From Echinicola sp. 20G (lineage in GTDB: Bacteria > Bacteroidota > Bacteroidia > Cytophagales > Cyclobacteriaceae): a stretch of DNA of 64,000 nucleotides. Both the position numbers and the translations under genes were made by a program. The notes under the pieces are model-generated. The model was not told the origin of the DNA and did no database searches. It worked only from the letters and a program-made list of their open reading frames with translations. Of this stretch, positions 1 through 64,000 are shown in pieces (position 1 is the stretch's first letter; each line of letters starts with the position of its first letter). The stretch spans positions 4,904,501 to 4,968,500 of the forward strand of contig NZ_AP024154.1 in NCBI RefSeq assembly GCF_015533855.1, written 5' to 3'.

Positions 1-1232
1 AAAATATCTGCCAACATTACTTTTGTTTTAATCACTTTAAGCCTTCCCAATATTTTTGACCTAAAAAAGGCTATCCAAAGCACAAACCCAATCACCCCGG
101 TTTCGGTAAGCACAATCATGTGAATATTGTGAATAGGGTTGGTTGTCAAAAACTGAAGAATAAAAAGATCCTCCGTAATTCTCAGCACATGTCCCATGTA
201 ATAAACATGTGAGTTAATACCTACCCCAAACCATGGGGCATCCTTCCAGATTTTGTACCCCAGATACCAAGAGGACAATCTTACTTCTATCTGGCTATCA
301 AAATCACTTCCAAAAAACAGGTCACTAAGAGGTGTGAGGTAAAGAATAAATAACATCATTGAAATCCCTACAAGTGTTATCGCTATATTTTTAAAAGAAA
401 ACACCTTCGATTTGCTAAAAAACGCTACCACCATAAATACCAAAACTAAAATGGAAGTCATATAGGTAGTTCTGGAGAATGTAAATACGATAATAAAAAT
501 ATTGGCCAGTAAAATCGCTAGAGAAAGTTTCTTTCGATAATCATTCAGGTAGGAAGCAAAGAAAAACACCCCAACATAAAGACAATAGATTGCTAAGGGG
601 CCAGGGTGACCAAAAATACCAATAGCCGATACATAGCCTTCCCGCTTTAAGGAAGACTCCATGGTAGCCTCTCCTTTAAATAGCGTAGCAAAATATTGGA
701 TATTCAAAATGGGATAAAACAAGGTAATGATGAACTGCAAAACAGTCACAAACAACAACCCAAAGTAAAGCCCTTTGAAAATAGTGGTCCGTTCAAAATT
801 CGCTTTTAAATAGGCCAGAGAAAACAATAGTTGAGCAGCATAAAAAAGGAATATCCAGATAGATTGCGGAAAAGGGTTGATGGGATTTAATAAAGAAATC
901 ACCACAAACCCTATGATACACATAATCCAAAAGCTCCTTCCTTTTATTATTTTTGGAAGCTTATAATGTCCTAAAAACATACATAATGGTACTATTAGAA
1001 AAAAAGAGTTGATCCTAAAGCCATTTCCAAACTCTCCTAATTTATCCACTTCCATTTCCCCGAAATGAAAGTCCACAAAATAATTGTAGATCGAATAACT
1101 AAAATTAAAGGAAACTAGCATCACAAAAAGACTTACCAAGAATTGGTTGGATCGCTCTCCATTATAATTGTGATATGCCCATTTGATAATGCAAAAAAGG
1201 ACAACAATGCCAGCTATGACGAATTTATTCAT
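1..1232 (-). CDS. O-antigen ligase/polymerase family membrane protein (Wzy/WaaL-like), 3' end cut by window
   Basis: I translated this frame from the ATG at 1232; it stays open for 410 codons to the window edge, so the C-terminus is missing. The product is a string of hydrophobic segments (about ten), rich in Phe, Leu and Ile. A large loop carries GVGINSHVYYMGH, followed by NPIHNIHMIVLTETG, which fits the Wzy_C/O-antigen ligase signature. Such proteins polymerise or ligate lipid-linked repeat units on the periplasmic face of the inner membrane. The gene follows the pyruvyl transferase by 27 bp on the same strand, with a flippase just upstream, so a Wzy polymerase role in EPS assembly is the best reading. 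Ligase and polymerase cannot be separated by sequence inspection. Confidence 0.8.
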   Translation of the reverse strand, partial: MNKFVIAGIVVLFCIIKWAYHNYNGERSNQFLVSLFVMLVSFNFSYSIYNYFVDFHFGEMEVDKLGEFGNGFRINSFFLIVPLCMFLGHYKLPKIIKGRSFWIMCIIGFVVISLLNPINPFPQSIWIFLFYAAQLLFSLAYLKANFERTTIFKGLYFGLLFVTVLQFIITLFYPILNIQYFATLFKGEATMESSLKREGYVSAIGIFGHPGPLAIYCLYVGVFFFASYLNDYRKKLSLAILLANIFIIVFTFSRTTYMTSILVLVFMVVAFFSKSKVFSFKNIAITLVGISMMLFILYLTPLSDLFFGSDFDSQIEVRLSSWYLGYKIWKDAPWFGVGINSHVYYMGHVLRITEDLFILQFLTTNPIHNIHMIVLTETGVIGFVLWIAFFRSKILGRLKVIKTKVMLADI

Positions 1233-1259
1233 AAGTACCTAGCTAAGAAATAGTTTGGA

Positions 1260-2171
1260 TTACAGGTAACTTAGTTTGAAGTCAGCTATTTTTTGATGGA
1301 TTTTAGCGTCTATTTCACTTATCTTGACATCCTCAGAAAGATAGAAGAGGTCAATATCCTTTAGCTTCTTGACTACATCTTTTCCTACTTTTCCCTTTGG
1401 CAAATACTCCAAAGACAAAAAGTTATTGGTAATCATCTTGGTCAATTTGTTGATAGGTCCCTTTTGGTAAAATGGAATGTAAGTGGATTGAGGGAATGGA
1501 ATATCAATGGACATCAACCAATCTGTCCATTTAAAATCTGAAATTCGTCCACCTTCAGTGTATGGAGTTGATAGAATGAATCTATGCCATGGCACCCTAA
1601 GTGTATCTGCCATAATAGCTCCATGCATGGCCTCCGTAATCAAGCATTCCGATGCCGCTATTTCCTTTAAGGTAAACTCTACCCCTTCTTCCGAATGAGG
1701 AGAAATGTAATGATAGCCCAGTTGATCACATATTTTCTTCCAATCAAAAAAATCTGTCGAATGAAAATATGGCATCAAACTGACTTTGTATTTTTTGGGC
1801 TGCTGACGAATCTCCTCAAAATCAACCAATTGCCTGATCGCATATGCGGCATCGGTGATATAATCATCTTTCCTGTTAAGCTCTCCCGAAGAAAGAGGAC
1901 CTCTTAAAAACATGACATCCCAACTCTCATCGAGTTTCAGTTTGGCATATACTTTAGAGGGCTTTACTCCGGTCCCAAAAACCACTTTTTTGCGATCAAT
2001 ATCTAGCCCTTTTACCACATGGCTGTCATTGTGTAACAAGGAGCCAATACCAACAAAATAAAAGCCATTGCCAGCCCCAGAACCATTGGTTCCAAATAAT
2101 TTAGGCCATAACCAGCCATTAAGGTCATCTCCAAAATTTCCTTTTTTGGATTTGTAGTATAAATATTCCAT
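1260..2171 (-). CDS. Polysaccharide pyruvyl transferase family protein
   Basis: 303 aa. The N-terminus has the family hallmark NFGDDLN followed by LWPKLFG (residues 13-27). Further on are a glycine-rich VGIGSLL segment, VVFGTGVKP, and the conserved late motif ITEAMHGAIMADTLRVPW, typical of the pyruvyl transferase/CsaB-like GT-B fold. These enzymes transfer pyruvate from phosphoenolpyruvate to a sugar of the repeat unit as a ketal, adding negative charge. It sits 6 bp downstream of the flippase and 27 bp upstream of the polymerase, in one transcription unit. No signal peptide is seen, so it should act in the cytoplasm on lipid-linked sugars. The acceptor sugar cannot be read from sequence. Confidence 0.8.
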   Translation of the reverse strand: MEYLYYKSKKGNFGDDLNGWLWPKLFGTNGSGAGNGFYFVGIGSLLHNDSHVVKGLDIDRKKVVFGTGVKPSKVYAKLKLDESWDVMFLRGPLSSGELNRKDDYITDAAYAIRQLVDFEEIRQQPKKYKVSLMPYFHSTDFFDWKKICDQLGYHYISPHSEEGVEFTLKEIAASECLITEAMHGAIMADTLRVPWHRFILSTPYTEGGRISDFKWTDWLMSIDIPFPQSTYIPFYQKGPINKLTKMITNNFLSLEYLPKGKVGKDVVKKLKDIDLFYLSEDVKISEIDAKIHQKIADFKLSYL

Positions 2172-2177
2172 CCTATT

Positions 2178-3725
2178 TTATTTAAAAACCAATTCCTTTT
2201 TTTTAATGAACTTATTTTTAACTTTCATCAATACTTTTGAAAGAATCTCTTTTTCATCTTCACATAATCCCCAATAAACTATGGCCAAGCAAGTCCCAAC
2301 TATGGCCAGCGAGGTAGTGACCAAAAACCTAAAATTAAATTCCATTATTTGGACAGTGGTATAACATATTGCGATCAAGGTCAACAGGGGGACAATCTCC
2401 TTGCTAATTACTCGCTTAAAATATTTATTGACGGATAATCCAGCTATTCTATTCAAGAAATAAAGCCTTAAACAGCAAGCAACAAACTCAATAATGATAT
2501 AGCCAACCAATACTGCATAAGCTTCAAAACCCAACATAAGCAGTGCATATGCTAAGGGAAGGTTCAAGATCAGGACCCCACCAACAACTGCTTGATATGT
2601 CTTGATTTTACCAGTAGCTTGTATGGCCGATTGAAGCCCAATTGTCAATTGATTGATAATGGAACCTACAAGCACCATCTGACAAAATACCGTCGCGTAA
2701 TCCGGAACATCTTTTAACCAAACATTTAATATATTGTCCATTTCGAAAATAAAGGGGACAGCAACCATGCTCAGCAAGAAAAATCCAAACTTACTCGCAA
2801 TCATGGAAAGTCTTAGCATCCGCTTTCGATCACCATTTCCTTCACTTTTCATGATCTGCGGATTGATAGATTTTAACATGGTGGATGACAAGAAGAGTAA
2901 CTGACCTCCCACTTGATTGGCAATGGCATAAGCTGAGTTGATATAGGCCCCGAAAAAAAGGTTCAGAATAACAGCCAACCCTTGAGTTCTGCCTAGGCTG
3001 CACACAGACCCAAATAAATTCCAACTGGCATAAGCCCCCAATTCTTTAATTAAAGAACGATCTAATTTTTGCCGGTTATTCACTTTGCATTCATCATAAG
3101 CCTTGATACAAAAGGTGGCATATACAATAAAGCTTACACTACTGATACCTGCCATCAATAAACCATATACAACCAGCTTGTCCCCCTCAGTGGAATAGAG
3201 CAAAATGGCAATTCCTAATTTTAGTAACACTTCTAAGATGTTTACCAAAGCCACAAAAAGCATGTTTTCGTGAGCTACTAAGGAGCCATTATAGGGAACG
3301 GAAAGAATTAAGAAAAATACGTTCAATCCCATAAAATGGTAAACTGTTTTCGCTTGATCGATCTTTTCCAAAGGAATATTTAGAAAACCATCAAAAAGAA
3401 ATAAACCCGCAAATTCCAACAAAATCAAAACAACCAGGCCTAATATCAAATGGAAAAACAAGCTGTTCCAAAAAATCTTGGCCTGCATAATCCTGTCTTT
3501 CATTCCTTGATAAAAGGAAAGGTAGCGCTGAGTGGATGTAGCCATGGCATTCTTTAAGAATGACAGCATCACGATAATACCCGCTATGAGGTTGAATATC
3601 CCATAGTCCACCGCTCCCAATGCATCCAGCACTATGCGTGTGGTAAACAGGGAAAGTCCTACGGTGATGAGGATTCTTCCATACTGGATACCTGTATTGA
3701 AAACTACCCTATTCGCTGCATTCAT
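2178..3725 (-). CDS. Wzx-type polysaccharide flippase (MOP/oligosaccharide exporter superfamily)
   Basis: 515 aa with roughly 12-14 hydrophobic segments and short basic loops, the usual size for Wzx/RfbX flippases. The N-terminus (RVVFNTGIQYGRILITVGLS, then TTRIVLDALGAVDYGIFNLIAG) matches the first two helices of the polysaccharide biosynthesis protein family, where lineage members have LG..DYGI after helix 1. It should move undecaprenyl-linked repeat units across the inner membrane. The next gene, the pyruvyl transferase, starts 6 bp downstream; the GDP-mannose enzyme lies 68 bp upstream. The C-terminal 15 residues are strongly basic. Function is inferred from topology and context, as flippase sequences are very divergent. 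Confidence 0.85.
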   Translation of the reverse strand: MNAANRVVFNTGIQYGRILITVGLSLFTTRIVLDALGAVDYGIFNLIAGIIVMLSFLKNAMATSTQRYLSFYQGMKDRIMQAKIFWNSLFFHLILGLVVLILLEFAGLFLFDGFLNIPLEKIDQAKTVYHFMGLNVFFLILSVPYNGSLVAHENMLFVALVNILEVLLKLGIAILLYSTEGDKLVVYGLLMAGISSVSFIVYATFCIKAYDECKVNNRQKLDRSLIKELGAYASWNLFGSVCSLGRTQGLAVILNLFFGAYINSAYAIANQVGGQLLFLSSTMLKSINPQIMKSEGNGDRKRMLRLSMIASKFGFFLLSMVAVPFIFEMDNILNVWLKDVPDYATVFCQMVLVGSIINQLTIGLQSAIQATGKIKTYQAVVGGVLILNLPLAYALLMLGFEAYAVLVGYIIIEFVACCLRLYFLNRIAGLSVNKYFKRVISKEIVPLLTLIAICYTTVQIMEFNFRFLVTTSLAIVGTCLAIVYWGLCEDEKEILSKVLMKVKNKFIKKKELVFK

Positions 3726-3793
3726 AAATAAACAGAAAAACCTGAATGATGATTAAAATACTAGTTGGGTTTATTGCTAATCTCATTCTATTC

Positions 3794-4795
3794 CTACATG
3801 ACCAATTCTGGCCTGTCATGCTCCAAGCGCTGAAAAATTTCTTTTACTTCCTGGGAATTCTCTTTTTTGAGTACCAATACTGCATCTTCAGTTGAAATCA
3901 AGATTGTATTTTTGAGCCCGGTAAACTCAGTATGGGCATCCATGCCAATTGCCATATTTCCACAGTCATCCACAAAATGTCCCTTTTCCAGAAAGTAATC
4001 ATAAATGGATTCAAAGGACCCCATGTCTGACCAGATAAAATCAGCAGGAATTACCTTAATCTTATTGGAGCGCTCCATCACCGCGTAATCCACTGAGATC
4101 GATGGGATTTTCATGCTCTCCGCAGACGGAAGAAAAACACCTTTTCGAAGCATAAAAGCGCCATAGGAATAGTCAAACAATAATGGCTCATATTTCCTTA
4201 GCTCATTGAGGAAGATGCCCGCCTTGAAACAAAACATTCCAGAATTCCAGAGGAAGCTTCCTGCTTCAATAAATGTTTTTGCCTTTTCAAAATCAGGCTT
4301 TTCGTGAAAAGCCAATACATCTTCTCCTTGGCTCTCAATGTAACCATATCCCGTTTCAGGCTTTGTAGGGTGCAAACCAAAGGTGACTATATTTCCTTTT
4401 TGCGCCAATTCCAGTGCATTTTGGACCGCTTGGGTATAACTGTCTCCCGCTTCAATCAAATGATCAGAGGGTGTAACAAAAAGCAAGTCATCCTCACCTG
4501 CATGAAAAGCTGCAAATGCAATGGCGGCAGCTGTATTCCGAGGAGCAGCCTCCACCAGCTGGTCATATGCCTTGAGGTTCAGTCCTTCCATGTCCTTATC
4601 TGAAAGCTTATAGTTGTCTTTATTGCCCACAACTAGAATGCTATCACATAAAGACTGATTTCTAAGAACTGTTTTCTGAAATAAGGTTTCACCTTCAAAA
4701 ATTGGAAGGTACTGTTTTGGCCTACTCTTTCTGGAAAGTGGCCAAAGCCTGCTTCCTACTCCTCCTGAAAGGATTACATTGAGTACCTTACTCAT
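3794..4795 (-). CDS. manC: Mannose-1-phosphate guanylyltransferase (GDP-mannose pyrophosphorylase), single-domain
   Basis: 333 aa. The nucleotidyltransferase signature [18 protein letters not shown] is at residues 11-28, followed by TPSDHLI, the active-site [22 protein letters not shown] and WSDMGSFES, all characteristic of GDP-mannose pyrophosphorylases. It makes GDP-mannose from mannose 1-phosphate and GTP. At 333 aa it lacks the C-terminal cupin phosphomannose isomerase domain of the roughly 470-aa bifunctional enzymes, so mannose 6-phosphate must come from elsewhere. Its ATG overlaps the TGA of the upstream UDP-xylose synthase gene by 4 bp, indicating translational coupling. It supplies mannose, or GDP-mannose-derived sugars such as fucose or rhamnose, to the EPS. 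Confidence 0.88.
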
Positions 4796-5739
4796 ACTGC
4801 TGTCATATTTAGAAGCTTATCAAAATAGTATATGGTTTCTGAAAGTCCATCCCTGAGCTTAACTCTTGGCTCCCAATCCAACTCTTTCTTAGCCATATTG
4901 ATGATAGGTTGCCGCTGCATGGGATCATCCTGAGGTAGTGGCATGAACTTCAATTTGCTTTTGCTACCTACTAAATCCAAAATGATTTGGGCCAATTCAA
5001 TCATGGTAAATTCTCCTGGATTACCAATATTTACCGGACCTGTAAACCCATCTCGTGAATTCATCAGCCTATACATTCCCTCAATCAAATCATCCACATA
5101 ACAAAAGCTTCTGGTCTGCTGCCCATCTCCAAAAATGGTAATGTCATTCCCTTTCAATGCCTGTACAATAAAGTTACTAACCACTCTCCCATCACTGGGA
5201 TGCATCCTAGGTCCATATGTATTGAAAATCCTCATCACTTTGATATCCACGTGATGTTGCCTGTGGTAGTCAAAAAACAAGGTTTCCGCACACCGCTTTC
5301 CTTCATCATAGCAGGCCCTGATCCCTGTAGTGTTGACACTTCCCTTATAACTCTCCGGTTGTGGATGTAGCTCAGGGTCACCATACACTTCTGAAGTGCT
5401 TGCCTGAAGGATCTTCACCTTCAAACGCTTGGCCAATCCCAACATATTGATAGCGCCGATCACCGAAGTTTTGGCTGTCTGAACTGGGTCAAATTGATAA
5501 TGAACAGGGCTCGCAGGACAAGCTAAATTGTAAATTTCATCAACCTCGACATAAAGTGGAAAGGTGATGTCATGACGAAGAAACTCAAAGTTCTTTTCAT
5601 CCAATAAATGATGGATATTTGACTTTCTACCAGTGAAGAGATTGTCTACGCAAAGCACTTCATTTCCTTCTTTCAATAGCCTGTCACAGAGATGGGAGCC
5701 CAAAAAGCCCGAACCTCCAGTTACTAGAATTCTTTTCAT
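4792..5739 (-). CDS. uxs: UDP-glucuronate decarboxylase (UDP-xylose synthase)
   Basis: 315 aa extended short-chain dehydrogenase. The Rossmann motif GGSGFLGSH is at residues 8-16, the substrate/catalytic STSEVYGD at 114-121, and the YxxxK pair at Y144 and K148 in [29 protein letters not shown] and [14 protein letters not shown] are diagnostic of the UXS subfamily rather than plain epimerases. It oxidises and decarboxylates UDP-glucuronate to UDP-xylose in the cytoplasm. First gene of a five-gene minus-strand unit (this gene, manC, flippase, pyruvyl transferase, polymerase). The substrate would also feed the epimerase at 14319-15392; no UDP-glucose dehydrogenase is present in the window. Confidence 0.9.
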
Positions 5740-5896
5740 ATTTGCTTCGATAATGATTAACTATAAGCTTTAACTGATCTTAAACTTTGACTCCTTAAAA
5801 GGATAGTCCACAGGTTCAAGTTTTGAATATCCCGTCTTCTCCCTGATTGCTTCTTTGGGAGTTCCACTAACTTTTACTGTTAACTTTGAAAATAGA

Positions 5897-5942
5897 ACTG
5901 ACCGAAAAACCTTCTGGTTGGATACAGCTTCGCCCGGTCAGT
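5897..5942. repeat. Inverted repeat, 8-bp arms with 30-base loop
   Basis: ACTGACCG at 5897-5904 is repeated inverted as CGGTCAGT at 5935-5942. The arms are perfect, G+C-rich in an AT-rich surrounding, and lie 158-203 bp upstream of the uxs start, in its presumed leader. It could be an RNA hairpin or a binding site for a dimeric regulator. There is no T-tract, so it is not a simple terminator. Confidence 0.45.
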
Positions 5943-6056
5943 CCCATTTTTCAGACACTTAATCAAACACTTGTTATAAAAATATTTTATTTAATTATAG
6001 TATTAATTTAACTAAATAAAATTAGTTTTTTTATACTATTTCATAGTTTAATAATG

Positions 6057-6091
6057 AAATGTATAAAATTGATAACTAAATGATTTTAACC
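6057..6091 (-). promoter_or_regulatory. Shared AT-rich element, copy 1 (upstream of uxs unit)
   Basis: A 35-base stretch that matches 16506-16540 at 28 of 35 positions, including an identical 14-base core (6062-6075, TATAAAATTGATAA on the plus strand). Both copies lie about 250-320 bp upstream of minus-strand EPS transcription units, in the same orientation. Role unknown; a common promoter or regulator site is an inference. Confidence 0.4.
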
Positions 6092-6252
6092 AAAAACATG
6101 AATAAAAAACCCTTAAACACGCGATTTTACTAGGTTGAAAATCTTCAATTTTAAGCCGGTTATTTTTGGGGAATCCTGTTTATATTTTCTAAAACAATTA
6201 CTTCCAATGGGGCGACCGAGGCTCTATTCGGATGAAAAACAGCATTGTTTAA

Positions 6253-8685
6253 TTACTTTCTACCTGCCAGTTTACCTAACCAATTGCTTTCTTGCTTTGC
6301 GTCTTCATGGTAGCCATATCCGTTATTATTGTAGCCATATCCATAAGAATACCCAAGTTCTCCCACGTCCAAATGAACATCATTCAATAAGGAGTATATC
6401 TTTTCCACTCCACCCTTTTCCACCAAAGCTTTCAACAGTTTTATATTGGCTTTAGGGCTGTAGTTTTGTCTAAACACAAAAATGTTAATATCTGCCAAGG
6501 CAAATAGCTCCTTGGTTTCCGAAACCAAACCTACAGGTGCGCAGTCAAGGATAACCACATCATAGTGGGTTTTTATATCCTTAATCATTTCTTTAAAATA
6601 TCCTTGTGCCAACAGTTCTGCCGGATTCGGGGGGATCGGACCTGATAAAATAATGTCCAAATTATCGTAGCCTGAAGGTTTCACGACTTCTTTCCAAGGC
6701 TTACCCATACTCAAGCAGGTGCTGACTCCACGATCGTTGATCAAACCAAACTCCTCAGCAATCTTGGGCTTTCTGAGATCCAAACCGACCAACACTGTTT
6801 TCTTCCCCATTAATGCATACACTGATGCCATGTTGATTGAACAAAATGTTTTCCCCTCACCAGATATGGAGGATGTAAAAAGGATTGACAGTTTATCCGT
6901 GCCTGGGCTAAGAAATGTCATATCAGCTCTTAAGCTTCTAAAGCTTTCCGAAATTGCTGATTTTGGTTTGTTCATAACTGTTACTGCCCCAGATCCTTTG
7001 ACAGGATTTCTTCCTACTAAGCCCAGAAGTGGGACTGGTAACTGATCTTCCAATTCTTTAGGGCCTTCTATCTTATTGTTTAAAAAGCTTCTGACGAATA
7101 TGATACAAACGGGGAAGAGTATCCCCAGAAAAAGACCTATGACCAAATTGATTTTGGTTTTTGGCGCTATCGGTTTCTCTGCTGCCCTTGCCTTATCCAA
7201 AATTGAATTTTTTGGAGTATTGGAAGCCAAAATGATTTGTGACTCTGCCCTTTTTTGTAGCAAATAGAGGTAGATGTTTTCATTGACTGAAAACTTTCTC
7301 TGGATTCCCAAAAGATTTCTTTCAGTTTCAGGTAAAGAGTTGATTTCACGTTCGACTTTATCGATCCGGCTTTGGATTTCATCCAAAGAGTTCTCTGTAT
7401 TGTGAATGGCTGATTTGGTATTTTCCAACACCGACTTCTGGGTACTGGCTATCTGACTTTTGATCTGCATTATGGCAGGTGTATCTTTAGAGTAATTGGC
7501 CTCTAGCCTCACTCTTTCTGTCTGCAACTCAGAAAGCTTAATTACCAAAGAATTCAAAAGTGGATCTGAGTTGCCCACTATTGAAGGAGCTACCAATCCC
7601 TCCGGGTTATCACCCGTCAAATATTCCTGTAGCGTTTCATAATAATTAAGCTGTAATTCGATTTCACTGCGCTTCTTTTCATAATCCTGAAGTCGCTCAA
7701 AAATCATTACCCCTTCTTCACTAAGATTAAACACTTGGTTTTGACTTCGGTATTCCTGAAGTCTGTTTTCAAAGTAAGTCAGTGAATCGGTGATACCATT
7801 TAATTGACTGTCAATAAACTTCAGTGTATTGGCTGTTGCTTTGTTTTTTTCCCTTAACTCTCGCTGCAGGTACAGCTCCATCAACTTATCAATGTAATCC
7901 TCACCAAGCTTTCTCACAGGTGTCTCCAGGCTAATCTGAAGGATACTTGCCATTTTGTTTGTGGGGGCCACATTGATGTTTTTCTGAACTTTTAGTACTT
8001 GGGAATGCGTATCAGAAAACTTAAAAAATATCTCGTCCCCCACTTCAGCAGACAAATCATTGACTTTGAACCCAAAGCATGGGCCACTGATGGTTTGACC
8101 GAAACGGTGCTTGCCCTCGATTCCAGAAAGTGGCTCTTCTACTTCAGCTTTAAAATAAGGGTCATTTGGGTTGTAGATCAAAAAACCTTCATCTTCTATG
8201 CTCAGTTCAAATTCTTTCTCACTGATAACCTCTATTCTAAACATTCCCCCCACAAGTTGCCGTGTTTCCCAGTCGGCAATGATGTCAAAAGGAACATTCC
8301 CATATCTAGGTAATTTTCTCAGGATTCCCTCTTCATAATAATTTGTATTGAGCTGCAAAGCTTCCACCACCTGCTCTGTAAGGGCATAAGAAGTCAATAT
8401 GCCAATCTCATTCTCAATATTGTTTTTAGGTTGTAAAATACCTGCACTTTCGAAAATATCGGTTCCTAATGATTGTGACTCATCATCAACCAGAACTGAC
8501 CCGGTTATTTTATAAACGGGCATCATCATTTTACTGACCAGATAGGCAATAATCAAAGCGGTAACAGCACAAGCCAGAATAACCCGCCAATGGCGTAAAT
8601 AGCCAAGAAGCATTGTTTTCACATCTACTTCCTCTTCCTGTGTAAGCTCCGGTAGTTGGTTTATGGACGTATTTTTCGCTTTCAT
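6253..8685 (-). CDS. Wzc-like polysaccharide co-polymerase with bacterial tyrosine kinase domain
   Basis: About 810 aa from the ATG at 8685; an in-frame GTG two codons upstream is the only alternative. Domains in order: Wzz-type N-terminus with a first membrane segment (about 35-55), long periplasmic coiled-coil region ending in a GNVR-like part, second membrane segment (about 510-530), and a cytoplasmic BY-kinase. The kinase shows Walker A SGEGKT (about 608-613), Walker A' VLVGLDLRKP (about 630-640) and Walker B VVILDCAP (about 710-717). The C-terminal tail carries six tyrosines in 14 residues (about 779-792), the expected autophosphorylation cluster. It sets chain length and couples polymerisation to export through the Wza-like protein encoded 9 bp upstream. 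No Wzb-type phosphatase gene is in the window. Confidence 0.93.
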   Translation of the reverse strand: MKAKNTSINQLPELTQEEEVDVKTMLLGYLRHWRVILACAVTALIIAYLVSKMMMPVYKITGSVLVDDESQSLGTDIFESAGILQPKNNIENEIGILTSYALTEQVVEALQLNTNYYEEGILRKLPRYGNVPFDIIADWETRQLVGGMFRIEVISEKEFELSIEDEGFLIYNPNDPYFKAEVEEPLSGIEGKHRFGQTISGPCFGFKVNDLSAEVGDEIFFKFSDTHSQVLKVQKNINVAPTNKMASILQISLETPVRKLGEDYIDKLMELYLQRELREKNKATANTLKFIDSQLNGITDSLTYFENRLQEYRSQNQVFNLSEEGVMIFERLQDYEKKRSEIELQLNYYETLQEYLTGDNPEGLVAPSIVGNSDPLLNSLVIKLSELQTERVRLEANYSKDTPAIMQIKSQIASTQKSVLENTKSAIHNTENSLDEIQSRIDKVEREINSLPETERNLLGIQRKFSVNENIYLYLLQKRAESQIILASNTPKNSILDKARAAEKPIAPKTKINLVIGLFLGILFPVCIIFVRSFLNNKIEGPKELEDQLPVPLLGLVGRNPVKGSGAVTVMNKPKSAISESFRSLRADMTFLSPGTDKLSILFTSSISGEGKTFCSINMASVYALMGKKTVLVGLDLRKPKIAEEFGLINDRGVSTCLSMGKPWKEVVKPSGYDNLDIILSGPIPPNPAELLAQGYFKEMIKDIKTHYDVVILDCAPVGLVSETKELFALADINIFVFRQNYSPKANIKLLKALVEKGGVEKIYSLLNDVHLDVGELGYSYGYGYNNNGYGYHEDAKQESNWLGKLAGRK

Positions 8686-8694
8686 AATCACGGG

Positions 8695-9516
8695 TTAATT
8701 AAATAGATTAAGCACTAAAGCAACAGCCGTAATGGAGGTGGTTATTAGGGTTAAAGTCTGTGTAGCATTGACTCCTGACCCCAGTTCCCGAACTTTCATA
8801 GGTTCAGCATATAGCTGATCGTTTGGCTGAATGAAATAAAATGGTGATTCAATAAGGTGTCTGTCTGTCAGATTAATTCTGTGAAGCTTGCTCCCTTCAG
8901 GATATTGCCTGATCAGTAGTACTTCATTTCTTTTGGCCACAGTACTCAAGTCTCCAGCTTGGGCAATGGCTTCCAAAATGGTCATCCTATCCTGAAGTAC
9001 AACGTATTTCCCTGGATGCCTAAATTCTCCGATGGCAGAAAACCTAATTCCACCCAGCTTGACCCGTACATAAAACTCACCGGATAAATAATCTTTCAAT
9101 TTTACCTCCAGCTTCTTCCTCACATCTTCCACGGTAAGGTTCATCACGTTGACTTCCCCAACGATGGGAATCCTTACATTACCATTTACATCCACAGAAT
9201 ATCCTGACATATAATAAACATCCCCTCCCGAGGAGGCGATCTGCCCCATCATCATGCTACTTTGGGAGCTTGATGCGCTGTTATTGAATCCTGACTCAAT
9301 AATATCATCTGGGGTCATTACTTGGATATCAATGATATCATTGTATTGTAGTCTGTACTCAGGTTGTTCGTACCGGATCATTGATTCTTCAGGGATGGCT
9401 TCATTTCCCTCCAGGTTCTGCAGGTAGATTAACTTCTTATTGGGAACACATGAAAATGCGGCCAAGCAAAAAATCAGTACTGAAAGCACAGTATTTAATC
9501 TAATGATTCTATTCAT
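8695..9516 (-). CDS. Polysaccharide export outer-membrane lipoprotein (Wza-like, SLBB domains)
   Basis: I place the start at the ATG at 9516, which gives 273 aa with a lipoprotein signal peptide whose cysteine is residue 23 (FCLAAFSC). A longer reading from 9570 adds 18 polar residues before the signal and is less likely. The Poly_export domain is recognisable by YRLQYNDIIDIQV, followed by GNVRIPIVGEVNVMNLTVEDV. The SLBB part follows (FSAIGEFRHPGKYVV, then ILEAIAQAGDLSTVAKRNEV). A C-terminal hydrophobic stretch ends the protein. It should form the outer-membrane export channel paired with the Wzc-like kinase encoded 9 bp downstream. The pair forms one operon. Confidence 0.9.
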   Translation of the reverse strand: MNRIIRLNTVLSVLIFCLAAFSCVPNKKLIYLQNLEGNEAIPEESMIRYEQPEYRLQYNDIIDIQVMTPDDIIESGFNNSASSSQSSMMMGQIASSGGDVYYMSGYSVDVNGNVRIPIVGEVNVMNLTVEDVRKKLEVKLKDYLSGEFYVRVKLGGIRFSAIGEFRHPGKYVVLQDRMTILEAIAQAGDLSTVAKRNEVLLIRQYPEGSKLHRINLTDRHLIESPFYFIQPNDQLYAEPMKVRELGSGVNATQTLTLITTSITAVALVLNLFN

Positions 9517-9965
9517 GGTAGTTGGTAAACTTAATAGGTTGATAAAGTTATGATCATGGTTACTTTTCAAATCTCCTTGTCAGTAGTGGGCTTGGTGCTG
9601 GTCACCCAATGGTGAAACTGCCAAAGAAAATGTCAAGTGGTGATCGTTTTGGGCTCGTTTGTATTAGAAAATTGGAACTAAAGATTCAAAAAGGGAAATT
9701 TTAAAAAGCATATGTTTTGTTTTGTAAATCAAAGGTATTTGACATTACAATTGGTATTTCCGACAATCTCCATAGAACCTCAAAAGCAAAAAACAGGGGA
9801 CAAAACCATTATTTTTCTAAAAAAATCGTCAACATTAACTCTTGCTTGAGAAAAAAGACTTCAAAATTATTCTTTGTTTACAAAAACAATCAAATTAAAA
9901 CGGATCAATTAATAATGAAATGTATTTTTTAACAATTCCACACTTCAAAAAGGCTTTAATTGAAT
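9517..9965. other. Non-coding region upstream of the wza-like gene
   Basis: About 450 bp between the wza-like start and the terminator of the sensor kinase gene. The one open frame on the plus strand (9717-9932) is AT-rich, low-complexity and has no family resemblance, so I do not call it a gene. A perfect -7-like box for minus-strand transcription lies at 9730-9737. The leader of the export operon would then be about 200 bases long. Confidence 0.5.
9730..9737 (-). promoter_or_regulatory. Candidate Bacteroidota -7 box for the wza/wzc-like operon
   Basis: CAAAGGTA on the plus strand reads TACCTTTG on the minus strand, a full match to TAnnTTTG. It lies 214 bp upstream of the wza-like ATG. I see no well-spaced -33 TTG, so this is tentative. 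Confidence 0.28.
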
Positions 9966-10007
9966 AAAACACAAAGAGACACCCTTTCAGGTGTCTCTTT
10001 GTGTTTT
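9966..10007 (-). terminator. Rho-independent terminator of the PAS/GAF histidine kinase gene
   Basis: A perfect 18-bp stem (9966-9983 with 9990-10007) closes a 6-base loop. The core ACACAAAGAGACACC pairs with GGTGTCTCTTTGTGT. The outer pairs are A-T runs, so reading the minus strand the hairpin ends in TTTT. It begins 22 bp past the kinase stop codon at 10029. Confidence 0.88.
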
Positions 10008-10028
10008 TACAGGAAACTTATTATTAGC

Positions 10029-12590
10029 TTATCTTAACTTAGGCGCTTCCAAATACTCTGTCTTGCTACCATACGGCAATGTAACAGTAAACATAGTTCC
10101 ATCTTTTTCACAACTTGTAAAGCCAATTTCTCCCCCCAGTCTATCCACAAACTCCTTTACAATATTCAGTCCCAATCCAGCCCCTCTAATATTGGAAGCA
10201 TTTTTACCTCTAAAAAACGAACCAAAAATATACTTTTGGTCTTCTAAAGGAATTCCAATCCCAAAGTCACGTACCTCTATTTTGAATACCTCTTCCTCAT
10301 ATTTTAAACCCAATATGGGCCTTTCTGCTGTACTTTTGGAGTATTTAATGGCGTTTTCCAAAATATTCTTGACAATATATCCTAACCAAACAGGATCCGA
10401 ATAAACTTGTCTTTCCTGAAGAGGAAAGTCCAAAACGATGTTAGCTTCATTATCCTCTAACTTAAAGTCATTTTCAATAATTTCCTTTAAGTAGGCTATA
10501 ATATCAATATGTTCCTTTTTTATTTGGTCCTTCCCTGCTGTGTTCTTTTCTAAAATCAAAATATCATTGATTAACCTCATGAGTCGATTAATCTGATTGC
10601 TCATTTTCTGGGTATGGTTTTTCATTTTGTGCTTGATAGGCTCATCATCTTTAAAGCCATCAATCAATACCCCCATAAGCTCTGCACTGCTCAGCAAAGT
10701 GGTTAAAGGAGTCCTAAGTTCATGAGATGTCATTCTTATAAACCGAGATTTGAGCTGACTGAGCTCCCTTTCTTTATGCAAGTTTTTTCGTAAGGACATG
10801 AGGGCTGTTTCCCTTTCAGTAACATTTCTAAATGTTCCTAGAAAACCTACCATAGTTCCTGCATACCCCATATCTTTCAACAAAAACTCAAGAATAACTG
10901 TCCTCCTTCCATCTTTGTGCTTCACCTTTAGTACCTTTTCTGTCCCTACTTCTTGAAACACCTCCTTTTCGAAGTCAAAAAACTCCCATAACATCCTCCC
11001 CACGATATCATCAGGTTGGTACCCTATTACTTTCTCCACCGATGGCGACACATAGGTTACTTTTAAATCCGGAGAACATAGCATCAATATGTCCCCTGTA
11101 TTTTCAGATAATATTTCATACATTGTTTCAGACTCCTCCCTCAAAAGGTCTGACTTGTACCTTTGTCGCGTATACCTGATGGCTTTGATAAAACTACCAT
11201 AACCTTCGATAATTGGTTGGAGAAAAGTTACATCTTCCAAGTCATAAGGTTCTTTTCTATTGGCAAAGCCCATCAGTCCTACCATCTCCCCCTCCTTATA
11301 TACAGGAATGCCCATAAACCTATTCATGTAAATATGTCCCATGGGAATTCCTCCACTTCGAGGATCTTTCTTTACTTCATTGGCAATTACATTCTCCCCA
11401 GTTTTAAGACATTCCCCAAAAAGTGTATCCAAATTTCTAAAATCCAATCCGCGATGATATTTGTTTCCGAACTTTTTGAGCATCTCATTTGACCAAGCAA
11501 TTTCAGAAACAACATGGGTCTTTAAATATGGATCTCCATTTTCATCCTTAAATACCTCCCCAATAAAACCATACTCACTTCCAGTGATCTTAACTATGGC
11601 ATCCAAAAGCTTCCTTAAGGTATTGTGGAAATTATCCTTTACAAAGAAACTAATTTGAGTTTCATTGACCGCTTTAAGCAATTGGTTAAGTTTTACAGCC
11701 TTTTTTTCAATATCCTTTCTCTTTTGAATGTCATGAACAGTTACCACCACACCTTTTACACCTCGAATATCCAAATGGCCCGCGTAGAGGCTGCACCACC
11801 TAAAACGCTCATCTCTTTCGTTCCAGATTCTTGCCTCCAAATTTTTGACATCTCTCTGGTGACTTACCAATTCATAAAAACTGTGAGCCTTATCTGGAAG
11901 ATGAACCAAATCATTGATCTGCTTACCGCCGGCATCTCCTTTCAGCGTATAGGCTTCTAAAAAGCCATGGTTTGCATACACCACTTTTTGGCTTTCATGA
12001 GAAAACCAAAATGATGGGGATGGGAATCCGTTGAGTAAATCCTCTCCATCTTTAGCCGGACACACCTCATCTGAAACATGGTTTGGCTTTTTTTCTTCAA
12101 AGTTCTTTTCTTGAATGAGGGTTTTTCTTCTGGAAATAGCATGTAATAGAATTTTTAAACCTGCTACTTCTTCCAAACTAAAACTTCCATTCTCCTCCAA
12201 CCTTCCCATCACAAGCCAACCATCGATATTCTCTAACTTTAAAGAAAATATCAATAAGGAGTTAAGCTGCTTTTCACCTATATGCAATTTCAAACCTGAA
12301 CGGTATAATTGATCCAGAGAAGTATTTAAATGATCCTCTTTACCCATAAGATCAGTGAGTAAATTATGGTCCGTGATTATTTCTTGAATACTATCCTCAT
12401 CTAAGAAATGAGCTATCTTTTCCGATTTTTCTGCTCCATCGGAAAATTCTTTTCTAACTAAAAAGATGTTATCAGCGACCTTGCTTTGGATCAACTTGGA
12501 GATAATATCACTGAACCCAAGCGATTGATTGGATTCATAATATTGGTGTAATATTTTGGAAACTAATTCAAAAATTCTGTTGCTATTCAC
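10029..12590 (-). CDS. PAS-GAF-PAS sensor histidine kinase, soluble, in EPS locus
   Basis: 853 aa. The first codon is GTG at 12590; no in-frame ATG is available nearby and a stop lies 9 codons upstream, so GTG is the best start. No membrane segments. After an N-terminal region of about 180 aa come a PAS domain (about 185-290), a GAF domain (about 305-465), a second PAS (about 485-600), HisKA with MTSHELRTPL (phospho-accepting His623) and an ATPase domain with NILENAIKYS (742-751), DFGIGI (775-780) and GAGLGL (803-808). It is a cytoplasmic kinase likely sensing redox or a small molecule. The divergent LytTR regulator at 13544 is its likely partner, although no receiver domain is fused. The position inside the EPS cluster suggests control of polymer synthesis. 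Confidence 0.9.
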   Translation of the reverse strand: MNSNRIFELVSKILHQYYESNQSLGFSDIISKLIQSKVADNIFLVRKEFSDGAEKSEKIAHFLDEDSIQEIITDHNLLTDLMGKEDHLNTSLDQLYRSGLKLHIGEKQLNSLLIFSLKLENIDGWLVMGRLEENGSFSLEEVAGLKILLHAISRRKTLIQEKNFEEKKPNHVSDEVCPAKDGEDLLNGFPSPSFWFSHESQKVVYANHGFLEAYTLKGDAGGKQINDLVHLPDKAHSFYELVSHQRDVKNLEARIWNERDERFRWCSLYAGHLDIRGVKGVVVTVHDIQKRKDIEKKAVKLNQLLKAVNETQISFFVKDNFHNTLRKLLDAIVKITGSEYGFIGEVFKDENGDPYLKTHVVSEIAWSNEMLKKFGNKYHRGLDFRNLDTLFGECLKTGENVIANEVKKDPRSGGIPMGHIYMNRFMGIPVYKEGEMVGLMGFANRKEPYDLEDVTFLQPIIEGYGSFIKAIRYTRQRYKSDLLREESETMYEILSENTGDILMLCSPDLKVTYVSPSVEKVIGYQPDDIVGRMLWEFFDFEKEVFQEVGTEKVLKVKHKDGRRTVILEFLLKDMGYAGTMVGFLGTFRNVTERETALMSLRKNLHKERELSQLKSRFIRMTSHELRTPLTTLLSSAELMGVLIDGFKDDEPIKHKMKNHTQKMSNQINRLMRLINDILILEKNTAGKDQIKKEHIDIIAYLKEIIENDFKLEDNEANIVLDFPLQERQVYSDPVWLGYIVKNILENAIKYSKSTAERPILGLKYEEEVFKIEVRDFGIGIPLEDQKYIFGSFFRGKNASNIRGAGLGLNIVKEFVDRLGGEIGFTSCEKDGTMFTVTLPYGSKTEYLEAPKLR

Positions 12591-13543
12591 TTCGGGTAAC
12601 TTTTCGAATTCAACATTTTAAGTAAGAGTATTGAGAAATTGTGTTTCACAAACTATCTTAATTACTAATATAACTGGAAAATTAAAGTTTACACTTTAAA
12701 TGTATCAACACATATTATATCTGCGGTAATTTCAAATGACTATACCTGTTTCTACAAGCTAACCTATATCCACATTCCATTGATATCTACCTTTAAGTAC
12801 TTCATCTACAAATAACTATCCTGTCATCATTAATTTTACTATCCACACCCTAAAGTAAGGATTTTGCCCATATTTTTTAACTTCTTGTTTTCCTGAAAGT
12901 CTTCACCATTTTTACCCCGTCCAATAAGGGAACAAATATTGCAGTTCATCTATAAATCAGAACTATTCACTGACAATAATCTATAAAACACACCCATTTA
13001 TTACCAATATTTTAACTCAAAAAATAAAATGCAGAAAGGAGTACCATTAATTTACATTTAACCACATAATATTTACGAATAATCACATTTTTAAATATTA
13101 TCGCTTTATTTCATAATAACTATTAAATAACATTTAATATTTAACTATTAGAGAGCCACACTATGAACACCATAACCAACTATGCAATACACCTTTTTAG
13201 GGACTATTTTATTAAAAACACCCTCTCTATTTCTTAACAGAGATGGTACAACCGCACTACAAAAATTGTGGAAAAAATACTCACATTGAGGACTGTTTCA
13301 TACCCAATTTTGACCCGGGCCTATTTTTAAATTTAAATATGCTCAACAATCCACTAAAAATCAGCAATTCACCCAAATAGTATTACCTGACTGATTATCG
13401 GCACATCATACCGATGTTAATTTTGAACCAACTGAATGATCCACAGATGCTGTTGGAAAGGGATAACCATTTGCTAGTCAGATGGAGTACATGTGCCCTT
13501 TGGCTAAATGGATCGAGCACCACACTATTTCACCACCATCACT
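12591..13543. other. Long AT-rich non-coding region between divergent kinase and LytTR regulator genes
   Basis: About 950 bp with no convincing gene; short open frames (for example one of 24 codons from 13162) lack support. It must contain the divergent promoters of the kinase (minus) and the regulator (plus). The AT content is high at 13040-13160. I could not identify a clear LytTR binding repeat or a TAnnTTTG box with proper spacing. Confidence 0.55.
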
Positions 13544-14260
13544 ATGAAGAAAATTTTAATAGTAGAAGACGAATTAGACCTAGCTGAAAACTTGGAAGAA
13601 ATCCTTTCGGTAATCGGGTATAAAGTTTCAGCCATTATATCTGATGGAGATATGGTACTTGATTATTTGAAACGCTCCCAACCTGACCTCATCCTCATGG
13701 ATGTTTTGATAGATGGAGAAATCGACGGAATTGACCTGGCAAAAAAAATCAAAGAGACTACACAAATACCTATCATATTTTTAACAGCCTATTCAGACAA
13801 AATGATCTTAGACAGGATATCCAAGGTCATTTATGAGGGTTATTTATTAAAACCTTTTCATATTGAGACCTTAAAAACATGCCTCTACCTTGCCTTTAAA
13901 AATGTAGAAACCCCCAGTCTCAAACCCAAACAGCACACACTGAAAATTAGAGACAAAGGCTTTATGGTTCCAGTCCCTGTAGAAGAAATCACCTTTCTTG
14001 AAGCTGATGGCTTATATACCAAAGTACATACTGTATCGAAACCTTACACGATAAGAGATATTTTGAAAGACGTTACTGAAAAGCTACCTCATGATTCTTT
14101 CTTGAGAATCCATAAATCATTTACCATTAACATTAACCATATCCATTCCTTTAACGCAAAGGAACTAACCGTAGGCCAACACATCATCCCCATGAGAAGA
14201 GGGTTTCTTAAAAAGCTAAAGGGAATCTTAGAAGATCGAAAAATCCTTTCGGTAAATTAA
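13544..14260 (+). CDS. LytTR-family response regulator
   Basis: I take the ATG at 13544 (MKKILIVEDE), giving 238 aa; an upstream ATG at 13508 would add 12 residues not expected for a receiver domain. The receiver has the acidic pair in VEDE, the phospho-acceptor D53 in LILMDVLIDG, and the conserved T and K in FLTAYSD and LLKPF. The C-terminal LytTR domain (about 138-235) shows VEEITFLEADGLYTKVHT and FLRIHKSFTININHI. It binds DNA as a LytTR regulator. The most likely kinase is encoded divergently at 12590-10029, and EPS genes on both sides are the likely targets. LytTR regulators more often pair with LytS-type membrane kinases, so this pairing is somewhat atypical. Confidence 0.9.
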   Translation: MKKILIVEDELDLAENLEEILSVIGYKVSAIISDGDMVLDYLKRSQPDLILMDVLIDGEIDGIDLAKKIKETTQIPIIFLTAYSDKMILDRISKVIYEGYLLKPFHIETLKTCLYLAFKNVETPSLKPKQHTLKIRDKGFMVPVPVEEITFLEADGLYTKVHTVSKPYTIRDILKDVTEKLPHDSFLRIHKSFTININHIHSFNAKELTVGQHIIPMRRGFLKKLKGILEDRKILSVN

Positions 14261-14306
14261 AAGGACAGCGGGATCAATAAAAGTTTTATTGATCCCGCTG
14301 TCCTTT
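14260..14306. terminator. Bidirectional terminator between LytTR regulator and UDP-glucuronate epimerase
   Basis: A perfect palindrome around a single central base (14283), with core GGACAGCGGGATCAATAAAA pairing to its complement up to 14303, extended by A-T pairs on the outside. It starts at the regulator stop codon and ends 13 bp before the convergent epimerase stop, so it can serve both genes. Confidence 0.9.
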
Positions 14307-14318
14307 ATGATACTATAC

Positions 14319-15392
14319 CTATTTATCACGAGTGAGTGCATTCGCCATTTTGAAATAGTCCTTATACCACTCCACAAACTTTTCCACCCCATGTCTCAAA
14401 GGAGTATTAGGGGAATAACCTGTATCAGAGGTTAAATCCGAGACATCTGCATAGGTAGAGACTACATCTCCAGCCTGCATTGGCATCATGACTTTATCAG
14501 CTTTTTTACCCATCGCTATCTCCAACTCGGTAATGTAATCCATCAAACGGACTGGTTTAGAGTTACCAATATTATAAACCTTATAAGGCGCATAAGAGCA
14601 ACTGGTTTTTGGCTCCTTGTCCCATTCTGGACTCCCTTGTGAAGGCTGGTCAGCCACTCTAATAACCCCCTCCACTATATCGTCTACATAGGTAAAATCG
14701 CGCTCCATTTTTCCATGATTAAAGACTTTGATGGGCTGCCCCTTCTTGATCGCATCAGCAAAGAGAAACATGGCCATATCAGGTCTTCCCCACGGCCCAT
14801 AAACGGTAAAAAACCTCAGCCCTGTAGTGGGAATGTGAAACAAATGGCTATAGGTGTGGGCCATCAGTTCATTGGATTTTTTGGTGGCCGCATACAAGCT
14901 TACCGGATGATCAACAGCATGCTCTGTCGAAAAAGGCATTGCTTTGTTCGCCCCATAGACGGAACTAGAGGAGGCATAAACCAAATGCTTTACGGGATAA
15001 TGCCGACACCCCTCCAGTACATTCAAAAAACCTTGAATATTAGCCTGAATATAAGCATCAGGGCATTCTAAAGAATACCTCACCCCTGCTTGTGCGGCTA
15101 AATGAATTACTACATCCACTGAGGATTCCTCCATCAAGCTCATAAAAGCTTCCTTTTTCGAAAGGTCTAATTTTACAAAAGTATATAATGGACAAGTAGT
15201 AGATTGAACCTTTTTCTCCCACGCAAGTGCTTCAATAGGTATACCCGTAGCTCTTAGACGCGCGAGCTTTAGATTGACATCATAATAATCATTAATGGAG
15301 TCGACTCCAATCACCTCATCCCCTCTTTCCAATAGCTTTATGGCCACATGAAAGCCAATAAAGCCAGCTGTTCCTGTTACAAGATATCTCAT
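14319..15392 (-). CDS. UDP-glucuronate 4-epimerase
   Basis: 357 aa extended SDR enzyme. NAD-binding GTAGFIGFH is at residues 7-15, followed by GVDSINDYYDVNLKLARL, a segment typical of UDP-glucuronate 4-epimerases (LspL/Cap1J type). Catalytic parts are YASSSSVYG and the Y-x-x-x-K motif SLYAATKKSNE. Subfamily marks are HLFHIPTTGLRFFTVYGPWGRPDMA and MERDFTYVDD. It interconverts UDP-glucuronate and UDP-galacturonate in the cytoplasm. It is a single-gene unit with an RNA hairpin just upstream and its own terminator downstream. Together with uxs it forms the uronate branch of precursor supply for the EPS. Confidence 0.88.
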   Translation of the reverse strand: MRYLVTGTAGFIGFHVAIKLLERGDEVIGVDSINDYYDVNLKLARLRATGIPIEALAWEKKVQSTTCPLYTFVKLDLSKKEAFMSLMEESSVDVVIHLAAQAGVRYSLECPDAYIQANIQGFLNVLEGCRHYPVKHLVYASSSSVYGANKAMPFSTEHAVDHPVSLYAATKKSNELMAHTYSHLFHIPTTGLRFFTVYGPWGRPDMAMFLFADAIKKGQPIKVFNHGKMERDFTYVDDIVEGVIRVADQPSQGSPEWDKEPKTSCSYAPYKVYNIGNSKPVRLMDYITELEIAMGKKADKVMMPMQAGDVVSTYADVSDLTSDTGYSPNTPLRHGVEKFVEWYKDYFKMANALTRDK

Positions 15393-15412
15393 TAAATTCA
15401 GTTATTTTTTAC

Positions 15413-15443
15413 ATCCCATTCTCAATGGCATTGAGAATGGGAT
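15413..15443 (-). promoter_or_regulatory. Leader hairpin directly upstream of the UDP-glucuronate epimerase start
   Basis: ATCCCATTCTCAAT (15413-15426) and its exact complement (15430-15443) form a 14-bp stem with a 3-base loop. On the minus strand the hairpin ends 20 bases before the epimerase ATG (15392) and is not followed by a T-run, so it is not a typical terminator. It may stabilise the mRNA 5' end or regulate translation. Confidence 0.5.
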
Positions 15444-15472
15444 TAAGATATTTTCCAAATGATATAATTCTT

Positions 15473-15502
15473 TTAAAAAAAAGTCCTTCAAAAATGAAGG
15501 AC
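15473..15502 (-). terminator. Terminator of the initiating sugar transferase gene
   Basis: GTCCTTCA (15483-15490) pairs with TGAAGGAC (15495-15502) around a 4-base loop. Reading the minus strand, the stem is followed by a run of eight T. It lies about 37 bp past the sugar transferase stop. Confidence 0.85.
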
Positions 15503-15538
15503 CCAAATCAAATCAACAATCCTCTTGATCTTTTAGAT

Positions 15539-16255
15539 TTAGTAAGCATTTTCTCTGTGAAATAGTATCCCTATAAACGTCATCCACATGATCTTATAAT
15601 CAAAAAATGGATTCCATTTTTTTAAATAAAATATATCCATTCTATATCTGGCGTACATTTGGAAAAACTCTGCCGTTTCTCCTCTATACCCCTTGGCTTG
15701 AGCTAATCCTGTTAAACCTGGCTTGGAAAGGTGTCTGGTCATGAACCCATCTATCTGATCAGAAAACTGCTCATTTAATGTTACTGGATGAGGACGGGGA
15801 CCTACAATCGACATTTCTCCTTTGAGCACATTGATCAACTGTGGCAGCTCATCAATACTTGTTTTTCTAATAAATTTCCCCACCTTGGTTACCCGAACAT
15901 CGTTCTTAGTGGCCTGTTTGGTGTCGGCCTCCTTATTGACCACCATGCTCCTGAACTTGTAACAGTAGAACAACTTATTGTTCTTACCGTGCCTCTTTTG
16001 TTTAAAAAACACAGGTCCTTCTGAATCCAGTTTGATCAAGATAGCCATGATCGGGAACAGCCAAATCCCCACAAATATCATAAAAAGAAATACAATCATA
16101 ACATCTGATACTCTTTTCATGACCAAGTTAGTCTTCGTGAAACTTGTGGACATTCCTGAGCGACCAGAATTCTCCTTGATAACTACACTGCGAGGACAAT
16201 CCATTGCTCCAATGTTGCGCTCGCTTTCCTTGAGATGTAAAATTGAACCATTCAT
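15539..16255 (-). CDS. Initiating undecaprenyl-phosphate sugar-1-phosphate transferase (bacterial sugar transferase family)
   Basis: 238 aa. One N-terminal membrane hairpin (about 50-75) is followed by the conserved catalytic half: FFKQKRHGKNNKLFYCYKFRSM, TSIDELPQLINVLKGEMSIVGPRP and LSKPGLTGLAQAKGYRGET. These are the marks of WbaP/WcaJ/PglC-like polyprenyl phosphate phosphoglycosyl transferases. It is short, without the multi-helix N-terminus and CoA-binding-like domain of the roughly 460-aa WcaJ class, so it is a small type. It transfers the first sugar phosphate onto undecaprenyl phosphate to begin the repeat unit. The gene stands alone between its own terminator and a 327-bp AT-rich upstream region. 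The sugar (glucose, galactose or a derivative) is not determined. Confidence 0.9.
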   Translation of the reverse strand: MNGSILHLKESERNIGAMDCPRSVVIKENSGRSGMSTSFTKTNLVMKRVSDVMIVFLFMIFVGIWLFPIMAILIKLDSEGPVFFKQKRHGKNNKLFYCYKFRSMVVNKEADTKQATKNDVRVTKVGKFIRKTSIDELPQLINVLKGEMSIVGPRPHPVTLNEQFSDQIDGFMTRHLSKPGLTGLAQAKGYRGETAEFFQMYARYRMDIFYLKKWNPFFDYKIMWMTFIGILFHRENAY

Positions 16256-16582
16256 AAAACTTATTTTTTTTGTTAAAAACAGAAGTAACTAATCGAAAAA
16301 CCAAAAACTAAAATCCGGTTTGTTTAAAAGGTTATAAAGGGCTCCATATGACGCAATAAATGCTTGAACACTGTGTACGTACCGCTATCATCAACCATAT
16401 TGTTAAGATAAATATTACATTAATATTTACATATTTTAAATAACTATATGTAAATAAAATGACCAATAATTTTAATTAAATGAAATAAATTATTGGTTTT
16501 GAAATAAATTTATAAAATTGATAATGAAAGGTATTTTACCATATAGGTTTTTCTGGCACGTATTCTAAACTGGATTTTTATT
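16256..16582. other. AT-rich intergenic region upstream of the sugar transferase
   Basis: 327 bp without a gene, between the stop of the wzi-like gene and the start of the sugar transferase. It is very AT-rich at 16395-16525 and contains copy 2 of the 35-base element shared with the uxs upstream region. No terminator for the wzi-like gene was recognised. Confidence 0.5.
16506..16540 (-). promoter_or_regulatory. Shared AT-rich element, copy 2 (upstream of sugar transferase)
   Basis: Partner of 6057-6091 with 28 of 35 identical positions and an identical 14-base core at 16511-16524. It lies about 251 bp upstream of the sugar transferase ATG, in the same orientation relative to the gene as copy 1. 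Confidence 0.4.
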
Positions 16583-18331
16583 TTAAAATATGTAGGCAAC
16601 TTTTATATTGCTATTGAAGTTTGAGGCAGATTCTCCAATATACCTGCCCATTTTTTCATTAAAATTGGGCGCGTAAAAATTGTAATTCACACTCCTTACA
16701 TACCTGAAATGAGTTTGAAACAACAAGTTCCCCAACCGGTCTTCCAACTTGAACCCAGTCGCAAAATCGATCCATGGAGCAACTTCTTCTCCATTGCTAT
16801 TAGCATAATGATAAAAGTTTTGGTCTCTGGCATACCGCTCTAACTGCAGGGCCACCTTGCTTAATCCCTCTACCCAACTCACCTCTAGTATTTGTATATT
16901 TCCACTGGTTCCCAAACCTGCGCCCAACACCTGACCGCGATTAGTAAGTCCATGCAATACCTGATAGTTATCATAGATCCCCCTACCTCGGTTAGGATCA
17001 CCGTTCCATCTGATTATATTGTTGATTGAATTTTGGGTTTGGGTCATCTCAAAACTGAAACCTAAAAAAGTCTCTCCTCCCATAGGAACATACTTGCTTG
17101 CTCCAATGGTATACCCCCTGGAGTGTTCAGGATTAAGCACTACATCACGCCAATTCAGGGCATGATCATTCCGCATAAACTCAAAATAAACTTCACTGTG
17201 TGCTTTTGGAACTGCCCATCTTAAATACACCTCCAGTCCCTGATCTTCTCTTTTATAAACATTTTCAATGACCCCTTCTGCATCTTTTGGTAAAGGAGAA
17301 AATAGAGGCAACCAAGACCTTAAGCCTGTTCCCATATCTTCCCGGTAAATTTGAAAGGTACGACTTCCACCTACAGAAAGCCCTGGCAGCCATTTTGGGG
17401 CATATGAAATGGTAATACCAGTCAGGTACCTCCAGTCATCTTCGACAATATCTTCTATGATATTGGAATAAGCTCCATCACTGAACTTACCGAAACCTGA
17501 CCCCTCTAACCTCCCCATAAAATATTGCCCCTCAAAAGACCCCAGAAATGTTTTGACCGCTTTGGTACTGTGAATGGTGGCATGTGCAAAGCCTTGGGCG
17601 TTGTCCCCTATCAACAAGGCATTGTACTTACCAGGACCCCACCAAATATTCTCTGTGGATATACCTGCTGCAAAACTTCCAAACATTACTTTTATATGGG
17701 AATTACCTGGCAAAACCTCGCTGATCGGACCATCTCCATAGCGTATAGGTAAATCTATTCCATTAGCTGACCGCTCCATTCGTCTAAAAAAGGAATCCGG
17801 TGCATCAGATGCATACTCCTCAAACGCTGAATTTTGTGCATAATGTAATTGAGGATACAACTGGATACTGACAGGACCTGCTTTCATCCTAAATCCAGCA
17901 CTCAATAATATCTCCTGGCCCTTTCCAAATATCACCGCTCCCTTCCCCCAACCGTATGGAAAGCTTGAATTAAAAACGTGAGTCAACTGCAATGGCATCA
18001 AACGATAAGTGATTGACTTTTTTTTCTTTGGTTGGTAGGCGTATTCCGGTAACAGTAGGGGTTTATACTTCCCTTCTGCAATTTTATCCAAGTAAAATGG
18101 CCTAATATTAAAACTTAAATCCTGCAGGGCAGTATCCAAAATCTGTTGCCTTCTTAGGAAGTCCTGGTATAAAGGCATGTCCAAAGGTAGGTTTTGTCCA
18201 TACAAATCAGCCCTTCCGCTTAAACTGATAAGGAGTATAAAAAGTAGAAATACCCCCTTTTTACAATTCCACCAAACCTCAAAGTGATTGAACACATTTA
18301 CAATCATTCTCAAAATCTTTAAAAAGATCAT
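16583..18331 (-). CDS. Capsule assembly Wzi-like outer-membrane protein
   Basis: 582 aa. A long, basic N-terminal stretch leads into a signal peptide (about 24-45, ending near LYGQ); the real start may be M9. The mature part alternates short aromatic strands and glycine turns as in a beta-barrel and ends in an aromatic residue (VAYIF). The segments GPGKYNALLIGDNAQGF and GITISYAPKWLPGLSVGG match what is expected for the Wzi capsule-assembly family. Wzi proteins sit in the outer membrane and anchor capsule to the cell surface. Its presence suggests that at least part of the polymer made here is a bound capsule. It is transcribed alone or as the start of the locus; its upstream region is 275 bp. 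Confidence 0.82.
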   Translation of the reverse strand: MIFLKILRMIVNVFNHFEVWWNCKKGVFLLFILLISLSGRADLYGQNLPLDMPLYQDFLRRQQILDTALQDLSFNIRPFYLDKIAEGKYKPLLLPEYAYQPKKKKSITYRLMPLQLTHVFNSSFPYGWGKGAVIFGKGQEILLSAGFRMKAGPVSIQLYPQLHYAQNSAFEEYASDAPDSFFRRMERSANGIDLPIRYGDGPISEVLPGNSHIKVMFGSFAAGISTENIWWGPGKYNALLIGDNAQGFAHATIHSTKAVKTFLGSFEGQYFMGRLEGSGFGKFSDGAYSNIIEDIVEDDWRYLTGITISYAPKWLPGLSVGGSRTFQIYREDMGTGLRSWLPLFSPLPKDAEGVIENVYKREDQGLEVYLRWAVPKAHSEVYFEFMRNDHALNWRDVVLNPEHSRGYTIGASKYVPMGGETFLGFSFEMTQTQNSINNIIRWNGDPNRGRGIYDNYQVLHGLTNRGQVLGAGLGTSGNIQILEVSWVEGLSKVALQLERYARDQNFYHYANSNGEEVAPWIDFATGFKLEDRLGNLLFQTHFRYVRSVNYNFYAPNFNEKMGRYIGESASNFNSNIKVAYIF

Positions 18332-18536
18332 AACTATTCTTATGAATTATTAAAAAAAGTTAAGCATTTAGCGGTTTTTGAGGATGTCCATGTAACCATT
18401 AGTAAATAAAAAGTAATTCCATTTTTAAAAGCAGCTAAAATGATTCAATTATTGTAAATAAAATGAATGAAATCACTTAAAATCTCTGTACTAGCCCAAA
18501 TCAATGTCAGCCTACTCCCTTCATAAAAACAATTGA

Positions 18537-18566
18537 TTTGGCAAGACATTGGAACCTCTTTATTTG
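18537..18566 (+). promoter_or_regulatory. Candidate promoter of the flavoprotein gene
   Basis: TTTG at 18537-18540 and TTTATTTG at 18559-18566 are 18 bases apart. This resembles the Bacteroidota pair TTTG / TAnnTTTG with one mismatch in the -7 box. The gene starts 41 bp downstream. Confidence 0.33.
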
Positions 18567-18606
18567 CAATACTGTTGCATAATTTTACAACTATAAATTA
18601 AATCAA

Positions 18607-19518
18607 ATGAAGAATAATAACCATTACGACGTCATTATTATTGGCGGAAGCTTTGCCGGACTTTCTGCAGCCATGGCTTTAGGGAGGTCATTAAGAGATG
18701 TTTTGATCATCGATGGCAACCAACCATGCAATCGGCAGACACCACAATCCCATAATTTTATCACACATGACGGCACTCCTCCACTCCAACTTTTGGAAAA
18801 AGCCAAACAGCAAGTGTTCCAATACCCCACCATCCATTACCAAAAAGGCCTGGCAGTAGCTGCTAAAAAGAATGCGACCGATTTTGCTGTAAGTACAGAA
18901 AGTGGAGATCAATACACTTCTAAAAAACTCCTCATTGCTACTGGCGTGAAAGACATCATGCCGGACATTAAAGGCTTTTCTGACTGCTGGGGCATTTCAG
19001 TTTTGCATTGTCCATATTGTCATGGTTACGAATACAAGCACCAACCCACTGCAATCATGGCTGATGGTGATTTAGCTTTTCACTTTGCTTTGATGGTCCA
19101 AAACCTCACCCAGCAACTCAGCCTTCTCACCAATGGCCAGTCTACGTTGAGCGCTGAGCAAAAACGTATTTTAAGAAGCAGAAATATTACATTGATAGAG
19201 CAGCCCATTAATGAGCTCATCCACCAGTCAGGCCATATTGAAAAAATAGGATTTGAAAATGGCGAATCTTTGGAAATTTCTGCGCTATATGCCAAGATTC
19301 CCTTTACCCAAACAAGCCACTTAGCTGAAAAGCTAGGCTGTAACATCAATGAACACGGGTATCTCCAAGTCAATGAAAAACAACTGACCAGTGTGCCAGG
19401 GATCTATGCTGCTGGAGATAATACAAGTCCAGAAAGAGCTCTTTCTATTGCCATTGCCGCGGGAACCAGGTCTGGTGCTGCTATAAATATGGAATTGGTC
19501 ATGGAAAGCATTGATTAG
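18607..19518 (+). CDS. Thioredoxin-reductase-like FAD/NAD(P)-dependent oxidoreductase
   Basis: 303 aa. The FAD-binding motif GGSFAGLSAAMALGRS follows DVIII near the N-terminus. The redox pair is in LHCPYCHGYE (about 136-145), with the spacing of thioredoxin reductase active sites. The late FAD motif VPGIYAAGDNTSPERAL is also present. Length and layout match the small two-domain thioredoxin reductase-like family. The second dinucleotide motif is degenerate (IMADGDLAF in place of the usual GxGxxA), so NADPH binding may be altered and a true TrxB role is doubtful; bacillithiol- or gliotoxin-type reductases have a similar layout. It is a single-gene unit with its own hairpin terminator; the AraC gene next to it is convergent. 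Confidence 0.82.
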   Translation: MKNNNHYDVIIIGGSFAGLSAAMALGRSLRDVLIIDGNQPCNRQTPQSHNFITHDGTPPLQLLEKAKQQVFQYPTIHYQKGLAVAAKKNATDFAVSTESGDQYTSKKLLIATGVKDIMPDIKGFSDCWGISVLHCPYCHGYEYKHQPTAIMADGDLAFHFALMVQNLTQQLSLLTNGQSTLSAEQKRILRSRNITLIEQPINELIHQSGHIEKIGFENGESLEISALYAKIPFTQTSHLAEKLGCNINEHGYLQVNEKQLTSVPGIYAAGDNTSPERALSIAIAAGTRSGAAINMELVMESID

Positions 19519-19533
19519 ACTTAAAACCCATTT

Positions 19534-19569
19534 CTCAAAACCGGTTGTTGGATCACAACCGGTTTTGAG
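19534..19569. terminator. Hairpin terminator between the flavoprotein and the AraC regulator
   Basis: CTCAAAACCGGTTGT (19534-19548) pairs perfectly with 19555-19569 around a 6-base loop, giving a 15-bp stem. Its outer part is A-T, with TTTT on the 3' arm. It starts 16 bp past the flavoprotein stop and lies downstream of the convergent AraC gene as well. Confidence 0.8.
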
Positions 19570-19631
19570 TAAGAAATTCTTTGTCAGCTAAAATTGTAAA
19601 CTCTTATCCTTCTCATTATAATGTGAGTTTG

Positions 19632-20711
19632 TTAAGCAGATTTCTCGCTTTTCATTAACTCTGCTTTAAACTCTCTTGGGCTTTTATTGTAGTGCAATTT
19701 AAAATACTTATAAAAAGTAGCCTTGGATTTAAAACCACTTTTGTAAAACACATCTGTAATACTTTGCTCTGGATCCTTCTCAAAAAGACTGACAAAAGTC
19801 TTGATTTTATAGCTGTTTAATAGGTCATAAAAATTTGTTTTCAAGCCAATAGAAATGGCTTCCGTTACTTGATGTCTTGAAAAATCTACATGCGCCGCAA
19901 GTTGATTGATGGTCAAATCCTCATTGAGGTGCAATTTGTCCTTGTCAAAGCCATCTTGTATAGCATGGACAATTTGAGCCATCTCCTCTTCCGACATGGT
20001 GGAAGAACTGTATTTTTCCTTATTTGTATTAATGGAAATAGAAGATTTGTCTTTCTCACTCTTTTTAGCCAATCCTTTCAAATATATCACCAAGATCAAG
20101 GCAAATTGAACTAAAAAAAATAAAGAATAGATTTGGTTAAGCAATAATTTGTGACTTCTCGAAAACTCCGTAAAGACCATATAAACCGACAACATGGTTC
20201 CCACTGTAAAAAGCAAAAAGCCTATTAAATACCTCGTGTATTTTATCAAATCACTCTTATACTCTTTATATTCAAAAAACAAAAGCCATGTACAGAATAG
20301 AATATAACCCAGCCAATAATAAGGATAGATTTGATGCAAAACACTATAGGTATCATTGATCCACAGACTTTCCATCCCAAAAAATAGCATCACCAGAATG
20401 GATATATTAAGCACAAAAGTGATAAAAAACGGAGTTGCATGAAGCAAGATCTCTTTTTTTGATCTCTTGTTGGTGATAAAAGCATAAAGCAAGGGCCCTT
20501 TTAAAAACCGAAAACTACTGGGTAAATCCTCCAAAGAAGACAACTGGGCATCCCAAAATTGATTAATGAATAATTCATGAATAAAATCAAAGGAGATCAC
20601 CAAAAGATACAAAAGCAGAAAAACCACCCTCTGATTTTTGTTTTTACCGTTGTAAATCAGAAAGACAGAAATTAGGCATTGGATAATTATGGTAATAAGT
20701 ACATTTGACAT
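19632..20711 (-). CDS. Membrane-anchored AraC-family transcriptional regulator
   Basis: 359 aa. The first about 215 residues contain seven hydrophobic segments (for example ITIIIQCLISVFLIY and IGFLLFTVGTMLSVYMVF). A charged linker leads to a C-terminal AraC DNA-binding domain (about 255-350) with the two helix-turn-helix parts LTINQLAAHVDFSRHQVTEAI and SITDVFYKSGFKSKATFYKYFK, ending NKSPREFK. Such 7TM-AraC fusions are common in Bacteroidota and probably couple a membrane signal to promoter control. A -7-like box lies just upstream (20729-20736). The convergent flavoprotein gene is not obviously a target, as the two do not share a promoter. Confidence 0.88.
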   Translation of the reverse strand: MSNVLITIIIQCLISVFLIYNGKNKNQRVVFLLLYLLVISFDFIHELFINQFWDAQLSSLEDLPSSFRFLKGPLLYAFITNKRSKKEILLHATPFFITFVLNISILVMLFFGMESLWINDTYSVLHQIYPYYWLGYILFCTWLLFFEYKEYKSDLIKYTRYLIGFLLFTVGTMLSVYMVFTEFSRSHKLLLNQIYSLFFLVQFALILVIYLKGLAKKSEKDKSSISINTNKEKYSSSTMSEEEMAQIVHAIQDGFDKDKLHLNEDLTINQLAAHVDFSRHQVTEAISIGLKTNFYDLLNSYKIKTFVSLFEKDPEQSITDVFYKSGFKSKATFYKYFKLHYNKSPREFKAELMKSEKSA

Positions 20712-20728
20712 GCAAGGATCTTAAGATT

Positions 20729-20736
20729 CAAATGTA
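20729..20736 (-). promoter_or_regulatory. Candidate -7 box of the AraC regulator gene
   Basis: CAAATGTA on the plus strand reads TACATTTG on the minus strand, a full match to TAnnTTTG, 18 bp upstream of the ATG at 20711. A matching -33 element is not evident. Confidence 0.33.
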
Positions 20737-20883
20737 AATTTACCCCTTTCATATGGCTATCTCCAGTAATTAATCATAGCATAATGATTATTTAACATAA
20801 GCTAAATCATTCTCTTAGCCCCATCCTCTTCCCATTAGGAGGATTTTACACCTAAAACTGCTATATATCCACACCTCAATGGA

Positions 20884-20891
20884 TATCTTTG
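20884..20891 (+). promoter_or_regulatory. Candidate -7 box of the YchJ-like gene
   Basis: TATCTTTG is a full match to TAnnTTTG and lies 27 bp upstream of the ATG at 20918. The -33 region lacks an obvious TTG. Confidence 0.35.
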
Positions 20892-20917
20892 TACTGATTT
20901 AAAAATAAGCCAACCTT

Positions 20918-21397
20918 ATGAGTAAATGTCCCTGCGGATCGGGTAATGACCTATCGAACTGCTGTGAGCCTATCATTATGAACTTTTCTGCCACCACTGC
21001 TGAAAAGTTGATGAGATCACGCTATACAGCTTACAGTTTGGGAAATGCCGAATACATCTTCCAAACCACACATCCGTCCGTAAGAAATAAAATTGACCTT
21101 CGCGATATTAAAGAATGGTCTACCTCCAACCAATGGAACAAGCTGGAGATTATCTCTACCCAAAAGGGATTGGAAAATGATCTTGAAGGAGTGGTAGAAT
21201 TCAAAGCCCACTACACTGACACGTTATCAAAACCACATATCCACCATGAAATATCCTCCTTTTCCAAAAAGGACGGACAATGGTTTTACGTCAACGGGAG
21301 TTTTCCTAAGCCACTGCCAGTACCAACCTTGAAAGCTTCCAGGAATTCACCTTGTCCATGTGGAAGTGGTAAGAAGTTTAAAAAATGTTGTGGTTAA
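20918..21397 (+). CDS. YchJ-like SEC-C motif protein
   Basis: 159 aa. It begins with a SEC-C zinc-binding motif (CPCGSGNDLSNCC, residues 4-16) and ends with another (CPCGSGKKFKKCCG). Between them is the YchJ middle domain with AEKLMRSRYTAYSLGNAEYIFQTTHP and a WxxLEI/VEFKAHY core, an NTF2-like fold. The SEC-C metal site resembles that of the SecA tail. The biochemical role of YchJ proteins is not established. The gene is followed 73 bp later by topB on the same strand; a shared transcript is possible because no terminator separates them. Confidence 0.85.
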   Translation: MSKCPCGSGNDLSNCCEPIIMNFSATTAEKLMRSRYTAYSLGNAEYIFQTTHPSVRNKIDLRDIKEWSTSNQWNKLEIISTQKGLENDLEGVVEFKAHYTDTLSKPHIHHEISSFSKKDGQWFYVNGSFPKPLPVPTLKASRNSPCPCGSGKKFKKCCG

Positions 21398-21429
21398 TAT
21401 TATTACATCCCTATTTTTAAAAGTATAAA

Positions 21430-21455
21430 TGAGGTGTATCATTTCAATCACCTCA
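21430..21455 (+). promoter_or_regulatory. Small hairpin just upstream of topB
   Basis: TGAGGTG (21430-21436) pairs with CACCTCA (21449-21455) around a 12-base loop, ending 15 bases before the topB ATG. No T-run follows. It could affect topB translation or be chance. Confidence 0.3.
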
Positions 21456-21470
21456 GGTTAAATTGTGTAT

Positions 21471-23801
21471 ATGAAAGTTTGTATTGCGGAGAAACCAAGT
21501 GTTGCAAAAGAAATAGCCCAGGTAATCGGTGCCACCAGTAGAAAAGATGGATATTTTGAGGGGAATGGTTATCAAGTGACCTGGACATTTGGACATTTTT
21601 GTACCCTTTTTCCTCCAGAAGACTATGAGTCCAGCTGGAAAAGATGGGACCTCTACACCCTTCCTATGCTGCCCAAGAAGTTTGAAACTAAAATCATTCA
21701 GGACAGCGGGGTCAAAAAGCAATTCAAAATCATAGAGCAACTCTTCAAATCGGCCGATCTGGTCATTAACTGTGGCGATGCTGGCCAAGAAGGAGAACTG
21801 ATTCAACGCTGGGTACTCAAGCAAGCCAACTATCAAGGTAAAGTACAACGCTTATGGATTTCATCACTTACCACAGAAGCCATACAAGCTGGTTTTGAAA
21901 GCCTAAAACCTTCCGAAGATTTTGACAACTTGTATTATGCAGGTAGCTCAAGGGCCATTGGCGATTGGTTGCTGGGAATGAATGCCACGAGATTATATAC
22001 ACTTAAGTATGGAGGATTTAAGCAAGTCCTGTCTATCGGCAGGGTCCAGACCCCTACCCTGGCTATGTTGGTCAATCGCCACCATGAAATTGAAAATTTC
22101 ACCCCCCAGCCTTATTGGGAACTGCAGACCCTTTATCGTGAAACCAAGTTCAACAGCACAGAGGGTAAATTTTTCACCAAAGAAGACGGGGAAAAGTTAC
22201 TTGCGCAGGTTACTGGTAAAGACCTTTTTATCACTGAGATTGAAAAAAAGGAAGGTAAAGAATATGCACCCAAGCTCTTTGACCTAACCAGTTTGCAAGT
22301 TTATTGTAACAACAAGTTCAGTTTTACCGCCGACACCACTTTGAAAATCGTGCAGCGCCTTTATGAGATGAAGGCAGTCACTTATCCAAGGGTAGACACC
22401 ACCTTTCTACCCAATGACATGTACCCCAAGGTTCCCGGTATACTTAAAGGGCTGAGCAATTATGCGGAATTTACTACACCATTATTAAATAAAAAGCTCA
22501 GAAAATCCCCTAAGGTATTTAATGACAAAAAAGTAACCGACCACCATGCCATCATTCCAACTGGAGAGCAAAAGCCATTGGACAATGCCCAGCAAAAAGT
22601 ATATGACATCATTGTAAGGCGATTTTTGGCCGTTTTTTATCCTGACTGTAAAGTGGCCAAAACACAGGTAAGTGCAGAAGTGGAAAAAGTGAGCTTTCAA
22701 GCAAAAGGTAAAGAAATCCTTGATGAAGGTTGGAGGGTATTGTTTCCAAAGGACAACAAAAAGAACAACGAAGAAGACAATAAGGAAGAAGAGGAAGAAG
22801 GTATTTTACCTTCTTTCGAGAAAGGAGAACATGGGCCTCATGAACCTTCATTCACTGAAAAGACCACCAAACCTCCAAAGAATTACACTGAAGCTTCACT
22901 GCTTCGTGCCATGGAAACTGCAGGCAAGCAGGTTGAAGATGAAGAACTCCGAGACCTGATGAAAGCCAATGGTATTGGAAGGCCATCTACCAGGGCCAGC
23001 ATCATTGAAACTTTATTTAGGAGAAAATATATCGAAAGAAGGAAAAAGCTGGTAGTTCCAACCGATATGGGCATCCAGCTGATTGGAACCATTCAAAATG
23101 AACTGCTGAAATCCGCTGAATTGACAGGTCAATGGGAGAAGCATTTGAAGGAAATCGAAGAAGGTGAATTCAGTGCTATCCAGTTTATCGTGGAAATGAA
23201 AAAGATGGTCGCTGAATTGGTGCATGAGGTGCGTCAGGAAACTGGAAAACCGAGACTTGCTGCCCCCGAGTCCCAAAAGCCTCAAAAAGATATACCAAAA
23301 AAAGACAGCCCCGCTGCTAAGAAAGCTAGCAAAAGCCTAGAGGAAGTAACCTGTCCTAAATGTGGCCAAGGAAAAATCATCAAAGGTAAATCAGCTTATG
23401 GCTGTAGTCAGTGGAAGACAGGATGTAAGTTTCGAATTGGATTTACCTTCATGGAAAAGAAATTAACTGACAAACAAGTGCAGCGCTTGATTGAAAAGAA
23501 AGCTACCACCAAGCTAAAAGGCTTTAAGCAAGCAGGAGAAAAAATCGAAGGAATTCTAAAACTAAATGAAAGCAATGAAGTTATTTTTGAACAAAGTATT
23601 GCTGCTCCTTCAACCACAAAAAGCAAGATCCCAGCATGTCCTAAGTGTAAAAAAGGCACTCTCATCAAGGGGAAAACAGCCTACGGGTGTAGCGAGTGGA
23701 AAGCCGGCTGTGATTTTAGGTTTGCTTTTCAGGAAATAAAAAACAGGGCCAAGGGTAAGCCTTTGACCAAGGAATTGGTACTGGAAATTATTAATGGATG
23801 A
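21471..23801 (+). CDS. topB: DNA topoisomerase III (type IA)
   Basis: 776 aa from the ATG at 21471; a GTG two codons upstream is less likely because the family starts at MKVCIAEKPS. The Toprim domain has E7 and NCGDAGQEGELI (100-111). The type IA core has FSFTADTTLKIVQRLYEMKAVTYPRVDT, with catalytic Tyr305 and Arg307, and the late motif GIGRPSTRASIIETL. Two C-terminal zinc-ribbon repeats follow, CPKCGQG...YGCSQWKTGC and CPKCKKG...YGCSEWKAGC, which bind DNA. It relaxes and decatenates DNA, usually with a RecQ helicase, which is not encoded here. An acidic low-complexity loop (about 427-445, rich in K, N and E) precedes the late motif. Length is normal for Bacteroidota TopB. Confidence 0.96.
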   Translation: MKVCIAEKPSVAKEIAQVIGATSRKDGYFEGNGYQVTWTFGHFCTLFPPEDYESSWKRWDLYTLPMLPKKFETKIIQDSGVKKQFKIIEQLFKSADLVINCGDAGQEGELIQRWVLKQANYQGKVQRLWISSLTTEAIQAGFESLKPSEDFDNLYYAGSSRAIGDWLLGMNATRLYTLKYGGFKQVLSIGRVQTPTLAMLVNRHHEIENFTPQPYWELQTLYRETKFNSTEGKFFTKEDGEKLLAQVTGKDLFITEIEKKEGKEYAPKLFDLTSLQVYCNNKFSFTADTTLKIVQRLYEMKAVTYPRVDTTFLPNDMYPKVPGILKGLSNYAEFTTPLLNKKLRKSPKVFNDKKVTDHHAIIPTGEQKPLDNAQQKVYDIIVRRFLAVFYPDCKVAKTQVSAEVEKVSFQAKGKEILDEGWRVLFPKDNKKNNEEDNKEEEEEGILPSFEKGEHGPHEPSFTEKTTKPPKNYTEASLLRAMETAGKQVEDEELRDLMKANGIGRPSTRASIIETLFRRKYIERRKKLVVPTDMGIQLIGTIQNELLKSAELTGQWEKHLKEIEEGEFSAIQFIVEMKKMVAELVHEVRQETGKPRLAAPESQKPQKDIPKKDSPAAKKASKSLEEVTCPKCGQGKIIKGKSAYGCSQWKTGCKFRIGFTFMEKKLTDKQVQRLIEKKATTKLKGFKQAGEKIEGILKLNESNEVIFEQSIAAPSTTKSKIPACPKCKKGTLIKGKTAYGCSEWKAGCDFRFAFQEIKNRAKGKPLTKELVLEIING

Positions 23802-23899
23802 TCATCACAAAAAACTGCCAATATTTATGTGTTGGAGAATAACGTAAAGAAACTTTATATTGTACCGAACATTTGACTCTTCAAAACGCATTTTTAAAA

Positions 23900-24997
23900 A
23901 TGAAAACTCCCAAGATATCTTTACCACATAACCCTTTTAATTTTATTAAAAAGCAAAAACAGGAAATTGGGATGTCTCCTGATGCCCTATACTTTAGAGG
24001 AGTTCGAAAATCAGAAAACACCCTGCTCAACATCATTGACTTTGACAGCGAGTCATTAGAGGAAAAAAGTATCCAAAACATTGCGGAAGCTTTCCCTTAT
24101 TCCAAAAAGGAAACAGTTACTTGGCTCAATGTAGATGGGCTTCACGATGCTGACCTGATGAAAAATATTTCAGATGGTTTTGAGTTGGAGCAACTGATAC
24201 TTTCCACCGTCATGGATACACAGGCCCGACCTACAGTGCAAGAATTTGATGACTGTATTCTGATTTCAATTAAAATGCTGCAACAAGACCCTGACACCAA
24301 CAGAATCTCTGTGGAAAACCTAAGCCTTATTCTGACCGAAAGTATGTTGATTTCATTCCAAGAGAAAAAAGGAGATGTCTTTGATCCAGTCAGGGAACGT
24401 ATCCGAAAAAACAGAAAGCGAATTAGGAGTTCAGGCACAGACTACTTGGCTTTTGCACTTTTGGATATTGTTATTGATAATTACATCTATATTTTAGGGA
24501 TTTTAGGGGAAAAAATAGAGGCCTTGGAAGAAAGCTTATTAATTGACCCCAAAAAGGATGTCATTGAAGAGATCAATACATACAAACGAGAACTGAATTT
24601 TATCAGGAAAAACATCAAGCCTGCCAGAGAGATGATTTTGTCTTTGGCCAAGCTGGATTCTGAGCTTATCGATGATGACAATGAAATCCACTTTCGGGAA
24701 TTACAGGATAATATCAACCAAGCCAATGATACCTCAGACAGCTATAGAGAGATGTTATCTGATCAGTTGAATATTTACCATACTACCATCAGTTCAAAGC
24801 TGAATGATATTATGAAATTCCTGACCATTTTTTCAGTTATCTTCATCCCTCTCACTTTTATTGCCGGCATTTATGGCACTAACTTCGATGTAGTCCCTGA
24901 ATTACATTATGAATACAGTTATTATATCATGTGGGGAGTTATGATTATAGTGGCTGTTGGAATGTTGATTTATTTCAAAAAGAAGGACTGGTTTTAA
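23900..24997 (+). CDS. corA: CorA-family divalent cation transporter with variant GTN motif
   Basis: 365 aa from the ATG at 23900; an upstream TTG frame start at 23873 is not needed. The large N-terminal cytoplasmic domain and long helical part (IEALEESLLIDP..., KRELNFIRKNIKPAREM) match CorA. The C-terminus has the two membrane helices and the conserved LTIFSVIFIPLTFIAGIYG and a basic tail ending KKKDWF. The selectivity motif, GMN in nearly all CorA proteins, reads GTN here (residues 326-328, codons GGC ACT AAC at 24875-24883). CorA forms a pentameric Mg/Co channel in the inner membrane. With Thr in place of Met the selectivity may differ. It is a single-gene unit after topB. Confidence 0.9.
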   Translation: MKTPKISLPHNPFNFIKKQKQEIGMSPDALYFRGVRKSENTLLNIIDFDSESLEEKSIQNIAEAFPYSKKETVTWLNVDGLHDADLMKNISDGFELEQLILSTVMDTQARPTVQEFDDCILISIKMLQQDPDTNRISVENLSLILTESMLISFQEKKGDVFDPVRERIRKNRKRIRSSGTDYLAFALLDIVIDNYIYILGILGEKIEALEESLLIDPKKDVIEEINTYKRELNFIRKNIKPAREMILSLAKLDSELIDDDNEIHFRELQDNINQANDTSDSYREMLSDQLNIYHTTISSKLNDIMKFLTIFSVIFIPLTFIAGIYGTNFDVVPELHYEYSYYIMWGVMIIVAVGMLIYFKKKDWF

Positions 24998-25280
24998 AAG
25001 ATTAACTGATGACTTTACTTTTAAACCCGATAGTTTTTCAAGTTATTTTGAAAATTATACAAAGCAAAGCATCTCTTAAAAACAACAAAATAGTATATTG
25101 TAATACTATAATTAACCCTTAAATCAGGTACAAAAACCTATTTAAGCTTTAGTCAATGGAGTAATTACTGAGTTTGACCGATTAATTTTTAGACATTAAA
25201 CGGACTATAATAGTTTGAATTGTTTTCAGTTTTTCATCTTCAGGTGAAGTATTGAAAATACAAAAACCACAATTATATAA

Positions 25281-27194
25281 ATGAATTATTTGCATAAGGA
25301 ACTTTATAATTTACTTATATCCGACCATCATATTTTTGATTTCATTCGAGAATCGGCACTGGACGGGTTGTGGTATTGGGACGTTGAAAACCCTGAAAAC
25401 GAATGGATGGACAGTAAGTTTTGGACAACCTTGGGATACGATCCTGAACAAATGCCTCACAAATCATCTGCATGGCAAGGCATCATCCATCAAGATGACC
25501 TAAAAGTAGCGCTTGAAAACTTCAAAAAGCATTGCGAAGACCCCAATCATCCTTATGATCAAATTGTAAGATACAAGCATAAAAATGGCCATACAGTATG
25601 GGTCAGGTGCCGCGGTATGGCGATAAGGGATCATAATGGCAAAGCAATTAGATTATTAGGGGCACACAATGAAGTGTCCTCTCTTAAAAAACATGAAGAG
25701 ATCCTCAAAAGGTGCAATGCTGCTGCTTCTATAGGTTATTGGGAAATAGATTTTATCACAGAAAAAGTTTTATGGAGTTCCTTGACCAAAGAGATTCTTG
25801 AGGTAGGGAGAGATTTTACTCCCACCATAAATGACACTCTTGCTTTTTTCTCAGAAGGAAAAAGCAAGACAAGCCTGCTTAATGCCTATCAAAATGCCAT
25901 TACAAATGGGAAGTCCTATGAATTGGAATTGCCTATTTCCATTTCAAAAGAAAAAATCAAGTGGGTGAAAATTGTGGGAATACCTCAAGTCATAGCGAAC
26001 AAGTGTACCCAAATTTATGGGACAGTCCAAGATATTGATTTGAGAAAAACCAATGAGCTCAAACTACGTGAAGAAAGAGAAAAGCTGAGGATCAGTGAGG
26101 AGTCATTCCGTTCCAATTTTGAACATGCCGCTATTGGCATGGCCATACTCAACGAAAAGGGCCAATGGCTAAAAGTGAATAATAAACTTTGTGAAATAGT
26201 AGGGTATACGCAAGAAGAGCTTAGACAATTGACCTTTCAGGACATCACTTTTCCTGCAGATTTGGATGCAGACCTGGTGCTTTTTCAGGAATTGATGGAT
26301 GGAAAGAGGGACCATTATCAAATGGAAAAGAGGTATTTCCATAAGGATGGCCATATCATATACATCATTTTGGCAGTTTCCATTGTAAGGAATAACGAAG
26401 GAAAAATCCTATATGTGGTTTCCCAAATCATTGATATTTCTGAATTAAAAGAAGCAAAAAACAAAATCCAGTCTTTGCTAAAAACCAGCCAAGAACAAAA
26501 TAACAGGCTCAAGAATTTTGCCCATATCGTTTCCCATAACCTAAGGTCTCACTCCAGCAATCTAGGTTTTATGATTGACCTACTGACTCATGAAAATGAG
26601 AAACTAACCGAAAAGGAAGAATATAAACTATTAAAAACAGCATCTAATAACTTGGCCCAAACCATTCAGCACTTAAATGAAGTGGCCATGATACAGACTA
26701 CGCTTGAAGAAAACCTCCAAGCCATTTCATTATCTAATTCCATAAAGTCGGCGATTGAAAATGTAGCTGCAATCGCGGGTGCTGCACAAGTTAATATTAT
26801 CAATGAAATAAAGCCTGACGAAGTAATCCTAGGCCTACCTGCCTATATTGACAGCATCGTTCTTAATCTGCTGACCAATGGGATCAAGTACCGATCTGAA
26901 AACGTAGACAGTTATATTAAAATATCCTCTTTCCATTCCTCGCAATTCAAAGTAATTGTATTCGAAGATAATGGAAAGGGAATTGATCTTGAACAATATG
27001 GTTCCCAACTATTTGGGATGTACAAAACATTTCACCGACATCCAGAAGCACGTGGTATTGGTTTATTCATTACCAAAAGTCAGATAGAAGCTTTAGGCGG
27101 ACGGATAGAAGTTGAAAGTGAAGTAAATAAAGGCTCAAAATTCAAAATTTATTTAAAAAATGAAAAAGTCAAAAAGCCTATGTATCATCGATGA
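25281..27194 (+). CDS. Soluble multi-PAS sensor histidine kinase
   Basis: 637 aa, no membrane segments. PAS/PAC repeats occupy about 10-135 (GLWYWDVENPENEWMDSKFW...), 140-260 and 270-395 (SFRSNFEHAAIGMAILNEKG...). The dimerisation helix has the motif FAHIVSHNLRSHSSN (His419), the HNLRS variant of the H-box seen in many PAS kinases of Bacteroidota. The ATPase domain shows NLLTNGIKYRS (529-539), EDNGKGID (562-569) and GIGLFI. It autophosphorylates and probably passes phosphate to the receiver encoded immediately downstream, whose start overlaps this gene by 35 bp. The signal is unknown. No terminator separates it from the receiver gene. Confidence 0.9.
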   Translation: MNYLHKELYNLLISDHHIFDFIRESALDGLWYWDVENPENEWMDSKFWTTLGYDPEQMPHKSSAWQGIIHQDDLKVALENFKKHCEDPNHPYDQIVRYKHKNGHTVWVRCRGMAIRDHNGKAIRLLGAHNEVSSLKKHEEILKRCNAAASIGYWEIDFITEKVLWSSLTKEILEVGRDFTPTINDTLAFFSEGKSKTSLLNAYQNAITNGKSYELELPISISKEKIKWVKIVGIPQVIANKCTQIYGTVQDIDLRKTNELKLREEREKLRISEESFRSNFEHAAIGMAILNEKGQWLKVNNKLCEIVGYTQEELRQLTFQDITFPADLDADLVLFQELMDGKRDHYQMEKRYFHKDGHIIYIILAVSIVRNNEGKILYVVSQIIDISELKEAKNKIQSLLKTSQEQNNRLKNFAHIVSHNLRSHSSNLGFMIDLLTHENEKLTEKEEYKLLKTASNNLAQTIQHLNEVAMIQTTLEENLQAISLSNSIKSAIENVAAIAGAAQVNIINEIKPDEVILGLPAYIDSIVLNLLTNGIKYRSENVDSYIKISSFHSSQFKVIVFEDNGKGIDLEQYGSQLFGMYKTFHRHPEARGIGLFITKSQIEALGGRIEVESEVNKGSKFKIYLKNEKVKKPMYHR

Positions 27195-27552
27195 TGATCC
27201 CATTTACACATTTGGACTCAAAAAAATCATCGAATTTGGAAAATTCGATGTTGAGACCATTTTTTATGAAAATGGCAAAGAAGCTTATGAAAACTTGTCC
27301 CAAGTCATTTCCGATGGTGAAAGCCTACCTGATTTGATCTTATTGGACATTAATATGCCCATTTGGAATGGATGGAAGTTTCTGGATGAATTCACCAAGC
27401 TTTTGTCTGAGCCATCAGTAGTGGTTTATATCATTTCAAGTTCCATAGACCCAAAAGACAAGGAGAAGGCAACCCAATACCAAATCATCAATAGCTTTAT
27501 TGTTAAACCTATTTCAATTGACAAAATTCGAGAAATCCTCCAATCCAATTAG
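27160..27552 (+). CDS. Single-domain response regulator (CheY/Rcp1-like)
   Basis: 130 aa, receiver domain only. The acidic cluster is D11-D13 (CIIDDDP), the phospho-acceptor D63 (LILLDINMPIWNG), the conserved Ser pair is in YIISSSID, and the switch lysine is in FIVKPIS. It lacks an output domain, so it acts by protein contact or phosphorelay. The ATG lies inside the upstream kinase gene, with a 35-bp overlap in a different frame. That arrangement supports co-translation and a cognate pair. The gene ends 16 bp before the convergent phosphatase gene, with no visible hairpin between. Confidence 0.9.
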   Translation: MKKSKSLCIIDDDPIYTFGLKKIIEFGKFDVETIFYENGKEAYENLSQVISDGESLPDLILLDINMPIWNGWKFLDEFTKLLSEPSVVVYIISSSIDPKDKEKATQYQIINSFIVKPISIDKIREILQSN

Positions 27553-27568
27553 TATTTAGATCCACCAA

Positions 27569-29182
27569 TTATTTTTCTCCACCGACAACTTTAAACGAAG
27601 CTGCTTCTGACCAATCACTCCAATTTAGGTTCTGGTCCCTGTACCTCACGCGCCAGTAATATTCTTGCCCTTCGTTAAGCAACTTATAAACTGTCTCATC
27701 TGTTAGGTCATCGTCTTTTTGCTGATTTTCATTATAATACCAATTTTCAAACTGCTTCCAACTGTCCAAGACCAAAGTCTTAAAATCTGCTGAGGTACTG
27801 ATCTGCCAATTTGAAGCTGCATGAAAAGCACCTCTTCTATCGCTCGAAAACTCTCCCGCTTTCAGTTGAATCCTTCTAGAACCCACTTTCTCCTTTACTG
27901 GCCCTATTGGTTTTGGCTTTTTGGGATTTCTGTCATATTTCCAAACTGTAATGGAGTCGGTCTGTTCATTTTTCCTAAACTTGTACTGATTTCCTCTACT
28001 GATTCTTTTTACCACAAATTTAGGATCTGATGGATTGGCATCCACTTCCACCATCACAAAGCCATATTCATCTTGGGTCACAGTAAATTCATCATAATCC
28101 CTTCCTTCAAACTCCCCCCAATTGTCCAGTGCTCCACCAGCACTCGCTACGTTGATCCATAGGTGTTTATGATCTTTGGATTGGCCTCTAGAATAACCGT
28201 GGGTGTGTCCAAAAAAATGTATACTTGGCTTACCAGTCTCTTCCGTAAACTTTTCCAATCGCTTGACTACTTCACCTGCAAAATCAGATTCTCCGGGAAT
28301 CCATAACTCAGATTTGTGGGGATGGTGCATTTGAGCAAAGACAAAATCTATCTCCTCCATTCCAGCTGTTTTTTCCAGCACTTTATCTAACCATTTTAAC
28401 TGATAATCCGACCCTCCTATTCCATCTTCCACATTGGAGTTTAATCCAAAGATTCGGGTATTGCCATAATCCTTGTACCACCAATTTTCGGCATACTCGG
28501 GACTTCCGTTTTCGGGAAGACTGAAATACTTAAAGTAATAGACTGACTGATTTTCGTGGTTCCCCAAAACGGGATATACAGGAACTTCCGAAAACAGCTT
28601 TTCTGCAGGATTAAAAAAATGCTCTTGCCATTGGTAATATTTAGCGCCATTCTGAACCAGGTCACCAGGAATGAGCACCATGGCCAAGTTTTCAGGAACA
28701 TTTCCTTCAAACTCTTGATCCATATATGCCAAAATACCCTCATTGACTATCTCCCCAAATTTATCAGGCTCATTGCTATCTATCTGCATATCACTCATGG
28801 CTACTAAGCTGAATGATTTTTGGTCACTTGCAAAAGGAGGTGTCTTAAACTGATAGACATCTGAAACAGCCTTTCCTGTTTTGACCCGGTAAAAATATCC
28901 CGTAAACCTTTCCAAGCCTGAAAGTGTCACCTCATGAAGTCTTACCTCGCTGAAATTCACATCAAAAGCTCCACCTTCTGTTTGATTACCAAGCTCAGGG
29001 GTCTGGCCCCACTCCACAACACTTTCCTCACCAAAGTCTGTCTGCCACATAATGGTAATTTCGTTAGGACCTGCATTTTGCAGATAGGGTTTGATCTCTA
29101 TGGTTTGACCTGATAGCCTGAAAAAAAGCATTACAAACCCGAGGGTGAGCAATTGAAACAATGGATTAATTCTAAAGCGCAT
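27569..29182 (-). CDS. Secreted purple-acid-phosphatase-like metallophosphoesterase
   Basis: 537 aa. A signal peptide (1-26, ending near LSGQ) is followed by an N-terminal fibronectin-III-like domain (about 28-115, with EITIMWQTDF and LERFTGYFYRVKTG). The calcineurin-like domain has the metal-binding set DMQIDS, GDLVQNG, GNHEN, MHHPH and GHTHGYSR. A second beta-sandwich at the C-terminus (about 455-535) contains YYWRVRYRDQNLNWSDWS. This layout is that of bacterial purple acid phosphatase-like enzymes, which release phosphate from organic esters outside the cytoplasm. It is a single-gene unit; a -7-like box is at 29205-29212. The neighbouring porin is divergent, so the pair may serve nutrient capture, though this is only inferred. 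Confidence 0.85.
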   Translation of the reverse strand: MRFRINPLFQLLTLGFVMLFFRLSGQTIEIKPYLQNAGPNEITIMWQTDFGEESVVEWGQTPELGNQTEGGAFDVNFSEVRLHEVTLSGLERFTGYFYRVKTGKAVSDVYQFKTPPFASDQKSFSLVAMSDMQIDSNEPDKFGEIVNEGILAYMDQEFEGNVPENLAMVLIPGDLVQNGAKYYQWQEHFFNPAEKLFSEVPVYPVLGNHENQSVYYFKYFSLPENGSPEYAENWWYKDYGNTRIFGLNSNVEDGIGGSDYQLKWLDKVLEKTAGMEEIDFVFAQMHHPHKSELWIPGESDFAGEVVKRLEKFTEETGKPSIHFFGHTHGYSRGQSKDHKHLWINVASAGGALDNWGEFEGRDYDEFTVTQDEYGFVMVEVDANPSDPKFVVKRISRGNQYKFRKNEQTDSITVWKYDRNPKKPKPIGPVKEKVGSRRIQLKAGEFSSDRRGAFHAASNWQISTSADFKTLVLDSWKQFENWYYNENQQKDDDLTDETVYKLLNEGQEYYWRVRYRDQNLNWSDWSEAASFKVVGGEK

Positions 29183-29204
29183 ATTGCATTAAGGTTTAGG
29201 ATCT

Positions 29205-29212
29205 CAAAAGTA
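29205..29212 (-). promoter_or_regulatory. Candidate -7 box of the metallophosphoesterase gene
   Basis: CAAAAGTA on the plus strand reads TACTTTTG on the minus strand, a full match to TAnnTTTG, 23 bp upstream of the ATG at 29182. No convincing -33 element. Confidence 0.33.
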
Positions 29213-29615
29213 ATGCTTGCAAATTCTTTTTAAAAAAGAGCTATATTATCATTATATCAATCCATTTTTATATAAACATCCTGAGTATTATCATATTGTT
29301 ACCTTTATTTATCAAAAAACAAAACTCACCACCTCTAAATTAATCATTTAAAAAACTTAAATTTAAACAGGTCATTTAATAGTTGGCAGAAAAATGACCA
29401 CAGCATTCCATTCAACATGAGGCTCTACTAAAAAGATACAAAGTAACGCTTATATGCTTTTATTTAATAGAATGAGCTAGAGACACAAAATCGAATACCC
29501 ATCCTTCAGTTAATTGAATTTTCAACCTTAACTGCTTATTGTTCTTGATTGAATAAAAATGTTAGAGAATACATGAAATTTAAGCTAAATATATCTTTTA
29601 ACTTTATTTGGAGTA
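29213..29615. other. Intergenic region between divergent phosphatase and porin genes
   Basis: About 400 bp, AT-rich, with no gene. It must carry the porin promoter. No hairpin or repeat stood out. Confidence 0.5.
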
Positions 29616-30755
29616 ATGAAAACTAGATTACTTTTTTTTCTATTGGCTCTAGGAGTTTTCTCAAACCTAAAAGCTCAATCAAACGAAGACTCATTAACCC
29701 TTTCTATCAGGCCCTACGGGAGTTTCAGAGGACATTTTTCAGTCTATAATGGAGAGTTGGAATTGCAAGAAAATGCTTCAAGAATCGGGTTTGAACTATC
29801 AGTAGCCAAAGGAAATTCAGTCTTTTTTGCCGGTTCAGAACTCTCCTTAAACATGTTTAAGGGAGACCAGTCATTCAACTTGGATGCTTCCACTAGCGGA
29901 GGTTTTATTGATGTAGAAAACAATCAAACCAATCAGGTATTTGGGACACGATTGGGCTATCTAGGAGTAGAAATCAATCAAGTCGGAACCATTACCATTG
30001 GTAAACAATGGGGAGTCTACTATGATATTACAGGTTATACCGACAAATTTAATGTATTTGGAGGGAATGGAACCTCCACTTATACTGCAGGTACAGATGG
30101 GGGAACTACAGGGACTGGGAGAGCAGATCAGGCTATTACTTATAGAAATCAATTTGGCCGCTTGGCCATTGGATTACAATTTCAAGCAGAAAACGCCTAT
30201 AACGATCATTTCATTGATGGATATGGTTTATCTGGCCAATTCGAAATTCTATCAGGCCTTAAAGTGGGAGGAACCTACTACACTTTGATGATGCAAGACA
30301 CCTTAAAAGAAAACACCTTGGGTTTTGGAAACGACCCTCAATACATGGCTTTTGGAATTTCTTATGTTAATCACTCATGGGATTTTGGGTTAGTATATAG
30401 CAAGCAATCTAATGGGGATTTTCGTAGAAGCTATATCAATGAAGATTTGGCTGCAGTAGTATTCGATGCGAAAGGTATTGAGGTCTTCTCCAAATATACA
30501 TTCAATCCATTTAGTATAACTATAGGTTACAATCAATATATTCCCAAAATAACAGGACTTCCTCTCAATGAATTTTTCAAAACTGAATATTTTATTCTTG
30601 GATTTGAATACAAGCCACTAAGACATGCGTTTTTCTACAGTGAGACCAGATTTAATACCAGCAACAACCGTGATCATTTTGGAGAAAAGAATTTTAACGT
30701 CCTTACTTTAGGTATTCGAATAGACTTAGAGAGGACACTTTCCCAAGTCAGATGA
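29616..30755 (+). CDS. Outer-membrane porin (trimeric general porin-like beta-barrel)
   Basis: 379 aa. A signal peptide (1-21, ending NLKAQ) leads into a protein rich in Gly, Tyr, Asn and Phe with alternating strands: RPYGSFRGHFSVYNG, NASRIGFELS, TRLGYLGVEINQVGTITIGKQWGVYYD. The phrase GTITIGKQWGVYYDITGYTDKFN corresponds to the strand and constriction loop 3 region of Gram-negative porins. The C-terminus ends in a regular barrel strand (LGIRIDLERTL). It should allow passive uptake of small solutes across the outer membrane. It is a single-gene unit divergent from the phosphatase, so phosphate- or nutrient-related expression is possible but not shown. Confidence 0.82.
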   Translation: MKTRLLFFLLALGVFSNLKAQSNEDSLTLSIRPYGSFRGHFSVYNGELELQENASRIGFELSVAKGNSVFFAGSELSLNMFKGDQSFNLDASTSGGFIDVENNQTNQVFGTRLGYLGVEINQVGTITIGKQWGVYYDITGYTDKFNVFGGNGTSTYTAGTDGGTTGTGRADQAITYRNQFGRLAIGLQFQAENAYNDHFIDGYGLSGQFEILSGLKVGGTYYTLMMQDTLKENTLGFGNDPQYMAFGISYVNHSWDFGLVYSKQSNGDFRRSYINEDLAAVVFDAKGIEVFSKYTFNPFSITIGYNQYIPKITGLPLNEFFKTEYFILGFEYKPLRHAFFYSETRFNTSNNRDHFGEKNFNVLTLGIRIDLERTLSQVR

Positions 30756-30791
30756 TAATGGTTTAATATTCAAAAACATGTTGTCTTATGA

Positions 30792-31283
30792 CTACTTATT
30801 AAAGGCAGCCTCCAGCTCTGCCACTTTCAGCTTTTTCATTTGCATCATTACTTCCATCATCTGCTGTACCCGTCGGTGATCTTGGGATTCCATCATTTCC
30901 ACAAGAGCTTCGGGAACAATCTGCCAGGACATCCCAAATTTATCCTTGAGCCAACCACATTGTGATTCTTGACCACCATCAGCTGTCAAGCTATCCCAAT
31001 ATCGGTCTACCTCATTTTGGTCTTTACACTTTACAAAAAGCGAAACCGACTCATTGAATTTAAATGTTGGGCCCGCATCAAAGGCATAAACCTTCAAACC
31101 ATCAATAGTAAAACTGCTCATCTGAATGGTCCCTGCGGGAAATGGCGTTCCTTCAGGCCACCTTTTTATGAAATTGATTTCGGAATTTGGAAATAGATCG
31201 GTGTATAGTTTTATCGCCTCTTCCGCCTCTTTATCATACCATAAAAAGGGAACGATATTTTGACTTTTTTGAACAATACTCAT
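30792..31283 (-). CDS. PhnB-like VOC-family protein
   Basis: 163 aa. The glyoxalase/VOC fold is seen in VPFLWYDKEAEEAIKLYTDLFPNS, then FTIDGLKVYAFDAGPTFKFNESVSLFVKC and KFGMSWQIVPEAL. This is the PhnB / so-called 3-demethylubiquinone methyltransferase-like family, whose members are usually not methyltransferases. Activity is unknown. The C-terminus is Met- and Lys-rich (VMMQMKKLKV). It lies 46 bp downstream of an AHSA1-like gene on the same strand; VOC plus AHSA1 pairs are often co-transcribed in bacteria, so the two are probably one unit. Confidence 0.8.
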   Translation of the reverse strand: MSIVQKSQNIVPFLWYDKEAEEAIKLYTDLFPNSEINFIKRWPEGTPFPAGTIQMSSFTIDGLKVYAFDAGPTFKFNESVSLFVKCKDQNEVDRYWDSLTADGGQESQCGWLKDKFGMSWQIVPEALVEMMESQDHRRVQQMMEVMMQMKKLKVAELEAAFNK

Positions 31284-31329
31284 GGTGTAATTGGGTTATT
31301 TGATTGGAACAAAACTTTAAAAATGACAA

Positions 31330-31743
31330 TCAGATTTTTGACTCAACATACTTTTTGAAATTATCCAAAATAGCCTGCCAGCCCCCTTTTTGCATTTCCA
31401 CTGGATTTGTTTGCTCTGGATCAAATGTTTCTTTCACCAAAGTGCTATTTCCCTCTGGTGTAAAAATCACCTCCACTTCCCTTCCATCTTCCATGGCGTA
31501 AGACAAAAGAGCTCCTTCCTCCACTTTATTATAAGTTCCTGAAAAATCAAAGCCCATGCTGCCATCCTTTGACTCCATTCGAGAAGTAAATACGCCTCCT
31601 TCTCTAAGGTCATTGCTTGAATGGGGGGTATGCCAATCATCGGAAGCGGCATTCCACTTGGTAATATGTTCAGGGCTCGTCCAATAAGCCCATACCGTGT
31701 CTACTGGTGCATTTACTTTAGTTGTTACCGTGATCTTTTCCAT
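31330..31743 (-). CDS. AHSA1/START-like (SRPBCC superfamily) protein
   Basis: 137 aa from the internal ATG at 31743 (MEKITVTTKVNAPVDTVWAYW), the normal start for the family; an ATG at 31767 would add eight residues. Characteristic parts are WTSPEHITKWNAASDDWHTP, GGVFTSRMESKDGSMGFDFSGTY and the C-terminal EMQKGGWQAILDNFKKYVES. The fold makes a hydrophobic ligand pocket; members are often called activator of Hsp90 ATPase-like, but most bacterial ones have no known function. It is probably co-transcribed with the VOC gene downstream. Confidence 0.82.
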   Translation of the reverse strand: MEKITVTTKVNAPVDTVWAYWTSPEHITKWNAASDDWHTPHSSNDLREGGVFTSRMESKDGSMGFDFSGTYNKVEEGALLSYAMEDGREVEVIFTPEGNSTLVKETFDPEQTNPVEMQKGGWQAILDNFKKYVESKI

Positions 31744-31895
31744 TGTTTTGGTTATTAGGTTAAACATTAATCCTATACCTACAAATATCGATCCTATCTA
31801 TCACAAAACAACGGTGCAATAACGACACCTTAAAGGGGCAATCACGCCATAAAATCTTTCCATAGCAGTGTGTCCCTTTTCATAAAAACTTAAGT

Positions 31896-33248
31896 TTACA
31901 TCTTTCTAAGATTACCTGTCTCCAAGACCCCAACAGCATACATTAGTAAAATATCCTGAAAGTACTGGGTATATCTAGCCTGGGCCATATCCGATTGGGC
32001 TTGCACCAGTTGACGGTTGGCGGTAGCCAAATCCACAAAGTTGTTCAGGCCTAGCTTAAACCTTTCTCCAATGACTAGCGCAGCTTCTTCAGCAGCATTC
32101 AACTGTACTTTTGTCGTCTCTGTTTTCTTGAGGGCTGCTTGGTAATTGGCATGGGCCAATCGTACTTGCTGATAGACCTTTTTCACTATGGCCTCTTGGA
32201 CGATCAGTTGGTTTTTAACGGCCATTTTACTCCTGGTCAAACTGGCTTTGTTATTGAAATTGGAAAAAACAGGAATGTTCAAGCTTATGCCAATCACACT
32301 GCTTGGGTTGAATTCAAAAAACTGATCATTGAATGTTCTGTCCACAATGGATGTGCTAAAGGAGCTGTATCCATAGTATGCGTTTAAGCTTGGGTAAAAA
32401 CCTGCATTGGCAGCTTTGGCTTCCTTACCAAAAGCACTATAAAGCAGCTCTTCCCTCTTAATTCCCGGATGCTGGCTCATCGCCACATCCAGCAATTGGT
32501 CCAGACGCTGATCCCCATAGCTCACTGCAGAAAGACTTTGCTGAATAGGCTGAACATCAGGCACCTCCCCTTTCTCCATTTGGAGTGTTTCTGCCAAAGT
32601 AAACACATCATTCATCAGCTGTATTTCTGCATCATACTTGACCGCTTCAAGCCTGGCCACCTCTGACTGCTGGTTGTATTGGTCAGAAAGGGTTCTCAGC
32701 CCTACATCCACATACCCTTCGATTTGTCGAAGTAGCTCTTGTTGGTTTTCGAGGTTTTCGTCAGCTATTTTGAGCAGCTCTTGGCTGAGCAGAACCTGCA
32801 AATATTGATTGGCCACTTGGAAGACTACATCCTGCTCAGAGCGGTCCAAATCCATGATTCCAGCCTCTTCCCTTAGTTTCTCTGCCTTATAGGTATTGAT
32901 TCTACGGAACATATTGAAAATAGGCATGCTGGCATCTACACTTGCTGAAGTAGAATAGTTGGTGAAATTATCCACCACAAATCCATCATCTACCTGCTGG
33001 GTCTGTTGTCCTGTTACCCTTCTTGAATTCAAGCCCACTCCTACAGTGGGAAAGTTACTGTAAAAAGCCTGTTTTCTAAAGGCCTCTTGGGTTTCTTGGT
33101 TGTTGAGCTTAGTATTATATTCAACATTTTTCGTTAATGCCAGCTTAATCGCCTCCCCAAAATTCAGCTTTAATGTATCCTGGGCTTTAAGGGCATTGCC
33201 CACGAGGAGCAGCCCCACCATCAAACCAATTGCTTTTCTTATTTTCAT
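31896..33248 (-). CDS. TolC-like outer-membrane efflux protein
   Basis: 450 aa. Signal peptide 1-23 (ends NALKAQ). Two outer-membrane efflux repeats of long alpha-helices, with FGEAIKLALTKNVEYNTKLNNQ at the start of repeat 1 and LDVAMSQHPGIKREELLYSA in repeat 2. GERFKLGLNNFVDLATANRQLVQAQSDMAQARY is the typical TolC C-terminal helix. It forms the trimeric outer-membrane exit duct of a tripartite pump. Its ATG overlaps the TGA of ABC ATPase 1 by 4 bp (translational coupling). It is the last gene of the minus-strand efflux operon, so it probably serves all six permeases. Confidence 0.93.
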   Translation of the reverse strand: MKIRKAIGLMVGLLLVGNALKAQDTLKLNFGEAIKLALTKNVEYNTKLNNQETQEAFRKQAFYSNFPTVGVGLNSRRVTGQQTQQVDDGFVVDNFTNYSTSASVDASMPIFNMFRRINTYKAEKLREEAGIMDLDRSEQDVVFQVANQYLQVLLSQELLKIADENLENQQELLRQIEGYVDVGLRTLSDQYNQQSEVARLEAVKYDAEIQLMNDVFTLAETLQMEKGEVPDVQPIQQSLSAVSYGDQRLDQLLDVAMSQHPGIKREELLYSAFGKEAKAANAGFYPSLNAYYGYSSFSTSIVDRTFNDQFFEFNPSSVIGISLNIPVFSNFNNKASLTRSKMAVKNQLIVQEAIVKKVYQQVRLAHANYQAALKKTETTKVQLNAAEEAALVIGERFKLGLNNFVDLATANRQLVQAQSDMAQARYTQYFQDILLMYAVGVLETGNLRKM

Positions 33249-33925
33249 TTTATTAAAATCTTATCTTCTTCTATTTTTCCGTCTACAATCTCCAATAAGC
33301 GATTGCCATAGACTGCATTTTCTTCCGCATGGGTGGCTTGAATAATGGTCGTTCCTTCCCTGTTCAACTCTGCAAACACTTCCATGATCTGCTTGGCTTG
33401 ATTACTATGAAGGTTCCCCGTTGGCTCATCTGCCAACAGGATCCGGGGCTTTCCTGCGATCGCTCGGGCGATTCCAACCAATTGCTGTTGACCGCCACTG
33501 AGCTGAGCAGGAAACAAATCTTTCTTGGCCACCATGTTAAACCGGTCCAACAATTCAGCGACGATACTTTTTCTTTCACTGCTACTGACGCTTCTATACA
33601 AAAGAGGCGTTTCGATATTTTCATAAACTGTCAGCTCATCTATCAGGTGATAGGCTTGGAAAATATTGCCTATCTCTTTTTTGTGCAGTGCGTGGCGTTG
33701 CTTTTCTTTCATTTTATTGACCAACTGCCCTTCAAATTCATAATCGCCCACATAGTCATCATCCAGAAGGCCGATGATGTTCAGAAGAGTGGACTTTCCG
33801 GCACCACTTGGCCCCATCAAGGTTACAAATTCCCCCTGCTCAATTTCCAGGTCTATTCCTTTTAAAATAAAAACCCTTTGGAACTTAGAGTCGACATACT
33901 TATCGATGTTACTTAGTTTGATCAT
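33245..33925 (-). CDS. ABC transporter ATPase 1 (MacB/LolD type) with variant signature and D-loop
   Basis: 226 aa. Walker A is GPSGAGKST (38-46), the Q-loop is in NIFQAYHLIDELTVYEN, Walker B is ILLADEP (162-168) and the switch His is H199 in QATHAEE. The signature LSGGQQQ (142-148) is followed by LVGIARA in place of the usual RVAIARA. The D-loop reads NLHS (H173) rather than NLDS as in ATPase 2 of the same island. These changes may slow hydrolysis or alter coupling. It is compactly placed between permease 1 (23 bp upstream) and tolC (4-bp overlap), so it most likely powers permease 1. The C-terminus is not truncated. Confidence 0.9.
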   Translation of the reverse strand: MIKLSNIDKYVDSKFQRVFILKGIDLEIEQGEFVTLMGPSGAGKSTLLNIIGLLDDDYVGDYEFEGQLVNKMKEKQRHALHKKEIGNIFQAYHLIDELTVYENIETPLLYRSVSSSERKSIVAELLDRFNMVAKKDLFPAQLSGGQQQLVGIARAIAGKPRILLADEPTGNLHSNQAKQIMEVFAELNREGTTIIQATHAEENAVYGNRLLEIVDGKIEEDKILIK

Positions 33926-33948
33926 CTTATTCTCATTAATTTTTAATG

Positions 33949-36354
33949 CTATTCACTTTTCAATACTTCTGATGGATTTCTGTTAATGGTCTTCAAGGAA
34001 TGCAACCCTACGATTACTACACAAAGGAAAAAGGCCAAGAAACCCGCCAACAAATAAAGACTTATGGGCATGGGAGTACGGTAGGCAAACTGCTTGAGCC
34101 ATTCCTCTAATAGCAACCATGTGGGTACGACCGCTAAAACAAAGGCTATAAGGATCAATACCGTGTATTCTTTGGAAATCAAAACCACTATTTGACTTGC
34201 AGATGCTCCCAAAACCTTTCTAATGCTTATTTCCTTGGTTCTCTGGGCAATGGTAAAAGCTGAGAGACCAAATAGTCCCATCCCGCTTATCAAAATGGCC
34301 AAGACTGTGGCAAAGCTTAAAACCTCTTGTAGTTTTTGCTCGGATTGGTAAAAATTGGCTACCAGCTCATCGAAAAACCTAAATCCATTATCCTCTTCGG
34401 GATAAAGCGCCTTCATTTCGTTATCCAATAAACTTTTAGCTTCCTGTAAGTTTGTGTTGGCATGAAGTTTAACATTGATTTTGGTAAAGTATTCCGGTTC
34501 ATAAAATATGACCAATGGTCTGATCTGCTCATATAAAGATCGGGAATTAAAATCCTTCACCACCCCGACCACTTCCACATTCCTTTCTCCATACAATACC
34601 AATTGTTCCCCGATCACATCAGCTGGAAAGTCATACCCAAGGTCTTTCATAAAAGTTTCATTGATCAAAATCTCAGTGGAATCATTCTTGATTCTTTTAC
34701 CAACCAAAAGAGGTACTTCATAAGTATCCATAAATAAGCTGTCCCCATTTTTTGCCTGGATACCCAACTCTTCTATTTCCTCTCCTTTATGTCTTTCTAT
34801 CGTGGTCGTAAACAAAGACCTGGAAGCCAAAATATCCCCACTGAGACTGACAGACTTTACAAAAGACAATCGCTCCAAACGTTCTTTAAGTTGATCATTT
34901 CGCCCTGATTCATCCAAAAATGGTGTATCGGCATAAAGAACCAGTTCTTTATTAAAGCCCATGGATTCATTGGCCAGGTACTTCAACTGGTGTGAGATAA
35001 CCAAAACCCCAATGACAAAGCCTATGGATAGGGTAAACTGAAGCACTGTCAGGTTTTTGCGAACAAAATACCCCCACTTGTTTTGATGAATTCCTTTGAC
35101 CTCATTCTTTATGGCTTTAACAGGGCTATATCTTGTCAGCATAAATGCGGGGTAAATGGCAGACATCAAAGTAACAAAAATCACCAAGCCCAAAAGGAAC
35201 AAAACATTCTCTAGGGATAAGTAGTCGATTTTCATCCCGGGAGGAATCATTTCAGCAAAATAATGTACTGAAAACTCTGTCAACAGAAGTGCCAGCACCA
35301 TCGCTAAAAAAGCAATCACCAAGGTTTCGCTAAAAAATTGCAGCATTAACTGGAGCCGGTTGCTCCCTAAAGTTTTTCTGATTCCAATTTCCCTCGCCCT
35401 GACAATAGCTTGGGCAGTTTCCAAATTGATAAAGTTCATGCAGGCAATCATCAAGATAAAGACTGCCATAATGCTCAAGCCCATTAGGGTAAACTTATTG
35501 GCTGTATGGTTTGGATTTACCGTAAAATGAAGATCGGACAAGGGCTCTATGAAAAACTCTGTAGACCAGCCTTCTTCATTACTTAGGTATTTGTCAATGA
35601 TCTGATCCAAGCTGGTTTCATAGCTAGCGAGTTGATTTGGATGGCTAAGTTTTACATAGAGTTGAGAAGCGGAATTCACATTATCCCAGTTCTCCGCATT
35701 GATAGACTTCCTCATAGATGCAGAACTGGTCAAAGTACTCAGCGAAATATAGTCTGTGTAAATAAGGTCATTGTTCTCCTTAATATCTTCAATGATACCA
35801 GTCACTTGCACTGAAATGCTGTCATTATAGATCAATTCTTTCCCTAAGGCTTCCTGAACTGAAATTTCTCCAAAATACTTTTTTACCGTACGCTGTGTCA
35901 ATACTACTGAATTGGGAAGATGAAGTGCCTTCTCCGGATTTCCCCCCAGCCAGCGAGATGGGAAAATCTCGAAATAATTATCCTCAGCATACACCACATG
36001 TTGTTGCCTTCCAAAGGTGGTTGGCTTATCTGGTAAACCGACCATGGCATAGGCATTGTCATAAATCCTTACCAAAGATTGGATTCCTTCAACTTCATTG
36101 CTGACAGTCTCCCCCATGGGAAAGGGCACACCACTATTCGGCCATCGGTCATCTCCATGGGAGGTAACTGTGGTGATGCGAAAAATCTTATCCTGATCAG
36201 GAATATCCTGATTAAAACCATACTCATAGGAAAGCATACTGTAAATCACAAAGCAAGCAGCTATTCCCAATGCCAACCCTAGAATATGAATGGTTGCCCT
36301 GAGCTTATTCCTCAGCAGGTTTCTCCAAGCAATTTTTAGATAGTTTCTAAGCAT
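33949..36354 (-). CDS. MacB/FtsX-type ABC permease 1
   Basis: 801 aa. Layout: membrane helix 1 (about 21-41), periplasmic MacB-type domain, FtsX block of three helices (about 285-405), a fourth helix (about 430-450), second periplasmic domain, and a C-terminal FtsX block of three helices (about 680-790). The cytoplasmic coupling motifs are ARAREIGIRKTLGS and RTKEISIRKVLGAS. It belongs to the WRN N-terminal class (KIAWRNLLRNK) but is the most divergent of the six: its C-terminus ends NRNPSEVLKSE, not NPVNSLxxE. It is 23 bp from ATPase 1 without a heptad spacer. It should export peptides, lipids or lipoproteins by mechanotransmission together with adaptor and TolC; substrate unknown. Confidence 0.9.
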   Translation of the reverse strand: MLRNYLKIAWRNLLRNKLRATIHILGLALGIAACFVIYSMLSYEYGFNQDIPDQDKIFRITTVTSHGDDRWPNSGVPFPMGETVSNEVEGIQSLVRIYDNAYAMVGLPDKPTTFGRQQHVVYAEDNYFEIFPSRWLGGNPEKALHLPNSVVLTQRTVKKYFGEISVQEALGKELIYNDSISVQVTGIIEDIKENNDLIYTDYISLSTLTSSASMRKSINAENWDNVNSASQLYVKLSHPNQLASYETSLDQIIDKYLSNEEGWSTEFFIEPLSDLHFTVNPNHTANKFTLMGLSIMAVFILMIACMNFINLETAQAIVRAREIGIRKTLGSNRLQLMLQFFSETLVIAFLAMVLALLLTEFSVHYFAEMIPPGMKIDYLSLENVLFLLGLVIFVTLMSAIYPAFMLTRYSPVKAIKNEVKGIHQNKWGYFVRKNLTVLQFTLSIGFVIGVLVISHQLKYLANESMGFNKELVLYADTPFLDESGRNDQLKERLERLSFVKSVSLSGDILASRSLFTTTIERHKGEEIEELGIQAKNGDSLFMDTYEVPLLVGKRIKNDSTEILINETFMKDLGYDFPADVIGEQLVLYGERNVEVVGVVKDFNSRSLYEQIRPLVIFYEPEYFTKINVKLHANTNLQEAKSLLDNEMKALYPEEDNGFRFFDELVANFYQSEQKLQEVLSFATVLAILISGMGLFGLSAFTIAQRTKEISIRKVLGASASQIVVLISKEYTVLILIAFVLAVVPTWLLLEEWLKQFAYRTPMPISLYLLAGFLAFFLCVVIVGLHSLKTINRNPSEVLKSE

Positions 36355-36358
36355 CTTT

Positions 36359-36538
36359 TAGTATTAAGTAATTAGTATTGAGTCCTGAGCTAAGTGCTTT
36401 CATATCTGATTTCCCCCCTTCGTACTTCGGTCTTCCCACCTGTCTGCCACCAGCCAGGCTTCATCCTTCCCTCTTCGTACTTCCCACTTCATCGTTCTTT
36501 ATTCTTAAGTCTCATGTCTATCATCTAAATTCTTGACA
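36359..36538. repeat. Heptad-repeat spacer A (between permeases 1 and 2)
   Basis: Degenerate tandem 7-mers in fixed register: six units at 36359-36400 (TAGTATT, AAGTAAT, TAGTATT ...), two at 36421-36434, and eleven at 36462-36538 (CATCCTT, CCCTCTT ... CTTGACA). The second and third blocks are separated by a 27-base palindromic element (36435-36461). The spacer is otherwise non-coding. Confidence 0.75.
36435..36461. repeat. Palindromic insert in heptad tract, copy 1
   Basis: This 27-base unit breaks the heptad series of spacer A. The first 16 bases (36435-36450, CCCACCTGTCTGCCAC) are identical to 46458-46473 in spacer E, and the following CAGGCTTC is also shared. The unit is partly self-complementary (CCTG...CAGG). 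Confidence 0.6.
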
Positions 36539-36551
36539 CCAGAAACTTACC

Positions 36552-38915
36552 TTACTCATCCTTCAATGAGTTTACCGGATTCATCAATGCCGTTTTGATG
36601 GCTTGCGAGCTGACCGTCAACAGCGCAATCAGTACTGCTCCTATACCTGCTAAGGCAAAAAGCCACCAGTCCAAGTTGATCCTATAAGCAAAGGATTTCA
36701 GGAATTGGCTCATCGCCCACCAAGCAACCGGAAAAGCGATCACACAGGAAATCAAAACCAGCAAGACAAAATCCTTGGAGAGAAGTGAGGTCAATGATGC
36801 CACAGAGGCACCCAGCACCTTTCGTATCCCAATTTCCTTGGTGCGGGTCTCAGCCATATAAGCCGACAACCCAAATAATCCCAAGCAGGAAATAAATATG
36901 GTCAGAAAGGCAAAACTTGCCGCCAGTTGCGCGGACCGCTGTGATTCCTCGAATTTCTTGGCATAGGCTTCGTCCACAAAGGTGTATTCAAAAGGAAAAT
37001 CAGGATTGTACTTGCCAAACACTTCCTTGGTACTTTCCAAAGCTTCAGCTGTCGATAAGTTGGGGTTAAATTTGAGATGAGCCACATTCGTCCAATTGCC
37101 GCTCCTCACACCAGCCAACATCAATGGCTCAATCCGCTCAAAAGGGTCAATCATTATAAAATCTTTCACCACTCCCACCACATGGTAATCTGTGTTGCTG
37201 TCAGTGACAATTTGCCCTAGAGGTTCCTCAAAGCCCATCGCTTTTACCGCACTTTCATTTAATAGCATGGCCAAAGAATCACTTGGAAACCTTTCCAAAT
37301 CCAAGTCTCGTCCACTTACCAAGGTCAAGCCAGCCGTCTTGACAATGCCTTCATCTACATGGAAACGATTAAATACAGTCTTGTCATTCGGATCCTTTCC
37401 TTCCCACCCAATTCCCCAAGTGTTGCTCCAAATTTCTGTCAATGGGGAAAGTGTACGGGTCATGGATTTCACCGTCCGAGCATTCATCAACTCCTGTTTG
37501 ATCACCCCATAATGTTGTTTGATATCGTCGGTGAGGGGAATATAAATCAGGTTATTTCTATCATAGCCATTTTCACGATCTTTGCCATGGCTAATTTGCT
37601 TATGAATGACCAAGGTGCTTACCATCAAAATAATGGCAATGGTAAACTGTAATACAACCAGAATTTTACGAGGATTAACCTTGGCATGTACTTTTCTAAA
37701 AGTTCCTTTTAGTACTTTGCTCGGCATAAAAGACGATAAAAAGAAAGCGGGATAACTACCTGCCAATACTCCAGTCAGTAAAACAAAGCCCAACACTCCA
37801 AGCCAAAACCATAAACTAGCATAGTCAATGGCCAAGCTCCTTTCCATCATCAGATTGAAATAAGGCAATATCAACTGAACAATCCCCAAAGCAATCACCC
37901 CGGCCATGGCAGAAATAATAATGGACTCAATCAAAAACTGGTAAACCAAAGCCATTTTGCCTGCTCCTACCACTTTTCGAATGCCAACTTCCTTGGCTCG
38001 TTTTTCACTTCTGGCAGTAGTAAGATTCATAAAATTGATACAAGCAATCAGGAGAATAAATCCTGCAATTATTCCATATAAGCGAATCATCTCAATCCTT
38101 CCTCCAGCTATCTCTCCGTTTTCAAACTTGGAATACAACCACCAGTTAGGCATGGCATGTAAGATCACTTCTGTGTCCTCGTCCTCACTATGTCTCTTGG
38201 TAATTCCTTTAATTTTTTCTCCAACTAGCAGTGGATCAGCTTGAGCATGTAATTCCACATAAGTTTCTACAGAATTATTTCCCCAATAATCATCCGACCA
38301 ACCTAGCTTTTCCATGTAAGACCAAGGGACCAAGTAATCAAATTCGAATTGGGTATTTGAAGGTAGATCATCCAATAAGCCTGTGACCGTAAAAGTTTCT
38401 GCATTATTGACCAAAACAGTTTTGCCCAGAGCATCAGCTGAACCAAACAGTCGTTTAGCAAAGTCCTGGGTAATCACAATATCTGTTGGATTTTTAAAAA
38501 CAGACTGTTTGTCCCCCGCTATCAAAGGAAAATCAAACATTCTTAAAAAATCTGTATCCACAAAGGCTCCTTTTGCCATGACTTTCAGATTGTCCACAGT
38601 AAATAGAATATCTCCCATATCAGAAAGTCTGGAAATTGCTTCTATCTCTGGGTATTCCTCTTTCAGTGCAGGGCCAAGAGGTTTAGGCGTGCTTCCCCAA
38701 ACATGAACTTCTCCATTGAACTCTGCCTTGTTCATGGCACGGAATACCCTATCTTTTTTGCTATGGAACCTGTCCATGCTCCATTCATGCTGCACCAAGA
38801 GCAGTATCAGAAGAGCACTGGCCATACCGATCGCCAATCCACCAATATTGATGAACGCAAAGCCCTTTTTGTTCAAAAGGTTTCTCCAAGAAATTTTTAT
38901 ATAGTTCTTCCACAT
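36552..38915 (-). CDS. MacB/FtsX-type ABC permease 2
   Basis: 787 aa with the eight-helix duplicated MacB_PCD-FtsX layout. N-terminus of the WRN class (MWKNYIKISWRNLLNKKG). Coupling motifs are ARSEKRAKEVGIRKVVGAG and RTKEIGIRKVLGAS followed by LLSKDF. The C-terminus ends in SSQAIKTALMNPVNSLKDE, shared with permease 3. Periplasmic parts include VVGVVKDFIMIDPFERIEPL, the conserved core of the second domain. It is separated from its neighbours on both sides by heptad-repeat spacers. The nearest ATPases are ATPase 1 (about 2.6 kb away) and ATPase 2; because it has no adjacent dedicated ATPase, it probably shares one of these. Confidence 0.9.
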   Translation of the reverse strand: MWKNYIKISWRNLLNKKGFAFINIGGLAIGMASALLILLLVQHEWSMDRFHSKKDRVFRAMNKAEFNGEVHVWGSTPKPLGPALKEEYPEIEAISRLSDMGDILFTVDNLKVMAKGAFVDTDFLRMFDFPLIAGDKQSVFKNPTDIVITQDFAKRLFGSADALGKTVLVNNAETFTVTGLLDDLPSNTQFEFDYLVPWSYMEKLGWSDDYWGNNSVETYVELHAQADPLLVGEKIKGITKRHSEDEDTEVILHAMPNWWLYSKFENGEIAGGRIEMIRLYGIIAGFILLIACINFMNLTTARSEKRAKEVGIRKVVGAGKMALVYQFLIESIIISAMAGVIALGIVQLILPYFNLMMERSLAIDYASLWFWLGVLGFVLLTGVLAGSYPAFFLSSFMPSKVLKGTFRKVHAKVNPRKILVVLQFTIAIILMVSTLVIHKQISHGKDRENGYDRNNLIYIPLTDDIKQHYGVIKQELMNARTVKSMTRTLSPLTEIWSNTWGIGWEGKDPNDKTVFNRFHVDEGIVKTAGLTLVSGRDLDLERFPSDSLAMLLNESAVKAMGFEEPLGQIVTDSNTDYHVVGVVKDFIMIDPFERIEPLMLAGVRSGNWTNVAHLKFNPNLSTAEALESTKEVFGKYNPDFPFEYTFVDEAYAKKFEESQRSAQLAASFAFLTIFISCLGLFGLSAYMAETRTKEIGIRKVLGASVASLTSLLSKDFVLLVLISCVIAFPVAWWAMSQFLKSFAYRINLDWWLFALAGIGAVLIALLTVSSQAIKTALMNPVNSLKDE

Positions 38916-38924
38916 GGCTTTTTA

Positions 38925-39057
38925 TAGTAATGAGTATCTAGTATTGAGTCTTGAGTACTGAGACTTCCAGTTTCGGTCTTCCTACTCCTGTCTTTCCTCT
39001 TTATTCTAAAACCTTACATCTCATGTCTAGTGTCTAAAATCTTGATACTAGAATCTC
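38925..39057. repeat. Heptad-repeat spacer B (between permeases 2 and 3)
   Basis: Nineteen consecutive 7-mers without a register slip, from TAGTAAT (38925-38931) to GAATCTC (39051-39057). The middle of each unit is usually TCT, TAC or TAT. The tract fills nearly the whole 145-bp gap: it starts 10 bp upstream of the permease 2 ATG and ends 3 bp before the permease 3 stop codon. Confidence 0.8.
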
Positions 39058-39060
39058 CAT

Positions 39061-41418
39061 TCACTCGCTTCGCAACGAGTTTACCGGGTTCATCAAGGCC
39101 GCCTTGATCGCCTGAGAACTTACCGTTAGCAAGGCAATTACTATAGCCGCTAGGCCAGCACCAGCAAACATCCACCACTGCAAGTCAATTCTATATGCGA
39201 AATCCTGAAGCCATCGGTACATCATATACCAAGCTATAGGGGTAGCGATAAGAATTGCGATTAATATCAGCCTGATAAAGTCTTTGGACAGCAGCGCTAC
39301 TACCCCGCTTACCGATGCTCCAAGGACCTTTCGAATGCCTATCTCCTTGGTGCGCTGTTCGGCTGTATGTGCAGAAAGGCCAAACAAACCGAGGCAGGAG
39401 ATAATGATAGCCAGCCCTGCAAAATATTTGGATAGTGTGGCTACCCTTTGTTCCGACTCATATTGCACTTGGAAATCCTCATCCAAAAACCTGTATTCAA
39501 AAGGATATCCAGGATTAAATGTCTGATACAAGTTTTGGAGTCCCTCTAGAGCAGCTTTTTCCTGTCCTCCCTCAACACTCACCATAATATGTCTGACCGC
39601 CTCAGGCATCATCCTAATAAATATCGGATCCACTTTTTCCTTCAAAGACTTAAAATGAAAATCCTTAACCACCCCAATAATGGTAGCCCTGCCGTTTGCA
39701 ACAGTTTTACCTATCGGGTCTTCTATTCCCATGGTCTTGATGGCTGTTTCGTTAAAAATGATCCCCATACTATCTGCACCATATTCCCGGCTAAAACTTC
39801 GGCCTTCCAATACCTCCATGCCCATGGTCTCGATAAAATCATAATCCACTCCGAAAATGATAAATTGGGTTGCATCGTTGTCCTCTTTCCCCTCCCAGCT
39901 TATCGATGTGCTCCAGTTCTTACCAATCATAGGGTGTGTCGTACTTGAGGCATTCTTTATACCCGGAAGTTTTTTTGCTTCGGACATAAATGCCTGCAGC
40001 TGCTTCTTGATATCCCCTTCAACTTCCATGGTCACAATATGATCCTGGTCATAGCCCATATTTTGGCTTTGAACAAACTCAATTTGCCTGTAAACCACCA
40101 ATACAGATACAATCAAAACAATGGATAAAACAAACTGGACAACTACCAATCCTTTACGGGTCATAAATTCTCCAAATGAACTATTCAGCTTGCCTTTGAG
40201 GACCTTAATTGCACTAAACTTGGATAAATAGAGGGCAGGATAACTACCAGCTATCAATCCGGCAAAAATGGCAATACCTAAAGCAGTTAGAAAAAGAGGA
40301 ATATCTAAACTCAGCCCCAGTTGCTTACCAACAATAACATTGAACTGAGGGAGAAAAAGCATCACCAGCCCTACCGCTAGTACCAAAGCCAAGAGTGACA
40401 TGGCAACAGACTCAGTAAGGAACTGAAAAATAAAGCTCTCTCTGTCTGCCCCTACTGCTTTCTTTATTCCTATCTCTTTTAGCCTTTTAGAAGCGCGGGC
40501 TGTGGACAAATTCATAAAATTGATACAAGCGATCACCAAAATTATCAAAGCAATCAGAGAGAATAGCTTTACATATTCTATCCGGCCCCCCACCTGTTTT
40601 CCATTTTCATAATTCCCATGGAGGTAATGATCCGAAAAAGACACCAATGTCGCTGTTTGAATGGTCTGCTCGTTCCTGCTTTTCCTGATCTTTTCCACCT
40701 TGCTGTTAAGCAACTGTATATCAGCTCCTTCCCTCACCAAAACATACACCTTGGGTCCTGTACTGTTCCAAGTATGGAGCGAAGTCCAAGGGGGAATTTC
40801 TTTTGAAGCTTCGGTTGATAAAACAAAATCAAATTGCAAGGTAGAGTTCGAAGGTACATTCTCAAAGATCCCAGAAACCTGAAAGGTCCTGTCATGCTCA
40901 AATTCCACCGCTTCACCAACTACATTTTCTGTAGTACCAAATAGATTAGTCGCCAGTTCCCTAGAGATGATAATGGAATTTGGATCTGCCATGACCTGGT
41001 CTTTGTCCCCTTGGATTAATGGATAAGAAAAAATATTGAAGTAATCTTTGCTCACCAACTGTCCAACTGCTTTAAGGTTTTTCTCCCCCACAGTAAGCAA
41101 ATGTTTACCAAACCAATCGGGTGGAATAGATGAAGCTGCATACTCCACTTCTGGCATTTCATCGGCCAATAACTCGGCCATTGGACCAGATGTTTCGATG
41201 AAAGTCTGCACACCATCAGAAAACTCCACATGTTCAATGACCTGGTATATGCGATCATGATTTTCATGGAACTTGTCCATTTTCGTTTCATCGTTCACCC
41301 ACAGATAAATCAGCAGGACACAGGCCAAACCAGTAGAAAGCCCAATCAAGTTGATCAAAAAAGTACTTCTGTCTTTTCTGATATTCCGAATAAATATTAT
41401 TAAGTGATGTTTTAACAT
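39061..41418 (-). CDS. MacB/FtsX-type ABC permease 3
   Basis: 785 aa, eight predicted helices in the duplicated layout. Its N-terminus (MLKHHLIIFIRNIRK, then LINLIGLSTGLACVLLIYLW) groups with permeases 5 and 6. Its C-terminal FtsX block (LLSKDFIRLILIAILIATPIAW, ending SSQAIKAALMNPVNSLRSE) groups with permeases 2 and 4. That makes it look like a mosaic. Coupling motifs are ARASKRLKEIGIKKAVGAD and RTKEIGIRKVLGAS. The second periplasmic domain has TIIGVVKDFHFKSLKEKVDP, close to permease 5. Heptad spacers lie on both sides. Role as for the other permeases: inner-membrane part of a tripartite export pump, substrate unknown. Confidence 0.9.
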   Translation of the reverse strand: MLKHHLIIFIRNIRKDRSTFLINLIGLSTGLACVLLIYLWVNDETKMDKFHENHDRIYQVIEHVEFSDGVQTFIETSGPMAELLADEMPEVEYAASSIPPDWFGKHLLTVGEKNLKAVGQLVSKDYFNIFSYPLIQGDKDQVMADPNSIIISRELATNLFGTTENVVGEAVEFEHDRTFQVSGIFENVPSNSTLQFDFVLSTEASKEIPPWTSLHTWNSTGPKVYVLVREGADIQLLNSKVEKIRKSRNEQTIQTATLVSFSDHYLHGNYENGKQVGGRIEYVKLFSLIALIILVIACINFMNLSTARASKRLKEIGIKKAVGADRESFIFQFLTESVAMSLLALVLAVGLVMLFLPQFNVIVGKQLGLSLDIPLFLTALGIAIFAGLIAGSYPALYLSKFSAIKVLKGKLNSSFGEFMTRKGLVVVQFVLSIVLIVSVLVVYRQIEFVQSQNMGYDQDHIVTMEVEGDIKKQLQAFMSEAKKLPGIKNASSTTHPMIGKNWSTSISWEGKEDNDATQFIIFGVDYDFIETMGMEVLEGRSFSREYGADSMGIIFNETAIKTMGIEDPIGKTVANGRATIIGVVKDFHFKSLKEKVDPIFIRMMPEAVRHIMVSVEGGQEKAALEGLQNLYQTFNPGYPFEYRFLDEDFQVQYESEQRVATLSKYFAGLAIIISCLGLFGLSAHTAEQRTKEIGIRKVLGASVSGVVALLSKDFIRLILIAILIATPIAWYMMYRWLQDFAYRIDLQWWMFAGAGLAAIVIALLTVSSQAIKAALMNPVNSLRSE

Positions 41419-41426
41419 GGCATTAT

Positions 41427-41559
41427 TAGTATTAAGTAGAGAGTAGAGAGTATTGAGTCATCGTATCATTCAGATCGTTCTTCCCTCTTTGGCCTTCAAA
41501 CTTCAATCATTCTTTGTTCTATAATCTTTTATCTAGTGTCTAAAGTCTATCATCTAAAT
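41427..41559. repeat. Heptad-repeat spacer C (between permeases 3 and 4)
   Basis: Nineteen consecutive 7-mers from TAGTATT (41427-41433) to TCTAAAT (41553-41559). The first five units resemble those of spacers A, B and D; the last six have the form TCTnnnn. The final unit reaches the stop codon of permease 4. Confidence 0.8.
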
Positions 41560-43976
41560 TATTCGCTTCGAAGCGAGTTCACGGGATTGATCAAGGCTGA
41601 TTTGATGGATTGGAAACTGATGGTTAAAATCGCAACCATTACGGCCATCAATCCTGCCACCGCGAAGATCCACCAATGAATTTCTATCTGATAGGCAAAG
41701 CCCATCAACCATTTGTTCATCACATACCATGATACCGGCGTTGCGATGGCAATGGCTACCAGCACCAGCTTGACAAAGTCCTTGGACAATAAGGTGACAA
41801 TGCTGAACACCTCTGCACCTAAGACTTTCCTGATTCCAATTTCCTTGGTACGCATTTCCGCTGTATAGGTGGCCAAACCCAATAATCCCAAACAGGCAAT
41901 CAAAATCGCTATCACCGAAAAGGTGGTAAACAATTGCTTGAACCTGAAATCTGATTGGTACTGACTGTTAAAATCATCATCCAAAAAACTATAGACAAAT
42001 GGGCGATGGGGAGCCAGCTCTGCCCATACTTTTTCTACATGGGCAATTGTATTTCCTAAATCTTCAGGTTTTACTTTGACACTCATATAGCGACTTGCAT
42101 AGGCTTCAAAAGGCAGGGTAAGTGGTTCAATATTCCTATGAAGGGAGATATAATTAAAATCCTTCACTACACCAATGACCTCTCCTTCATGTCCCCACTG
42201 CTCAAATTTTCTCCCTATTATATCCGCAGGGTTGGCATACCCAAATGCCTTGGCTGCCGCTTCATTGATGATCAATGATGAGGTAGAATCAGAAGGATAA
42301 TCCCTGGAATAAGATCGACCGGCGATCAATTCGATGTCAAAATGGTCCACAAAATCGATCCCTACTTGAAAAATAGGTGGAGAATAGTTTTTCATTTCTC
42401 CTTCTGGTGATTCGATCGTGGTGCCTGCGTTAGGAAAATGACTTCCAGGCACACTTCTGGAAAAGGCTACTGAAAGTATGCTTGGTTCCTTCTCCAGCTC
42501 CTGTTTCAATGCTGAAGACATGGTATTGACCTGTCCATCATAATTATAGTCCACTACCAGCATCTGTTCTTTATCAAAGCCCATGTCCTTATCCAAAAGG
42601 TGGTTCATCTGGAAATATACAATCAAGGTCCCTGCAATCAAGGCCACCGATAAGCTGAACTGGAAGATCACCAATGCCTTTCTCAAGTTCACACCACTTG
42701 CATTGGCTTTGTTGATGCCTTTTAGGACAGATACAGGCTTAAAGCTGGAAAGTACCAATGCAGGATAGGAACCTGCCAAAAGACCTATCAATACCATTAG
42801 TCCAAGAAATAATATGATATTTTGCCAGCTGATAATTTGGTTAAGTTCCAAAACCTTTCCTGTCAAGTTCTCCACCATCGGAAAACCCAAAATGAGCAAA
42901 AGCCAACCTATTACCGAAGCTATACAAACTATGATCAATGATTCCCCCATAAATTGAAGCACCAGGCTCATCTTATCAGCCCCAACAGACTTTCTGATTC
43001 CCACCTCTTTGGCTCTCTCCATGGACCGTGCCGTGGAAAGGTTCATAAAATTGATGATGGCAATCACCAGAATAAAAATGCCAATTACGGAGAATATATA
43101 GATATTGGACATGCTACCTGTTTCCCCTGGTTGTCTTTGTACTTTTGAGTTAAGGTAGACATCTCCCAAAGGTTCAAGAGCGATGGTATAGCGATCTCCT
43201 AAATCCCCTCTTCTTCTTTTCAAAAACTCAGGGACTTTTTGTTGGAATGCTTCTGGGTTAAAATGCTCACTTGCCAAGAAATAAGTATAAGAATCCACAT
43301 AGCCCCATTCATCAAAAATCCCTGGCCGCGACTGTCTAAACGTGCTCATTGAGAGAAGCGCATTGAACTTAAAGTGTGAATTGTCCGGAACATCTTCCAT
43401 TACCCCTGTCACGGTATAATCACCCGCATTTGAACGTCCAGCAGATTCACTTCCTTTCAGGGTCTTGCCCAATGGATCTTCATTCCCAAAATACTTTTTG
43501 GCCGTGCTTTCTGTTAAAACAATACTATATGGCGCTACCAATGCCCTTTTGGCATCACCTTCAATCATTTTCCAACTAAAAACATCAAATGCTGTGGAGT
43601 CAATAAAAAGCACTCCTTCTTCTTGATAAGTATCCTCTCCATAGCTTAAGAGAAGATCTGCCCTTCCCGAAAACTGCACGACTTTTTCTATATCAGGAAA
43701 TTCTTCCTTCAGCGCTGGTCCTATCGGTGCATTGCCCCATACCCAATAGGATTCTACTTCTCCCTCATCTGCCTCAGGGGAACTGTTGCCATGGATCACC
43801 CGATAAATCCTGTCCTTCTTTTCATGATATTGATCATAGGACAGTTCATCCATGATATACATGGAGATCACCAAACAACAGGCCATGCCAACTGCCAAAC
43901 CTAAAATATTGATAGAGGCATATACCTTCTTTTTCAAAAGGTTTCTCCAAGCGATTTTAAAATAGTTCTTCCACAT
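41559..43976 (-). CDS. MacB/FtsX-type ABC permease 4
   Basis: 805 aa, the longest of the six. WRN-class N-terminus (MWKNYFKIAWRNLLKKK, then INILGLAVGMACCLVISMYI). Coupling motifs are ARSMERAKEVGIRKSVGAD and RTKEIGIRKVLGAE followed by LLSKDF. C-terminus ends SFQSIKSALINPVNSLRSE. The second periplasmic domain has EVIGVVKDFNYISLHRNIEPL. Heptad spacers flank the gene. All expected membrane helices are intact, so this is a functional-looking copy rather than a decaying one. Confidence 0.9.
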   Translation of the reverse strand: MWKNYFKIAWRNLLKKKVYASINILGLAVGMACCLVISMYIMDELSYDQYHEKKDRIYRVIHGNSSPEADEGEVESYWVWGNAPIGPALKEEFPDIEKVVQFSGRADLLLSYGEDTYQEEGVLFIDSTAFDVFSWKMIEGDAKRALVAPYSIVLTESTAKKYFGNEDPLGKTLKGSESAGRSNAGDYTVTGVMEDVPDNSHFKFNALLSMSTFRQSRPGIFDEWGYVDSYTYFLASEHFNPEAFQQKVPEFLKRRRGDLGDRYTIALEPLGDVYLNSKVQRQPGETGSMSNIYIFSVIGIFILVIAIINFMNLSTARSMERAKEVGIRKSVGADKMSLVLQFMGESLIIVCIASVIGWLLLILGFPMVENLTGKVLELNQIISWQNIILFLGLMVLIGLLAGSYPALVLSSFKPVSVLKGINKANASGVNLRKALVIFQFSLSVALIAGTLIVYFQMNHLLDKDMGFDKEQMLVVDYNYDGQVNTMSSALKQELEKEPSILSVAFSRSVPGSHFPNAGTTIESPEGEMKNYSPPIFQVGIDFVDHFDIELIAGRSYSRDYPSDSTSSLIINEAAAKAFGYANPADIIGRKFEQWGHEGEVIGVVKDFNYISLHRNIEPLTLPFEAYASRYMSVKVKPEDLGNTIAHVEKVWAELAPHRPFVYSFLDDDFNSQYQSDFRFKQLFTTFSVIAILIACLGLLGLATYTAEMRTKEIGIRKVLGAEVFSIVTLLSKDFVKLVLVAIAIATPVSWYVMNKWLMGFAYQIEIHWWIFAVAGLMAVMVAILTISFQSIKSALINPVNSLRSE

Positions 43977-43985
43977 GGCTTTTTA

Positions 43986-44041
43986 TAGTATTTAGTATTG
44001 GGTCATAAGTATTGAGACTTACTTCAAACTTCGTTCTTCAT
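43986..44041. repeat. Heptad-repeat spacer D (between permeases 4 and 5)
   Basis: Eight consecutive 7-mers from TAGTATT (43986-43992), repeated as TAGTATT, then GGGTCAT, AAGTATT, GAGACTT, ACTTCAA, ACTTCGT, TCTTCAT. The tract starts 10 bp upstream of the permease 4 ATG, as in spacer B, and runs into the permease 5 stop codon region (44038-44040). Confidence 0.78.
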
Positions 44042-44193
44042 TCATCTCTCAATGAATTCACTGGGTTTACATTGGCCGCTCGGAAAGCTTGTGTGCCCAC
44101 CGTGAGCATGGCGATCAGCATAATCACGACAGCTGCCACCATAAACAGCCACCAATCCAACGATGTACGATAAGCAAAACCTGCCAACCACTG
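44036..44193. repeat. 158-bp near-identical permease 3' end, copy 1
   Basis: Matches 46495-46652 at 157 of 158 positions; the only difference is G at 44065 against A at 46524. Beyond 44193 the two genes diverge at many synonymous sites. Encodes the last about 51 residues of permease 5 plus stop. Confidence 0.9.
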
Positions 44194-46386
44194 CTTGCTT
44201 GCCCACCAAGAAATAGGGACAGCTATTGCAAATGCTACCAAAACCAGTTTGGCAAACTCACCTGTCATCAATTTCAAAATGGTACCGATTGATGCTCCCA
44301 ACACTTTGCGCACACCGATTTCCTTTTTGCGTTTCTCGGCACTGAACACAGCCAAGCCAAAGAGTCCCAAGCAGGAAATCAATATGGCCAAACCCGTAAA
44401 ATATTTTGATAAGGTGGAGACACGCTGCTCTGAAACATATTGTTCCTGATAAGCCTCATCCAGAAATCGATAATCTAGGGCATATCCAGGATTAAAAGAT
44501 TTATAAAACTTTTTCAGTGAAGCTATTGTATTTTGTTGGTTTCCCGCTTCTAGTTTTAGCGCCACATAGTTGGTCCTTTCCGGGTTGATGAAAAGGAACA
44601 GCGGCTTCACCTTTTCGTGCAAGGACTTGAAGTGAAAATCTTTGACTACTCCAATGATTTCGCGTTCATTTCCCCAGAGTCTCACCTTTTGTCCAACAGG
44701 GTTTTCCAATCCCATGGCATTGACTGCTGATTCATTGAAAATTATTGCGTCAGCATCTGATCTTTTCTTGTCAAAACTTCTTCCTTTCAGCACCTCTAAG
44801 TCTAGCAATTCTGTCAATCCATAGTTGACACGACGGTACTCCATATCTACTCGCTCTCCTTCTTCTTTGCCGGACCAGGAGACATCATTTGTTCCATTGA
44901 TATTTCCTAAAAAAGTCATAAACATACTGGAAGCGCCTTTTACCCCGGGGACTTCTGTCACTTCTTCGAGGAATGATTCCAAGTGGTTGGTCACCTCTCC
45001 TTCAATGGGAAAGTACATAACATTTTCCTTGTTGTACCCAAGTTGCTTTGTTTGAATCAACTCTATTTGCCTATGGACCACCAACACTGCTACTGCCAAA
45101 ACCACAGATAAGGTAAACTGAAAAACTATTAGCCCTTTTCTAACCCACAATTCATTCGGGCTGCCTCCCTTGCCTAAAGTCGACTTTAAGGGATTTATTC
45201 CAGAAAGATAAATCGCTGGGTAAGCTCCCGCCAGTAAACCAGCTAATAAGGTAATCCCCAAAAATGCCCCTACCATAGGCCCGTTTAAAGTCAAGCTAAG
45301 CGCTTTCCCGGTAAGCTCATTGAACTGAGGTAAAAGCAGCATCACTACAACTACCGCCAAAACCAAAGCCGAGAAAGACATAAAAACAGATTCAGCCAAG
45401 TACTGCAAAACCAAGGTTTTTCTTTCTGCTCCCATGGCCTTCTTGACTCGGATTTCTTTTAACCTTTGAGAAGCTTTGGCTGTGGAAAGGTTCATAAAAT
45501 TGATACAGGCCAATATCAGGATAAATAAGGCAATTAGGGCGAACAACTTGACATAGCTAATTCTTCCCCCCACTTGCAACCCATTTTCATAATTACCGTA
45601 GAGATAGGCATCCGAAAATTTCCTCAAAAACAAGGATTCACTTTGGACTCCCGTATATTTGGTGACTATTCCTTTTATTTTTTCATCGATAACTGAACGG
45701 TCAGTCCCTTTTTGCGCCAGAACAAAAGTGTTTACCCAAACGCTTGACCAGTCTTCCTTAAGATTGGGGTAATGATCAAAAGCAGTAGCCAGAGGTATTA
45801 AAAAATCAAAATTTCTGGTTGAATTAGAAGGGGTTTCGAAAACACCGGAAATTTGATATTCTCCTTTTCCGTCAATCGTAATCATTTCTCCCAATACGTT
45901 TTTTCCCTCGCCGAAAATCCTATTGGCCAGCTCCTTGGAAACTACTATTCCTGACTTATCCTCCAAAAAGTGTGCACCGTTCCCAGCCAGCACAGGATAG
46001 GAAAAGACCTGAAAATACTCAGGACTAACATATGCACCGAAGCTTTTATAAACATTCTCCTTTACTATCAGCGGGTATTCCATCGGAATTATCCCTTCGG
46101 AAACAGCCAATTCTATTTCAGGTACCTCGTCCATTAAGATCCCAGTCAAGCCCGTAGGGTTATTCGTTCCTACCTCCACTCCATTGGCAGAAACCGATTT
46201 CATCATTACCTGAAAGATCTGACCATCATTTTGATGGAACTTATCCACTGAGAACTCATCATTTACCCATAAGTAAATCATCAAGGTACAGGCAAGCCCA
46301 GCAGCAAGGCCCAAAAGATTCACTAAAAAGGTATCTTTATGCCTCTTGAAATTGCGAAAGAATAATATGAGGTGATGTTTTAGCAT
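44038..46386 (-). CDS. MacB/FtsX-type ABC permease 5
   Basis: 782 aa in the duplicated MacB_PCD-FtsX layout. N-terminus MLKHHLILFFRNFKRHK groups with permeases 3 and 6. Coupling motifs are AKASQRLKEIRVKKAMGAE and KRKKEIGVRKVLGAS followed by MTGEF. The C-terminal about 50 residues, ending AFRAANVNPVNSLRDE, are identical to those of permease 6, and the DNA for this part is nearly identical too (see the repeat entry), while the rest differs. This indicates recent gene conversion. Heptad spacers flank the gene. It may share ATPase 2 with permeases 2-4 and 6. Confidence 0.9.
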   Translation of the reverse strand: MLKHHLILFFRNFKRHKDTFLVNLLGLAAGLACTLMIYLWVNDEFSVDKFHQNDGQIFQVMMKSVSANGVEVGTNNPTGLTGILMDEVPEIELAVSEGIIPMEYPLIVKENVYKSFGAYVSPEYFQVFSYPVLAGNGAHFLEDKSGIVVSKELANRIFGEGKNVLGEMITIDGKGEYQISGVFETPSNSTRNFDFLIPLATAFDHYPNLKEDWSSVWVNTFVLAQKGTDRSVIDEKIKGIVTKYTGVQSESLFLRKFSDAYLYGNYENGLQVGGRISYVKLFALIALFILILACINFMNLSTAKASQRLKEIRVKKAMGAERKTLVLQYLAESVFMSFSALVLAVVVVMLLLPQFNELTGKALSLTLNGPMVGAFLGITLLAGLLAGAYPAIYLSGINPLKSTLGKGGSPNELWVRKGLIVFQFTLSVVLAVAVLVVHRQIELIQTKQLGYNKENVMYFPIEGEVTNHLESFLEEVTEVPGVKGASSMFMTFLGNINGTNDVSWSGKEEGERVDMEYRRVNYGLTELLDLEVLKGRSFDKKRSDADAIIFNESAVNAMGLENPVGQKVRLWGNEREIIGVVKDFHFKSLHEKVKPLFLFINPERTNYVALKLEAGNQQNTIASLKKFYKSFNPGYALDYRFLDEAYQEQYVSEQRVSTLSKYFTGLAILISCLGLFGLAVFSAEKRKKEIGVRKVLGASIGTILKLMTGEFAKLVLVAFAIAVPISWWASKQWLAGFAYRTSLDWWLFMVAAVVIMLIAMLTVGTQAFRAANVNPVNSLRDE

Positions 46387-46392
46387 TGTGTT

Positions 46393-46496
46393 ATTAGTCT
46401 TTAGTCTGCTTTGTCGGCAGACAGGTAATGAGTTAAATATCTTCGTTCTTCAAACTTCCCACCTGTCTGCCACAGGCAGGCTTCGTTCTCCAAGCT
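46393..46496. repeat. Heptad-repeat spacer E with palindromic elements (between permeases 5 and 6)
   Basis: 7-mers such as TTAGTCT TTAGTCT start the tract. It is broken by two palindromic stretches: GGCAGACAGGT at 46416-46426 and its exact inverse ACCTGTCTGCC at 46461-46471. The second belongs to the same unit as the insert in spacer A (16 identical bases at 46458-46473) and continues CACAGGCAGGC. Heptads resume between and after the inserts (TCTTCGT, TCTTCAA, ACTTCCC). Confidence 0.7.
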
Positions 46497-46652
46497 TCAT
46501 TCATCTCTCAATGAATTCACTGGATTTACATTGGCCGCTCGGAAAGCTTGTGTGCCCACCGTGAGCATGGCGATCAGCATAATCACGACAGCTGCCACCA
46601 TAAACAGCCACCAATCCAACGATGTACGATAAGCAAAACCTGCCAACCACTG
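46495..46652. repeat. 158-bp near-identical permease 3' end, copy 2
   Basis: Partner of 44036-44193 (157 of 158 identical). It encodes the C-terminal about 51 residues and stop codon of permease 6. Confidence 0.9.
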
Positions 46653-48860
46653 TCTGCTTGCCCACCAGGAAATGGGAACTGCAATGGTGATAGCCACTAA
46701 AATCAGCTTAGCAAATTCACCTGTCATCAACTTGACAATAGTTCCAATAGAAGCGCCCAATACTTTTCGAACACCTATTTCTTTTTTGCGCTTTTCAGCA
46801 GAAAATACTGCCAATCCAAATAGGCCCAAGCAAGAAATCAAAATGGCCAGCCCACCGAAGTACATGGCCAAGGTCTCTACCCTTTGCTCTGCCTCATACT
46901 GTGACTGATAGTTTTCATCCAAAAATTTATACTCAAACACATCCCCCGGGCTTACCTCATGATAAAGGCTTTCTATGCCCTTAATGGTAGCTTGGGTATT
47001 TTCTGAGTTGATCTTCACCATAATATGCTGTGCGGTTTCTGGCTTATATTTCAGGAATGCAGGTTTTACATTTTCACGAAGAGATTCAAAATTGAAATCC
47101 TTTACCACGCCTATAATTTCCTTGTCAGCTCCCCACAAGTTGACTGTTTTCCCAATGGGATCTTTCATACCCATTGCCTTGATCGCTGCTTCATTAAGAA
47201 TTATCTTGGTATCTTCTGCTGCATAATCTTTTGAAAACGACCTCCCCTCAAGCATGGTCATATTTAAGGTCTCAATAAGGTCATAGCCAACGGAGATGTT
47301 TTCGAATTTCACATTAGTGTTGGGGTCCTTCCCTGGCCATGTCAAGCCGATGGTTGAACTACCAGCCCCCATCATGGAATGAAAGATTCCTGAGGCCTGT
47401 TGTACACCGGGCACATCCTTTACGCGCTCCACAAATGTCTCAAATCGCTGCCCAGACAGTCCATATGGAGTAATATTCAAGACATTTCCCCTTTGATAAC
47501 CTAGGCTTTGTTGCTTTACATGGGAAATTTGTTTTCCCACCACCATGATGGAGATAATCATGATGAGAGAAACTGTAAACTGGAAAACCACTAAGCCCCT
47601 TCTTGCCAACATCTCACCAAAGGTTCCGCGCTGAATCCCTTTTAAAACACTTGAAGGCTTAAATCCAGAAAGGTAAAAAGCAGGATAAATTCCCGACATC
47701 AATGCTGTAAATAACCCTATCCCTGCAATGATAGCCCATTGCTGAAAAGACAAATTTAGGCTAAGGTATTTGTGGGTGATTTGATTGAACTGGGGAAGCA
47801 GAAAATACACTAAAATCAAAGCCAATAACAAAGCCGCTGAGGTGAGAGAAATTACCTCTATCAAAAACTGGTAGATCAGCTGCTTTCTATCAGCACCAAT
47901 GGCTTTTTTGATCCCTACCTCCTTGCTTCGGCTAATGGCCTTGGCGGTAGTAAGGTTGATAAAATTCACGCAGGCAATAGCCAAAACTAACAAGGCGATG
48001 ATACTAAACAAATAAACATATTGAACCCTTCCGCCTGCCACTTTTCCATTTTCGTAATTCCCGTGCAAATAGGTGTCACCAAAGTTTTGTACCATTGGGC
48101 GAACATTGGAATCCGCGAGTTTTGACTTTATAAACCCATCGATTTTTTGGTTAAAAAAATCAACATCTGTTTCTTTTTTCAGCAAAACATAACTTACGGC
48201 ATTGTGATTATCCCAATGAATCCCACCTCCCAGCATCTGCTTGAAATAATCAAAAGCCATCAAAAACTCAGGCCTCAAGGTTGAGCTTTGAGGAAAGTCT
48301 TGATAAACACCGCTGATAGTCACTTCATTCGAAAAATCAAAAACCTGCCATTCCAAGCTTTTACCCAGTGCTTCTTTTGGATCATTAAAAAGCTTTTTGG
48401 CCATGCTTTCAGAAACCATCACATTGTTTATATCTGTCAATCCAGCGGATGGATTTCCATATAGAATCGGAATGGTAAACATGGACAACATATCCTGTTC
48501 AGCAAACAAGCCATCGGATCCTATTTTTTCATCTCCATAAGAAAATGAAACATCTTCAATGAAGGGAGAAGTAGCAGCTGCTTTTTCCACCTCAGGAAGT
48601 TCTTCCTCCAAAGCATCCGCCAATAGACCTGGCCCGTATTGGATTGTAACTGTCCCTCCTTCATTGTCATGATTGGTAAGTACTAGAAACAACTGGTCCT
48701 TATGCTCATTATACTGATTCACATTAGTTTCATCCTGAATCCACATATAGATCAAGAAAACACAGGCTAAGCCGAAAGAAAGCCCAATCAGGTTGATCAG
48801 AAAGGTTGTCTTTTGCTTTCTGAAATTTCGAATGACCAATGTTAGGTAATGTTTAAGCAT
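46497..48860 (-). CDS. MacB/FtsX-type ABC permease 6
   Basis: 787 aa. N-terminus MLKHYLTLVIRNFRKQK of the same class as permeases 3 and 5. Coupling motifs are AKAISRSKEVGIKKAIGAD and KRKKEIGVRKVLGAS. The second periplasmic domain contains EIIGVVKDFNFESLRENVKP. Its C-terminus is identical to permease 5 through a conversion tract. It is the first permease of the operon, 93 bp downstream of ATPase 2, which is its likely partner. Heptad spacers lie on both sides. Confidence 0.9.
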   Translation of the reverse strand: MLKHYLTLVIRNFRKQKTTFLINLIGLSFGLACVFLIYMWIQDETNVNQYNEHKDQLFLVLTNHDNEGGTVTIQYGPGLLADALEEELPEVEKAAATSPFIEDVSFSYGDEKIGSDGLFAEQDMLSMFTIPILYGNPSAGLTDINNVMVSESMAKKLFNDPKEALGKSLEWQVFDFSNEVTISGVYQDFPQSSTLRPEFLMAFDYFKQMLGGGIHWDNHNAVSYVLLKKETDVDFFNQKIDGFIKSKLADSNVRPMVQNFGDTYLHGNYENGKVAGGRVQYVYLFSIIALLVLAIACVNFINLTTAKAISRSKEVGIKKAIGADRKQLIYQFLIEVISLTSAALLLALILVYFLLPQFNQITHKYLSLNLSFQQWAIIAGIGLFTALMSGIYPAFYLSGFKPSSVLKGIQRGTFGEMLARRGLVVFQFTVSLIMIISIMVVGKQISHVKQQSLGYQRGNVLNITPYGLSGQRFETFVERVKDVPGVQQASGIFHSMMGAGSSTIGLTWPGKDPNTNVKFENISVGYDLIETLNMTMLEGRSFSKDYAAEDTKIILNEAAIKAMGMKDPIGKTVNLWGADKEIIGVVKDFNFESLRENVKPAFLKYKPETAQHIMVKINSENTQATIKGIESLYHEVSPGDVFEYKFLDENYQSQYEAEQRVETLAMYFGGLAILISCLGLFGLAVFSAEKRKKEIGVRKVLGASIGTIVKLMTGEFAKLILVAITIAVPISWWASRQWLAGFAYRTSLDWWLFMVAAVVIMLIAMLTVGTQAFRAANVNPVNSLRDE

Positions 48861-48879
48861 AACTGAATGGTATGATTTC

Positions 48880-48956
48880 TAGTAACTAGTATTTAGTAGT
48901 AAGTAGCTTGTATTTAGAAGTTGTCTTCGATCTTCATACTTCCTCCTTCGTACTTA
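48880..48956. repeat. Heptad-repeat spacer F (between permease 6 and ATPase 2)
   Basis: Eleven consecutive 7-mers from TAGTAAC (48880-48886) through TAGTATT, TAGTAGT, AAGTAGC to GTACTTA (48950-48956). The last unit overlaps the stop codon of ATPase 2. Confidence 0.78.
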
Positions 48957-49652
48957 AATATGGAATTGCTCACGGATATTCTCCGTCACCACCTTACCAT
49001 CAAACAGATTAATCACACGGTGGGCATAATTGGCATCATGTGGGGAGTGGGTAACCATCACAATGGTGGTTCCTTCGTTGTTCAATTCTTCCAGGAGCCT
49101 CATTACTTCTTCCCCATTGGCAGAATCCAGGTTACCGGTAGGTTCATCGGCAAGGATGATGGCTGGCTTGGTGATAATGGCCCTGGCAATGGCCACCCGC
49201 TGTTGCTGACCTCCAGAAAGTTGCTGTGGAAAGTGGTTCCTCCTGTGCATGATATTCATCCTTTCGAGTACCTGTTCCACTTTTTGTTTTCGCTCATTCG
49301 CAGGCACCTTTAAATAAAGCAGTGCGAGTTCCACATTTTCGAAAACCGTCAATTCATCAATCAGGTTGAAGCTTTGAAAGACAAAACCGATATTACCCTT
49401 TCTTAACTGAGAGCGTTTTCTTTCAGAGAATTTGGCCACTTCATGGTCCAGAAAATGGTATTCTCCTTCATCCGGGTTATCCAATAATCCCAGGATATTC
49501 AGCAAGGTGGATTTTCCACATCCTGAAGGGCCCATAATGGCCACAAACTCCCCTTGTTTGATTTCGATATCAATGCTTTCCAAAGCAGTGGTCTCTATCT
49601 CCTCAGTAGCATAGAGCTTTTTCAGGGCGGTTGTTTTAATGACGTTTTGCAT
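48954..49652 (-). CDS. ABC transporter ATPase 2 (MacB/LolD type)
   Basis: 232 aa with canonical motifs: Walker A GPSGCGKST (41-49), Q-loop FVFQSFNLIDELTVFENVEL, signature LSGGQQQRVAIARAI, Walker B IILADEPTGNLDS and switch His in VMVTHSPHDA. It energises MacB/FtsX-type permeases by dimerising on the cytoplasmic coupling helices. Unlike ATPase 1 it has no deviating signature residues, so it is likely the main motor for permeases 2-6. It is preceded by the adaptor gene and a 202-bp spacer, and followed by heptad spacer F and permease 6. Confidence 0.93.
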   Translation of the reverse strand: MQNVIKTTALKKLYATEEIETTALESIDIEIKQGEFVAIMGPSGCGKSTLLNILGLLDNPDEGEYHFLDHEVAKFSERKRSQLRKGNIGFVFQSFNLIDELTVFENVELALLYLKVPANERKQKVEQVLERMNIMHRRNHFPQQLSGGQQQRVAIARAIITKPAIILADEPTGNLDSANGEEVMRLLEELNNEGTTIVMVTHSPHDANYAHRVINLFDGKVVTENIREQFHI

Positions 49653-49659
49653 ATCGTTG

Positions 49660-49680
49660 TCAGATGTCCGATGTCCTAAG
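49660..49680. repeat. Short heptad block upstream of ATPase 2
   Basis: Three 7-mers, TCAGATG, TCCGATG and TCCTAAG, starting 8 bp upstream of the ATPase 2 ATG (49652). They are the first part of spacer G; the stretch 49690-49800 between this and the next block is AT-rich, without repeat. Confidence 0.5.
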
Positions 49681-49813
49681 TTTGAGCCAGAAACATCGTA
49701 GATTATATTTTATTGTTTTTTGTTCAATTTTTGACCAAAAGGATAATAGCTTATACACTAGATAAAATCCTTCTCCCAATGCTTTTTCAAATGTTTAACT
49801 ATTCGGCCCCTAT

Positions 49814-49862
49814 TACTTCGTCCTTCCTACTTCCCTCTTCCCACTTCGTTCTTCCTACTTCA
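49814..49862. repeat. Heptad-repeat spacer G (between ATPase 2 and adaptor)
   Basis: Seven consecutive 7-mers of form nnCTTCn: TACTTCG, TCCTTCC, TACTTCC, CTCTTCC, CACTTCG, TTCTTCC, TACTTCA. This is the most regular tract. It reads into the adaptor gene, covering its stop codon (49855-49857) and last codons. Confidence 0.82.
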
Positions 49863-51105
49863 AAAGCAGCACCTCATTGTCTCCGAAATTTTCGTAGCCT
49901 GACACCACCACTCTATCTCCCTCATTAAGGCCTTCCAGCACTTCGAAATGATCTGGATTTTTTCTCCCAAGTCTTATGTTTCTCTTTTGAGCTTTCTCCC
50001 CGGAATTGTTCAAAACAAAAACCCAGTTCCCTCCTGTATCCTTGTAGAAGCCTCCAGTAGGCAATAGCAACAGCCTTTCACTGTCACCAAGCTCCAGCTT
50101 GATACGAACAGATTGCCCTCTTCTCACACCAGGAGGTGTTCCCTCCAGAAACAGCATATCCACTTCAAACCTACCCTCAGAAATGCTCGGATAGATTTTT
50201 GCAATTTCGACAGCGTAATTATCTCCAGAAAAAGAGAAGTTTCCCCTGAGTCCTTTTCTCACCCTCGGCAAATACAGTTCATCTATCTGTACCCTCACCT
50301 TAAATTCATTCAAGATGTCTATCTGTCCATATCTTTCACCAGACTGAATGGACTGGCCTATTTCTATTTTTTCCGTAGCCAACTGCCCATTAATGGGTGC
50401 AGTGATGATCAGGTTATCCAAAATATGGCCTACCCCTTCCAGGGACTTTTGCATTCTGGCCTCAGAAGCTTTCAACTGTTGCAGCTGAATGGACCGAGCG
50501 ATGGAGTCATTCTTATAAGACTCATAGGTCAGTTGCCTTCTCTTGATATTGTATTCATATTCTTCTTTTACCTCCTCTAGCTCTCTGTCCGACGCCAACT
50601 TCCTATCATGCAACTCCTTGAACCGTTTGTACTGGGGTTTTAGCAAGCTAATTTGATAATCAATCTCAGCTAACTGGCCTTGTTGGTTAAGATCATTTTG
50701 ATCCAATAATAATCTTGTTTGGCGAAGATTATTGATTTGTTCGTACAACATGGTTTCCCTTTGCATCACATCCAGTTGCAAATTGGAATTGGTCAAAGTC
50801 AAAATAGTATCACCTACCTCTACCAAGGCTCCAGACTCCCTCACCACTTCTTGTATAATCCCTCCTTCTATCGCATCCAAGTAAAAGGTCTCTGCCGGTT
50901 GCATGGTACCAGATACGGTGATATAATCCTTGTATTCTCCCTCGCTTACGGTGGCTATAGATAATCTTTCTTTCTCCACATACAGCGAACTTCTATTATC
51001 AGCAAACAGCAACTGGTAAACTATTAGGGACAATACCGCCACACCAATAATGATCATGGCGATAAACTTTGGAGTCCAGGTCTTCTTTTCAATTTTTCTA
51101 TCCAT
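49855..51105 (-). CDS. Periplasmic adaptor (membrane fusion protein, HlyD/MacA type) of the efflux island
   Basis: About 416 aa from the ATG at 51105; a TTG two codons upstream is less likely. One N-terminal membrane helix (about 13-37), then the first lipoyl half (YKDYITVSGTMQPAETFYLDAIEGGIIQEVVRESGALVEVGD, about 55-100), a coiled-coil hairpin rich in Gln, Leu and Glu (about 110-205), the second lipoyl half (NLIITAPINGQLATEKIEIGQSI), a beta-barrel and a C-terminal membrane-proximal domain. It bridges permeases and TolC across the periplasm. It is the first gene of the minus-strand efflux operon and the only adaptor in the island, so it should serve all six permeases. Divergent from the NtrC-type regulator gene. 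Confidence 0.92.
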   Translation of the reverse strand: MDRKIEKKTWTPKFIAMIIIGVAVLSLIVYQLLFADNRSSLYVEKERLSIATVSEGEYKDYITVSGTMQPAETFYLDAIEGGIIQEVVRESGALVEVGDTILTLTNSNLQLDVMQRETMLYEQINNLRQTRLLLDQNDLNQQGQLAEIDYQISLLKPQYKRFKELHDRKLASDRELEEVKEEYEYNIKRRQLTYESYKNDSIARSIQLQQLKASEARMQKSLEGVGHILDNLIITAPINGQLATEKIEIGQSIQSGERYGQIDILNEFKVRVQIDELYLPRVRKGLRGNFSFSGDNYAVEIAKIYPSISEGRFEVDMLFLEGTPPGVRRGQSVRIKLELGDSERLLLLPTGGFYKDTGGNWVFVLNNSGEKAQKRNIRLGRKNPDHFEVLEGLNEGDRVVVSGYENFGDNEVLLLK

Positions 51106-51227
51106 GTGCAAAAACTAATTTCCCTTTGATGGGCAATAGGTCTTTGCCAATTTACATGCCAGTGAAAAACGGTCTAAAATGCTCAAAAAAGGACTTTTCA
51201 TAAATTAGCGCTGTTTCTCATCGAACA

Positions 51228-51251
51228 TTTTCGTTCGCTGGCGGACGAAAA
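51228..51251. repeat. Hairpin with TCG/CGA arms
   Basis: TTTTCGTTCG (51228-51237) pairs with CGGACGAAAA (51242-51251) around a 4-base loop, with one G-T pair. It lies in the divergent promoter region, about 125 bp from the adaptor ATG. Confidence 0.5.
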
Positions 51252-51358
51252 AATCAAAAGCATGAAAACAGATGAGAATAGCTTCCCTTCCTTGCAAAAA
51301 ATAAAAACTGCTTATATTGTCCGGAAACGACTATATTCAAAATATTAATCGTTCTTTT

Positions 51359-51373
51359 TGGCTTTCGGTATGC
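51359..51373 (+). promoter_or_regulatory. Possible sigma-54-type promoter of the regulator gene (weak)
   Basis: TGGC at 51359-51362 and ATGC at 51370-51373 give the correct GG-N10-GC distance, 65 bp upstream of the ATG at 51438. The -12 element should be TTGC, so the match is partial. Autoregulation by the encoded sigma-54 activator would fit. Confidence 0.2.
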
Positions 51374-51437
51374 CGTTTGGATTAATTGGCTCGACAGGTT
51401 GGCTGTCACCTTATCCTGATACAATTAGATATTTAAA

Positions 51438-52826
51438 ATGCGAACATCAAAAACAGGGAACTTATTGATCATTGATGACAATGAGGATTTGCTCAAAGCA
51501 GCCAAGATTTTTTTAAAGAGGCACTTTGTAAAAGTAGACACGGAGACCAACCCTGACCTGCTGCCCATCTTGCTCCATAATGAGCAATATGATGTGATCA
51601 TGCTGGACATGAACTTTACCAAAGACGTCAGCAGCGGACAGGAAGGTTTTCAACATTTGGACAGAATTTTATCCATCGACCCCTCTGCGGTAGTTGTACT
51701 GATCACGGCCTATGGAGATATTAATTTGGCGGTAAAAGCCATCAAAGAAGGGGCAACGGATTTTGTCCTGAAACCTTGGGACAATGATAAACTTTTGGCC
51801 ACTTTGCATGCTGCCCTGAAGCTACGTCAGTCAAAACTGGAAGTGGCGGACCTTAAAAATCAGCAACAACTGATCTACGCAGATATCGACCGCAAATTCA
51901 AGGATATTATCGGTCAGAGCCCAGCCATGCAAAAGGTTTTCGATACAATTGAAAAAGTAGCTGCCACAGATGCCAATGTTATGATTTTGGGAGAAAATGG
52001 AACTGGAAAGGAACTGATTGCCAGGGCCATTCACCGCCACTCCAAAAGGTCAAGGGAAGCCTTTGTGGGAGTGGATTTAGGCGCTATCACCCCTTCACTT
52101 TTTGAAAGTGAACTATTTGGACACAAGAAAGGAGCATTTACTGACGCACGGGAAGATCGGATTGGGCGCTTTGAGCAGGCGGATAAAGGAACCTTGTTTT
52201 TGGATGAAATCGGCAATATTCCCATGGCCTCCCAATCCAAGCTTTTGGCAGTTTTACAGAATCGGACAGTCACCAAAGTAGGCAGCAACCAACAAAAAGA
52301 AATCAATATCAGGCTTATTTCAGCGACCAATATGCCTTTGCCAGATATGATCAGGGAAAACACTTTCAGGCAGGATTTGCTTTATCGACTCAACACCATT
52401 GAAATCAACTTACCTCCCCTAAGGGATCGAACAGAGGATATTCCTTTACTTACTGACCACTTCATCGGATTTTACGCCAAAAAATACAGCAAGGATATCC
52501 GTAAAGCCAGTGATTCCTTGCTCAAACGCATGCAGAAATACCAATGGCCGGGTAACATCAGGGAGCTTCAGCACGGCATCGAAAGGGCAGTTATCATGAG
52601 CAATAAGCATGTCCTACAGCCCGAGGACCTCTTTTTTCAAAGCTCAGGAGATGTGGATAGGTCTAGCGAGACCGTCAGTTTGGATCATTTGAATATTGAA
52701 GATGTGGAGAGAATATTGATCCGAAAGGCATTGCAAAAGCATAATGGGCACATCACAAAAGCCGCCCAAGAATTGGGACTTACCAGGTCTTCACTGTATC
52801 GTAGACTCGAAAAATATGGTTTATAA
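51438..52826 (+). CDS. Sigma-54-dependent response regulator (NtrC family) of the efflux island
   Basis: 462 aa. Receiver domain with acidic pair D13-D14 and phospho-acceptor D57 (VIMLDMNF), switch K in FVLKPWD. AAA+ domain with Walker A GENGTGKE (185-192), Walker B GTLFLDEIGN (251-260) and arginine-finger region FRQDLLYRLNTIEI. The GAFTGA loop that touches sigma-54 reads GAFTDA (232-237), so the second Gly is Asp. The C-terminal Fis-type HTH is GHITKAAQELGLTRSSLYRRLEKYGL region (437-462). It activates sigma-54 promoters on phosphorylation. The kinase gene begins inside its last codons. Divergence from the efflux operon points to control of that operon. Confidence 0.93.
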   Translation: MRTSKTGNLLIIDDNEDLLKAAKIFLKRHFVKVDTETNPDLLPILLHNEQYDVIMLDMNFTKDVSSGQEGFQHLDRILSIDPSAVVVLITAYGDINLAVKAIKEGATDFVLKPWDNDKLLATLHAALKLRQSKLEVADLKNQQQLIYADIDRKFKDIIGQSPAMQKVFDTIEKVAATDANVMILGENGTGKELIARAIHRHSKRSREAFVGVDLGAITPSLFESELFGHKKGAFTDAREDRIGRFEQADKGTLFLDEIGNIPMASQSKLLAVLQNRTVTKVGSNQQKEINIRLISATNMPLPDMIRENTFRQDLLYRLNTIEINLPPLRDRTEDIPLLTDHFIGFYAKKYSKDIRKASDSLLKRMQKYQWPGNIRELQHGIERAVIMSNKHVLQPEDLFFQSSGDVDRSSETVSLDHLNIEDVERILIRKALQKHNGHITKAAQELGLTRSSLYRRLEKYGL

Positions 52827-54171
52827 GTCGGCCATAGCACATATTATCACCAGGGTTTTGTTAATCCTCCTGACTATTCTATCAGGGGCTTACCTCCTAT
52901 TTAAACTAAATGTAATTTTGGGTCCGGTATTGCTTTTGGGTATTCTGATACTTCAAGTTTTTGAGCTGATTAAGTACAACCAGAGAACCAATGAAAAAAT
53001 TACCCGATTTCTCGAGTCCATCCAATATGCTGATTTCACCTCTTCCTTTACCCATGACAGTCAACTGGGAGGTTCTTACAGGCAATTGAACCAAGCTTTT
53101 AACAAGGTGATGGATGAGTTTAAAAAAACCCGGGCGGAAAAAGAAGAACAAGTACTTTTTCTGCGAATCATCATCCAACATATCAATATTGGCATCATCT
53201 CTTATAGTACTACTGGAAAAATTGGTTTGGTCAACAATGCTGCCAAGCACCTTTTGCAAATTACCCAGTTTAAGGATATCCATGACCTAAAAAAAATCTC
53301 CCCTGAGTTTTTGGAGCAAATCCTTTCCCTTAAGACTGGTGAGGACCTGTCCACCAAAATCAATGGTTCACTGCATCTCAATGTACGCTGTACCGAATTG
53401 AAAATGGGTGGAAAACAATGGTTTTTACTTTCCTTTCAGGACATCAGTGCAGCCCTAAAGCAGCAGGAGTTGGACGCTTGGCAAAACCTGACCAAAGTGC
53501 TCCGCCATGAAATCATGAATTCCATCACACCTATTGCCACTTTGGTCAATTCCCTTCAAACCATTTTGGAGGAAGATGTCTATATAAAAGATGGTAAACA
53601 TATCATTTTGGATGACGGTTTTGAGGATCTTCAGGAAGGCTTACAGACCATTTCCGGAAGGAGCCGAGGCTTGGTGGGTTTTGTCAATGCCTATCGGGAT
53701 TATACCAGTATTCCTAAACCAGAAAAATCGCATTTCAGCGTACAAGCTCTTTTTGAAGACATCAGTACCTTACTAAAAGAAAGTTTGGAGCAAAATCATA
53801 TTCAATTGATAAGCGAGATCATTCCCCAAGAGCTGTGCATCCATGCTGATCGTGAGCAAATTCTGATGATTCTGATCAACTTGGTCAAAAATGCCAGAGA
53901 AGCATTGGAAAAATCTGACAATAAAGTTGTTCAACTCAAAGCAGGTAGAACCATGTCCAACCATCCTTTTATCCAGGTGGTCGACTTCGGCCCAGGTATC
54001 CAGCCCGCCTCTTTAGAGAATATTTTTGTACCATTTTTTACTACCAAAAATCAAGGAAGCGGCATTGGACTGGCCATCTCAAGGCAGATCATGAACATGC
54101 ATCGTGGAAACCTTGAAGTAAACTCTGTGCCCAATAAAGAAACTGTTTTCACTTTGCGATTTGAATCATAA
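52816..54171 (+). CDS. Membrane sensor histidine kinase (NtrY-like), partner of the NtrC-type regulator
   Basis: About 451 aa from the ATG at 52816, which overlaps the end of the regulator gene by 11 bp; an earlier ATG at 52744 lies deep inside the regulator and would add a non-membrane tail. Two N-terminal helices (about 5-50: ITRVLLILLTILSGAYLLF, then GPVLLLGILILQVFELI) are followed by a PAS-like domain and the H-box VLRHEIMNSITPIATL. The ATPase motifs are ILINLVKNAREAL, DFGPGIQP and GSGIGLAIS. There is almost no periplasmic loop, so the signal is probably sensed in or at the membrane, as in intramembrane-sensing kinases for cell-envelope stress. Together with the regulator it likely senses a substrate of the pumps. 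Confidence 0.9.
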   Translation: MVYKSAIAHIITRVLLILLTILSGAYLLFKLNVILGPVLLLGILILQVFELIKYNQRTNEKITRFLESIQYADFTSSFTHDSQLGGSYRQLNQAFNKVMDEFKKTRAEKEEQVLFLRIIIQHINIGIISYSTTGKIGLVNNAAKHLLQITQFKDIHDLKKISPEFLEQILSLKTGEDLSTKINGSLHLNVRCTELKMGGKQWFLLSFQDISAALKQQELDAWQNLTKVLRHEIMNSITPIATLVNSLQTILEEDVYIKDGKHIILDDGFEDLQEGLQTISGRSRGLVGFVNAYRDYTSIPKPEKSHFSVQALFEDISTLLKESLEQNHIQLISEIIPQELCIHADREQILMILINLVKNAREALEKSDNKVVQLKAGRTMSNHPFIQVVDFGPGIQPASLENIFVPFFTTKNQGSGIGLAISRQIMNMHRGNLEVNSVPNKETVFTLRFES

Positions 54172-54200
54172 GCGTTGAGGAAAATTACTATTCGATATGA

Positions 54201-54228
54201 ATTGCTTCGGTCTTCAGACTTTTAGCTC
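54201..54228. repeat. Short heptad remnant downstream of the kinase gene
   Basis: Four 7-mers in register (ATTGCTT, CGGTCTT, CAGACTT, TTAGCTC), 30 bp past the kinase stop codon. CGGTCTT is also a unit of spacers A and B. This is the right-hand limit of the heptad-bearing region. Confidence 0.4.
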
Positions 54229-54447
54229 CTGATCATATTAACAAAGTTTTAAGCTTACTGGTATCAATTCGGCTATAAGAACCTTGAATATTATGACTTA
54301 ACTTCCAATTTAAAGCTTAAAGCATTTTTCAAAATAGTTCATGGGCCTTACACAAATCATAACATTTTGTTTACTTAAAGATCAGCCTAACCGAAATAAA
54401 CCTTAGCAAATTAGCGGAGCAATTTTAACAAATCGGAAAAGATCAAA

Positions 54448-55527
54448 ATGAAAACATTATCCATTTTAGAAATGCTCACACTGGCAGTACTTTTACTGGC
54501 CTGTGAGCAATCCCATACTGACCAAAAGGAACTTCAAAAAATGAATGAGCTGCAGGTTATCGGGAGTCACAACAGCTACAAAATCTGTATCGAAAAGCCG
54601 GTTTTGGACTTTATCGCCCAAAAAGATTCTATGACCGCACTATCCTTGGCATATGAACATATCCCTCTTTCAGATCAACTGGACTTAGGGCTTCGAAACC
54701 TGGAAATGGATGTTTTCCACGACCCACAAGGAGGAAGGTACCAACACCCAAAAGCCATCACCCTTCTTAATGCTACAGGCATTTCCACTCTCCCTTTTGA
54801 TGAGGCCGATAAGCTTAATGAACCAGGGTTAAAGATGTTCCATGTTCAGGATATTGACTTCCGTAGTCACCATTTGCTTTTTAAAGACGGCTTAAAAGAG
54901 CTTTTAAGATGGAGCAAGCAAAACCCTGAGCACAGCCCGATTATTATTCTCATCAATGCCAAAGATGACAACTCTCCGGAGATCACCCCTGCTTTGCCCT
55001 TTACTGCCGCAGCTTTGGATAGTATCGATTTGGAAATCCGCACTGTCATGCCTGCTGAAAAGCTAATCACCCCTGATTTGGTTCGCGGAGACCATGTCTC
55101 TTTGGAGGAAGCTGTCACTACAAATGGATGGCCTGCTTTGGATGAGGTAAGAGGCCGCTTTCTCTTTGTTTTGGATGAAAAGGAAGCCAAGATCAATCGC
55201 TACCTCGAAAAGCATCCCAACCTCCAAAATGCTGCATTGTTTGTCAATGTTAAGGAAGGAAATCCAAATGCAGGTTTTAGAATCATCAATGATCCTGTTA
55301 AAAACCATGATTATATCAAAGATCTGGTAAGCAAGGGGTATATGATCAGAACCCGCGCAGATGCAGGAACCCTAGAAGCCAGGCGCAACGATTACAATCG
55401 ATTTGAGCAAGCAAAAAGCTCCGGAGCCCAAGTAATTTCAACAGACTATTATGTCCCCAGCAAATTGTTTGAATCTGAATTTCAAGTCCGGTTTGAAAAT
55501 GGCAGTTTTGAACGGGAAAGACCTTAA
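54448..55527 (+). CDS. Secreted Ca2+-dependent PI-phospholipase C-like lipoprotein
   Basis: 359 aa. Lipoprotein signal with Cys19 (VLLLAC). The catalytic domain matches the Ca2+-dependent phosphoinositide phospholipase C family (PI-PLC-C1 type): VIGSHNSYK (His41), DLGLRNLEMDVFHDPQGG (Glu86, Asp88, His91), MFHVQDIDFRSHHLLFKDGLKELLRW and PIIILINAKDD. The late part carries IRTRADAGTLEARRNDYNRFEQAKSSGAQVISTDYYVPSKLF, a conserved PLC C-terminal region. It should cleave phosphoinositide-like phosphodiesters at the cell surface. Real substrates in Bacteroidota are not known. Single-gene unit, convergent with two sulfatases across a shared terminator. Confidence 0.85.
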   Translation: MKTLSILEMLTLAVLLLACEQSHTDQKELQKMNELQVIGSHNSYKICIEKPVLDFIAQKDSMTALSLAYEHIPLSDQLDLGLRNLEMDVFHDPQGGRYQHPKAITLLNATGISTLPFDEADKLNEPGLKMFHVQDIDFRSHHLLFKDGLKELLRWSKQNPEHSPIIILINAKDDNSPEITPALPFTAAALDSIDLEIRTVMPAEKLITPDLVRGDHVSLEEAVTTNGWPALDEVRGRFLFVLDEKEAKINRYLEKHPNLQNAALFVNVKEGNPNAGFRIINDPVKNHDYIKDLVSKGYMIRTRADAGTLEARRNDYNRFEQAKSSGAQVISTDYYVPSKLFESEFQVRFENGSFERERP

Positions 55528-55577
55528 ATAAAAATAAGTAAGTTGCCAAAAGTTACTTCACAATCTATATTGATTAA

Positions 55578-55616
55578 AACAGTAAGAGGCCTGTTAAAAT
55601 CAGGCCTCTTACTGTT
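55578..55616. terminator. Bidirectional terminator between the PI-PLC-like gene and sulfatase 1
   Basis: A perfect 16-bp stem (AACAGTAAGAGGCCTG at 55578-55593 with 55601-55616) closes a 7-base loop. It lies 50 bp past the PLC stop and 15 bp from the convergent sulfatase stop. Confidence 0.9.
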
Positions 55617-55631
55617 AAATTTTAAAATCCA

Positions 55632-57194
55632 CTACTTCAATTCCAGCGCTTCAGTTTCTGTATTTTCCGCCCCTCTGATTTCTTGGAATTTGGCTTTCAT
55701 TTCTTCCAATTTTTTCGGATTACTTGCTGCCAAGTTATTTTGCTGGCCAATATCTTCTTTCAGATTGTAAAGTTGATATTCATCAGAATTACCTATTTCG
55801 ATATTTACAGATTTAATTACTGCTGGGCCATCATAAGGAGGGATCATAATCCAATCTCCTTGTCTCAAGGCTGTACGGGAAGTGGCTTCTAAGACCAATT
55901 GATCTCTTCCATCTTCAGAATTTCCCATAAATGCCTCCAATAAATCTTCACTATCCTGACCTTTTTGGTTACTTCCTACCAAGTCAGCTAATGAAGTCAA
56001 TAAATCCACCTGACAAACCAATGCATCAGACACCTTAGGTTCAATTTTGCCTTTCCAATATACCATAAATGGCACTCGGGTTCCCGCTTCGAAAAGGCTG
56101 TATTTACCTCCTCTTAGTGGGCCAGCAGGTGTATGGTCTCCCAACTTTTCTACTGCATCATCATAATACCCGTCATTCAACACAGGCCCATTGTCGCTGG
56201 AGAAAACAATCAAGGTATTCTCCATCAGTCCTTCTTTTTCCAAAGTTTTCAAAAACTCTCCAACACACCAGTCTGCTTCCAGGATCACATCCCCTCTTGG
56301 TCCCATACCAGAAGTACCTTCAAATCTAGGATGTGGCGTACGCGGTACGTGAGGTTGTTGCAAAGCATAGTACAAGAAAAAAGGTTCATCTTTATGTTGC
56401 TTTACATAGTCTTGTGCCTTGGCCAAGAAATGGTCTGCCATATCTACATCGCTCCATTTAGCTGCTTCACCACCCTTCATAAAACCAATTCGCGGAACAC
56501 CATTGACAATGCTATTATTATGGCCATGGTGCCATTTCATCGTCAACATTTCTGGATTATCTTTTCCGGTAGGTTCACCTTCAAAATTCTTTTGATAGCT
56601 AACTTCAATAGGATCATTGGGATCCAAATTAACTACATGCCCATTTTCGATATAAACGGTTGGAACCCGATCCTGTGTAGCGGCCAAAATATGACTGTAA
56701 TCAAAACCTACTTCATTAGGGCTCGGGCTGATTTTTTCATTCCAGTTCACATTGCCACTGCCCAATCCAAGGTGCCATTTACCCACAATTCCCGTATAAT
56801 AACCTTGTTCCTTCAGCATCTTAGGTAGGGTAAGTTGCTCTGTATCGATCAAAAGCGGAGCGGTTCCTGGAAGTATTTTGGCATTTTTGTTTCTCCAAGG
56901 ATACATTCCGGTCAACAAAGCGTAGCGGCTTGGTGTACAGGTGGCAGATGTAGCATAGCCATTGGTAAAACGCACACCTCCATTGGCCAATTTATCCATA
57001 TTGGGTGTGCTTAATTCAGTGGCGCCATAAGCACTGACATCACCATAGCCCAAATCATCCATATAGATAACGACTATATTAGGTTTTTTGTCAGTACTTG
57101 GTTCTTCTACTGTTTTAGACTCTTGCTTGCAGGCCCATGAGCTTCCTAAGATAAAAACTGCAAGTGTAAAAATTTTAAGATTTTCGATATTCAT
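55632..57194 (-). CDS. Sulfatase 1 (formylglycine-dependent arylsulfatase family), lipoprotein
   Basis: 520 aa. Lipoprotein signal with Cys22 (GSSWAC), so it should be exported and lipid-anchored. The active-site motif is CTPSRYALLTG (Cys86, modified to formylglycine). Metal ligands are D46-D47 in MDDLGYGD and the late pair in FSSDNGP. Other family marks are GKWHLGLG and GGKYSLFEAGTRVPF. It is a type I sulfatase that removes sulfate esters from glycans or other substrates. It is followed upstream by a second sulfatase 44 bp away on the same strand, making a two-gene unit. No formylglycine-generating enzyme or anSME gene is in the window. Confidence 0.93.
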   Translation of the reverse strand: MNIENLKIFTLAVFILGSSWACKQESKTVEEPSTDKKPNIVVIYMDDLGYGDVSAYGATELSTPNMDKLANGGVRFTNGYATSATCTPSRYALLTGMYPWRNKNAKILPGTAPLLIDTEQLTLPKMLKEQGYYTGIVGKWHLGLGSGNVNWNEKISPSPNEVGFDYSHILAATQDRVPTVYIENGHVVNLDPNDPIEVSYQKNFEGEPTGKDNPEMLTMKWHHGHNNSIVNGVPRIGFMKGGEAAKWSDVDMADHFLAKAQDYVKQHKDEPFFLYYALQQPHVPRTPHPRFEGTSGMGPRGDVILEADWCVGEFLKTLEKEGLMENTLIVFSSDNGPVLNDGYYDDAVEKLGDHTPAGPLRGGKYSLFEAGTRVPFMVYWKGKIEPKVSDALVCQVDLLTSLADLVGSNQKGQDSEDLLEAFMGNSEDGRDQLVLEATSRTALRQGDWIMIPPYDGPAVIKSVNIEIGNSDEYQLYNLKEDIGQQNNLAASNPKKLEEMKAKFQEIRGAENTETEALELK

Positions 57195-57238
57195 GTTTTA
57201 AATTAATTAACTGATTATAAACAGTTTAAAGAAATACT

Positions 57239-59302
57239 TTACCTAAAGAAAGCACTATTAGGTACCTCCTGATCACTTTGATTGGCTATGCTCCAGTTTA
57301 GTTTGACTGAAGCGGAATTTTTGCCTTTCTTATTTAAGTAATAAAACTTAATTGGGTGCAGCCCTTTTTCCAAAAATACTTTTCCTTCAGGTTGGTCTTG
57401 ATTGTGGTAATTTCCATCCAATACACCAATGTCATGAATTCTCATGTAAACTTTTTGTTCAGTTTTACTGGTAGAAAATCTATATTCTCCACTTTCTGGC
57501 ACTTCTATGTACCCTTCAAAAACGGCCAGATTACCTTTGTCAGACAATTCTGAATCAGAAATAGAAACCACTTTTTCACTGGCTTTTGCCTTTCCTACCA
57601 CTTGTGGGATGTAATCTGTATTCACCTTGTAAGTATTTAGCAATAAGCCTGACCTTACTTTCATTACCTCCAAAGCTGGCACCAAAGCTTCATCATAAGG
57701 TCTCTTGGCCTCCGGGTTAGCTATTCTTCTCCTTAGTACCATTTGCTTAAATTCAGCTTGCATTGCGCTTTGAGAAGCTGCTATATTTTGTGCTTGCTGA
57801 GGGTCAGCGGTCACGTCATAAATTTCAAAATCATCCGCTTGATCAGCAATATTGTATCGGACACCTACCATATTGCCTTTTCTGATCATCTGCATCTGTC
57901 CCCGCTTCTTACCTTGGTGTTCTTCGGTAAATTCAGCATATCGTGGTACATTCCCATTTTGAAAATATTCCACATACACTTGGCTCTCTTTCTGTTTCCC
58001 TTTTCCTGTCAAGGAAGGTAATAAAGAAACCCCATCTGATCTCACCGGTGCTGCTGTACCTGCGGCATCCGCAAAAGTAGGCAACCAATCATAAGAAATG
58101 CTAGGTTCATCTACCACCGTATTTTCTTTGATACTTCCAGGCCAATGAACGATTGTGGCCGTACGAAGTCCTCCTTCATAAACATCTCTTTTTATTCCAT
58201 CAAACTCTGCAAAATTATTGAAGAATTCAGGAGTATAATCCACATACTCCTTTGGAAGGTACGATTCCCTAGAAGGGCCATTGTCTGAGGTAAATACCAC
58301 TAATGTGTTTTCATCAATGGCCAGATCCTTCAATAATTGTAACAAATCCCCTACTTGATCATCTATCCTTCTATTGACTGTAGCATATCGCTTATAAGTA
58401 TCCGGCCAAGGCTTTTCTGGAGTCGCCTCATTTTTATCATCATCATAAGTAGCCGAAGCAAACTCTGGATAAATAAAGGAATCCACTTCTCCTGATGCCG
58501 TGTTGATCATGTTTCCTGGAGTTCCTGTCCATTGCATGCCACCTTTAAGGCCACCACCTGCTGGATAATCCTGAGTAGGCAATTCAAGTACAGCATGGGG
58601 TGTGTCATAAGCCAGGAACATAAAAAACGGTTGGTCACCTTTGCGCTCTTGGTGGTCAACAATGTATTTTTTAGCCTTAGCAGTAAACAAGTCTCCTGTA
58701 TAACATTTATCCAAGCCTTGGACGATTTTATAATCTTCATAGACCTCCTTGGCACCTCTATACACTCCCTCTACAGGATAATGCTCATGCCCGTCTCGAT
58801 GTCTGATATATCCAAAATAATGATCAAAGCCTTTTTTCAGTGGGTGCGATGGCCAATCAGGACCTTCTCCCCCACCCTGAAGCCCCCACTTACCAATTGC
58901 AACAGTTTCATAACCAACCGACTTCAGCACCTCAGCTACGGTGTAATTATCTCCCAAATACTTATCAAATTGATTGTCGCGTACATGGGCATGACCTTGG
59001 TTTACGCCCATTAAGATAGAGGCCCTGGATGGCGCACACACTGGGGCAGCAGTATAGTGATTGGTCAGCATCGCTCCTTCTGCAGCCATTCTGTCCAACT
59101 CAGGGGTTAATATCCACGGTTCGCTTCTATCCCCCTTATCCTTTCTGGCATTTTGAAAAAAAGCACCAAGATCTCCATATCCAAGATCATCCGTAAGAAT
59201 AAAAATGATATTGGGTTGCTTTTGCTCCTGTGACATAGATACTTTAGGCCCAGCCAATAAAAGCATCAATGCCGCAGCAACTAGCTTATTCAGTTTAGTC
59301 AT
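57239..59302 (-). CDS. Sulfatase 2 with C-terminal PA14-like domain, secreted
   Basis: About 687 aa from the ATG at 59302, which places a clean signal peptide (1-24, ending MSQ) at the start; an upstream frame to 59341 would only add charged residues. The active-site motif is CAPSRASILMG (Cys89, formylglycine). Metal site ILTDDLGYGDLG and VFTSDNGPSRE. GKWGLQGGGEG follows the family GKW motif. The C-terminal about 130 residues (YIEVPESGEYRFSTSKTEQ and HPIKFYYLNKKGKNSASVKLNW) look like a PA14 or similar beta-sandwich domain, probably for binding carbohydrate. First gene of the two-gene sulfatase unit. Target substrate unknown; marine sulfated polysaccharides are the usual ones. Confidence 0.9.
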   Translation of the reverse strand: MTKLNKLVAAALMLLLAGPKVSMSQEQKQPNIIFILTDDLGYGDLGAFFQNARKDKGDRSEPWILTPELDRMAAEGAMLTNHYTAAPVCAPSRASILMGVNQGHAHVRDNQFDKYLGDNYTVAEVLKSVGYETVAIGKWGLQGGGEGPDWPSHPLKKGFDHYFGYIRHRDGHEHYPVEGVYRGAKEVYEDYKIVQGLDKCYTGDLFTAKAKKYIVDHQERKGDQPFFMFLAYDTPHAVLELPTQDYPAGGGLKGGMQWTGTPGNMINTASGEVDSFIYPEFASATYDDDKNEATPEKPWPDTYKRYATVNRRIDDQVGDLLQLLKDLAIDENTLVVFTSDNGPSRESYLPKEYVDYTPEFFNNFAEFDGIKRDVYEGGLRTATIVHWPGSIKENTVVDEPSISYDWLPTFADAAGTAAPVRSDGVSLLPSLTGKGKQKESQVYVEYFQNGNVPRYAEFTEEHQGKKRGQMQMIRKGNMVGVRYNIADQADDFEIYDVTADPQQAQNIAASQSAMQAEFKQMVLRRRIANPEAKRPYDEALVPALEVMKVRSGLLLNTYKVNTDYIPQVVGKAKASEKVVSISDSELSDKGNLAVFEGYIEVPESGEYRFSTSKTEQKVYMRIHDIGVLDGNYHNQDQPEGKVFLEKGLHPIKFYYLNKKGKNSASVKLNWSIANQSDQEVPNSAFFR

Positions 59303-59716
59303 AACTATAATTTGGGTTAATGTTTGTTCTGTGCAAAACACTCTGGCAGCTGGCTATTCCCACCAAAGTTTTCTCTCCTTTTAACTGCCCAATTTATTAA
59401 AAAAAAACTGCTTTGTCACCGCTTCTGTACTAACCTATTGAAAATATTATCTTTTAAATCCTTATGTTTGATTATTTGGTAGGTATCTGGTTTGAACGGT
59501 AGTTCTTTTTTTAACGGCTGCTGAACAACCTCTTTTTACAGCCTTATCAAAGCAAATGAAAAGCTGGGGCCATATTATCCCCTTCTAATTAATTATAATT
59601 TTAAAACCTTATCCTTATCTTTGGAAGTAAATAAATTTCGCTCTTAAAAGCTTGGAATGATGGATTTCTCCCTTATGTAAAGGAAGTCATGTAATCCATC
59701 GATAAACATTTAAAAA
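59303..59716. other. Divergent intergenic region between sulfatase 2 and the exonuclease gene
   Basis: About 410 bp without a gene. It must hold the sulfatase promoter on the minus strand and the exonuclease promoter on the plus strand. A -7-like box for the plus strand is at 59616-59623. Confidence 0.5.
59616..59623 (+). promoter_or_regulatory. Candidate -7 box of the exonuclease gene
   Basis: TATCTTTG is a full match to TAnnTTTG, 93 bp upstream of the exonuclease ATG. The -33 region is AT-rich without a TTG at the expected distance. Confidence 0.28.
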
Positions 59717-60523
59717 ATGAATTTAAACTTAAAATCACCAGTTGCATTTTTTGATCTTGAGGCCACGGGGATCAATATTTCTACGGATAGGATTGTAGAA
59801 ATATCCATTATAAAAGTTCATCCAAACGGAAAAGAGGAAATCAGGACTGAAAAGGTAAATCCAACAATCCCAATTCCAAAAGAGGTTTCTTTGATTCATG
59901 GCATCTATGACGAAGACATCAAGGACGCTCCAACGTTTAAGGATATCGCAAAAGAAATGCATCAGTTTTTGGAAGGTGCCGATTTGGCTGGTTTTAATGT
60001 ACTCAAATTTGACATCCCCCTTTTGGTAGAGGAATTTTTAAGAGCAGGAATTGACTTTGACATTGAAAAAAGAAATTTGCTGGATGCTCAGAAAATCTTC
60101 CATATGATGGAAAAAAGGAATCTGTCGGCGGCCTATAAATTTTACTGTGGCAAGACCTTAGAAAATGCCCACAGTGCAGAGGCAGACACGATCGCTACTT
60201 ACGAGGTTTTCAAGGCTCAAGTGGAACGATATGAAAATGAAGAAGCCATAGACCTGCAAGGCAATAAACTTGGCATCATACAAAATGACATGAAAAAAAT
60301 TCATGCCCTGATCAATGAAAAAATGGTGGATCTAGCCGGAAGGTTCATTTTCAACGATGAAGGTGTGGAATGCTTTAACTTCGGCAAGCACAAAGGCAAA
60401 CCGGTTGAAAAAGTGCTGCAGGAAGAACCTAATTACTATGACTGGATGATGAAAGGAGATTTCCCTCTAGATACTAAAAGGAAATTCACCCAAATTAAAT
60501 TAAGAAATTTCAATAACCGATAA
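59717..60523 (+). CDS. DEDDh 3'-5' exonuclease (DnaQ/epsilon-like) with extra C-terminal domain
   Basis: 268 aa. The DEDDh catalytic set is complete: D13 and E15 in FDLEATG, D99 in FNVLKFD, H152 in AHSAEAD and D157. It is a stand-alone 3'-5' exonuclease or proofreading-type domain. After the exonuclease core (about 1-175) the C-terminus carries FNFGKHKGKPVEKVLQEEPNYYDWMM, a short domain with a GKHKGKP signature that is often joined to such nucleases and may bind DNA. It is not fused to a polymerase or helicase. Single-gene unit with its own terminator, so a repair or RNA-trimming role is the best guess. Confidence 0.87.
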   Translation: MNLNLKSPVAFFDLEATGINISTDRIVEISIIKVHPNGKEEIRTEKVNPTIPIPKEVSLIHGIYDEDIKDAPTFKDIAKEMHQFLEGADLAGFNVLKFDIPLLVEEFLRAGIDFDIEKRNLLDAQKIFHMMEKRNLSAAYKFYCGKTLENAHSAEADTIATYEVFKAQVERYENEEAIDLQGNKLGIIQNDMKKIHALINEKMVDLAGRFIFNDEGVECFNFGKHKGKPVEKVLQEEPNYYDWMMKGDFPLDTKRKFTQIKLRNFNNR

Positions 60524-60528
60524 AATCA

Positions 60529-60552
60529 AAAGGCTGCCATTGGGCAGCCTTT
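60529..60552. terminator. Bidirectional terminator between exonuclease and EcsC-family gene
   Basis: AAAGGCTGCC (60529-60538) pairs with GGCAGCCTTT (60543-60552) around a 4-base loop; the A/T ends give T-tracts on both strands. It lies 6 bp past the exonuclease stop and 8 bp before the convergent EcsC stop. Confidence 0.88.
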
Positions 60553-60559
60553 CCTATGT

Positions 60560-61294
60560 TTATTCGATAATACCTTTCTGTTCAAAATACCTCATTCGGT
60601 AACATTGCATGGCTGTTTTTCCCAAATGGTCTGACAACTGCCAATTGGCAATCGCTCCTACACCCGCACCAATTACAGGAATCAGCTGGGCCAATTTGGC
60701 CAAATCCATATAATCCCTGTACTCTATCTGAAAACTCCTCCAATCAAAAGAGTCCCCTTGATCCGGCAAAGTCGATTTGTGGCTTGACCAATTCTCCAAT
60801 ACTTTAATCACTTCCAGTCTTTTCTGTTGACTACAAAATGCCAGTTGGAAAACATGAAGAATAAATAAGCGCTCTTTAAAGTCTTTGACATCATGTCCAT
60901 ACATTGATGCAACCTCAAACAGCATTTTCATTTTAATGGCCAAAAAAGCAGGAAAATCCACAAAGCCCATTAAAATCCCCCCTGCGCCAGTCACCGCTCC
61001 TTCCACTGAAGCCGTTCGCTGATACCACTTTATTTTATGCTTTATTTTAGCTTCCCGTTTTTCAAAAGCCACTTCTCCTGGAATGGTAGTGTTGATGTAG
61101 GTGGAACCAAAAAGAACTCCTTTCACCATCTTTTCGATGGCAAAAGTAATGGCTTGATGGATTTTGTCTGGAATTATATCATTAATCTTATGCTGGATGC
61201 CTTTCGTCATCCGATTAAATATAGATGGATGCTTTTTGACTTTCCTGAGCCAAGCATTCATTTCATAAAAGGCTATTTCTTCATATAGCAACAT
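60560..61294 (-). CDS. EcsC-family protein
   Basis: 244 aa. The conserved core includes YEMNAWLRKVKKHPSI, IPDKIHQAITFAIEKMVKGVLFGS, a glycine-rich GAVTGAGGILMGFVDFPAFLAIKMKMLFEVASMYG segment and LIPVIGAGVGAIANWQLSDHLG near the end. That is the layout of the EcsC family, first named from a Bacillus gene next to an ABC transporter; the biochemical function is unknown. Two moderately hydrophobic Gly-rich segments suggest membrane association. It is transcribed as a single gene with a -7-like box at 61329-61336. No ABC genes adjoin it here. Confidence 0.82.
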   Translation of the reverse strand: MLLYEEIAFYEMNAWLRKVKKHPSIFNRMTKGIQHKINDIIPDKIHQAITFAIEKMVKGVLFGSTYINTTIPGEVAFEKREAKIKHKIKWYQRTASVEGAVTGAGGILMGFVDFPAFLAIKMKMLFEVASMYGHDVKDFKERLFILHVFQLAFCSQQKRLEVIKVLENWSSHKSTLPDQGDSFDWRSFQIEYRDYMDLAKLAQLIPVIGAGVGAIANWQLSDHLGKTAMQCYRMRYFEQKGIIE

Positions 61295-61328
61295 GCGTTG
61301 ATGTCTTGATGGATATCATTTGATTATG

Positions 61329-61336
61329 CAAATTTA
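61329..61336 (-). promoter_or_regulatory. Candidate -7 box of the EcsC-family gene
   Basis: CAAATTTA on the plus strand reads TAAATTTG on the minus strand, a full match to TAnnTTTG, 35 bp upstream of the ATG at 61294. No clear -33 element. Confidence 0.28.
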
Positions 61337-61352
61337 GTTCCAATAAACCCTC

Positions 61353-61865
61353 TTATGGGTGGTTTAAACTTCCCCTTTTACCTAATTCAACGACCCGAAG
61401 ATTTTTTGGTTGGCCTGCTACCAATTCAAACTTCAGCATGGTTTTTACTTGATGGAAGCCATGATTGCCAATTGCACCGGGATTCATATAAAGACAGTTT
61501 AACTCTTTGTCAAACTCTACCTTGCAGATGTGAGAATGGCCACAAATAAAAATCGTCGGCCTGATTTCCTTGATCCTCTTTTTGACTCCCGTAGCATACC
61601 TCGGAGGTTTGCCTCCAATATGGATCATCATGACCCGAGCATTTTCCACCTCAAAAACCAATTCTTCAGGAAATCTTTCCTGAATGCTGGCATCATCAAT
61701 ATTACCAAATACAGCCCTTACCTTTTTTCCTTTGGGCAAAACTTCCATTACTTTTTCGGAACCAATATCTCCTGCATGCCATATTTCATCCACATCCTCC
61801 AAATGAGCAAGGGTTTTATCATCTATAAAACTGTGGGAATCTGAAATCAAGCCTACTTTTACCAT
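61353..61865 (-). CDS. YfcE/MJ0936-type metallophosphoesterase
   Basis: 170 aa single-domain calcineurin-like phosphoesterase. Metal-binding set: DSH (D9, H11 in GLISDSHSF), HAGDIG, GNIDD, MMIHIGG and GHSHI near residue 130, followed by NPGAIGNHG. This short form is the phosphodiesterase family that cleaves small phosphodiesters such as bis-p-nitrophenyl phosphate in vitro. The physiological substrate is unknown. It is cytoplasmic (no signal peptide). It is a single-gene unit 58 bp upstream of the EcsC gene on the same strand, so the two may share a transcript. Confidence 0.88.
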   Translation of the reverse strand: MVKVGLISDSHSFIDDKTLAHLEDVDEIWHAGDIGSEKVMEVLPKGKKVRAVFGNIDDASIQERFPEELVFEVENARVMMIHIGGKPPRYATGVKKRIKEIRPTIFICGHSHICKVEFDKELNCLYMNPGAIGNHGFHQVKTMLKFELVAGQPKNLRVVELGKRGSLNHP

Positions 61866-61989
61866 AATTTTTTACTGCTTTATTCAAGACAATAATATAT
61901 TTTGTGTAACAAAGAAATAGAAATAAATCACCCCATAAAAGCGAAATCAACAATTAACAGAAGGCAGTTCATTTCTTAGAAGTATTTGC

Positions 61990-61997
61990 TATTTTTG
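61990..61997 (+). promoter_or_regulatory. Candidate -7 box of the DUF808 gene
   Basis: TATTTTTG is a full match to TAnnTTTG, 25 bp upstream of the ATG at 62022. The -33 region lacks a TTG. Confidence 0.32.
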
Positions 61998-62021
61998 GTT
62001 TTTTAAAAACAATAACACTTT

Positions 62022-62888
62022 ATGGCATCAGGTTTTTTTGCAATTCTAGACGACATCGCCACACTGATGGACGATGTGGCTTCCATGACCAAAATAGCAA
62101 CTAAAAAAACAGCAGGAATCTTGGGAGATGACTTGGCTGTAAATGCTGAAAAAGCCTCTGGTTTTGCTTCCTCAAGAGAAATTCCGGTTCTTTGGGCCAT
62201 TACCAAAGGTTCCTTGGTCAATAAGCTCATCATCTTGCCGGTAGCATTTTTACTGAGTTCTTTTTTACCCTCAGCCATCACGATAATCCTGATCGTTGGG
62301 GGAATTTATTTGGCCTTTGAAGGAGCGGAAAAAGTTTACCACCTCTTTGTGCCCCATCATCAGTCTAAGAAAGAGGCCATCAAAGAAACCCGTACCAAAG
62401 AAGAAATCCTCGCTTTGGAAAAAGAGCGTATTAAGTCAGCCATAGTCACTGATTTTATCCTCTCCGTGGAAATTATCATCATTGCTTTGGGAGCCGTAGT
62501 GGGTGAACCGCTTATCAACCAAATTATTATTGTCACTTTTATTGCCATTTTGGCCACTGTTGGGGTCTATGGTATTGTTGCGCTGATTGTTAGAATGGAC
62601 GAAGCTGGCTATAAGCTCATGGCCAGGAGCCAAAAGAAATCAGGTTTTATTTTTGGACTTGGAAAAGCATTGGTAAGTGCACTTCCTTTGGTCATCAAAG
62701 CTTTAGGATTTATCGGCACCTTGGCTTTGCTATTGGTTGCTGGAGGAATCTTCACTCACAGTATTGAATTTCTCCACCATTTCGCCCCTAGCATCCCCGC
62801 TTTCATCAAAGATTTTGTAACAGGACTTATTATAGGTTTCATTGCCTTAATGGTTTATAAGCTGATCAAAAAAATCATTGGTAAATAA
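62022..62888 (+). CDS. DUF808 (YedI-like) integral membrane protein
   Basis: 288 aa. Starts with the family signature MASGFFAILDDIATLMDDV, then KIATKKTAGILGDDLAVNAEKASGF and PVLWAITKGSLVNKLIILP. Hydrophobic segments follow at about 75-105, 145-175, 210-240 and 260-285, giving four or five membrane helices. YedI/DUF808 proteins are inner-membrane proteins of unknown function found in many Gram-negatives. It is a single gene followed 107 bp later by the aldehyde dehydrogenase gene on the same strand. Confidence 0.85.
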   Translation: MASGFFAILDDIATLMDDVASMTKIATKKTAGILGDDLAVNAEKASGFASSREIPVLWAITKGSLVNKLIILPVAFLLSSFLPSAITIILIVGGIYLAFEGAEKVYHLFVPHHQSKKEAIKETRTKEEILALEKERIKSAIVTDFILSVEIIIIALGAVVGEPLINQIIIVTFIAILATVGVYGIVALIVRMDEAGYKLMARSQKKSGFIFGLGKALVSALPLVIKALGFIGTLALLLVAGGIFTHSIEFLHHFAPSIPAFIKDFVTGLIIGFIALMVYKLIKKIIGK

Positions 62889-62995
62889 AGTTGCCCGAAA
62901 TTGGCCAATAAATCCTTCCCAAAAGCTCTTAGGAATGGTTTATGCTTGTACTACCATGTAAATTTTTGACTTCATTTAATATAAACTGACAACAT

Positions 62996-64000
62996 ATGAA
63001 ATCGATCAATCCTTACACTGGTAAGCTTTTAAAAGAATTTCAAGAACATACAGATCAGGAAGTTGAAGAAGCTATCCAGCATGGACAACAGGCCTACCTC
63101 AAATGGAGAAATATTCCCCTCTCTGACCGCTGCGAACTGATGAAAAAGGCAGGAATGGTCCTACGAAATAATCAGGATAAGTACGCCAAAATTATCAGCC
63201 TTGAAATGGGAAAGGTCATTACTGAGTCCAAAGCTGAAGTAGAAAAATGTGCATGGGTTTGTGAATACTACGCTGAAAAGGCAGAGGAATTCCTGTCTGA
63301 TGAGCCTATTGATCTTCCAGACCAGAAAAAGGCCAAGGTTGTCTATAACCCTTTGGGCGTAATTTTAGCCGTCATGCCCTGGAACTTCCCCTTTTGGCAG
63401 GTGTTCAGATTTGCGGCTCCTAATCTTACTGCGGGAAATACAGGCCTCTTAAAACACGCTTCCAATGTGCCCCAATGTGCCTTAGCCATTGAAGAAGTAT
63501 TTACTGAAGCGGGTTTTCCTAAGAGTGTTTTTCAGACCTTATTGATCGGTTCTGATAAAGTAGAAAAAATCATTGACCATCCTCATGTCAAAGCCGTCAC
63601 TTTAACAGGAAGTGAAAAAGCTGGACAAAAAATAGCTTCCCAAGCTGGAAAGCACATCAAAAAAACTGTATTGGAGCTTGGTGGCAGTGACCCTTTTATA
63701 GTACTCAAGGATGCTGATATTGAGGAAGCTGCCAAGGTGGCCGCCAAAGGTAGAATGATCAACTTTGGCCAAAGCTGTATTGCTGCCAAACGATTTATCA
63801 TAGAAGAGCCTGTCTATGATGCCTTTATTGAAGCCTTTAAATCTCATATTGCATCCTACTCCCAAGGAGATCCTTTGGACGAAAATGCTGGATATGCCTG
63901 CATGGCCAGACCAGATTTAGCGGAAGAACTTTATAAACAAGTAAAGTCCTCCATTGAGAAAGGAGCAGAAGTTATTTTAGAAGGTATGAAGCCGGAGACA
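62996..64000 (+). CDS. NAD(P)-dependent succinate-semialdehyde dehydrogenase-like enzyme, 3' end cut by window
   Basis: I translated 335 codons from the ATG at 62996; the stop lies beyond the window, and a full enzyme would be about 455 aa. N-terminus MKSINPYTGKLL. Cofactor-binding segment MPWNFPFWQVFRFAAPNL, the second nucleotide motif FTLTGSEKAG-type (VTLTGSEKAGQKIA), general base Glu in LELGGSDPFI and catalytic Cys in NFGQSCIAAKRF. The short form and the MPWNFPFWQ motif match the GabD/YneI (Sad) class that oxidises succinate semialdehyde to succinate. It acts in the cytoplasm, feeding the TCA cycle. Substrate assignment is by family resemblance; broad specificity is possible. Confidence 0.85.
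   Translation, partial: MKSINPYTGKLLKEFQEHTDQEVEEAIQHGQQAYLKWRNIPLSDRCELMKKAGMVLRNNQDKYAKIISLEMGKVITESKAEVEKCAWVCEYYAEKAEEFLSDEPIDLPDQKKAKVVYNPLGVILAVMPWNFPFWQVFRFAAPNLTAGNTGLLKHASNVPQCALAIEEVFTEAGFPKSVFQTLLIGSDKVEKIIDHPHVKAVTLTGSEKAGQKIASQAGKHIKKTVLELGGSDPFIVLKDADIEEAAKVAAKGRMINFGQSCIAAKRFIIEEPVYDAFIEAFKSHIASYSQGDPLDENAGYACMARPDLAEELYKQVKSSIEKGAEVILEGMKPET

Follow-up and report, generated by a model that had tools for sequence, protein, structure and literature searches.

Heptad tracts between efflux genes of Echinicola sp. 20G as candidate remnants of an operon-junction element carrying an S23/IVP gene

Degenerate tandem heptads occur in all seven spacers (A–G) of an efflux island at 36,357–49,864 of the window, the 64-kb stretch of DNA analysed here, and on balance we read these tracts as ORF-less, decaying relatives of an element that sits at operon junctions and carries an IVP gene (Pfam PF05635, 23S_rRNA_IVP/S23). 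Most IVP genes that we examined lie between locus-specific, complementary inverted arms of heptads, and among relatives such arms are present with and without the IVP gene at the same junction, spacer G included. The efflux spacers share the kind of heptad found in these arms, hence they are probably the eroded remains of an element that is still poorly known.

Period-7 tracts in the efflux spacers

Identity at lag 7 was 0.52, 0.51, 0.51, 0.50, 0.41, 0.52 and 0.45 in spacers A–G, respectively (z = 7.1, 6.2, 5.9, 3.7, 3.5, 5.2 and 5.5), and in no spacer did any of 1000 dinucleotide shuffles match the observed value. The lag-7 excess claimed in the first-pass annotation, which had proposed this autocorrelation check, is thus borne out in all seven spacers. 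A lag-14 harmonic was detected in A–D, F and G (z 2.3–6.8) but was absent in E (z 1.2), and a weaker harmonic at lag 21 (z 1.5–4.8; −0.7 in E) was also seen. When the window was scanned in 49-base windows at lags 4 to 20 with an identity threshold of 0.55, all eight lag-7 matches and six of seven lag-14 matches fell inside the island, the remaining lags giving 0–4 matches each across the 64 kb. In a comparison of whole spacers, a lag-7 threshold was passed by six of the seven island spacers (E fails), compared with 0/20 other spacers of the window and 38/657 grid spacers (Fisher p = 4e-7, island vs grid). Lags 5, 6 and 8–12 gave similar counts in the grid (18–37 of 657), therefore most of its 38 lag-7 passes are noise. 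The density control in other intergenic DNA, also suggested beforehand, accordingly favours the island, and the shuffles, window scan and spacer comparison together rule out chance or AT-richness as the source of the periodicity. Heptad-like tracts are thinly scattered elsewhere in the genome and not confined to the island (a masked N run in L049 was left out of these counts). A few of the listed genome stretches overlap predicted ORFs.

The spacers, on the minus strand, each separate the stop codon of one efflux gene from the start codon of the next gene in the same direction, and none lies in a 23S rRNA gene. Spacer A (permease 1/permease 6; 36,355–36,551) holds an interrupted heptad tract, with AG-type units towards the 5' end of the mRNA (minus) strand and CT-type units towards the 3' end. 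Spacer B (permease 6/permease 5; 38,916–39,060) is a heptad tract over its whole length, tracts are also present in C (permease 5/permease 4; 41,419–41,558) and F (permease 2/ATPase 2; 48,861–48,953), and D (permease 4/permease 3; 43,977–44,037) has a short one. In spacer E (permease 3/permease 2; 46,387–46,496) the tract is again interrupted. The interrupted series that had been noted in A and E are explained by a palindromic word, CCTGTCTGCC/GGCAGACAGG, which breaks both tracts, at 36,439 in A and at 46,416 and 46,462 in E. Spacer G (ATPase 2/adaptor; 49,653–49,854) has two heptad ends, a GAAG-type arm adjoining the adaptor stop and GGACATC-type units adjoining the ATPase start, with ~130 bases of non-repeat sequence between. 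The tract coordinates and unit counts given initially were about right, the units being degenerate. TAGTATT-type units, claimed to recur at the same end of each gap, were found by eye at the permease-start end of A–D and F, but not in E (a TAGTCTT variant) or G (none). The compact junctions were correctly described as lacking tracts, as there is no room for them: the ATPase 1/permease 1 gap is 23 bases, and tolC and ATPase 1 overlap.

The repeat unit consists of one AG (5' arm) or one CT (3' arm) per seven bases, with the other positions weakly constrained. In held-out arms the unit profile reached 0.72 for A and 0.65 for G in the 5' arm, and 0.86 for C and 0.75 for T in the 3' arm, while column-permuted 5' arms gave a flat profile. 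AG-type units came first and CT-type last in six of six island spacers having both, albeit with small counts. The island spacers thus show the register and polarity of IVP arms, even though those arms are locus-specific.

Inverted arms around IVP genes

We scored 34 IVP loci, comprising all four PF05635 matches of this genome, one of which has an internal stop, and 30 loci from the phylum chosen as the best HMM matches rather than by random sampling. Matched flanks scored 17.06 vs 10.47 (sd 2.8) for mismatched flanks, with 23/34 loci reaching at least 15 compared with 7.7% of mismatched pairs. No such difference was present at ParE toxin-gene control loci (23 of 30 usable; matched 8.87, mismatched 8.86), none of which reached 15. 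Eleven IVP loci scored below 15, including five below 12 (L164, L174, L180, L182, L188). Each of the four upstream flanks in this genome matches its own downstream flank better than those of the other 33 loci, and the arms have no fixed terminal sequence. Their period is mostly 7: pooled over loci, the lag-7 z was 11.3 for downstream and 8.4 for upstream flanks (−2.4 and −0.8 in the ParE control), although some arms have period 8 (pooled lag-8 z 5.9 and 3.9). The IVP-bearing relatives had a mean folding z of −2.6, with 18/34 below −2. Of 198 genomes sampled in the phylum to which the window belongs, 157 carry PF05635, with as many as 16 matches in a single genome.

Junctions with and without the IVP gene

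In the congener G009, spacer G contains a 118-aa ORF matching PF05635 at 1.3e-30, located between inverted GAAG-type and CTTC-type heptad tracts. An IVP gene is present at the adaptor/ATPase 2 junction in four of the 25 genomes examined, in sense orientation in G009 and G011 and antisense in G034, the fourth (G001) being a diverged paralogous locus where the next gene is the ATPase. By eye, ORF-less heptads occupy this junction in G000, G007 and G330 and one side of it in G329, and many relatives among the 25 genomes have no visible tract there. The window island has no PF05635 ORF, and a tblastn search of it found no IVP remnant (best E 0.45).

A thiolase junction in another family (30 loci) carries a sense IVP gene at nine loci, all with visible arms, and an antisense IVP at two (L328, part of the gene, and L331). 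Of the 21 loci lacking a sense IVP, four (L318, L319, L324, L325) had inverted arms that scored above every one of 40 shuffles, with a tie in L320. This junction is seen as gene with arms, as ORF-less hairpins and as plain sites. Plain junctions without the element occur in relatives at both the thiolase and adaptor/ATPase sites. At a second junction, an IVP gene precedes a PF04245 gene in 1/30 loci; Pfam places that gene in PF04245 and not in a RecF-like family. A heptad run was seen by eye at one PF04245 junction (L337). No mobility event was directly observed.

Alternative explanations

The tracts could instead be STRR-like microsatellites expanding and contracting by slippage in intergenic DNA, which IVP elements prefer as landing sites or where they are tolerated, a possibility we consider unlikely though deserving of weight. 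Most heptad arrays are indeed IVP-less: among the loci listed with exact TAACTGA x3 arrays, one of 80 has an IVP gene and fits the otherwise mostly negative proposal that STRRs in general are IVP elements. At L266, an IVP gene is flanked by TCAGTTA..TAACTGA arrays in inverted order. The island spacers are also not hairpins, and the indels in their alignments often span whole heptads. Aligned to the window, G009 carries two 21-base and one 29-base insertions in spacer C, a counterpart of D longer by 69 bases (alignment +70, −1) and a counterpart of E longer by 70 (alignment 14 + 56). Five of the seven aligned indels of at least 5 bases in spacers B–F (21, 21, 29, 70, 14, 56, 11) are multiples of 7 (binomial p 0.001). 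The result is soft, as alignment programs tend to place gaps matching the period when a sequence is periodic, and only one of the net changes in length (1, 73, 69, 70, 11) is a multiple of 7. However, three features fall outside what slippage alone would predict: the two flanks of an IVP gene complement each other better than they do those of other loci, each heptad conserves one dinucleotide amid drift elsewhere, and AG-type units come first and CT-type last.

Recombination between tracts, driving permease gain, loss and shuffling, is improbable. Permease sets do differ (1-6-5-4-3-2 in the window, 6-5-4-3-2 in G009, 1-X-6-Y-2 in G007), and G011, with an efflux island of its own, has nine tracts in a 15 kb piece. 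However, 12 of the 15 other permease-bearing pieces (L143–L152, L154–L158) have no tracts at the threshold used (L144 has two, L148 and L157 one each), in a scan that can miss short arms such as those around the L143 IVP. Tracts are also found away from the island, with no breakpoint mapped to a tract, and at their start-codon ends the island spacers are no more alike mutually (14.9) than compared with six tracts elsewhere in the genome (15.0; unit-shuffled 12.2). Gene duplication carrying the spacers along is not supported by the same comparison, despite the likeness being above unit-shuffled copies.

RNA elements that tune how permease mRNA is processed or translated, such as stem-loops or spacers bound by a protein, would suit the position between stop and start codons and the constant polarity of units, but this option of the first-pass annotation is very improbable, as 18 island-type spacers from three genomes fold no better than shuffles (mean z −0.5), no Rfam family comes near its cut-off (best E 0.026, 31.1 bits vs a gathering score of 43), terminator-like sites are at chance (14 vs 11.9), and many relatives lack a visible tract at the adaptor/ATPase junction. 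The only exceptions in folding were the two E spacers (z −5.0 and −2.9), where the stems predicted consist of the palindromic words. Overall, the island spacers gave no support for hairpin RNA. Promoter-like sites were also at chance (26 vs 27.3), hence promoter or terminator arrays were rejected.

A proposed junction element with a possible heptad-reading protein

A relationship to the IVP junction element remains our preferred reading, to which we give moderate confidence; its weak points are the lack of spacer hairpins, of a detectable gene trace, and of IVP genes at most tracts elsewhere. The element would consist of two inverted arms of degenerate heptads that enclose a small gene for an S23/IVP protein (a four-helix bundle). 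In an intact copy the arms may pair in the mRNA like the terminal stem of the 23S intervening sequence, leaving the IVP ORF in a loop that RNase III could excise. Whole heptads may be gained and lost through slippage, with which the aligned indels in multiples of 7 agree, and the AG-every-7 pattern may be recognised by an IVP ring or another single-strand-binding ring. Spacer G of this island would have lost the gene, with A–F as solo or one-sided remnants.

A broader model, which we offer speculatively and think unlikely, is that non-rRNA S23/IVP genes are the coding part of widespread operon-junction elements. Their arms would be built of AG-every-7 recognition units (CT opposite), read one unit per subunit by a ring-shaped IVP multimer on single-stranded RNA or DNA, with other positions rewritten per locus while the arms are kept complementary; STRRs and the present spacers would then be solo or decayed arms. 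If so, the common PF05635 genes would acquire a niche and an anatomy, along with predictions open to test, and degenerate heptad tracts an origin.

Comparison with known systems

STRRs are tandem, near-identical heptanucleotide repeats of filamentous cyanobacteria. The island spacers resemble them in being intergenic, dispersed and of period 7, but their units are far from near-identical, given a lag-7 identity of only 0.41–0.52. Comparing the tracts with STRRs and naming a selfish repeat as one option pointed in the right direction, with the relation to IVP elements suiting better; that relation was beyond the reach of the first-pass annotation, as the IVP gene lies outside the window. Small non-coding inverted-repeat elements, such as MITEs and REP-type palindromic repeats, with possible autonomous relatives, are likewise similar to the spacer tracts, but the arms of the junction element are locus-specific, with no fixed terminal sequence.

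The initial view that there is no described equivalent does not stand, as two papers already report tracts of mixed heptamers between genes of Bacteroidetes (PMC4679880) and tandem heptamers next to an S23p ORF in a 23S intervening sequence (PMC4990558). In the former, the abstract states that no mechanism of transmission is evident for TAACTGA direct repeats, and the terms 'S23', 'four helix' and 'intervening' are absent from its main text. The TAACTGA repeats and STRRs share the period and intergenic position of the junction elements, but are near-identical units in direct arrays, whereas junction-element units are inverted and share little beyond AG/CT.

In anatomy these elements resemble the 23S intervening sequence, in which, as in IVP-bearing junction elements, an S23/IVP ORF lies between complementary inverted termini. 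According to PMC4990558, the Coxiella sequence has a terminal stem of 28 bp, which RNase III cleaves, and strain-variable tandem GACAGAT heptamers upstream of S23p, a protein of no known function, and is described as a selfish element. The junction elements differ in lying in protein operons rather than rRNA and in having degenerate heptad arms in AG/CT register, and the island copies differ in lacking the ORF and in arms that pair poorly. PF05635 is also related to Avd, the accessory protein of diversity-generating retroelements (PMC10053308).

Heptad repeats in the efflux island and elsewhere in the genome

The window (4,904,501–4,968,500) belongs to a single-contig genome of 5.79 Mb, and its island is an efflux operon on the minus strand, comprising an HlyD-type adaptor, ABC ATPase 2, MacB/FtsX permeases 2–6 and 1, ABC ATPase 1 and an outer-membrane channel. 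The first-pass annotation had claimed degenerate 7-base tandem repeats (heptads) in its intergenic gaps, and a period of 7 was indeed found in all seven spacers, A–G (36355–49854), with lag-7 identities of 0.41–0.52 that were reached by none of 1000 shuffles of each spacer. All eight high lag-7 stretches in the whole window fell inside the island, as did all seven stretches from a combined lag-7/14 scan. AG-type units came first and CT-type units last in each of the six island spacers having both, although counts were small. A palindromic word family, CCTGTCTGCC/GGCAGACAGG, breaks up the tracts in spacers A and E (36439, 46416 and 46462); four half-site words of this type occurred six times in a 1.74 Mb sample of the genome.

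This sample consisted of 87 grid pieces of 20 kb, accompanied by 13 pieces chosen around BLAST matches to spacer B or adjoining the window. The combined scan detected 11 stretches in the grid, seven of which look like real tracts by eye (pieces L011, L017 with two, L047, L054, L062 and L075), and 27 in the chosen pieces, a count biased by how those pieces were picked. Such tracts are dispersed, and the island is therefore a dense cluster of a dispersed repeat type. The lag-7 threshold was passed by six of seven island spacers versus 38 of 657 grid spacers, where neighbouring lags passed the same threshold in 18–37. Tracts in pieces L092, L096 and L097 were paired in inverted orientation, the left one AG-type and the right one CT-type, with other small repeats between.

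These inverted tracts (L097 8260–10170, L096 9030–9830, L092 9620–9950) enclose intergenic nests of small palindromic repeats, that of L097 including repeated agccacaggctcgg and gagcttccagctc. Copies of a further repeat, atctgtgtttatctgtgtccatctgtgg, lie near heptad tracts in L096 (about 9425–9455 and 9585–9622) and in piece L101 (9720–9750).

Comparison of the island with congeners

The island was compared with its orthologues in two congeners, G009 and G007. In aligned spacers B–F of the window and G009, five of seven indels of at least 5 bases were multiples of 7, a soft result because periodic DNA invites period-sized gaps and the net length differences were 1, 73, 69, 70 and 11. Spacer G of G009, between ATPase 2 and the adaptor, holds an ORF of 118 aa between inverted heptad tracts; this is a 23S rRNA intervening-sequence protein (IVP, PF05635) resembling the solved chain 2gsc in sequence.

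Permease sets also vary among the congeners (L139–L142; window 33949–48860), the order being 1-6-5-4-3-2 in the window, 6-5-4-3-2 in G009 and 1-X-6-Y-2 in G007. Palindromic words of the CCTGTCTGCC/GGCAGACAGG family recur in spacers C and E of G009 (L139/L140), and a 21-base palindromic insert (3 × 7) aligns within the tract of its spacer C.

Inverted heptad arms around IVP genes

PF05635 was present in 157 of 198 genomes sampled from the phylum, which gene style suggests is Bacteroidota. In the genome of the window it has four matches, one of them interrupted by an internal stop, and the flanks of each are mutually inverted. Together with the best 30 HMM matches from the phylum, these formed a set of 34 IVP loci, a sample biased towards the best matches, in which the upstream 150 bases were aligned to the downstream 100 bases, the latter reverse-complemented. 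The mean flank score was 17.1 within a locus versus 10.5 for cross-locus pairs; 23 of 34 loci scored at least 15 and eleven scored below 15, five of them below 12 (L164, L174, L180, L182 and L188). Pooled IVP flanks peaked at lag 7, with a smaller peak at lag 8, and folding of the arms beat shuffles (mean z −2.6; z < −2 in 18 of 34). As a control we used 30 loci of another small-gene family, the toxin ParE, leaving out seven as too short; flank scores were 8.87 matched versus 8.86 mismatched, and these flanks showed no lag-7 excess.

Selecting arms solely for their periodicity retained 27 of the 34 5′ arms and 21 of the 34 3′ arms; with unit columns tested on held-out loci, the heptad unit was AG on the 5′ side and CT on the 3′ side. 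At the remaining five positions, 5′ arms stay close to background (no more than 0.14 bits) and 3′ arms show a stronger bias, reaching 0.38 bits, with C avoided. Column permutation within 5′ arms abolished the unit signal. The IVP ring may read one AG per seven nucleotides.

IVP genes at operon junctions

At the adaptor–ATPase junction, 25 of 32 adaptor-matching genomes were inspected, one stretch (L404) being only 127 bases. An IVP was found in G001, G009, G011 and, antisense, G034; the G001 locus has a diverged adaptor (42% identity), an IVP with an early stop and then the ATPase. By eye, ORF-less heptads were seen in G000, G007 and G330 and one-sided heptads in G329, where the very next gene seems to be a permease, while most of the remaining genomes had no tract. 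The right end of spacer G in the window, GGACATCGGACATCTGACAAC, resembles by eye the right IVP arm of G011.

Another junction, upstream of a thiolase gene (PF00108/PF02803) in a different family, was followed in 30 loci of 35 matches. Nine carried a sense IVP with visible arms, L331 an antisense IVP and L328 part of one, and 19 had no IVP. Among the 21 loci without a sense IVP, inverted arms exceeded all 40 shuffles in L318, L319, L324 and L325 and tied in L320; others were plain by eye. Besides this upstream junction, a both-strand scan found IVP frames within 1.5 kb on the thiolase's downstream side in 14 of 30 loci (L303, L305, L308, L310, L311, L312, L314–L317, L320, L323, L324 and L331), therefore both borders of this gene are an IVP hot spot.

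The association of tracts with IVPs is one-sided, however, as the majority of tracts lack an IVP. Exact TAACTGA triplets in named genomes had an IVP gene at one of 80 loci, among the matches listed, and a second junction, upstream of a PF04245 gene, had an IVP in one of 30 loci. Alternatively, the tract may be born by slippage and attract IVP elements. In the single TAACTGA case, from a Nostocales cyanobacterium (L266 7154–7981), inverted TAACTGA arrays flank the IVP gene.

Comparison with known intervening sequences

Operon junctions seem to host an element resembling the 23S intervening sequences, with an ORF enclosed by complementary arms. In the titles and opening parts of abstracts of the open-licence literature, no tie appeared between PF05635 genes and flanking heptad arms at protein operons. 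One report (PMC4990558) describes, in the Coxiella 23S intervening sequence (IVS), tandem GACAGAT heptamers directly upstream of S23p, their number being two or three depending on the strain, and a terminal stem cut by RNase III. This is an independent hint for the reading given here. Compared with the IVP element, the island spacers retain register and polarity, but ORF and pairing are absent, with no folding excess over shuffles (mean z −0.5; 18 spacers, three genomes). We therefore call them ORF-less, decayed relatives of IVP elements, standing outside the IVS family itself.
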